DNA of 41,265 nt, taken from the NCBI GenBank assembly GCA_009602725.1, contig WELB01000007.1, forward strand, positions 250,823 through 292,087. Reading direction: 5' to 3'. The notes under the pieces were generated by a model. It was given only the letters and a program-made list of their open reading frames with translations, was not told where the DNA came from and searched no databases. Source of the DNA: Spirogloea muscicola. Its lineage: Eukaryota > Streptophyta > Zygnematophyceae > Spirogloeales > Spirogloeaceae. The translations under genes were made by a program, and so were the position numbers. Shown here piece by piece: positions 1 to 41,265 of the stretch; within the stretch, counting starts at the first letter, position 1, and the number at the start of each line of letters is the position of its first letter.

Positions 1-224
1 GCGGCGAGCAGCGGTCTCAACGAGGGCCTCGTGACGCCGTGGCTTGGAGAAGGGTGGGGGCCGTCTGGGAGAACATGGAGACTGGTGGGGGCCGTCGGGG
101 AGACGGTAATGAGCCGCTCTGCGCTGGCTTTTGGAGGCAGTAAAGCCCCAAACCCTCGCGCCCGGTTCATGAAAACCCGGCCTGTAGAGAAAATAGGCAA
201 TATGTGAATTTGTTTTCCTATAGG

Positions 225-398
225 CACTTCTAGTGGGGAAATCTGCCCCGAAAAACTGTGCCTGTACATACAGGCACGTTCCTATATCGAGTCACATTTG
301 CCTGGGTAAAAAAGTGCTTCCCGCAAAATGGTGCCACTATCGAGGTTTTGCCCTAATGTGCCTATATCGAGAGGTGCCTATAACAAGGTTTGACTGTA
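225..398 (+). mobile_element. terminal fragment of a pogo/Tigger-like DNA transposon
   Basis: This AT-rich stretch contains spaced copies of a motif of the form 'cctata(t)cgag', at about 225, 291, 337, 360 and 376, and ends in 'aacaaggtttgactgta' at 382-398. Read on the minus strand, it starts TACAGTCAAACCTTGTTATAG and then repeats 'CTCGATATAGGCAC'. That layout is typical of the ends of Tc1/mariner-superfamily pogo/Tigger elements, whose ends begin CAGT...CTCGATATAAC and which insert at TA. No transposase ORF and no matching opposite end are seen, so this is a solo end or the edge of a MITE. The family call rests on the terminus pattern only. Confidence 0.55.
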
Positions 399-428
399 TC
401 GGCACCGTTGGAATATGCCAATGGACTG

Positions 429-930
429 ATCTGGCCCGAAGCTCAGATCTGGAATACTCGGTACTGTGCTGGTGGCAGGGCTATCGCTCTCTCACCAATG
501 AAAGATCTGTGATTACAAGATGTTTTCTCTGACTTGGGATTGTCAGTCAATCAGGTGGTACGACTTTCTATGAACCATTGACGGAATCCGAGTCGGAAGT
601 CGGATCCACTATCCAGTCATGTGCTCATGGCAGGGCCAACATGCCCTCAACATCTAGAGGTCACGGGAATTGAAGGAAGCCGATCCGAAGCTCAGATGCA
701 GATTCCAGTATAAGGGTAATGGCAGGGCCAGCCAAGCCTCAAAATTTTGTTTACAACGGCTTACGATATGTCCTCCGACTTGGATGGTCAAGTCAGTCAG
801 GTATGAATATCTGTACAGTACCGAATGAAAGGATTGCAGATGTACAATGTAGTGCTGATGGCAAAGCCATCATCCCCCTCAGTATGTCAAGTGACAGACT
901 GTTTTCAATTTGGTAGGTTAGTCAATGATG
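429..930. repeat. degenerate direct repeat, period about 248 bp
   Basis: Several short blocks recur at an offset of 247-248 bp. 'ccgaagctcagat' occurs near 437 and 685, 'ggcagggc' near 476 and 722, and 'gacttgg...gtcagtcaatcagg' near 531 against 'gacttgg...gtcagtcaggta' near 778. The stretches between are only loosely similar, so this is an old two-unit tandem duplication. No protein is supported here. Confidence 0.4.
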
Positions 931-1029
931 TATCACTTCCTGCCCCTTGGCCCCTGCTGCGACTTGGCATAACTCGGCGCTTTGCAGGGATTTGCAGAGC
1001 TGCAGAGAGAGGCTACTCCAAGAGGAGGC

Positions 1030-1310
1030 AGTGATAGTGATAAGCCGGCGAGAAAAACCAACGGGAGCCCAAACGGAAGCACAAATCACTTCGGCAGAAG
1101 AAGCGTATACTCTTGATAGCCGCAGCGAAAAACCCCTGGTCGATAGCCGCAAGTCAGGCTAAATATCAAATAGCAGCAGAGAGTGACTCGGCCAACCTGG
1201 GGCAACAGCCAAGGCATGGCCACGAAATTGCAAGGTGAAAGCTTGGGAAGCTGCAGCACGACGTATAGACGCATGCAGTGAACCAGATCCAGCGAGCACA
1301 CGGGTGGGCA
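1030..1310 (-). mobile_element. decayed 3' end of a LINE-like element
   Basis: On the minus strand the sequence gives 'MRLYVVLQ', then in a shifted frame 'LQFRGHALAVAPG'. This follows the order of the conserved C-terminus seen in the better copies of this window (MRLS.SLQ.S, then HLRAGRALAAASG). Frames are broken and nothing upstream is recognisable. It is probably a very old, truncated copy. Confidence 0.35.
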
Positions 1311-1579
1311 GCCCGTGGCTGCTCACCCTGCTTCCCCTGCCAGAAGGATGCAATGAATGTAGTGGATGCAACTTACCATAGGCAGGTGGTTGCAGAAGAC
1401 CAGCCCACACGCACTATGACTGATGGGGCTGTGATGAGCTTGGTTGCCACGGGCCGTGATCCAGACATTCCATAAGCTAGGCCTGAGACAGCGTCAGTGT
1501 AGTGCGAGAGGTGGCTACACACACGGCGTATGTGAACGGAGCTCGCCTGAGAGCGTGGAAAAAGGATGCAGCTTTTGAT

Positions 1580-2105
1580 GTTATCAAGAGCGGCTGTAGA
1601 AGCCAGCTAGGTGCATACAGAGTGTGTTCAATACCATACTAACCGAGCCACAGCTCGGCAAACAAGGCGCTCTTAATACTTCCTTGTCACAAAAAGAAAA
1701 TAGATGAGCTGAGGGGAGAAAGGGCAACCGCGCTGCGCAAGCCAGAGGCTGCTGCAAGAGCGCAACCGGCTTGGCGGTGCAAAGCAAGCGCTTGGGATCC
1801 CTGGAGAGACAACATTAGACGTATGCGGTAGCAGGACACAAGACCCAAAGGCACAGAGCCTCCAGAAAGTGCTGCACCCTGTTCGCGGCGCCGCGGTCAG
1901 CTCGAGAGGCCAGCAACTAGAGTAACGAGGACCATCGACCCCGTAACAGCCGTGGATGTCCATAGCCAGCGGGTAGAATGATACTCACAGCAGGGTGGTC
2001 CGGGTACTTGCCATTTTCTGCTCGGCCACCTTCGCAACATGACCGGCACCAGGCGTAATGGGGCCTTCTTCTGAATGCTGTCAGTGAGGACGACGTCCAT
2101 GAGGA
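1580..2105 (-). mobile_element. 5'-truncated LINE copy, subtype B
   Basis: On the minus strand the 5' part reads 'MDVVLTDSIQKK', then out of frame 'MDIHGCYG', then broken pieces of the 'RAGRALAAASG' region and an ending like 'TRKY'. These match the intact subtype-B copy at 14281-15440 (MDVVLTDS, MDIHGCYGGRW, LLLTRGY) in the same order. The B-type 3' tail follows, with its hairpin near 1590-1607 and the 'cagccagctaggtgcatacag' block. Several frameshifts make it a pseudogene. The copy is cut off at its 5' end inside the endonuclease-like domain. Confidence 0.65.
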
Positions 2106-2470
2106 GCCGCTAGAGGACCGACGGACAATGTCGGATGCGAATGAGGAGGACGTCATATCTTTGCATGCTTGCCCAGACGCTCCCACGCTGGTCTTGGCGG
2201 CATGCGGCGGCCTGCACAAGGAGGGGCAATGGGATAAGCCAGTGCTTATGCACCAGTGATTTGGTAGACATGTGAACAAGCCCTGCGCCAGAGGCAGGTG
2301 GTTGACATCCTTGGCTAGACCTGGCGGGTTGTCTTGCGGAGCTCTTCGGCACAGACAGCCCAGCGCTTCGTGTGACAGAAGTCAATGGCCGTGGCGGCTT
2401 CAGATGCCACTGTCAACAGATCACAGCAGCTTGTGTATCAGCAGATGGACAGTAGACAAAAGACGGACAG
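2106..2470. other. stretch without recognisable gene
   Basis: Open frames here are short and overlap on both strands, and none resembles a known protein. The segment lies between a subtype-B LINE fragment and a hairpin-bearing LINE tail, so it may be an unrecognised part of an older insertion. Nothing further can be supported. Confidence 0.4.
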
Positions 2471-2474
2471 AGGG

Positions 2475-2560
2475 GAAGAAAATGGCTCTCCCAAAGGGGG
2501 CCAAGGGCTGTGAATAGCCAGCCCGGAGGGAATTGAAAGAGGGGATAGCACATAACGAGG
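2475..2560 (-). repeat. LINE 3' tail with conserved hairpin
   Basis: The plus strand reads 'atggctctcccaaaggggg...', then 'gggctgtgaatagccagccc' at about 2505-2524, then 'ggagggaattgaaagagg'. This is the common tail of the window's LINE clan in minus orientation: GGGCTGGC-loop-CAGCCC followed by a GGGAGAGCCA block. It stands alone with no coding part attached. Confidence 0.6.
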
Positions 2561-2631
2561 ATTCCCATCCCAGACCCCTCAATCGACACACTTTCAAGAA
2601 ATTTCGCAACAAACCCACCCAGCCTCAGGAA

Positions 2632-2805
2632 ATGGAGTGTGTAATAAGTGATGGAGGGCCTTCATGGCCAAGTACAAAGGCAAGCACACTGACATATGTA
2701 CATGACCTGCTGCTAAGCTGACCTGCTCACAAACCACGAGTCAGCACATAGAGGTCGCTAATTGATGCCCGAATACCGGACGTTGCAATCGACAAGCTCT
2801 TGTGC
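2632..2805 (-). mobile_element. LINE C-terminal end plus third-type 3' tail
   Basis: On the minus strand it encodes 'IATSGIRASISDLYVLTRGL' and a stop, the same ending as the larger LINE copies (ASG.R...SD..LLTRGY). It is followed by the tail block with 'gtgcttgcctttgtacttgg' (reverse complement of about 2665-2690) and 'ggccctccatcac'. The same unit occurs twice in tandem at 8276-8560. This third tail type lacks the GGGCTGGC hairpin. Confidence 0.6.
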
Positions 2806-3099
2806 CACCAGCTAAGGCTCGGCCAGCTTCCTGATGCAAAGCATGAGCCTGAGCTCGCTGCAGACAGGCTGACACTCGACCTCAGGGTGATAAGGAGCTC
2901 TTGCTGGATAGCCAGCGTAAGTTGCAGAAGATGCAGCTCACCTTTCTGGCGCCTTCAGGTAGCCCTCACAGGTCGCCACCACAGTCGCTTGTTCGGAGGT
3001 CGCCCTCCTGCCACTGTTGCAGCCGCCGGGCCTCTGTTGGCTTCTTTTGTCGGGGACCCCCCGCGGGCAGAGCCGTCGGGGGAACGAGCCGGGGAGTGT

Positions 3100-3240
3100 G
3101 ATCCGAGCTCCCGCAACCGCCGCCGCCGCCGCCGCCGCCGCGATTTGCGGCGCCTGCGGCGCGCGGGCGCGCGGATCCGGCGACCCCGCGCAGGCCGGCC
3201 GGCGGCGGCGGCGGCGGGCTCCGCTGCAGCCATGGGGCTC
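3100..3240. repeat. CCG/CGG-rich low-complexity block in the GDT1 5' region
   Basis: Runs of the triplets ccg, cgc and ggc fill this stretch, for example 3115-3142. Similar GC-rich blocks sit at the first exons of the ArfGAP, S6, UGGT and ZIP genes of this window. It probably belongs to the promoter/5' leader of the GDT1 gene that follows. The open frames here on both strands are composition-driven and not convincing proteins. One ATG at 3233 and another at 3361 are possible starts, but neither joins cleanly to the first certain exon. Confidence 0.45.
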
Positions 3241-3543
3241 AGCCTGGTGGAGGTGCGCAGCTCGCCGGCGCCCTTGCTGCAGCTCATCCCTCGCCCGTGG
3301 AGCGCGGCGCCGAGCTCGGGGCCCCGGCTGTGACGGCGCGCCGTCAGGCTTGCCGATACCATGGCCTCGGCTCTGCGTCGCTGCTCGTGCCAGTAAAGCG
3401 GCAGATAGCTGCGCCGGTGCCACGTCGCAGCTGCGCTCGAGCCCGTGGCTGGGCTCAGGGTGCCCTCCTTCAGCAGTTTCAGCTAAGACCATTCTCCACA
3501 TCGAGGATCGACTCGGAGAAGTTTGGTGCTTCTGCTCCTGCAG

Positions 3544-6365
3544 GGGCTGGTCAAGTCCTTCTTGATGATACTCGTGTCCGAGATCGGGGACAAGACCTTC
3601 TTCGTGGCCATGGTATGTGCCATCTCCAGCACCCTCGGAGCATGTAGAGCTTGTCAGTAATCAGCTTGAAGCTCCAATCCGGCCGTCATCTGGCGTGCTC
3701 CGGCAAGCCTTCCGTTCTCAATCAGTGAGACCCTTGCTGCAGCTGATGGCCATGCGGCACAACCGGAGGGAGGTGTTGACGGGAGCTCTGTCTGCTACCT
3801 GGGTAAGTTGCTGACAGCCATAACTGTCTCATGACATACACATAGTGCAACACTTACTGCCTATAACAATCAGCATGCTTGACTCACTGAGGTCGAGCAA
3901 GGCTGGTCAACTCTGAGCTAAGATCAGGCGTTGGGGTTTAGGAGTTGGGGTTTATCTTGCAGCAGTGATCTGCACAAACAGGCACTCTAGAGTAGGGCAA
4001 TAGTACGAAGTTAAGAAGTTTTTGCAATCATCTAGGGCTAAACCTGGGCAAAGTCGGGGCAAAAGCTCCATCTGCACCACAGAGCCTGGTTGCAATTGCC
4101 TAAACCCTTGACTGTGCCAAGGCAGCAGGAGGATACAAGCAAGAATCTTAGTGTGCAGCAAATTATACAATTCTTGCACCCTCGTGAATCTGGTACATTG
4201 TGGACAGTGGTAGCTTGACATGACATCCTCTGATGTCAATGCAGCTCATGACGATCATCTCTATGACATTTGGTGCGGTTGCGCCCACTATTGTGAGTGT
4301 TCTTTGGATAACTGCTTTAGGCCTTCAATGCAGTGCATTGGCCTCACTAAGTTGTACTGCTACAGTGCTCTTCATTCCATGCAGCTTGGTCGATTGCTTC
4401 ATGGTGGACTATCTTCAGATTGGTTGCTTGACCTTTGTGACAAGATATGCATTACCGTGCTTCAGATTCCGGCAGGCTGGACAGATGTTGCTGCCACAGC
4501 CCTTTACTTCGTCTTCGGCATTAAGTCGCTTGTAGACGGGTTTAACCACACTGGCAAGTAAGACTTAGAATCAGCCAGTGGAATGCGAGTGCCTTGATAG
4601 AAACCCCAAAACCAATACACCCACGGAAACAGATGCCGCAGATGTCCTTTAGACAGCGATTTCACTAATGAATCAAGTAAATGAGATATATTATGCTGCC
4701 ACCTCTTCCTGATTAGCCCTAGGAGGATGAGCTTGTCTGCTACTTGTGAAGCACGACTATCCCTGTTGCTGATTTTGCAACTTCATGTTGAGCTCAACCA
4801 ACTTGCTGTGCCCTCCTCACACAGCGAGCCAGGAGAGATGGCCTCCGCGCGAGCTGAGCTGGATGAAGCAGAGGTTAGTCTGCATGTGGCTGAGCATGGA
4901 ATTGTCTTCACAGCATGAAAAGTCGAGCTTGTCAGATTTCTCAGCTATCCAAGTAACACCTCCTGCCTAGAGGTTCTTCATTTATAGTCAGTATTTTGTT
5001 TCTGCCCCTCTCATGCAGGCGCGCAGGATAGAAGAAAAGGAGAAAGGAAGGAAGCTGCCTCTGTCTAGTGCTTACATGCAGGTACAACAGTAGCAGGTGC
5101 TGCTTTGGGCAGCAGCAATCATTGCTAAGGATGTGCACATTTTGAGCTGATGGAATGTTTGACTTGGGCGAGCATGGTACCTTGTCAATCAGGGGACTTG
5201 ACAAGACTTTCTTGACCCAGAATCTGCAAAGGCCCTAGACTTACAGCTGGCCAGGCCTGCACACTCAGTCTTTGAATTTTATAGCCTGCCTGCTTGAGCA
5301 CAGTAGAAATGCCTATGTAGGGCACTAAACCCCAACTATATGTAATCTGTGGCTTGCAGACTTTTGCAATGACATTCTTTGGTGAATGGGGGGATCGTAG
5401 TCAGGTGTGTAAGTAAGAAGAAGACTTGTGGAACGGCATGTCCAGAGTCATTGATGTCAGTGATGTGTAGTCTATCTTACCAGCTCCATGGCTGGATGCC
5501 TGCTATTATGCCTTACTGCCCAGAGGCTTTTCTAACGTGGCCCGTACAGAATTTGTGTCTTGGAGCTAGTTACTGATAAAGAATACGGCCCTGCAGTTTG
5601 CCACCATTGGCCTGGCGGCGCAGGAGAACGCTTTCGGCGTCACACTTGGAGGCATGCTGTATGTCCTCGTACTTTTGTTGGGAGTGCTATGGTCGTAGCT
5701 CTGCGTCGTCATTGTTATATTCACATAGTATAAGTACACGTTCCTCCATTGCCCAGGTAGACGCAAGCTTAAAAATCTGTCATGCTGCTGTAACTATCTG
5801 AATTCCCGTATTCCTGCACTTGGCACAAGGATGTATGTGTGTCAAAGTCCACTGTAGGTATGTGGGCTTCAGGCATGCTGGGTTGAAGCCTTTTAGATTG
5901 ACTTGGTGTGGCTAGTTTGACATGCTCACCATAGCTTCATCAGGGGCTGAGATGCAAATGACGACTCATTGAGTAGTGCTTCCTGAAAAGCTTGAGCTGG
6001 TTGGCACAAGCTGCAAGCACTACCCAACATTCTGGTCTCCATTCTCACCTGCGAGAATCATGCCAAGGCGTCCTCATCAGCGTCTGATAGTAGCACATGT
6101 CAAGGCCACTAAGCAAGATATCCTATTGTCTGTTCTTGGTTTAGAGGGCACCTTCTGTGTGCAACCTTTGCAGTATTTGCTGGCGATTATGTGTCACATA
6201 CATTGTCGGAAAAGATGGTGAGTTTGTTCTTCCGTCACCGAACTTTGAGCTCAATCACTTTATGCAGCTCGTTATTTGACAATAGCAGTGGTGCTTACAT
6301 ATCTCACACTGCTGTTCATTAAGAACATTGCAAAAGGAATTGCTTGTAACCATATGGGGGGGTAA
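3544..6365 (+). CDS. GDT1/TMEM165-family (UPF0016) membrane transporter, Golgi type; N-terminus unresolved
   Basis: Family members move Mn2+/Ca2+ in exchange for protons, in Golgi or plastid membranes. Both signature motifs are present, SEIGDKT (exon 3544-3612) and GEWGDRS (exon 5360-5404). Exons I can join: 3544-3612, 3743-3802 (LMAMRHNRREVLTG), 4245-4292 (LMTIISMTFGAVAPTI), 4466-4557 (...ALYFVFGIKSLVDGF), 4723-4873 (ends AELDEAE), 5019-5081, 5360-5404, 5597-5658 (FATIGLAAQENAFGV), 6145-6221 and 6268-6365. The last donor is GTTTGT at 6222, not GTGAGT at 6218, because only this keeps the final helix (RYLTIAVVLTYLTLLF) in frame. The MAMRHNRR and VAPTI segments resemble the Golgi branch more than the plastid PAM71/CMT1 branch. 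The start codon lies upstream; Golgi members have only a few residues before this first helix, so the missing exon may be tiny. Exon 4723-4873 may be too long, and one short exon between 5081 and 5360 could be missing. Confidence 0.88.
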
Positions 6366-7330
6366 ATGTCTCGAATGCCCTTTCTTATGTTGAGGTCTAT
6401 TGGCAACAAGGGCAGAGGTGAAGACGACTTGCTGCTGCTCCCTATCGATCTCGGACTGCTAATCCCCTATCTGGCATTGTTGAATCTGCTGCAGATGTCG
6501 TATATGGGTGGAGGCTTATTCCTCTGCTTTGGTGCCAACTCACTAGCAACCATTAATTTCCACCAATTTTTTTAGCTGTCTCTTGAGCATGGCCCTATTT
6601 GCACCCGTGGCTGAGATGGAGAGCAGACGAAGGTGTTTGTGTCATTCTTCCATTGCAAGCGCTGGTGCAAATGGCAAGGGCGCCAGCTTAGTTCTCATAT
6701 TTGCCCTCCTTTGTCCCCCTTTTGCCTTTGGACAAACTTCAGCGAGGTAGGAGGCAAAGGGACGGAGGGGGAGAATAAAGACGCATGTCAGCTTGGAGCC
6801 CAGCAGTTGGCTCAGATCATAGTATCAACTACCAGTAGATCCTCCCAGTGTATTTCCACTGGGAATGCAAATCTGATGTGCAAGCCAGGTGCATTGCTCG
6901 ACCAACTCACCATGATCGAGTCAGGCAATGCAGCATTGGTGATGGCAAGTGTCAAGGTCGACCTACAATGTGGTATGAGGACGGCACCTCATTAGTGAAT
7001 AAGGCGGCTAGCTGCATGCTTGTCAGCCAGGTGCACACCTCAAAGGCACGTGTAAGACTCTACAAAGGAGCTGGCGGTTTGTCAAGGTCAGGACAACGAG
7101 CAGGTTCTCTTACATGAGCTGGTAATGGCTCGCCTCTTTCAGAGCTTAGGCCAACTTTTCTCAAGAATCATAATATTTGGTACTCAGAAACTGGAAGCTA
7201 CTGAAGCTAGCAATGGCAGGTAGCACATGGAGGCTGCCCAAGTTCTATCAGCCAAGGCTGGTGGCCTGACGTTGCTCATAGTTGAGAGCAGCGGTAGGCC
7301 ATGCGAGCCTGGAGCAGGGCAACTGGGCTG
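6366..7330. other. intergenic, no gene seen
   Basis: This lies between the convergent GDT1 and ArfGAP genes and should contain both 3' untranslated regions. Open frames are short and do not resemble anything. The one visible feature is an imperfect inverted repeat: 'gtcccccttttgcct' at about 6713-6727 faces 'aggcaaagggac' at about 6752-6763, able to form a stem of roughly 12 pairs. Confidence 0.4.
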
Positions 7331-7388
7331 CCGATGAATGTGGAGGGAGGAGAGGCTAGGAGAAGACGCAACCAGGCATGCAGCGGCA

Positions 7389-8801
7389 TCAGGAGGTGGC
7401 AGTCACAGCGCCCCAGTCCTCTCCCCAGTCCTCCCATGCGTCGTCGATGGCACGCCTAGCTGCGCTGCCGCCTGTGTCCCGCTTGGTGGCTGCTGCGGTG
7501 CTGCGGCAGGGCTGCCCTCTCGATGTGACGGCCTGCACAAGCCGGGCCCCCAGCTTCAGCGCAAGCTCCGAAGACATACACAGAGGGCAGCAGGCAGTGG
7601 CAGCGGCTCCTCACCTTTGGCAGCGGCCGTGGGGGTGGCGGCGGCGCCCTCCATGCACGGCCCTCCAGCTCCGCCTGCAGGAGTTGCAGAGCTGGCACGG
7701 CTTGATCAGGGCATTGCCATGACCTCCGAGGAAGTCCAGAAGGTGGCGGCTGCGATGGCCGTGGCCGGCAAAGGCGACGAGGAGGGAGCAGCAGGAGCTC
7801 GGCAGAGGGCCGTGCCGCCCACCTGGAGCTTCTCGCGGTAGAGTACTGCAGCTGCGGACGTGTACTTGGCCTCAATGTCGGGCAGGCCCTCGGCGGCTCT
7901 GTCATCATAGAGGTCCAGGAACTCCCGCAGCGCGTCATTGCCGCCGGCCTGGCTTCCCACATTGCGACGTAAGAGCTGGTCAGCATAGCTCCTACTGGGA
8001 TTCAACGGTGGCCGGAGCTGCCCACAACCCTGGCTGGCAATGGCTCCCGCTCGGCCAGCGGCGGCCTGAGAGGAGGGCGGCGAGTGGGCTCACCGCCATG
8101 GCGCGGAGCTGCAGGGGCGTCCAGCTGTCCATGGTGACGGAGCGCACAAAGGAGACGTGGACGCCGAGCGCGCGGTGCCGGCCGGAGCACTCGAGGCACA
8201 CAAACACGCCGCAGCTGCGCGCAACGGCGAACAGTGGAGAGAGGTTCAGGACGTTGGAAAGAAGCGAAGGAATGTGGAGTGTGTGCTGAGTGATGGAGGG
8301 CCTGAGTGGCCAAGTACAAGGGCAAGCACACTGACTGATGTACATCACCTGCCGTAAGCTGACCCGCTCAGTGACCACGAGTCAGCACATAAAACCGGAG
8401 TGTGTATTGGGTGATGGAGGGCCTGAGTGGCCAAGTATAATGACAAGCACATTGACTGATGTACATCACCTGCCGCTAAGCTGACCCGCTCAATGACCAT
8501 GAGTCAGCACACAGAGGTCGCTAAGTGATGCCCGAATACCGGACGGCAATTGACAAGCCCAGGAAGGAGGAGAGGAGCAGGACATGGCGGCTGTGGGCCC
8601 AGCGTCGCATCGACAAAAGCGGCGGCAAATGCGGCAGCGGCAGCGCCGCCGCGGCAGCCGCGGCGGCGGCCATGGTGGTGAGCCTGTGCGGCACCTGACG
8701 GAGGCCCACTGGGGGCTCTTGCGGCGGCAGTCGGCGCACTCGCGGTTGCCGGCGCGCGCCTGCAGCTCCCGCAGCCGCCGCAGGGCCTCCGGGGAGGCCA
8801 T
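7389..8801 (-). CDS. ArfGAP1-type ARF GTPase-activating protein (AGD6/7-like)
   Basis: It stimulates GTP hydrolysis by ARF GTPases on Golgi and endosome membranes. The start is ATG at 8801 ([14 protein letters not shown]). Exons: 8695-8801, 8094-8214, 7823-7948, 7615-7674 and a last exon of about 7389-7532. The first four join in frame. The zinc finger is C-x2-C-x16-C-x2-C (CADC...CLEC) and is followed by the catalytic arginine in GRHRALGVH and by [11 protein letters not shown], all diagnostic of ArfGAP domains. The donor of exon 1 is AG|GTGCCG, which gives PQWASVSCGVF; the earlier GT would break the frame. The C-terminus ends with [12 protein letters not shown], like the Trp-Asp motifs at the end of plant AGD6/AGD7. 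The predicted product, about 185 residues, is far shorter than those relatives (about 450), so a middle exon may be missed or the protein reduced. Intron 1 carries two tandem LINE tails. The TTCAGGG array begins 38 bp upstream of the start codon. Confidence 0.9.
8276..8560 (-). repeat. two tandem LINE 3' tails (121-bp unit) inside ArfGAP intron 1
   Basis: Unit 1 begins at 8276 and unit 2 at 8397, each starting 'ggagtgtgt', so the period is 121 bp. Both contain 'ggagggcctgagtggccaag' and 'actgatgtacatcacctgcc' and end in 'gagtcagcaca'. Past the second unit, the minus strand encodes '[17 protein letters not shown]' and a stop, the C-terminal end of the window's LINE clan. A third copy lies at 2632-2805. 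Confidence 0.75.
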
Positions 8802-8838
8802 GGACGTGGGCGCCCACGAGGCCGGCGCCGCCGCGGCG

Positions 8839-8839
8839 N
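8839..8839. other. single-N assembly join
   Basis: One undetermined base separates the GC-rich upstream edge of the ArfGAP first exon from the TTCAGGG array. It may mark a place where the assembler joined or patched two pieces, so the closeness of the array to the gene should be treated with caution. Confidence 0.8.
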
Positions 8840-11179
8840 CCTGAACCCTGAACCCTGAACCCTGAACCCTGAACCCTGAACCCTGAACCCTGAACCCTGA
8901 ACCCTGAACCCTGAACCCTGAACCCTGAACCCTGAACCCTGAACCCTGAACCCTGAACCCTGAACCCTGAACCCTGAACCCTGAACCCTGAACCCTGAAC
9001 CCTGAACCCTGAACCCTGAACCCTGAACCCTGAACCCTGAACCCTGAACCCTGAACCCTGAACCCTGAACCCTGAACCCTGAACCCTGAACCCTGAACCC
9101 TGAACCCTGAACCCTGAACCCTGAACCCTGAACCCTGAACCCTGAACCCTGAACCCTGAACCCTGAACCCTGAACCCTGAACCCTGAACCCTGAACCCTG
9201 AACCCTGAACCCTGAACCCTGAACCCTGAACCCTGAACCCTGAACCCTGAACCCTGAACCCTGAACCCTGAACCCTGAACCCTGAACCCTGAACCCTGAA
9301 CCCTGAACCCTGAACCCTGAACCCTGAACCCTGAACCCTGAACCCTGAACCCTGAACCCTGAACCCTGAACCCTGAACCCTGAACCCTGAACCCTGAACC
9401 CTGAACCCTGAACCCTGAACCCTGAACCCTGAACCCTGAACCCTGAACCCTGAACCCTGAACCCTGAACCCTGAACCCTGAACCCTGAACCCTGAACCCT
9501 GAACCCTGAACCCTGAACCCTGAACCCTGAACCCTGAACCCTGAACCCTGAACCCTGAACCCTGAACCCTGAACCCTGAACCCTGAACCCTGAACCCTGA
9601 ACCCTGAACCCTGAACCCTGAACCCTGAACCCTGAACCCTGAACCCTGAACCCTGAACCCTGAACCCTGAACCCTGAACCCTGAACCCTGAACCCTGAAC
9701 CCTGAACCCTGAACCCTGAACCCTGAACCCTGAACCCTGAACCCTGAACCCTGAACCCTGAACCCTGAACCCTGAACCCTGAACCCTGAACCCTGAACCC
9801 TGAACCCTGAACCCTGAACCCTGAACCCTGAACCCTGAACCCTGAACCCTGAACCCTGAACCCTGAACCCTGAACCCTGAACCCTGAACCCTGAACCCTG
9901 AACCCTGAACCCTGAACCCTGAACCCTGAACCCTGAACCCTGAACCCTGAACCCTGAACCCTGAACCCTGAACCCTGAACCCTGAACCCTGAACCCTGAA
10001 CCCTGAACCCTGAACCCTGAACCCTGAACCCTGAACCCTGAACCCTGAACCCTGAACCCTGAACCCTGAACCCTGAACCCTGAACCCTGAACCCTGAACC
10101 CTGAACCCTGAACCCTGAACCCTGAACCCTGAACCCTGAACCCTGAACCCTGAACCCTGAACCCTGAACCCTGAACCCTGAACCCTGAACCCTGAACCCT
10201 GAACCCTGAACCCTGAACCCTGAACCCTGAACCCTGAACCCTGAACCCTGAACCCTGAACCCTGAACCCTGAACCCTGAACCCTGAACCCTGAACCCTGA
10301 ACCCTGAACCCTGAACCCTGAACCCTGAACCCTGAACCCTGAACCCTGAACCCTGAACCCTGAACCCTGAACCCTGAACCCTGAACCCTGAACCCTGAAC
10401 CCTGAACCCTGAACCCTGAACCCTGAACCCTGAACCCTGAACCCTGAACCCTGAACCCTGAACCCTGAACCCTGAACCCTGAACCCTGAACCCTGAACCC
10501 TGAACCCTGAACCCTGAACCCTGAACCCTGAACCCTGAACCCTGAACCCTGAACCCTGAACCCTGAACCCTGAACCCTGAACCCTGAACCCTGAACCCTG
10601 AACCCTGAACCCTGAACCCTGAACCCTGAACCCTGAACCCTGAACCCTGAACCCTGAACCCTGAACCCTGAACCCTGAACCCTGAACCCTGAACCCTGAA
10701 CCCTGAACCCTGAACCCTGAACCCTGAACCCTGAACCCTGAACCCTGAACCCTGAACCCTGAACCCTGAACCCTGAACCCTGAACCCTGAACCCTGAACC
10801 CTGAACCCTGAACCCTGAACCCTGAACCCTGAACCCTGAACCCTGAACCCTGAACCCTGAACCCTGAACCCTGAACCCTGAACCCTGAACCCTGAACCCT
10901 GAACCCTGAACCCTGAACCCTGAACCCTGAACCCTGAACCCTGAACCCTGAACCCTGAACCCTGAACCCTGAACCCTGAACCCTGAACCCTGAACCCTGA
11001 ACCCTGAACCCTGAACCCTGAACCCTGAACCCTGAACCCTGAACCCTGAACCCTGAACCCTGAACCCTGAACCCTGAACCCTGAACCCTGAACCCTGAAC
11101 CCTGAACCCTGAACCCTGAACCCTGAACCCTGAACCCTGAACCCTGAACCCTGAACCCTGAACCCTGAACCCTGAACCC
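8840..11179 (-). repeat. perfect TTCAGGG (CCCTGAA) 7-mer array, about 333 units
   Basis: The plus strand is a continuous run of CCCTGAA from 8840 (starting with a 6-base partial unit) to 11176, then 'ccc'. The full-unit part is 2331 bp, exactly 333 x 7, and the conceptual translation shows the same heptapeptide (GFRVQGS) throughout, so there are no indels or substitutions that break it. The minus strand is G-rich, with GGG every seven bases and TTCA spacers. It differs from the Arabidopsis-type telomere repeat TTTAGGG by one base. It lies between the ArfGAP 5' end and the S6 3' end. It could be an interstitial telomere-like satellite or real telomeric DNA caught in a misjoined scaffold. Confidence 0.97.
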
Positions 11180-11565
11180 CTCATTCTCATCCTGATTGTG
11201 AGTGGACGGTCGACTAGAAAAGATTGTAGCACTGGAAGGCTGGGTTACTCACCTGTTTGGTCTGTGATGATTTCAGATCCTGAATACGACCTGTGTTTAT
11301 CAGGCTAATGCAATCTATATGTGAAGGAGGTGGCAGGACTGTAGCTGACTGAAGATGACATGATCCACGACCAACGAAGGGTGCACTTAAGTAACGAACT
11401 CAGCAAACAAGGGCAGCGCAAATATTTATGCGAGATGGTCCTGACATATCCAAGCATTGTGGCAGCTCTGCATTAGCAGTGTGCGGCTAAATCACTAAGA
11501 GGGAACATGGCTGACCAAAAATGACGTCCATGTAGAAGAGATGACGATAGGAAAAACGGCAATGA
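11180..11565. other. intergenic, probably S6 3' region
   Basis: This is ordinary mixed sequence between the end of the 7-mer array and the S6 stop codon. I see no ORF of note, no LINE tail hairpin and no repeat unit. The 3' untranslated region of the minus-strand S6 gene is expected in its right part. Confidence 0.4.
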
Positions 11566-12496
11566 CTACAGCTTGAGCCTGAATGACGTGGACCTGATGA
11601 TGTCATCGTCCGAGTTCATCTTCTTCTGCAGCGTCGCGAGGCTCTCTGTCTTTGTGACGTAAGTGAACAGCAGGTAGATGCCATCGAGGTACCGGGTAGC
11701 CATCCCTCCCATGTTCTTTGTCTTGATGCTGTAGGCAAGCGGCTGAATGCCCCTGTTGAACATTTCCACGTCCAATGCGCCACCCGCGACCAGGGCCTGA
11801 TGGGCAGAGGCGGGGATAAAACCTCAAGTTGGTGAGTGCAGCGTCCCCGTGCTGTTCTGTCATGGCAAGAAAAGCACGCCCGCAACAGCGGAACGCTGGG
11901 TCGGCAGGCCGTGGGAGGCGCCAAGCTGGCAGGGCGTGCGACGCGCCGACCTAGAGGCAGGGCGGCCAGCAGTGGAGAGCCCCGGCCTGCAACGCACCTC
12001 CTCATACCGCTCGGTGAGGGCCACGCGCTCCTCGTCCGAGAGGTCGGGCCGCAGAACCACCATGGTCTCGTAGCGCGCCATGCCGGGGGGGTACTCGCGT
12101 GGGGCTCTCACCGCGTCCTCCTCGTCAATGCCAGCCAGGTTGTCCTGCCAGGTGGAGCAATGCCTCGCACTGGCGCTGAGGCGGTGGCCAGCAGGCTTGG
12201 GGCCGTGCGCGAGGGACGACGAGCGTGGCCGGCTGCTTGTTGGAAGAGAGCGCGTGGCATGCGACAGCGAGGGGAGGGGGCGTCACCTGCATGGCAACGT
12301 TGCGCGGGCCCGCCAGGGCAGCATGGCGGCGCAGGTGCGGCAGGAGGGCAGGCGCGGCGCAGGAGGAGGGGGAGGGGCGAGCGCGGCCCAGCGCAGCGCG
12401 GGTGCAGCTGTAGGCGGAGGCGGAGGCGGAGGCGGAGGCCGGGGCGGCGGCAGCGGCGGCGGCAACGGTGGGACTTAGGGCGGCCGGGGAGGCCAT
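11566..12496 (-). CDS. plastid ribosomal protein S6 (bS6c), nuclear-encoded
   Basis: This is a small-subunit protein of the chloroplast ribosome that binds 16S rRNA together with S18. Three exons join in phase 0: 12287-12496, 11998-12144 and 11566-11796, giving about 195 residues. Exon 1 starts MASPAALSPTVAAAA and is rich in Ala, Ser and Arg with almost no acidic residues, as in a chloroplast transit peptide. Exon 2 carries the S6 start RYETMVVLRPDLSDEER and ends in TERYEE. Exon 3 continues ALVAGGALDVEMFNRG, PLAYSIKTKNMGG and YLDGIYLLFTYVTK and closes with DDDIIRSTSFRLKL; these segments closely follow land-plant PRPS6. LINE tails begin about 150 bp upstream of the start codon (12655 onward), in the same orientation. 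All splice sites are GT-AG. Confidence 0.95.
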
Positions 12497-12639
12497 GGCG
12501 TGGGAAACAGGGGAGAAAAACACGGGGGTTGGGGAGCTCTCTTTGAGGCGGCGCCCTAAAATCAGGACTGGGACTTTGGGCTCATGAGACGAAGCTCTTC
12601 CGATGGGAAAAGCGCGTCTCGAGTGATGACAATCGAAAG

Positions 12640-13090
12640 CTCCTCCTAACAGAAGAAGTGGCTCTCCCAAAGAAGGTAGGCACTGGGAAAGGCCAGCCCA
12701 AAAGAAGTGGACAAGGTCCAAAGAGCCGAAAAGCAAGCGCGGCCAGATTAAATGGTGGCTGGGAGAGGCCAGCCCAAAGGAATGAGGAAGAAGTGGCTCT
12801 CCCAATGGGGGCAAGGGCTGTGAGAAGCCAGCCCGAAAAGAATTGACAAGGTTCGAAGGGGCCAAACTACGAGCTAAGCAGCGACTGCGGGGCCTGAAGA
12901 GGCTATGGCAGAACGGGGGAGGATGGACCACTCAGTAGTTACGAGTGAGGAGCCTCACATCCGACAGACTAGCTGCCGGTAAACTATCCCCCTGACGAAA
13001 GCCGGAGGCCGCAGCGAGAGCACGGCCAGCACGCAGATGCAAGGCGTGGGCCGGAAAGGAATGGACAAGGTCTGAAGGAGCCGGAGCGCT
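12640..13090 (-). mobile_element. short LINE 3' end with a tail bearing three hairpins
   Basis: Read on the minus strand, 13075-12934 encodes 'HALHLRAGRALAAASGFRQG' and ends 'SDVRLLTRNY' with a stop at about 12932. The tail then follows (GGTCCATCCTCCCCCGTTC..., CCTTCGAACCTTGTC). Hairpins are at 12816-12835, 12760-12778 and 12687-12703, each followed by a CCACTTCTTC-like block, so at least three tails have accumulated. The 5' end is truncated at about 13080, where the tail of the next upstream copy begins. Confidence 0.8.
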
Positions 13091-14280
13091 AAGAATTGAG
13101 ACAGCAGCAAGCGGGAGAAGGGCTCGCCCATTGAGGATAGGGGCTGGGAAAAGCCAGCCCAGAAAAGAATGAACAAACAAAGAATGAACAAAGGACGAGA
13201 AGGGGCCAGGGGAAGTACGAAGAACAAGCAGCACTAAAAAGAAACGAAGCAGCTACGAAGCACTCAGTAACCCCTGCTAAGCAGCCTCAGGTCAGAGAGA
13301 CTGGGTTCCTGGAAGCGGGTCCCCTGGCCAGAGCCAGAGGCAGCAGCGAGGGCTCTGCCTGCACGCAGGTGCAGCGCGCGGGCCATAGACCTCTGCAGCG
13401 AGACGGCCAAGCGCCAAGCGCATGCGGTACACCTGCGCTAGCGACCCTGCTGCATGGAAGTCCACCGGCTCCCCATGGAAGCGCAGACGATAGCGTGACG
13501 TGAGAGCTGGGTGAGCAGCTCGAGCCACCGAGCGCCCAGCGCCCCGTGCGTATCGATGGCGAGCGGGAAGAACTCGTCTTCCCGCGGGTGATCTGCGTAT
13601 TTTAGCTCCTTGGCCCGAGCGGCGCAGGCTACCGCATACCCAGCCTTGGTGGCACACTGGGTTGGATGTGAGCGGTCATAGGAGTCAGTGGTCACCACGT
13701 CCAGGAGAAGACGTGGCCCGCCTGCTGGTGGGGTGGCCACAAGGTCCATGCGACGAGCGTGGAGACCGTCGGCCCGTTGCTGGAGCGGCATGACGGCAGA
13801 GTTCTCGGCTGCCACCGAGAAGCCAGCCTCCACAAGGATGCCATGCATCGCATCCCGGAGATGGTCGTGGGCCGCTGTCCGCTCTCCGCCGTGGGAACAG
13901 CGCAGAGCATGAGCGGCCAGCTCCCCAGGCTCGGTCCCTCGCTCGCCACATTCACACTGTTGCACACCCTGGAGACACGGCGGCGGCAGGCCCAGGAGCC
14001 GGTGGACGGCACTGCGCAACACCTCGTCCGGGAGTGTGAGGGCTTCATTGAGGGGGAGGGCCTGGAGCCACGCCGCGGCCCCCGGGGAGGAGGCCGAGTG
14101 GAATCGGGCGCGCCCGCGCAGGTCGGCCTCCGGGAGCTGGAGCAAGGCGGTGGTGAAGGCTGCCTTGTCCATTGCGGCTGCGAAGCGCGCTTGGACGCGC
14201 AGGTCGGCAGTGTGCGCGAGGTGCGCAAAGGAGACCGCCTGGCCCACCAGGTCCGGGTGCACCGCGAAGGGAAGCGGCTG
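13091..14280 (-). mobile_element. 5'-truncated LINE copy A (zinc knuckle plus endonuclease-like domain), frameshifted
   Basis: The open frame 14262-13438 encodes a C-x-C-x12-H-x3-C knuckle (QCECG...AAHALRC), then GERTAAHDHLRDAMHGIL, 'AAENSAVMP', 'HARRMDLVA', 'LLLDVVTTDS', 'KELKYADHP' and 'HGALGARWLELL'. A frameshift near 13500 moves the rest ('GSLAQVYRMRL', then the damaged end) into other frames. This layout, a CCHC knuckle then a PD-(D/E)xK-type fold, is that of restriction-like-endonuclease non-LTR retrotransposons (R2/NeSL-like) and related algal and oomycete elements. The reverse transcriptase domain is absent by 5' truncation. The tail contains the hairpin at 13141-13160. Confidence 0.85.
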
Positions 14281-15440
14281 CTGATATTAAAAGAGCGGCT
14301 GTGAAAGCCAGCCAGATGCATACAGGTGTTCATGACGGAGCCACAGGCTAGACAGCCAGGGCGCTCTTAGTAACCCCGTGTCAGCAGTAGGAAGTCAGAT
14401 GAGCTGAGGGGAGGAAGAGCAACCCCGCTGCGCAAGCCAGAGGCTGCTGCAAGGGCACGACCAGCGCGGCGATGCAAAGCAAGCGCTTGGGAACGCTGTA
14501 GCGACATAGACAAACGCATACGGTAGCAGGACACAAGACCCAAAGGCACCAAGCCACGGGGAAGGGCTGCACCCTGTTCCCGGCGCCGCTGGTCAGCTTG
14601 AGATGCCAGCAGCGAAAGTAACGAGGACCACCGACCCCCGTAACACCCATGGATGTCCATGGCCAGGGGGTAAAAGGTATCACCCGCCGGGTGGTCCTTG
14701 TACTTGTGCAACTTCTTCTGTTCGGCCACCTTCACGGCATAGCCGGTCTCAGAAGTTACGGGGCCCTTCGTCCGGAAGCTGTCGGTTAGGACGACGTCCA
14801 TGAGAAGCCGCTTGCCACCTCCCAGGGGGACGCCGACCAGATCGACACGCCGCGTCCGATGGACCCCGTTGCGGAGCTGGACGGGCATCACCCCGGTGCT
14901 CTCCAACGCCACTTGATATCCCGCCTCCTTGACGATGCCATACATGGCGTCACGTAGGAGGTTGTGGGAGCCCGTGCGCTCACTGCCTTTGGCACACCTG
15001 AGCATGTGGTCACCCATGAGCACTGCATCATGCTCAATAAGCCCACATTCACATTGGGTCACCCCTGCCAAGCACAGGGATGGTAAGCCAAGACGGCGGC
15101 GCATAGCATCGCAGAACAAAGCATTTTCCATCCGCAAGCCCGCATGCAAACGCAAAGCGCGGAGCCACTCAGACGCTCCCAGAGACGATACAGATAGGAG
15201 CCGAGCCTGGCCTCGAGCATCCCCTTGGAGGAGACTCTCGGAGATGCTCCAGTGGTTGCGAGCAGCTCCTGGTGGGCGGAGCGTAGCGACGCCTGGAAAG
15301 GCAGCACACCCGTGTCTACCTCCACCACCGCCTGCTCCAGCGCACGCTGGCCGTGGACCAATCAAAACGCTGGGCCACGGAGGCGGCTGTCTGCGCCCAG
15401 CTGCCGAGGTACGCTGCCCGGGAGGAACGGACGAGGTGCG
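14281..15440 (-). mobile_element. 5'-truncated LINE copy B with complete C-terminus and 3' tail
   Basis: The open frame 15365-14367 covers 332 residues. It has the same knuckle (QCECGLIEHD...GDHMLRC), 'ALESTGVMP', 'RTRRVDLVG', 'LLMDVVLTDS', 'LHKYKDHPAGD', 'MDIHGCYGGRW', 'HRRAGRALAAASG' and the ending 'LLLTRGY'. The first 30 or so residues may be host or read-through sequence. The tail (14366-14281) has the hairpin at about 14295-14313 and ends 'AATATCAGCAGCCGC', directly abutting the truncated 5' end of copy A. Subtype B differs from A and C in 'VLTDS' and 'GCYG'. Confidence 0.87.
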
Positions 15441-16690
15441 GACTCTCAGTAACCTCTAGTCTGTAGATTGCAAGTCTGAATAGCTAGCAGGCGGAAAGAC
15501 GTCGCCTGACGGAAGCCGGAGGCCGCCGCCAAAGCGCGGCCTGCACGCAAGTGGACCGTGAAGGCAAGGGACCGCTGCAAAGAGATGGCCAAGCGCATCC
15601 GGAAGACTTGGGCGAGGGACCCGGCGACATTAGCGCCAGGCTGCTTGCCCTGCTGCCCGTGGCGGCGGGCCGCTGCTCGCCGCGCAAGGCGGTGAAGCAG
15701 GTCAAGCCATTTTGCGCCAAAGGCGCCGTGTACGTCGACGGCGAGTGGGACAAACTCGTCTCCCACTGGGTGATCCGAGTATTTCAGTTCCTTGGCGCCT
15801 GCGGCTTGGCGGACTGCGTAGCCCGCCTCCTCCGACGAGCGTTTGGCGCTCCTGGAATCAAAAGAGTCAGTTGTGACGACGTCGGCAATGAGCCGAGGTT
15901 CCCCGCCGAGCGCGCTGGCGACGAGATCGGCGCGCTGGGTGTGGAGGCGGCCATCCGCCCCTGCGGTCGGTGGCATGATGCTGGTATTCTCGAGCGCCAC
16001 ACTGTGACCGGCCTCCACGAGTATGCCAAACATGGCATTGCGTAGCAAGTCGTGGGTGCCCGTCCGCTCCCCTCCCCGTGCGCACAGGAGCATATGGGCC
16101 GCCAAAGACGCCGCGACAGGGCTGCGCTCGCCGCACTCGCATTGCTGTACTCCACTTAGGCAGGGTGGGTGGAGGCCGAGTAGGCCGTGCACCGCCGTAC
16201 GGAATGCGTCGTCCGGCACTCGAAGCGCATCGTGGATCAGCAGAGCAGACAACCAAGCAGCCGCCCCTGGTGAGGACGCCGAGAGCAGCCGCGCGCGCCC
16301 CCGGAGGTCGTCCGGAGGCAAAAGCCCCAACGCCGTGGAGAAAGAGGCCGCATCTACCTCCGCCATGAAGCGAGCTTGGGCCCGGAGGTCGGCCGTGCGC
16401 GCGAGGAGAGCGAACGGGACGGCCTGGGGCACCAGGGCGGGGTGATCCGCGAGCTGCGCTTCCCGGGCTGAGCGGAGAGCCGTATGGAATGGCAACGTGC
16501 CAGTCTCCACGTCCGCGGCCGCGTGCTCCAGGAGGCGACCCCGATGCCGCTTGAAACGCTGGGCCACCGAATCCGCAATCCGCCCAACTCCCCAGGTGTG
16601 ATGCCCGGCAGGCACGAGCCAGCGGACGGCAGCCCAGACCCCCTCGGCTCACAGGCAGGGAGGCCTGGTGCACTGCAGCCGGCCTGGTGC
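15441..16690 (-). mobile_element. 5'-truncated LINE copy C with the longest intact ORF (389 residues)
   Basis: The frame 16615-15446 is uninterrupted from 'MPAGHHTWGVGRIADSV' to 'LQTRGY' and stop. Order of parts: an N-terminal stretch (ALRSAREAQLADHP, RTADLRAQARFM, DLRGRARLLSASSPGAAAW), the knuckle QCECGERSPV...AAHMLLC, 'ALENTSIMP', 'HTQRADLVA', 'LIADVVTTDS', 'KELKYSDHP', 'VDVHGAFGAKWLDLL', 'GSLAQVFRMRL', 'HLRAGRALAAASG'. Candidate nuclease acids are the E of 'LEN', the D of 'ADLV' and the D of 'ADVV'. It is probably a dead fragment because it lacks the reverse transcriptase. Its open frame suggests recent insertion. The 5' end carries a 19-bp direct repeat at 16662-16699. Confidence 0.87.
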
Positions 16691-16699
16691 ACTGCAGCC
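16662..16699. repeat. 19-bp perfect tandem repeat at a LINE-LINE junction
   Basis: 'ggcctggtgcactgcagcc' occurs at 16662-16680 and again at 16681-16699 without a gap, exactly where the truncated 5' end of copy C meets the tail of the next element. It may be a junction duplication made during insertion. Confidence 0.85.
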
Positions 16700-17340
16700 G
16701 AAAAGAAGTGGCACTCCCAATGGGGGGCAAGGGCTGTGAAAAGCCAGCCCGAAAAAGAATTGACAAAGGTTCGAAGGGGCCAAATGAAGGAGGGGCCTTA
16801 AGAGAAAGGGCTCGCCATCGAGGATAAGGGCTGGAAAAGCCAGCCCAAAATAGAACAGAGTACGAGAAGGGGGCCAGGCGAAGCGCTAAGAACAACAAGC
16901 ACAACAAGAAACAAAAAGCGCTAAGCAGCTACGAAGGGGAGCCGAAAGGCGCCTAAACCACAGCTATGCACAAGACAGTCGCAGATGGGAGCTTAGTAAT
17001 CACGAATTAGCAGCAGCAAGCCGGAGTTACTCGCAGCTGGAAATGAGGCACCCCGACGAGACCCAGAGTAGGGGGCGGATGATAGGGGCAAATGGCCATG
17101 TTTTGTCAGCCCCAAATAGAGGAACGGACAAGGTCTGAAGGTGCCGGGAAACCGTGAAAGACAGCTCGATCATAAGAAGAAAGAGCTCTTCAATGGAAGA
17201 AAGAAGTGAACAAGGTCCGAGTTCAACAAGGAGTAAGCTCATCCCGAGGAGGCGAGGGCTGTGAAAATCCGGCCCCAAAAGAGCGGACAAGGTCCGAAGG
17301 TGCCGGAAGTGTTCAGCAACTATACAAGTGCCATAATCGA
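16700..17340 (-). mobile_element. stack of LINE 3' tails
   Basis: Hairpins in minus orientation occur at 16731-16750 (gggctgtgaaaagccagccc), 16828-16846 and 17248-17268. Each lies near a 'tctcccaatgggggcaag' or 'ctcgccatcgaggata' block and a 'gacaaggtncgaagg' block. Around 16985-17035 a remnant of the coding end is visible (minus-strand 'CTAATTCGTGATTACTAA'). No complete coding domain is present. Confidence 0.7.
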
Positions 17341-17880
17341 TGGCCACTGAGTAATTTGTAGGAAGCAGCCGCAGTCAGAAAGACTAGCTGCCTCGATGCA
17401 GTCCCCTTGACGAATGCCAGAGGCGGCAGCTAAAGCACGGCCAGCTTGCGATTGCAAAGCGTGGGTCAAGGACCACTGGAGGAATACAGACAGGCGCATA
17501 CGAAACACCTGAGCGAGCGAGCCAGCTGCATTGAAGTCAGCCTGCTCGCCCCGCCTACGGGACACAGTGTGGCGCGCAAGCTGGGCCGAAGCTGGGCTGT
17601 GGACTGCCAGCCCCGAGATGATAAACAACATCCGAATTGGCCGGAAAGCTCTGAACAAACACGACTGAGTAAGTACCACGAAGGATGGTCACTCAGTAAC
17701 CCCAGTAAGCAGCCGCAAGTCCGAAAGAAAGAAATACTCTTCCAAAGTAAGGCAATGGCTGTGAGAGGCCAGCCCAAGCGGACTAGCCGCCAAAAGTAGT
17801 CCCCTTGACGATAGCCAGAGGTGGCAGCTAGAGCACGGCCAGCTCGGAGCTGCAAGAAGGAAAGGGCCGGAATGGGCAAG
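17341..17880 (-). mobile_element. two short LINE 3' ends with hairpin tail
   Basis: On the minus strand 17590-17350 encodes 'LARHTVSRRRGEQADFNAAG', 'SLAQVFRMRLS' and 'QSQAGRALAAASGIRQGDC', the last fifth of the LINE protein. A second, shorter piece at 17690-17860 shows 'LRAGRALAATSGYRQGDYF' with a hairpin at 17757-17775. Both are 5'-truncated and lie in the same orientation as copies A, B and C. Confidence 0.75.
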
Positions 17881-17884
17881 AAAT

Positions 17885-18590
17885 ACACGAAATTCCTCTC
17901 TGGGACTCCTTGCTTGGCTTCGTGTCAGCCCCTTCCATTGCCTACCCATTTTCCCCTGCTTCGCCCCGCACCTTGGCTCCGTAGTCCGCTCGTCATTCTT
18001 GCACACAGTGGCTGCCCTCCAGTGGCTGATTTGGGCTCTATGCACAGCCAAAGCTGATCCCAGCGCTTGCATAGCTCACCCACCCTCCTTCCCGCATGCC
18101 CTCCCCCCCTACCATACCCTCTGTGGACTTGCCGGCGCTAATTTTGTCGCACCACTTGGTTCTGTTGGGCTGACCAGAGCAGCACCTGGTTAATCGGAGA
18201 AGCCAAGTTATGACAATCTCGAATAAGCGCACAGCACATCCCAGCCTTGCGGCCCTCCAGGGTGGCCTCTTGGCCCTCACTGAGCCTGCTCAATCCACCT
18301 CCTCATACCTATGGCTGGGTCCCACCCCACCTCGCTCGAAGCTCGAAGTATCTCACTCCTTGCAAGGCTGGCACACCCTGGCACGTCATCGCAGCTGCAT
18401 GCCTGCCAGCAGCTGCCCACCCATATACCAGCCCCACTCACCACGTACCTGCTCCCGAGCATCAGCCGGGGAGCAGGTCCTTCTGTGCACCGCCTCTTCA
18501 TGCCCCACTTGAGAGACTGCGCATGAAGCTCTTGCTTCTAGTCATGTGCAAGGGAGGCGCGGAGCGCAGGCGGCGGGCCCTTATTGGAAA
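17885..18590. other. no gene recognised; 3' flank of the CCCH gene
   Basis: This is C- and T-rich mixed sequence with overlapping short ORFs on both strands and no recognisable protein. No LINE hairpin is seen. Part of it should be the 3' untranslated region of the zinc-finger gene, which ends at 18591. Confidence 0.4.
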
Positions 18591-20260
18591 TCAAGGAGCT
18601 GCGGTATGCCCGCCTTCTTCTGCAGCCGTCTCAGCCTTATTGCAGGCCTCCTCCTCCAGCGCTGCAGGCAACGGCGCCACTGGCGTCTCGGCCAACGAGG
18701 ACGAGGAGGGGCTGTAAGCCAGCTGCCTCATGGGGTGGTCGAATTTGCAAGTAGGACCGAACTTGCAGATGCCATACCGCTCGTAGAACGCACATGCCGG
18801 CCCGCCCTGCACGATGCCCACCAAAATGCCACCCTCACGTTTTGCCAATAAGCAGCCACCTATCAGGCATTTACCCACCCAAAGCGGACAGGCACAAGCG
18901 TATGTGCGAGAAGCTGGGACGATGAGCAGCCGTGTGTACCGGGCGCAGCGGGAGCCCCATGGGGCTGAGAGAGCACGTGGGCGAGGGCACGATGCGATTG
19001 CGTGGATGGTGATACTTGCAGCTGAGCCCAAACTTGCAGTCCCCAGTCATCATGTAATGCTGGCACTCTGACTGGCCTGGTCTCTCCGGGTAGATGGCAA
19101 AGCCCGGGTGCATGGCCAAGCCGGGCGCAACTGCCCCATACAGGTCTGTGTATGCCTGCATGGGCATCAGCCCAAGCTGCTGCATGTAAGCCGCCTGTGG
19201 CAGCAGCAATTGCTGCCGCTGCTGCGGATATAGTTGGTGTGGCTGTGGCTGGATGACGTGATGGAGGTCGTCATGCCCCGGCCCATGCGCCACCTGTTCC
19301 ACAGTGCCCTTCCCCACGTCATGGTCATCGACAAGGAGCGATCGGGTGGAGCAGCTGCACCAGAGCTACAGGGTCATCACGCCCACGGGGAGCAGTATCG
19401 GCTGAGTGAGGCAGTTGTCCACGGGATGGGGGCGGATGGGAGCGAGACCTGATGGTAGGCCCAGCCAGGGGGAAGCGCCAAAACCGATGGCTGCATGAGT
19501 GCCTGCCCATCATATGCTGGTGAGCCGCCCCGCAGGAGGGGGGCTGCAGAGAGGGAGAAGGAAGAGGGCGATGGAAGGGGGCAGCTGTCTTGTTGCAGCA
19601 GAGGGTGGTGGAATCGGCACGACTCCCCAAACTTACACTGCCCTGTGCGCATGTAGTGCGGGCATTCCCTTTCTCCCTGCAAACAAGCAGCGCTGGCAGC
19701 GTGGTGAGGTCGATTGACTTCGCAGGCCCTGGCAACACCCGCGGGTGAGCCCGGCCGTGGGCGCCCGCCCCCCAGTGGCACCTCAGGGCAGCAGGCACAA
19801 GCCCCCCACAAGGTAAGAAGCGCCTTCAGAAGGCACGCTTCAGCCGGTCATCAGCCAGGGCGTGGGAGAGGGCAGCACGTCGGGGCGACTTTGAGCTCAC
19901 TCGTCTCAAGGGCAGGCCGAGCGGGCTGAGGTGGGTGCGGGTGGGTGATCGGGCTTTGTCCCGAGGATGGTTGTACTTGCACACAGCTCCATACTTGCAC
20001 GTGCCAGTCCTGAGGTAGTACTGCTCCATCCGGGGAACCAGGCCGTGTCCCCACCAACCACCAGCACCACGTCATGCATGCACTGCATGCAGCAGCCGGC
20101 ACACCGCCAGGCGCTGCCGAGGCAGCGGCTGGGGCCATGGGAGGGCCACTGTGCAGGCGAAGGCACGAGGTAGCCGAACCTGGCAGTCTGGATGGCCTGG
20201 CCTCTGAGGGGCTTCTCGAGCTGCTTGGGAGCCCGACGTGGACGGCCCGTCGCGCCGTGG
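18591..20260 (-). CDS. plant-type CCCH zinc-finger protein (ZFN-like), 5' end missing
   Basis: It is probably an RNA- or DNA-binding regulator of the plant ZFN/ZC3H family. Exons: 20180-20260, 19901-20020, 19449-19676, about 18940-19290 and 18591-18806. The first three join in phase 0. Four C-x8-C-x5-C-x3-H fingers are visible: the first spans an intron (RPGHPDCQ joined to [19 protein letters not shown]), then [22 protein letters not shown] in exon 3, [22 protein letters not shown] in exon 4 and [22 protein letters not shown] in exon 5. Linkers such as LGLPLR and YPERPG are typical. Land-plant members usually have five fingers, so the first finger and the start codon may lie in an exon beyond 20260; there an N (20329) and a LINE tail interrupt the sequence. 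Exon 4 is rich in Gln and His before its finger. Its acceptor is uncertain. Confidence 0.88.
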
Positions 20261-20328
20261 CTGCAAGAGCCAGGGCAGGGCAGCGGCAGAGCGGGCCGGG
20301 TGAGGGGAGCTGAGGGGGCGGGGTGGAG

Positions 20329-20420
20329 NCCTTTGGCTCCGTCATGAACACCTGTATGCATCTGGCTGGCATTTCACAGCCGATTCTTTCATATCAGCAG
20401 CCGCTTTCTCTTTTCCCTTT
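20329..20420 (+). mobile_element. single-N join followed by a subtype-B LINE tail
   Basis: Right of the N at 20329 the plus strand reads 'ggctccgtcatgaacacctg', 'catctggctggcatttcacag' and 'atatcagcagccgc', the B-type 3' tail also found at 14281-14366, 31081-31190 and 35215-35290. Its hairpin is at 20369-20390. No coding part is attached. The N probably sits at or near the insertion border next to the CCCH gene. Confidence 0.75.
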
Positions 20421-20559
20421 TCCCCCGGGCCGCCGGGAGCACGGGGGTGCGCCCCGCCAATGGCGACGCGCCCGCCGACCTCCCGCCCGCCCCCCCCCCC
20501 GACGCTCGAGCTGGCACCCCCTTTGTTTGTGCTCGTTTTCCGGACTGCTTCCCCTCCAC

Positions 20560-20900
20560 ACGCTCTGCCAACATCAGCAGCCGCATTCAGGACGTGCTGC
20601 GGCTGCTGCCTCTGGTGGCCTCTGCTTATGTGAGGCTCCTCACTCGTAACTACTAAGCGGTCCATCCTCCCCCGTTCTGCCATAGCCTCTTCAGGCCCCG
20701 CAGTCGCTGCTTAGCTCGTAGTTTGGCCCCTTCGAACCTTGTCAATTCTTTTCGGGCTGGCTTCTCACAGCCCTTGCCCCCATTGGGAGAGCCACTTCTT
20801 CTGCTTAGCTCGTAGTCTGGCCCCTTGGAACCTTGTCAATTCTTTTCGGGCTGGCTTCTCACAGCCCTTGCCCCCATTGGGAGAGCCACTTCTTCTGGAG
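20560..20900 (+). mobile_element. LINE 3' end with a 94-bp tail duplicated in tandem
   Basis: The end of the coding part ('VRLLTRNY' and stop, about 20630-20656) is followed by the tail 'cggtccatcctcccccgttc'. Then comes a 94-bp unit, 20707-20800, repeated at 20801-20894. Both units start 'ctgcttagctcgtagt' and carry the hairpin gggctggcttctcacagccc (20754-20773 and 20848-20867). The units differ at only a few bases. Confidence 0.85.
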
Positions 20901-20929
20901 AATCAAGTGCTCGCCCGCATGGAAGCGGA

Positions 20930-21155
20930 GCCCCCAATGTTTTGACCCGTGGTTACTGAGCGGGTCAATCTACCGTAGGTCATGTAGGTCTTCAGATGTG
21001 CTTGCCTTTGTACTTGGCCATTTGGCCTTCGCTTGTTCCAAACACACGAAACTTTCCCCGAAAGGAGGTAGGGGCTGGGGAAGGCCAGCCCCAAAAGGAT
21101 GGGCACTGCCCAAAGCGCCGAAAGGCGCCTGACTGGCTCCCACACAGCGCTCTTC
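20930..21155. mobile_element. third-type LINE tail (+) next to a hairpin tail (-)
   Basis: At 20940-20960 the plus strand has 'acccgtggttactgagcggg' (TRGY-stop), then 'gtgcttgcctttgtacttgg' and 'ggccttcgcttgttcc'. The same order occurs in minus orientation at 31357-31461. From 21060 a minus-orientation hairpin (ggggctggggaaggccagcccc, 21069-21090) follows. This ends a few bases before the UGGT stop codon, so the tail probably lies in the UGGT 3' untranslated region. Confidence 0.65.
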
Positions 21156-21162
21156 TACTCCG

Positions 21163-24100
21163 TCACAACTCCGTCCGCCCGCCGCTCGCCCCCCTTCCCC
21201 GCTCCGCCTCCTCCGCCGCCGCCCTCGCCTCCCGCTCCAGCTCCGCCTCGGCCTCCACATCCTCCGCCAGCCGCGCCGCACTCCCGCTCTCCTCCCCGGC
21301 CTCGCCCCCGCCCTGCCCCAGCACCCGCTCCACAAACCGCCGCTGCTCCTCGTCCAGCGTCGTCCACTCTGCCACGATCCGTCGCGCCCCCTGACCACCA
21401 CCCGTCCCCCTGGCCACGCAGTCAGCAGACACCCTGGTACTTACCCAAGGACAGGAAGAAGCGCCCGCTGCTCACCACGCTTGCCAAAGCGACGTACAGG
21501 GCTGGGGGGGTTGCCAGACCTCCAGCTTGGGCTCCTTGGTCATGGGGTTGTTGCACAGGTCAATCGTCTTTGCCGTGCTCTTGGTCTCGTTCCCACACCA
21601 CGACTCGCACCACAGCCACTCCTGCGGAAGGCTGTGGATTGGGACGACATGCTGCGCGTAGTTGGGCAGGTCCTGATCCAGATTGGCCAGCGAGTTGGGG
21701 TCGCGACTGAGGCTCTCGTAAAACACGCGGAGGCGATCGCCGGCTGCCATGGACCGGAACTTCACCAGATCCACCACGTACAGAGCACTGCACCGATGCA
21801 GTATGCTACCTACTATCAGCTCCTCCATAACCACCGGGAGATGCGGTCCTCACGTGAATATGCGGACCGGCGGAAATAGCTGCGACTTCCTGCTCAGAGA
21901 GGATGCCGACGGGTGCCTACCTGATGTGGTAAGGCTTGCCCTGAAGGTGATCCTTCCAAAAGCCCTGCTTCCAGAAGCGATAGCCATCCATCTCCTTGTT
22001 GTTGTCGCACATGGGCGTGTATGCAAAAGGGCAACCATGGAGGTCCATGTCGTAGAGCACGCCCATGTCTACCCGGATGATCTGGTCAGCATCGCAAAAT
22101 ATCACCTGGGACCTCCCGGGACCCCGAGAAAGGACATCAAGACAGGCTCCTTAGTAGACAACAGACAACTGGCCAGTCTCTTGGTGATGCATGCCCTCGT
22201 ACGGCATACCTTCTTCAGAGAGAGGGGAAAGAGGACGTCCAGGAAGAGGATCTTGTATGCCCAGATAAGTCGCTGCTTCTCAGTCTGCTTGTGCAGCCAG
22301 GACGGCCACTTGTAGGTAACCAGCTCAAATTCGAAACCATACTCTCGCGCCATAAGCGGAAGTACGTCCTTGAATTGCGGAGCGAGATAGTTCTTGATGA
22401 ACCAAAACTTCACCGGCCTCCTTGTGTGGCTTAACACAGACAGAATCATGATGCGAGTGAAGCGCTCATACCTGAGCACAGGGGCAGATGAACACGGGGG
22501 GTCACAAGTAGGAGTAATAGGGGACGGGTGCTCATTGCATATGATGCTCCAGCAGAAGCTGCGAAGCTCACAGATGGCCGCTGGCGATGGAGAATATGTT
22601 CACAGTGCCCCCGGTACGCGTGACTCCCCTGCCAAAGTCGCCCACCTCAGCCTGCACAAGTTCTTGGAGTAAGAGTTGGGCTAAGAGAGAAGGCTAAAGT
22701 TGACAGATGGGGCTCCAGCATTATCAGGACTCTACGAGGTTGCTTGCCTGTGGCGTGGACGAAAGATCCTGTGTGGCAAGTGCTGGTTTGCCAGAGGCAA
22801 AGGCATTGAAGACGGAGCCCCACAGAGACCTGGCCTCTCCATCTGAGCCTGCCTGCAAGAGAGGCCTCCACACGCAATCTTATCAGTCACCCTATCACGG
22901 GACTAGAGCAGGCTTTGCTGGAGCATGTCTGGCAGAGTCGTCAGAAAGCGTACCGCTTGGCCAGAATCTGCTGCCTCGGCTTCACCAGCCTCAGAGGCCA
23001 CAGGGGCCGACTCATCTTGCAGAAGCTCCTCCACTTCATATCCAGGCCGCTTGCGCACATGTAGGTGCACATCCACTCTTCTCAAGGTCGCCAGGTGGAT
23101 GCTCTGGAGACTCCCCTCTTGACCACCCACCAATTCGTACAACTCCGTGGAGCGCCCCTAAGCACAGGACACCTCCAGGCTCAGATATGGTGCGGTGGCA
23201 GCATGAAGCAGCATGCAAAGTTTTCAGGTCACAGGCGTGAGGGAATGGGATATCAGGTGGGGAGAGGGGTTTGCGTACAGGGGCAAGTGAGAGGAGCCAA
23301 AGACCAGGCGCAGCCTTGAGCTGGAAGTAGCCAAGATTTGCCATCACTATCGTGTCCACCAGGTGCAGCTCATCCTTCACCCCAAGGCGTAGTTGCAGAC
23401 CCCTTGGGGGCTCCTGGCTTCCTCGGTCCCCGACCTCGTAACAATCGCCTGCACCGCCATGCTCCTTGGGTAGTAACAGCGCATAGGGCTTTGACAAGAC
23501 CAGTAGCAGGGCAAACGCTGAGTCAGGCCATGCTTTTGAGCCGGAGCCCCTACCCGTAATCACAAGAGCTTCCAGCTCGAAGGTAGCGCTGAGCGAGCCA
23601 GACGGCACCTTCTCGAGAATGATGTTGTCGAGGTCATACCTGTAGAACCATCCTCTCATGAGACCCAGACTAGCAGGAGAAGGAGAGACAACTCGTCACA
23701 GCTAGCAGGCATGCCGCTTCCAGGTCCGCCGAGCAACTTACACGGCTATGGTTGACTCGACCAGCCACGCTTCTGGGGTGTGCACATTCAAGGTGAGAAG
23801 GCGGGACTGGGGAAGTCTTGCGAAGGTTACTTGAGTTCCAAGGTCGAGCATGCCATCGGCCCAGGGTTCCACCTGTCATGCACTTGCTGATGTTACCAGC
23901 TACATTTGTTGTCCGCGTAGAAAAGCTAAAGCCAAGCAGCGGGTGGCGGCTTACCTTGCTGGGCACGGCAGCTCGGTAGAAGTTTTTAAGTGGCATATCC
24001 GCAAGATTAGCCTGTGTACATCACAACTTGGTCAATAATAGTACAAATAGGTGGCTCAACATAGGCACAGCCTCCTTATCGTAGGTATTGAGCATGGTAC

Positions 24101-27100
24101 GAGGGTGATGACAGCATTCCTTTCTCCGGAGAGGTATAGAGGTTAGGGAAAGGAAATCAACTGAGGGATTGAGGACAACACGTAACGAAGGCCGGAAGTA
24201 GGACTGGGTCAGGAGCAGCAGGGGGACAAGTCTCTGAGCCTCTGTGCTGAGGGGATCAAGCACAGCATCTATCGACAGCACTGAGCCGGGCTCCTCCCGG
24301 ATAATCCCGCTGCCATGGCCAAACATTTCTGTCAGGCAACCTGAGCCCTGCTGACCAGGTGCAACTCATGCAGTCCAATGGGCAGGCTGCTCTCAGGCCT
24401 TTGAAATGCCCCACCTGTGCTCAACAGCAAGCATGCTGAAGCGAGCCGTCTGCGAGCTCTTGATGCTGGTAGAGCTTGCCGAAGCTGCGCCCATTATTGC
24501 AGTGCTCAAGAAGTCACTGCAAATCAGAGTCAGCCACTGGGTTTGTAAGACCGCAGTGCCAGTGACATTGCAGAGGTCCTCTTTACGGACAGACTGTCGC
24601 TTGCCTTGTCAGAACGTCTGGCTCAAGCTCCTGCCACGAGGCATTCTGGATGATCTCTTGCACGCTCCTGGCCTTCTTCTCAAGCTCCATCCTCCCCATC
24701 AGCTGCAGATCTTCCGCCTGGAGCTCGTCCGGATCCACCAGGAGCACCTGCTGGCAATAACACGGGCTTCAGGCCTTGTGTCCCATGTACCTGCTAGCAG
24801 AGGTGAAACCTGCAATTTCTACCAGATCAGGCAGGGGTTCCGCACCCTGCCGTTGGTGATGAGCCCATTCTGTCCAGGTGCGACTTTCAGAGTGCTGCGA
24901 ACGATGTCCATCAGCTGCCAAAGCAGGAAGAGGCATCACACGATCCACCATGAGCTCCTATGCTATTGCTGCCACGTCCGCCCTGGGCCAGGGCTATGCT
25001 TATGACGAAACAGCATCTGCTGAGGTCAGAGTGCACCTCCATCATAGATTGTGTAGCAGATTCCCACTCAGAGAGCAGACTCTGCAGACTTTTCTCTTGA
25101 AGGCCAAAGTCGTGCGCCAGCTCCAGAGCAGCCTCTGGAGTAAGGCTTGCAACTCCTGGGCTGGACAGCAGGCTCCGGAGGAAGGGTACCAGCTTGGCTC
25201 GTCTACTGCCACAGGCAGTACCAGGCCCACACAAATCAGTCAACACGACGCACCTACAGGCTCTTCATTGACGTCCCTGTTTGGTACATGCCAATAATAG
25301 GAGAGACTCGTCTTACCTTGGCAGCCTCAGGGCTGCAACGACCACTCTCGCAACCAGGGTGTCATTCAGAGAAGCGTGACCTTGCTCCTGTCTAGGAGCG
25401 TTGTGAAGCACTGCTACACGAGACTGCATTGCTTCCTCGCTCCCATCCTCCTGCTTTCATGAGATGTGCAGCATGGCAGTCCATTACATCATACAATGAA
25501 CGTAGTGGCAGCTCTGCCTCCAAATGTCACTCAATGCTGCGGTGAGTGCTGATCGAGCAGCAGATGCAGAGAGCCTGAGTCACGAGGGCCGCAAGGACTT
25601 GCTCTACGCACAAGATGGTGAAGTGTCTGACGAAGCAGTGAGAGGCCGGATGCAGCCGTTAGGTCAGCCAACACCCAGTATGTGAGCGGCTTCACATTGT
25701 CCTCCGCTGCTCCTCGATCATGTGCAGGCATACCAGTACAGTATGGAGATCAGGTCACACGGATCTTGCATCTCTCCAGCGAGGTTCATGTGTGCGACCA
25801 ACCAGGAGCCACTAGGGCGCTGCAAGGACGAGCATGGCAGGTGCGTAGGACTGTGCTGCCACATACTATCTGCTGTGTGAAGGTAAGGCAGCTCTGCCAT
25901 GGTGGGATGCTGCAACGTGTCGACAAGGGAGACATAGACTTCCTTGCTGCCATCTGCTCCCAAGATCTGCAAGCGGCCAGAGCCACGCCATCAGTACCAC
26001 TTACACTGATACTGCCTATTCTGCAATGCAGGGCACAAGAAGAGCAACATGTAGGCCCCTCACTTTGGCATTGTATCGCGTCACAGCAGAGTCGTCCAAG
26101 AAGAAACTCAGCGCGTCCGTGCGGGTTGTGAGCCTTCCATAATAAACGGCTTCCTGCACCTTGGGCATCTCGTCCCCAATGCCATCCACAGCACCCTCTA
26201 ACACCTGGACAATGCAAATATATGTATTGACAGTTTGTGTGATATATGCACAGATGATTCTTTTTGGCTCATGCTCAGAGCAGACCAGCATGGAGGCATG
26301 GGCGCTCGTACATACACCAGCCGAGGTGGTGAGGATGCCGTTGAAGAGGAGGCATGGCAGGGATCGGGAGAGGCCGAGCTTGAAGACTGCTGCGCTGCTA
26401 TTAGCAGCAAGAGCTGCATACGCCTCGCTCTCTCCCAGATCTCGCAGGACCTCCAAAGCTTGGTCTTCACTGTACCTAGCTCTCTGCGACCTGCACATTG
26501 CCCCACTGCCAAGGTCTTCATTGCCAAGCCCTATGTAAAATGTCCTTGGTGGAAGATGGAGCACTCTCGCCGTGGTTGGTTGCAGCCGAGCACAGTCCAA
26601 CAGATCTTCGATCTGGTCAGTGGGCAAGTACAAGGTGTGAAGCAGGCTATCAATACCCCATGGCTTTCGCAAAGGCAGACTCGACAACTGTGTAGGCCAC
26701 AGGGTCCTCAAATGACTCGTCGCTGTAAACCTCCTCCTGCAGCTGGCCAATCTGCAACCACAGCCCCATGGGCAAGACTTGCGGTCACCACTGTCTCATG
26801 ATTGCACGACATGATGAATGACCTCCATAATCTAGCACGGTAGGATACAAGGGTGGACAGCTTCAGCAATATAGTCAGGCAAAGAGAGGTGTCACAATGG
26901 TGTAAGTATGGAAAGTGAACATTGTTGTCGATGTGACAGAAAGCAAAGAACCTCACATTAATGAGGAAATCAAACGCAGCTCGCATCTCAAAATTATCTC
27001 GGAGATACAGGAATGCTCGGATGACCTGACAGAAGCAGCACACCGTTAATATTTGAGAGGTGTTGCTAACCAGCATGGTAGGGCTCAAGGGGCAGAGAAG

Positions 27101-30100
27101 CAAGCAGGCAGCACGTAGCACCTGTGCTAGCAGAGAGTATTGGAGCAGAAGGGTCGATGCTACTTGCAGCCTACCATATCTGATGGGCTCGGCTCAGCTA
27201 CTGGCACGAGATCGCTGCCATGCTGTTCCATCTGCCGTAACACATCCGTTGCAGCCAGCATGACAGCAGAACGCACTGGGAGGAACCTTTGGAACTGATC
27301 CATGATTGCCTCCACAACCTGCGCAAGAACCCTTCATGCCTCAGGCACCAAGTGACTTTCACTGCACTGCTGCGCCAGAGGACTCCTGTGTAGGCAATCA
27401 GCATACCCTCACTCTTCGCAAGAGTCAGCTGAGAATTTGACAGAGCAGAATTGTGAGAGATGTGAAGGCACACCTGGAGGCCAGCAGGAGTAGCTGGGTC
27501 GATGATGTAGATTGCGTGGAAGAGGTTCTTGCGCACAGCACGAATCTGACCAGCATACGCTGGCATGAGGAGCTGCAAACACGTGCTCAGGAAGGTAACA
27601 GTCAGGCTCTGCAACAAAGGGCATTGACTTCAAAGCACTCCTGCCTGAGGCTTCACCAGTGTAGAAGGTCCTATCCATCAAACCATCTCCATAAGCCTTG
27701 GCTGGCTTTCACAGCGGCTCTGAGTCAGCAGCAGCTTCATCTTTGTTAGGAATTGGCCAAACTTTGTGATGACATGCATCAGCACCTCAGGGGCCCCAAG
27801 GGTTTGGCAACAGCTGTACCTCACCTCATTGAGCGCAGTGCGCCAGGTACGGTACCGAGCATCGGCCTCGATGTTGTTGAGGTAGTGAATGTGCTGATCG
27901 TGCAGCCGGTGGTCGATCCTAGGGCTTCGGTTTTCGCCTGCCCCTGGCAGCAGCATGAGGCGCTTCACCACCTCCGCTGGCAGCTGGCGAACAATGTCAA
28001 AGACAAAGGCTCACAAAGGCTCACGACGTCAGCAGAGTGTGCGTCAGGACCACGCTCTGATGCTACCAGCAGCAGCAGCATGCGAGCAACTGCGACTGGT
28101 GGTGCCCACCTGCAACTTCTTCAAGTCCTCGGCAACAGTAAGCTCCTGTCTCAAGAGCTCCAGCAGCCTGAGAAACGAGAGTGCTCCCAACAATCACTAC
28201 ATTCTCATGCACACAACTCCCCCACGAGCGAGGAGTGCAAGGTCTGACGTCTGTGCAGGTGTCACCAGCAGATGGAGACATTTGCACGAGCACACGTACG
28301 AGAAAAGATCGAGGGAGTCGAGGCTCAGAAGAGCGCCGTTCAGAGCAAGAAGGTTACGGCCCGCCATCATCATACGCTGATTCTGACCAATCTCATCAGC
28401 TATGGTCCTGTTGAGCTGACACATGCACACATTGATCAGTCGACAAAAAACTCGGGGAGAAGCATGTATGACCACCCTGTGAAGCATTCCCAACCTGCCC
28501 AGGAGAGCGGTCCCATTGCATAAGGATGACACATCAGCCTTTCGCAGCAAAGCAGCTAACCTTGGTCCTTGAGAGGGAGGACACAAGGTTTGGGAAGTTC
28601 TGGTTCATCTCCTGCATGAGTTGCAGAGGATCCGCAGCTACAGCTATTCTTTGTGAAGCCTGTAAACCGAGGTCTGCATATTTGCGCGCACACAGGGAAC
28701 AGGGGGCAACTCTGGATGGGGTCACGCAACGATGCGCAGGACATTCAGAGTCCTGGCAAGAAACACAGACAGCTGGACATCGTCCCTCGGACAGAGCTGA
28801 TGGGGCAGGGCCAAGTCGTCGATAGATTAGTAGCACCGGCCAGACGATGTGCTGCATACATGAGCACATTGTGACTGAGGCGAGTTGTACCTTTGATATC
28901 CCACACATTGACCTTCTCAGAGATGTCATCAATGGACATGAGGTGGTCTCTGAAGGTCAAAAGCTCCGCGGTCAGGTGAGCTTTCCGCTCCTGACACACA
29001 ACGCCAGCTCCGCAACATCATGAATTTAGCGCACACGGGCTGTCAACTCGGTCAAGTCTCTCCTGCATGGCTCTTGTGACGTGATATCGCATTGCTCCAG
29101 TCAGGCCTCAATCCCTGAACCTTTAGGCTGGAACATCTAACACTGACATGGCTTGGTCAGGCCCTCCAGGACCTCACAAGCAACTGCTGGAAGTTGAAGC
29201 CTTTCACATCCTCCATTAAGTTGTCTTCGGTGCTCTCACTGCTGCCAGCTCCTCCTGCGCTTGGTCGAGAGAGCATGCCGTGTCAGCCTGAACACCTACT
29301 TCTTGCCAGGCTGACCCAGCACCCCAGATCGATGAGCAGACCCCCAGTAGTGACTTCACCTTACCACCGCAACAGAGAAGCCTGTTTGCCACCCCCGCCA
29401 TGCCAACAACATGATGCCCCCCCATCACCGCCCGGCCCCCGCTGCGCTAGGCCCCTCAAAGAGTAGAGACACTTCACCGGCACGGTCATGGCTGTCGTCC
29501 ATTGCCTTGTACTCCATGTTTTTCAGTGCCAGCTCCACTCCGTATCCAGGGAGTGTGACAACGCTGTCTATGCCAAGCGCAGTGCAGGTCTCTGCTGAGC
29601 GCTGGCATCCCACTGGGAGGAGGGGCCTGTATATGTACCTGAGACTGCCCTGCAGCGCACCACTATGGCAGAGGCAATCAGGGAGCCCAAGTTGCACATG
29701 GCAGAGGGTGCATAAAATGCTGGATAGTGACAGCTCCAGCAATCCTGACACTGCAGCAGTAGAGAAAGTGCAATTGGCGGCCATCACAGGTGAGCAGACA
29801 GTCTCCTTTGACACAGAGATCTGCACAGCTTGAGGCACTTGACAGACCTTCTTTGCAGCTTCTGCAAGGGGTCGGTGCAGTGGTGCAAAGCAGGCCGAAC
29901 CCAGCGCCCCATATAGCACGGCCACGCTCGCTGCTGCCTCCCCCCCGGGATAGACGTGGCCGACTGTGGTTGCACCGAGTGACTCCTCCTCCTGCCACCC
30001 TGGGAGCTCCCTGCACCCCCACACAACCCCTGTTCAGCCATTGTCAGCCGCGTTTCGGCACCTCTGGCCAGCGAGAGAGCCTCGTCTCACTGCCTGAGGC

Positions 30101-30907
30101 CAGGGGTCTGCCATTTGCAGGCAGAAGCTTGAACCTTGACATCAAGGTTGCCAGCCATGCGGAGACGTCAGTGGGGGTGTAGAGGTGTGCACTGGCGCCG
30201 ACATCCACCCAGCAGCAGTGGCGGCCTTCGGCTGCGGGGGGCTCCACGCTCACAGTCCACCTGTCCAGATCCCCCTGCACCGGGCTGGCCAGAAGGCCGG
30301 CGCGTGCCAGAGACTGGCGTGCCAGCTGCCGGTAGGGCACGAGCGCCACGGACTCGGTGCGCAGGCGCAGGGACAGGCCCACCAGCGTGGTCAACTGGTC
30401 TCCCAGCAGCGTCCCGGCGCAGGCCAGGATGCGGCCTACGCAATCTGCCTCTGTCAGGGAGCCATTCCTGCCCTGCTCGGCCAGAGCAACCCAGCTCTCG
30501 ACGAACCGCCAGAGGCGATCCCCGCCAGCCCGAGCAATGACCTCCCTGGAGGACGAGGAGGAAAGAGGGCATGCGTGAAGCACAAAAAGGGCCGAGGCGG
30601 CTGAGTCGTGAAAATAGTGAAGGTAGGGGATGGGTGGCACTGGCATGCCCTGTCAGTGCAGCCCCGCGCGGCAGAGGCCAGCAGCCCAGCGGTGAGGGGA
30701 TGGAGGAGGCCGGTGGCGAGGGGCGGGAGGTGGGCTCACCCGGCTTCGAGCAGCAGGGAGGTGCCTTGCCACTTGGCGCGCAGGGAGACGGCGACGGGCG
30801 GGGAGGGGGAGGGGCGAGGAGGGGGAGGAGCGGCGGCGGCGGCAGAGGGGGCGGAGNNNNNNNNNNNNNNNNNNNNNNNNNNNNGGGCGGCGCGCAGGAG
30901 CGGCCAT
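21163..30907 (-). CDS. UDP-glucose:glycoprotein glucosyltransferase (UGGT), ER folding sensor
   Basis: UGGT re-glucosylates N-glycans of misfolded glycoproteins in the ER lumen so that calnexin/calreticulin bind them again. The gene has more than 20 exons. The start is ATG at 30907 (MAAPARR, then a 28-N gap); exon 1 ends [17 protein letters not shown] at 30740 and exon 2 starts at 30545 ([18 protein letters not shown]). Folding-sensor parts follow in family order, e.g. [17 protein letters not shown] (29.5 kb), [12 protein letters not shown] (28.6 kb), [13 protein letters not shown] (27.5 kb), [16 protein letters not shown] (25.7 kb), [17 protein letters not shown] (24.2 kb) and [17 protein letters not shown] (23.4 kb). 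The GT24 catalytic domain is highly conserved: [37 protein letters not shown], the DxD site CDADQ (about 22085-22093), [19 protein letters not shown] and [14 protein letters not shown]. The protein ends RTEL, a plausible KDEL-like retention signal (human UGGT1 ends REEL). A subtype-B LINE lies about 150 bp upstream. Confidence 0.96.
27700..27745 (+). repeat. remnant of a subtype-B LINE tail in a UGGT intron
   Basis: 'cttggctggctttcacagcg' followed by 'gctctgagtcagcagcagc' and 'ttcat' matches the plus-strand B-type tail (ggctggctttcacagccgctc...tcagcagccgcattcat) over about 40 bases. It lies between the exon near 27.83-27.99 kb and the exon near 27.5 kb, on the strand opposite to the gene. Confidence 0.45.
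30857..30884. other. assembly gap (28 N) in UGGT exon 1
   Basis: The gap hides most of the expected signal peptide of UGGT. The flanks are extremely GC-rich, which may explain the missing sequence. The reading frame across the gap is not known. Confidence 0.95.
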
Positions 30908-31049
30908 GGGGGCGGCGGCGGGGCGGCGGCCTGGGCGCTGCGGCTGAGCCTCGGCCCCGAGGCCAGCTCTCGCACTCCGCGACACGCCGAGCCCTGCCGG
31001 GCGCCTGACGCCGCCGCAACAGAGGAGGCGCGCGGCGGTCGAACGAAGG

Positions 31050-31510
31050 ACAGGCTGTGAGAAGGCCAGCCCAACAGAACGACTGCGGCTGCAGATATAT
31101 GAAGAGCGGCTGTAAACGGCCAGCCAGATGCACACAGGTGATCGCGACGGAGCCACAGGCTAGGCAGACAGGGCGCTCTTATAAACCCCGTGTCAGCAGT
31201 AGGAAGGCAGATGAGCCGAGGGGAGGAAGAGCAACCCCGCTGTGCACGCCAGAGGCTGCTGCAAGGGCGCGACCGGCGCGGCGGTGCAAAGCCAGCGCTT
31301 GGGACCCCTGGAGGGACATAGATAAACTCATGCGGTAGCAGGGACACCACCCAAAGAAAATGTGTATTTGAAACAAACGAAGGCCAAATGGCCAAGTACA
31401 AAGGCAAGCACATCTTAAGACCTACATAACCTACAGTAGAAAGTAGTACATAACCTACAGTACCCAAAGGCACCGAGCCACCGGGAAGGGCTGCACCCAG
31501 TTCCAATGGA
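31050..31510 (-). mobile_element. subtype-B LINE 3' end, interrupted by a nested insertion
   Basis: The minus strand encodes 'YRMSLSMSLQGSQALALHRR', 'AGRALAAASGVHSG' and 'FLLLTRGL' with a stop at about 31179. The B-type tail follows to about 31081, with a hairpin at 31107-31125 and the usual 'atatctgcagccgc' end. A second hairpin (31053-31072) closer to UGGT belongs to another tail. At 31357-31461 a foreign 105-bp piece interrupts it. The B element resumes at 31462 (cccaaaggcaccgagccacc) until about 31500. Confidence 0.85.
31349..31469 (-). mobile_element. 105-bp LINE-tail insertion with 8-bp target-site duplication
   Basis: 'acccaaag' occurs at 31349-31356 and again at 31462-31469. Between them lie 105 bp that are foreign to the surrounding subtype-B element. 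The intact B copy reads straight through this site (minus-strand GGTGCCTTTGGGTCTTG, about 14535-14551). On the minus strand the insert matches the third-type LINE tail at 20960-21055 (GTGCTTGCCTTTGTACTTGG, GGCCTTCGTTTGTT). It contains an internal repeat of 'tacataacctacagta' near its right end. This is a short, 5'-truncated retro-insertion. Confidence 0.85.
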
Positions 31511-32034
31511 GGAAACAGCTCTTCCCAATTGACAGCAATGGCTGGAGTGCCCAGAGAATGGACAAGGTCTGAAAGAGGAGGCCCTATCCAACAGGAGGCA
31601 ACGGCTGGGAAAAAGCAATCCTACACAGAGGTCCAGAAGGCCCGAGGAGGGTGGCACTTTGGAAGAGCGCTCGCTCTTCTCATGCATCGGCTCGCAAACA
31701 GCAAGCTCCTTCAAAGAAGGAGCGATGGCCGTCAGTGGCCAGCCCAAGGAGAAGGCACAGCAAGTGCTGGCGCAGAACAGCTCTGCAGAGGAGACCAGCA
31801 CCGCGTTCATGACAGCCCCCAGTAAGGGCCACTCACTCACAATCTCAGCTCTACGAGCTGCGGGCCCCGTGATCCATCAACATGTATGCACCGGCTGAGC
31901 AAGCCCGGCGCCCTGACCTGGTGCCATGCGACATCATGGTGCAGCAGGACTGCCCTGAGCCCAGTATTGCTGAAGTCTCTTGTGCTTACTCTCCAGTAGA
32001 AAGTACTCGTCAGGTACAACAATAGATGAAAGCT
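31510..32034. other. decayed LINE tails and unassigned sequence
   Basis: Weak minus-orientation hairpin tails are visible at 31560-31620 (caacggctgggaaaaagcaa) and 31722-31745 (gatggccgtcagtggccagcc), with 'gacaaggtctgaaag' between. From 31860 to 32034 I see nothing that I can name. No gene is supported. Confidence 0.45.
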
Positions 32035-33600
32035 AAAGTCACAGGACCCCCGTGTCAGCATTCGGAGCCTGGGTTGAGTTGAGATCCTGGTGGTGGAAGC
32101 TAGGGCGGTGCGTGGTGCGAGAAACGAGAGGAGGCCACGCCGAGGCACTGCACAGTCCATGCTTACGGCAGCCAAAGCGCGGCTTGCCCTTAAGTGCACT
32201 GCATGAGCTTGTGAACGCCGAAATGGGATGGAAAGCTGCATGCGGAATACCTGGGCAGGCGACCGGGCGGGATTGAGGCCGGGCAACTCACCTTGCAGTC
32301 CCCGACAACGACTGATGGCCTGCCGTGTCAGCCGCTGCAGGAGGTCCAGCCACCGCGTGCCAAATGCACGTCCATCGCCAGCGCCACGACTCTTCGCAGG
32401 CAGGGTGATCCGCATACTTGCGCTCTTCTCCGTCTGCCTCTGGCTACTGCGAAGGAAGAAGTAAGCTCTTTGAAGGGGCAAGGGCTGTGATAGCCAGCCC
32501 GGAAAGAGCGGACAAGGTCGAAAGGGCCGTAAAGTGCTAAAAGCACAACGTTATGCAAGTGGCTACAGCAAATGCGAGCTTAGTAACCCCGAGCCAGCAG
32601 CCACAAGTCGGACTAATTTGCAGCTGGAAAGAGTCACCCCGACAATGCACAGAAGTAGCAGCCAAAGCACGGCCTGTCTGCAAGTGCACTTCATGAGCCA
32701 CGGACCGTCGGGTGGAGATGGAGAGCCGCATGTGGAAGACTTGGGCAAGCGCCGGCGGCGTTGGAGCTGGCAGCTCACTTTGCTGTCTCAATCGATTATC
32801 TATGGTCCATAATGCAAGTTGCTGCAGAACTTCCAGCCACCGACTGCCAAACGCACCGTGCACGTCCATCGCCAGCGCCACGAGATCATTGCCCGTAGGG
32901 TGGTCTGCGTACTAGCGCTTTTTACCGCCCCCATTTGGCTTAAGGCAAGGAAGAAATAAGCTCTTATAAGGGCGAGAGCTGTGATAGCCAGCCCAGAAAG
33001 GAGGGACAAGGTCAAAAGGGCCCGAAATGGCGCTAAATTCACACAGCCATGCAAGTGGCTACAGCAGATGGGAGCTTAGTAACGCCGAGCAGCAGCCGCA
33101 AGTCTGAGCAAAAGCACATAGCTGTGCAAGTGGCTACAGCAAATGGGAGCTTAGTCATGCCGAGTCAGCAGCAGCAAGGAATCGGAGTAAGTTGCAGCTC
33201 GGAAAGAGTCACTCTGACGAAATTCAGAAGTAGCAGCCAAAGCACGGCCTGCCCGCACGTGCACTGCATGAGCTTGGAAATGCATGCGGAAGAGCTGGGA
33301 AGCGATACGTCGACGTTGAGATGCCGTACAGCTCACCTTGCTATCGCTGATGGCGATTGATGGCCCGCCGTGCAAGCCGCTGCAGCAGGTCCAGCCACTG
33401 ACTGCAAAATGCCCCGTGCGCGTCCATCGCCAGCGCCACAAGTTCATGCCGGCAAGGTGGTCCGCATACTTGCGCTCACTTCCGCCAGCAGCCTTGCCAA
33501 GCGCGTGCCCTGCTTGTGCCGCGGATATGGTGGGGTTGGAGGAGTCGGTTGTCACGACGTCCGCGACGATGCGGGGGCCCTCTTTGAGAGGAGCCTAGCT
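32035..33600 (-). mobile_element. three stacked 5'-truncated LINE copies, two as a roughly 490-bp tandem unit
   Basis: From right to left on the minus strand, copy 1 (33600-33070) encodes 'VVTTDSSNPTISAAQAGHAL', 'SERKYADH' and a damaged C-terminus. Copies 2 (32940-32585) and 3 (32455-32040) start near 'KYADHP/QTTLRA' and contain 'MDVHGAFGSRWLEVLQQL' or 'GTRWLDLLQRL', 'QVFHMRLS' or 'QVFRMQLS', and 'QTGRALAATS' or 'RASRALAAVS'. Tails with hairpins lie at 32968-32988 and 32485-32503. The tail block 'aagaa(g/a)taagctctt' recurs at 32457 and 32951, an offset of about 494 bp, so copies 2 and 3 look like a tandem duplication. All three have frameshifts. Confidence 0.8.
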
Positions 33601-33900
33601 TCTCTGACCTGAGGCTGCTTAGCACGGGTCGCTGAGTAATACGTAGCTGCTTTGTTTCTTGTTGTGCTTGTTTTTCTTAGCGCTTCCCCTGGCCCCCTTC
33701 TCGTACTTTGTTCCTTCTTTTTGGGCTGGCTTTTCCAGCCCCCATCTTCAATGGGCGAGCTCTTTCTTCCCTTAGAGGCTCCTCTTTCTTTGGCTTTGGA
33801 CATTGTCCATTCTTTTTGGGCTAGCTTTGCCAGCCCCTCTTCTCTATGGGCGAGCTCTTTCCTCTTTAAGAGGCCCTCAATGGGCGAGCCCTTCTTCTTT
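33600..33900 (+). repeat. LINE 3' tails with two hairpins (plus orientation)
   Basis: The hairpins are gggctggcttttccagccc at 33723-33741 and gggctagctttgccagccc at 33818-33836. Each is preceded by a 'ctttgttccttcttttt' or 'cattgtccattcttttt' block and followed by 'caatgggcgagctctttc' or 'tatgggcgagctctttcc'. 'acgggtcgctgagtaatacg' at 33627-33646 resembles the end of the coding part. The coding domain itself is missing. Confidence 0.75.
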
Positions 33901-34119
33901 GAGAGAGAAGGCGGGCGGTGCGCATGAATTTGAGAGGAGGCCATCTCTAGCCTTACAAATGTCCTGTTAACTGGGTAATGAGCAGGCTAAGGGAGACACT
34001 AAATATCCCCGAGTAAGAGAGAATTGCTTTTCCGGCTGCCGTTCTCTCTGACGTGCGGGAGCTAGCTCGGGGTCAATGAGCATTCGTCCTTCGCAGCACT
34101 TGCATAGCTGGGTGGTTCA

Positions 34120-34310
34120 GCGCTTACCGGCCCCTTCGGACCTTGTCCGTTCATTTCGGGGTAGGCTTCGTTGGGGCGGGCTTTCACAGCCCCTTTCTAC
34201 ATGCTACTCGCTTGGTTGTGTGTGGTTCCGGGGCTGGTAGGCCCCTTCGGACCTTGTAAGTTCTTGTCGGGCTGGCTTTCTCACAGCCCTCGGCCCCTTC
34301 AGATAGAGAG
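34120..34310 (+). repeat. two further LINE tails (plus orientation)
   Basis: The block 'ggccccttcggaccttgt' occurs twice (about 34129-34146 and 34232-34249). It is followed by hairpins at 34173-34193 (gcgggctttcacagccc) and 34269-34289 (gggctggctttctcacagccc). No coding sequence is attached. Confidence 0.7.
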
Positions 34311-34401
34311 TAGAGGCGCGGTGCGCTAGAAATGAGAGGGAGGCCAATTCAAGCCAATACGTTGTTCAGGCAGATACTAGTGCTAAAAGACATCGCTACA
34401 T
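34306..34401 (+). repeat. dispersed repeat, copy 1
   Basis: 'gggaggccaattcaagccaa' followed by 'tacgttgttcaggcaga' is closely matched at 40471-40563 (tacattgttcaggcaga), with similar flanks over about 95 bp. Its identity is unknown. It sits next to LINE tails in both places and may be a further part of a LINE or a separate element. Confidence 0.7.
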
Positions 34402-34930
34402 GAATGATGAGATGAGAGAAGGCGTGCAGTGCGAGTGGGAGAAAGAGCTATTCCAATGTGAGGCGATGGCTGTCCGGAGGCCGGCCCAAAGGGAAAGTAC
34501 AACAAGAAGGAACGCTCTTCCAGAAGAGCGCGATGTATAAGGTCTAGAATGACCTTTGGATGATACACCAGCGTGCTGGGCGTGGGTTAGGCCAGGCTAA
34601 TGGCTTCCGTGGTGGTGGTCTGGCTCCTCAGCTTAGCTCGTCTGATACGTGCGTGCTCACTCGAGGATATCAGTGCCCCACTTAGCCAACTCATTATCCC
34701 GTTACCAGGACAAATTCAAGGCTGGAATTGGCCTCTCTTGGATGAAGCTCACTTTCTACTGGGACGAGCTGACGTCGTCTTGGGACGAGCCCACGTTCAC
34801 TGGTGTCACGGCCCTTGGCTCACGGCGGGGGGGGCGAGGGCGAGGAGGCGGGCCAGGAAGGGGGGGGCGGCGGCACGTGCGCCCGGCTCGTGGCGGTGTC
34901 GACAGGGTGGGGACATCCCGGGGGCGGAGC
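34402..34930. other. unassigned stretch with one minus-orientation hairpin
   Basis: A hairpin tail in minus orientation lies at 34466-34487 (ggctgtccggaggccggccc). The rest, including open frames starting at 34600 and 34649, does not resemble a known protein. It includes the short duplicated motif 'tgggacgagc' (34761 and 34782). Confidence 0.4.
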
Positions 34931-34934
34931 TTGG

Positions 34935-35350
34935 AGCCCCACCTTTGCACAAGTACAAGGACCACCCGGCGGGGTGCAGCACCGCCTGGGGAAGAAGTGC
35001 GCGGAGGCGCGGTGCCTTGGGGTCTTGTGTCCTGCTACCGCATGCGATTGTCTTATGTCCCTCCAGCGCTCCCAAGCGCTTGCTTTGCACCGCCGCGCCG
35101 GTCGCGCCCTTGCAGCAGCCTCTGGCGTGCGCAGCGGGGTTGCTCTTCCTCCCCTCAGCTCATCCGACTTCCTACTGCTTAGCCGGGGGTACTAAGAGCG
35201 CCCTGGCTGCCTAGCCTGTGGCTCCGTCAAGAACACCTGTGTGCATCTGGCCGGCTTTCACAGCCGCTCTTTTAATATCAGCAGCCGCATTCATTTTTCC
35301 ATTCTTTTCCGGGCTGGCTTTTCCAGCCCCTATCCTCAATGGGCGGAGCC
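34935..35350 (+). mobile_element. subtype-B LINE 3' end with internal deletion, just upstream of the ZIP gene
   Basis: 'cacaagtacaaggaccaccc' (HKYKDHPAG in other copies) is followed directly by 'ggaagaagtgcgcgg', skipping the 'HGCYGGRW' part. Then come 'VSCYRMRLS' and 'HRRAGRALAAASGVRSG', ending 'LLLSRGY' with a stop near 35195. The B tail (35196-35290, hairpin at 35250-35268) ends 'atatcagcagccgc'. A second tail with hairpin gggctggcttttccagcccc lies at 35311-35330, about 135 bp before the ZIP start codon. Confidence 0.82.
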
Positions 35351-35420
35351 CCTCCCCAGCGGCGAGCTGGCTTCGCCCCCGGCGCCATGTCGACACCCCC
35401 GCCGCCCCGCCCCCGCCATG

Positions 35421-35421
35421 N
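35421..35421. other. single-N assembly join
   Basis: One undetermined base lies 43 bp upstream of the ZIP start codon in very GC-rich sequence. The distance between the LINE tail and the gene may therefore be unreliable. Confidence 0.8.
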
Positions 35422-35463
35422 TAGCGCCCCCGCCTCCACACTCCTCCCCCCCCGGCGCGCGCC

Positions 35464-37220
35464 ATGGACGACTGCGGGCGCGGCGGCACCTCCGCCCGCT
35501 CCGCGCTCGGCTTCCGCATCGGCGGCCTCTTCGGCGTTCTCACCGGTACGCCCCTCCGCCGCCGCTCCCCGCCTTGCCTCGCCTCGCCCCGCGCCTGCCG
35601 TGCTCCACCCCTCCGCGGGCAGCCCCCCCTCAGCCTGCCAGCCCTGGGCAGGCAGCCGCCTCGGCTGCCGCAGCTCACCACGCCGTGCTTGTGCTTGTGC
35701 GTGCTTGTGCTCTGGTGCGGCGCAGCGTCGGCCATAGGCGTCCTGCTGCCCTTCCTCCTCAGCTTCTTCGGCGGAGTCAGCTCCCGCAACCCCTTCTTCT
35801 TCATCGGGAGGGCCTTTGCCGCCGGCGTGGTGCTGGCCGTGGGCTACGTCCACGTCCTGCCCGACGCCGCCGCCGACCTGTCCAACCCCTGCCTCCACTT
35901 CTCCACCTCCTTCCCCTGGGCCTACGCCTTTGCGCTCGCCGCCTCGCTATGCACATTCTGCCTCGAGTTTTGGCTGCGCATGGTGAGCGCACCGAGCCCT
36001 CACCTCGCCCTCCTCTGCAAGCTCCATCTGACGCTCGTTGCCTGCTCCCGTTTGCCTGCACTGACGCAACTCATCGCCTCACTCCTTGTGCAGTCGATCA
36101 GGAGGGCCTATGGCTTGCCCACCCAAGCTTCACTTGAAGACTCTGACGAAGTGCAAGGTCTGTTCCCCCCAGCCGCGTGGCTCCTGCTTACACAGGCCAG
36201 GTCGGTGACAAGTTGCTGTTTGCGCTGGAAAGACGGCCTGAGACACAGACACGAGCTTGACATGTCGGCCACAGTTGCTGAGCTGTCTATTTGAGCCCTG
36301 CAGGCGGTCTAAGCATGGGCGACGATCTGGAGGGGGCAAAGGCAAATCCAAAGCAGGTGGACCTTGAGAAGGAGAGACGGCTGGAGTGGAATGTGGTGGC
36401 GCTCACCCTGGAGGCAGGGGTTATCTTTCATTCCGTCTTCGTTGGACTGACGCTCGGCACAAACACTGACATAGGTTACGTACGCGGGTTGACGTTCGCC
36501 CTCCTCTTCCACCAGGTCAGCCCTGTGCTGTGAAACAATGTGAGGCTTGCTGCATTGTCTCCACACTTGGTTCATCTCTTCATCAGCACTTCTGTCGTAG
36601 ACTTGTGGTCAAATTGAGACTGAGACTGTTGCAAGCGGCTGCTGTTTATCTTGGCAGGGATTTGAAGGCTTGGCTCTTGGGGCTGCTTTCTGCAAGGCAG
36701 GAAATAACAAACTGAAGTATGCAATCATGGGGCTCTTGTTTGCTCTGAGTACACCAGTTGGCATTGCCATTGGCATAAGCGTATCAATCAACTACAACGA
36801 GAATGACCCCAGTGGTATGATCTCTCTTGACACCACTTTTGCAGGCCAACTGTACATTAAGCTGGGGCTGCAGCTTGACGTGGTGATGGACCTTGTGCAT
36901 GGAACGATTTCCTTCCCCTGTATTCATCTCGCTAGCTTGTTCCCTCTAGTGTGGGCTCTCAGCACAGGTACTCCACCCTCACAGGCGAGATGAGTCTCTT
37001 ATAAGGAAAATGCGTGTGTGGTAATGTTGCAGTGTTGGGCACACAGGGCTCATTCAACGCTGTAGCTGGTGGGATTCTTATCTACTATGGTTTGGCGGAT
37101 CTCATTATACCTACCTTCTCGGACGAGGATCGACCTGCCAGCAATGCTGTGGTCTCTCTTGGATTCGTAGCCATGTTTGCGGGTGCAGCATGTATGAGTC
37201 TGATAGCCAAATGGGCTTGA
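35464..37220 (+). CDS. ZIP-family divalent metal transporter
   Basis: It moves Zn2+ and similar ions into the cytosol from outside or from an organelle. Six exons join in frame: 35464-35545, 35726-35982, 36094-36157, 36304-36515, 36658-36814 and 37033-37220, giving 319 residues. Eight hydrophobic helices are visible. Helix 2 carries the HVLPDA motif (VGYVHVLPDAAADL). Helix 4 has EAGVIFHSVFVGLTLG and helix 5 FHQGFEGLALG, the two metal-binding helices with HS and HxxxE. Helices 7 and 8 are GGILIYYGLADLIIP and LGFVAMFAGAACMSLIAKW. The loop between helices 3 and 4 is short and acidic/basic (EDSDEVQ, LEKERR) and lacks the usual His-rich stretch, which suggests altered sensing of the metal. The last acceptor is TTGCAG|TGTTGG, giving DPSVLGTQGSFNAVAGG. 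LINE tails lie directly upstream. Confidence 0.95.
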
Positions 37221-38690
37221 CGTGATATCGGTCATGGTCAAGTCTACCAGCAGTTGCTGCGCAGGCTCACCATCGCCCCCCTTCATAGCTTGCATTTTCG
37301 ACTGCAGAGATTCATTTATCACTGCAGATTTGCCATACTAGTCATGGATCGTTAAATAGTAGGGTCTAATTTGTACAATACAGAGTCCACCCTTTTCGGC
37401 CATTTGTGAGCCAGTGGTGGATTCGATACATCTGACAGGCTGATCAGTAGCAAGAATCAGCGATACTGGAAGGTTATTTATCGGTCCAAGCACTGGCAAC
37501 TGTCAGTTGCTCTTGACGTGCCTGTTTCTTGACACTGAAGGAGTGCTCCAACGAATATTGCAAAAACGATGTCCTCCACTTCGCTTTATCGGCACATATA
37601 TTTGAGCCGCACGATTACGTTCTGTATCTGCAGCATGGAGGTGCCACCTTACACGTACTCTTCAGTCAACTCTCACTGTCATTCTTTCTGCCACTGGGCC
37701 CAGGACCTGGTTACTGGCTTGGCCTTGGAGGGCTCTGAGGATGTCAACACACTGAGGAATTCAGTGAGCGAGTACAGCGTCCAGTATGTAGCACCCAATG
37801 CAAGTAGCTGCCAGAAGCATCTGATGTGTGGGTGAAGGTCTCGTCCCAAATATCCCGGCCTGAGAATGGGGCTGTCATGTCAAAAAGTAGTCCTTTTTGG
37901 GCGTTGTCAAGAGGTTGCGCCCTATGAAGAACACTGTCAAGTACTCAGCAGACAGAAAACTGGGGTAGAGAGCTCAAACATCACAGCTTCAATGTGAGGG
38001 AAGGGGTATAACTTGGCCAGCCCAGGAGCCAGACTATGCAATGCGGGTAGGACAGCACCGGCAGAGCAGCCTACCGCAGCTAAGCGGCCAGCGGCACCTG
38101 CAGAAGCGAATGCATTCCCTTGTCAATAGCCGAAGATAGGACCACATTGGTCAGTGTGACGGAAGCTCGGTGCCAGTATTCATCGTCAGCAGTTGATGAA
38201 GGTCGGGGAGAGAGCGAGAGGGGCTGGCCACCCGGGCAGTCGCGGAGGCGGTTGATTCCAAGCATTGACCAGCACTGTGCTAGGCCTGCGGCACAGCACC
38301 GCAGTAGCGACGAGAGGCTGACGCACCACGGGTGGCATACCATCGAAAACACAAGAGAGAAGGCGCAATGGTGCCCATAAAAGGAAACAATAGGACTCGG
38401 CTGCTTATGTCAAGGGGCAGCTATTAAAGCCAATTGAGTGTATGCAGACAGAACTAATGGAAGGGAGGCCAAGCCGAGCCAACTTCGTGTTCATGCGAGG
38501 TAGTGCAACCAGTGAGACAACACCGACCGAAGCTCTAGGTCGGGAAGGGCGGCAGTGGCAGGGTACCGGAGGCAGCGCGGGCGCGGCGCAGAGGCGCAGA
38601 GAGCGACTGCGCACAAGTCGGAGCGCGCGGGCGCCCGGCCGAAGGTGCGGGGCGGTGCGGTGCGGGGCGCTGGCCTGGCTCTGGCCCTCC
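37221..38690. other. 3' flank of ZIP and unassigned sequence with possible minus-strand exons
   Basis: Two minus-strand stretches look protein-like. One, at 38352-38080, includes 'PSSTADDEYWHRASVTLTNV', 'VLSSAIDKGMHSLLQ' and a GTGCCG donor-like site. Downstream fragments at about 38090-37950 (PALHSLAPGLAKLYPFPHIE) and 37810-37690 (YWTLYSLTEFLSVLTSSEPS, ending WAQWQKE and stop) could be further exons. I do not recognise the family and cannot join them with confidence. No LINE hairpin occurs here. The region 37221-37500 should hold the ZIP 3' untranslated region. Confidence 0.25.
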
Positions 38691-39360
38691 GGACGCTTCA
38701 TCATTACCCCAGTTCTGAGTCAGCGCTTTCGGCACCTTCGAACTTCGTCAATTCTTTACGGGCTGGCTTTTCACAGCCCTTGCCTCCATTGGGAGAGCCA
38801 GTTTTCTTCACCATTCACTCCTAAGGGGACGTCTATCCGCCTGCTGGTTACTTTGACTTGCACTTACTGACTCGAGGTCACTGAGAGCACCCCTTGCTGC
38901 CGTCTTCGCAATTAGTATCTTGCTTTTTGCGCCATCCGGCCCCTCCAGACCTTGTCCGTTCTTTTGGGCTGGCCTCTCACAGCCACCCAATTTGGACGCG
39001 CTATTCTGCTTTTGGGTTTACCTCCTGCAGACCATCGGCCAACTTGAAACACCCTTTGGCCTTCGTTTGTTTCAAATACATGAAATCCTTCCTATTTGTC
39101 TGGTACCGGCCACTGCTCTCTAATTGGACGCGCTGTTTCTTTCACAGCCCTCGCCTCGCTGGACGAGCTACTTTACTGAAAATACCGCTGCTTCTTCTTC
39201 TTGTGGAAGAGCTTCTCTGCGGACGAGAGGAGGCCCGCGGACCTGAAAGGGAGGCCGATCTGAGCTACTTGATTCCCTGTGTAATTTAGCGCTTTCCCTG
39301 GCCCCTTCAAAATTTGTTCATTCTTTTCTCTGGGCTGGCCTCTCCCAGCACCGTACTGAA
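38690..39360 (+). repeat. series of LINE 3' tails (plus orientation)
   Basis: Hairpins: 38760-38779 (gggctggcttttcacagccc), 38966-38984 (gggctggcctctcacagcc) and 39332-39348 (gggctggcctctcccagc). Coding ends are seen at about 38860-38880 ('acttactgactcgaggtcac'). At 39030-39090 lies the third-type tail motif 'ggccttcgtttgtttcaaat', shared with 31357-31461. No endonuclease-like domain is attached. Confidence 0.72.
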
Positions 39361-39539
39361 AGCGTCTTTCTTCTAATACAAACGAGACCCGTTCAGACGT
39401 GGGCCTGTGGTCCACGACAATTTCCAGCTCGGACCAAACAGCGCAGGCCGCCCAGAGCCGAGAGTGAAGGCACGCCTCCGCCCTGGCAGAGCAGCGCACT
39501 TTCGAAGATGAAGCTGCTCCACCAAGGCCCTCGCCCCTT

Positions 39540-40440
39540 CGGAAGAAGAAGTGGCTCTCCCAGTGGGGGCAAGGGCTGTGAAAAGCCAGCCCGAAAAGAC
39601 TTGACGAAGGTTCGAAGGGGCCACAATGACGGAGGGGCCTGAAAATGCTTATGTCAGAACGGGTGGAGGATGGACCACTCAGTAGCTACGAGTGAGATGA
39701 ATGCGTCAGACTAGCTGCCGGAAAACAATCCCCCCGACGAAAGCCAGAGGCTGCAGCGAGAGCACGGCCAGCACGCAGATGCAAGGCGTGGGCCATGGAC
39801 CGCTGGAAGGAGAATGACAGACGCATGCCATAGACCTGGGCCCACGAGCCAGCAGCGTTGAAGTCAGCCGGCTCACCTGGCCTGTGGGACACAGCGTGCC
39901 GCGCCAAAGCCTGGCTAGCAGGTCGAGCCACTGAGAGCCGAGAGACCCGTGCACATCTACGACCAGAGTGCGAACTCGTCCCCAGCCGGATGGTCTGCAT
40001 ATTCTGCAGCGAGTAGCGTTCGCCGCTGCATGGCCAGCCCTCGAGGCAGAAAGCCCCGGATTGGAGCTATCCACCACATCGGTGGTGACCACATCCGCGA
40101 TGACGCGCGGGCCGCCGCCCGGCGTGGACGCCACCGATTGTACACGACGAGTGTGCAGTCTATCCGGCATCTGCCGGATGGGCATGATGGATGTATTTTC
40201 CAGAGCGACAGGTAAACACGCCTGCTGGAGAATGCCGAACATAGCATCTCTGAGGAGGTGGTGTGCAGCGGTGCGTTCACCTCCAGTGGCGCAGCGGAGG
40301 GCATGCGCCGCTAGCTTCGCCGGGTCCGCCGACCGTTCCCAACACTCGCACTGCAGCACGCCTAGCAGACAGGGCGGCGGGAGACCCAGCAGGCGATGGC
40401 TTGCCGTGCGGTAGAGTTCAACCGGCGTCCTGAGTGCATC
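39540..40440 (-). mobile_element. 5'-truncated LINE copy D (knuckle and endonuclease-like domain), frameshifted
   Basis: On the minus strand from 40440: 'LQCECWERSADPAKLAAHAL' (knuckle C-x-C-x12-H-x3-C with the usual spacing), 'GERTAAHHLLRDAMFGIL', 'ALENTSIMP', 'HTRRVQSVA' (the D of the DLV motif replaced by Gln-Ser), 'VIADVVTTD', 'VDVHGSLGSQWLDLLARL'. Then a frameshift, 'MACVCHSPSS', and in another frame 'HLRAGRALAAASGFRRGD'. Its tail has the hairpin at 39573-39592. The altered DLV motif and frameshifts mark it as dead. Confidence 0.82.
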
Positions 40441-40443
40441 GAA

Positions 40444-40880
40444 GAGCTTCTCTCCACTTTTTCAAAAGAGAGAAGGCGCGCGGAGCGCTTGAAACATAAG
40501 GGAGGCCAATTCAAGCCAATACATTGTTCAGGCAGAATTTAGTGCAAAGTGAATAAAGCTACATAAAATGGAGCCCTATGCTCAGGTATCTAAGGGTAAG
40601 AGGGTGACAATAGTACCAAAGAGGTACTATGGGGCGTGATGGCTGTGAAAGGCCGGCCCACAAGAAGAGAAGGAAGAAGCTCAGTCCAAGAGGGGCGATG
40701 GGTGTGGGAGGTTAGCCAAGGAATACAAGGAAGGAGAAGAAGCAGCTCCTTTGTAAGGGGCGACGGCTGCAACGAAAGAGCTGTAGAAGGAGAAAAAGCT
40801 GTGAAGGGCCAGCCCACGAAGAGATCGACAAGGCCCAGAAGGAAGGGGTGCGATGGCCATGGGAAATGCCAGCCCAGAAA
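40444..40880 (-). repeat. dispersed repeat copy 2 and LINE tails
   Basis: 40471-40563 repeats the 34306-34401 sequence in the same orientation. Hairpin tails in minus orientation follow at 40637-40658 (ggctgtgaaaggccggccc), 40797-40814 (gctgtgaagggccagccc) and about 40850-40875 (ggccatgggaaatgccagccc), with 'gacaaggcccagaagg'-like blocks between. Confidence 0.65.
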
Positions 40881-41265
40881 TGGTGGAGAAAATTTGGGCA
40901 GAATCCAAGAGGGCCGGTAGACGCAGGCCACGAAGCACGCCAGGGTGGAGGAGCTTTATCAACGGGCGAAGCGCTGCGAAGCCGATCAAGTCCCAGAAGA
41001 GACGAAAGCGGATAGCGCGCGGACAGCGGTTGGCGCGCATGAAAGCAGGCCACCACGTCCACCAAGAAGGATGTCGCCGCGCAGTACTAGCCAACCCACG
41101 CAAGGGGTGACGGCCGCCCTAGCGGTGGGGCCCGCAAAGGGGCTGACTGCGGGAGAGGGGGGGGCGGTCGCATATTCGCCGCCGCCGCGAGGCGACACGG
41201 CCACCTCGGCGCGCACTGCCGCCGCCGCCGCCGGCGCCACCGCCGCCGGCGCGGCTGGTAGCAGC
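40881..41265. other. unassigned, GC-rich right end
   Basis: The last 170 bases are rich in gcc/ggc triplets, like the first exons and promoters of the other genes here, so a gene start on either strand is possible. The minus-strand frame reads 'MAPAAAAAVRAEVAVSPRGG' only if GTG is taken as the start. I cannot support a specific gene. Confidence 0.3.

Follow-up and report, generated by a model that had tools for sequence, protein, structure and literature searches.

A perfect TTCAGGG array beside a single N in the Spirogloea muscicola assembly is probably gap-filler output and no evidence for a new telomere repeat

A stretch of 41,265 nucleotides from Spirogloea muscicola (the window hereafter; C7:250823-292087) carries more than 2 kb of uninterrupted TTCAGGG, one base away from the TTTAGGG of plant telomeres. 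The question raised by this locus is whether the array is a recently expanded satellite, the genuine telomere repeat of the organism caught in a scaffold by a misjoin, or filler produced during assembly. These three origins had been offered in an earlier note, and they are weighed here against a search of the whole assembly (153 Mb, 471 contigs).

The array covers 2,340 bp at an exact period of 7, amounting to 334.3 copies (TRF) or, in the TTCAGGG phase, 333 whole units at 8846-11176. It contains no mismatch or indel, which excludes chance and confirms the initial description of a perfect, indel-free array. The plus strand reads CCCTGAA; TTCAGGG is on the minus strand, with its 3' end directed toward the N. 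Base composition differs on the two sides, with 84% GC over the 100 bp that precede the N and 46% over the 200 bp that follow the array. The two features concerned are:

8839, no strand: single N, read as the remnant of an unclosed gap
8840-11179, minus strand: perfect (TTCAGGG)n array with the 3' end of its G strand at the N; its length is judged to be gap-filler output

The left junction of the array is a gap character and not sequence. The term interstitial, under which the array was first described, is accurate within the scaffold, but it does not extend to the sequence itself: unique sequence continuous on both sides, as in an interstitial telomeric repeat or satellite, is found on the right only, the left edge being an N that no sequence crosses. 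All three minus-strand frames are open through the array because its period of 7 is stop-free, and this explains the apparent protein-coding repeat (GFRVQGS...), which was rejected.

Gene pieces were identified on both sides of the N:

7992-8381, minus strand: open frame, next piece of the ArfGAP gene (Pfam PF01412, 58.3 bits)
8682-8801, minus strand: start of the ArfGAP gene (Pfam PF01412, 29.7 bits, cut-off 28.7), with a putative ATG at 8801, 38 bp from the N
11566-11823, minus strand: open frame, C-terminal part of ribosomal protein bS6 (Pfam PF01250, 31.8 bits, cut-off 27)
11860-12282, minus strand: open frame, N-terminal part of bS6 (PF01250, 19.4 bits, below the cut-off of 27)

Provided that the scaffold is ordered correctly, the array sits upstream of the ArfGAP gene and behind that for bS6. 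Elsewhere, the window includes a CCCH zinc-finger piece (PF00642; 19377-19847, minus strand), a ZIP zinc transporter piece (PF02535; 35425-36294, plus strand), and repeated open frames at 13438-16648 and 39706-40461 (minus strand) with similar protein text (LGLPPPCLxGVQQCECGE...) that we take to be typical of retroelement ORFs.

Across the assembly, (TTCAGGG)4 gave 92 forward and 340 reverse matches, and seven sites account for all 432: the window (330), C441 (86), C147 and C174 (5 each), C300 (4), and C14 and C31 (1 each). The perfect runs at these sites are 333, 89, 8, 8, 7, 4 and 4 units long, respectively. The two long arrays, in the window and on C441, each stop at a single N, and every TTCAGGG run of more than eight units abuts an N. 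The short blocks have no N within 7 bp, that on C174 having one 10 bp off, and the blocks on C300 and C147, as well as a three-unit block on C239, lie at most about 320 bp from a contig end. TTCAGGG therefore appears in this genome as a single-substitution, telomere-proximal variant of the plant telomere repeat, with blocks near contig ends that number 3-8 units and in several cases adjoin TTTAGGG units (C300, C147, C174). An identical block, TCTAGGG(TTCAGGG)4CCGC, was observed at C14:1089409-1089436 and C31:310435-310462 within two matching stretches, just after GTGAG, a possible splice donor; this telomere-like block has apparently been retained in both copies of one gene.

The relationship between telomere-type arrays and N was examined in a set of 203,947 letters, in which fetched loci and the window were merged by coordinate. 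Among the 23 perfect telomere-type arrays of at least eight units in this set, whose loci were picked from pattern matches (initially mostly '+' matches) and not at random, 18 are bordered by an N, no more than 7 bp off, where the G strand has its 3' end; at its 5' end this holds for none. Twelve of these 18 adjoin one isolated N, as in the window, and the other six a run of N (C59, C102, C114, C158, C166, C256). The remaining five arrays also sit near an N or a contig end:

C256:162693, no directly abutting N: one variant unit precedes the N-abutting block
C174, no directly abutting N: an N lies 10 bp away
C107, C22 and C147, no abutting N: at most about 320 bp from the contig end

In the pattern searches, an N stood on the 3' side in 9 of the 100 matches listed (139 in total) and on the 5' side in 0 of the 100 listed (128 in total), the TTTAGGG search patterns missing some phases of a break. 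All nine arrays of at least 38 units among the chosen loci abut an N, and the terminal TTTAGGG runs at ten contig tips are only 3-5 units long; array length therefore tracks the adjacent gap. The window array thus combines a perfect low-complexity run ending at an N with, for this chosen set of loci, a length linked to the neighbouring gap, both being features of gap-filler run-on.

Three further loci have telomere-type repeats head-to-head across an N: C27 (TTTAGGG x11, TT, N, CCCTAAA x64), C441 (TTCAGGG x89, TTCA, N, CCTAAA, CCCTAAA x6 and more) and C256 (TTTAGGG x13, TTTAGG, N4, TAAA, CCCTAAA x6). These look like pairs of ends that were scaffolded together and filled from both sides, and the scaffolds probably join chromosome ends falsely. 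The window, in contrast, is telomere-like on the right side of its N only. By eye, C27 right of 906317 and C441 right of 15570 are similar in sequence, and this shared sequence to the right of the arrays is perhaps a subtelomeric repeat. C60:418827, C78:319469 and C92:523190 also share one and the same string of 32 bases, made up of TTTAGGG variants with CCGC at the end, perhaps as three copies of one intron or repeat.

Homopolymers also run into N in this assembly, where 151-nt runs of T or A start at 12,184 + 35,132 positions. Among the 21 homopolymers inspected, which were the first 21 of 116 matches to G+T121, 20 end at an N and are 122-124 nt long; the exception is A269 on C3, without an adjoining N. 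At C14:1087500-1089111, an uninterrupted stretch of T, 1,612 nt or longer, stops at N57. The N runs beside the 20 homopolymers comprise at least 171 bases and can also represent left-out stretches, which makes this comparison weaker; the objection applies less to most telomere-type arrays, where the adjoining N is single. The homopolymers that run into N are what a filler without a stop signal in a repeat would produce, and such output can reach the kilobase scale.

An origin as assembler filler, the last of the three offered earlier, is the best supported of them, because an N adjoins the array, the same signature recurs at other arrays, and homopolymers run into N. On the sequence evidence, the window array very likely goes back to a short block of real TTCAGGG units that terminated the bS6 contig on the left and was mechanically extended into a gap. 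From these patterns we infer both the gap filler with its mode of action and the seed, whose true length would be small. The contig starting near 11180 would have borne, on its left, a small number of genuine CCCTGAA units oriented as at a chromosome end, and scaffolding would have placed this bS6 contig beside the ArfGAP contig, which ends in the GC-rich sequence. A short-read gap filler may then have lengthened the repeat from the right via overlapping reads. Since a perfect repeat gives such a filler no stop, it would have run on without ever meeting the other side, leaving one N. The short seed at the contig end perhaps marks a mis-joined chromosome end. The array as described is accordingly to be regarded as probably not a real feature. 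Some observations sit less easily with extension by a filler: TTCAGGG blocks of 7-8 units near contig ends (C147, C300) imply that longer real blocks are possible, the A269 run on C3 lacks an N, and the compared loci were not a random sample. Literature searches on gap closing with telomeric repeats and misassembly yielded no account of this exact artefact, and those on Spirogloea with GapCloser yielded no match. According to the sections of PMC8848313 available to us, gap closers often insert sequence unlike the truth; the window would resemble those errors in its wrong inserted sequence, although that paper tests long-read closers.

The second genome copy provides a further view of the join, and the two flanks of the array are syntenic to two different contigs:

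760-8813, no strand: left flank, piecewise synteny with C90:566967-574793 at 83-88%; contig C90 ends at 574799
11175-30836, no strand: right flank, piecewise synteny with C4:874678 down to 854174

On the left, window positions 760-2629 and 2880-7031 match C90:566967-573000 at 83-87% (matches above 350 bits), and 7338-8813 matches C90:573307-574793 at 88%. The end of C90, six bases past the last match, corresponds to a point about 20 bp before the N. On the right, 11175-12652 matches C4:874678-873354 at 75-83%, and 18527-30836 matches C4:870000-854174 in three pieces at 91-94%. The array is absent from the equivalent point on C4, where 960 bp of other DNA are found instead, followed by CCCTAAA x11, an N and an LSM7-like exon. 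This exon, just right of the N, was matched over 26 residues at 85% by an LSM7 peptide used as query. No convincing LSM7 first exon was found in the 5.7 kb left of the C4 N, though the gap may contain it. The sequence right of that N had four short matches besides itself and no other full copy. In the two copies, then, the gene opposite bS6 across the N and its telomere-type repeats is not the same, which implies a false join or a rearrangement. If bS6 lies near a chromosome end in both copies, the joins on C7 and C4 would both be false. Further along the window, synteny with C4 (matches above 350 bits; C4:840001-870000 compared) ends at 30836, before an N run at 30857-30884, and 30836-30884 could be a second doubtful join. 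The stretch at 20323-21140, around a single N at 20329, is about 0.8 kb in the window and about 4.2 kb on C4.

Among the other explanations, a real kilobase-scale TTCAGGG block at a chromosome end, with the bS6 contig forming that end and only the ArfGAP join being false, survives best but is unlikely. It would be consistent with the telomere orientation of the array toward the N, with the second long TTCAGGG array in like orientation beside TTTAGGG units on C441, and with the bS6 segment of C4, where a telomere-type array and an N likewise follow, 960 bp on, with a different gene opposite. TTCAGGG is moreover frequent in Arabidopsis, with variant arrays of up to 3,384 bp in the sections of PMC11406999 available to us, a length that also speaks against a filler. 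However, no TTCAGGG run of more than eight units occurs without an abutting N, and the published variant arrays are mixtures of units, as far as PMC9827991 and PMC11406999 are represented by their accessible sections, versus 333 identical units here. It is quite unlikely, too, that TTTAGGG caps most chromosomes while one or two ends (the bS6 end and the left part of C441) keep homogeneous TTCAGGG blocks of tens to hundreds of units, their uniformity owed to recombination or a second telomerase template.

A recent expansion of an interstitial satellite that would link ArfGAP to bS6 without a break on either flank is very improbable. The scaffold order would agree with it and perfect units would suit a very recent expansion, but no sequence crosses the N, the flanks are syntenic to different contigs of the second copy, and the equivalent point on C4 has no array. 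This possibility, listed first in the earlier note, gained no positive support.

The telomere repeat of the organism can be read from its contig ends. Matches to (TTTAGGG)3 number 439 + 313 in the assembly, and among 57 contig ends inspected altogether, ten tips, located via TTTAGGG matches, carry a terminal perfect TTTAGGG array of 3-5 units with the 3' end of the G strand outward:

Contig tips with terminal TTTAGGG: C10, C73, C84, C88, C107, C117, C131, C277, C312, C329

A further tip, on C300, has two TTTAGGG units and then TTCAGGG units. The count at contig ends that had been proposed as a check on a TTCAGGG telomere consequently went against it, all ten terminal arrays being TTTAGGG, and no contig tip coincides with any of the seven (TTCAGGG)4 sites; TTCAGGG does not hold the place at chromosome or contig ends that the telomere repeat of an organism occupies. 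Ordinary TTTAGGG telomeres are the likely state of this genome. The TERT RNA-binding domain matched three loci (C42, C39, C8), so telomerase is probably present, and the three TERT-like loci fit a multiplied genome. Spirogloea muscicola has undergone a whole-genome triplication. An accessible section of PMC11096116 mentions 'all three copies' of one gene. That TTCAGGG is the general telomere repeat has next to no probability: it differs from TTTAGGG by one base and three TERT-like loci suggest a telomerase, but every tip with a terminal array carries TTTAGGG, and (TTCAGGG)4 is restricted to its seven sites. From the idea of a telomere repeat caught by a misjoin, the mis-join at a telomere-oriented contig end stays plausible, whereas TTCAGGG as the telomere was rejected because of the contig tips.

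Extension of a short seed by a gap filler would mean that the length and perfection of the array are probably software output and provide no evidence for a new telomere repeat or satellite. Telomere-type arrays and homopolymers running into N should be treated as suspect in this assembly. Should long reads confirm the block, its homogeneity as a stretch of variant units would be unusual.

The resemblance to telomere variants of plants noted at the outset was correct, TTCAGGG having been published for Arabidopsis (PMC11406999) and Cycas (PMC9827991). In the telomeric regions of Arabidopsis thaliana, TTCAGGG is a high-frequency variant according to the available sections of PMC11406999, and the window has in common with it the same 7-mer, its head-to-tail arrangement and a telomere-proximal zone. 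In Arabidopsis, canonical and further units are interspersed among the variants, whereas the window presents 333 identical units that end at an N. In Cycas, blocks of TTCAGGG occur in pericentromeres, as described in parts of PMC9827991, and as in Spirogloea the variant is non-telomeric in position with TTTAGGG at the ends; those blocks are megabase-sized, contain intermingled variants and were shown by FISH, whereas the window has one run known from the scaffold alone. The TTCAGG and TTTCAGG variants of Genlisea, which had been cited for comparison, were confirmed in the available part of PMC7046594, and like TTCAGGG they have a C within the T-run of the telomere unit. They are, however, different units described there as the telomeric sequence of the plant, whereas in Spirogloea the contig tips carry TTTAGGG.
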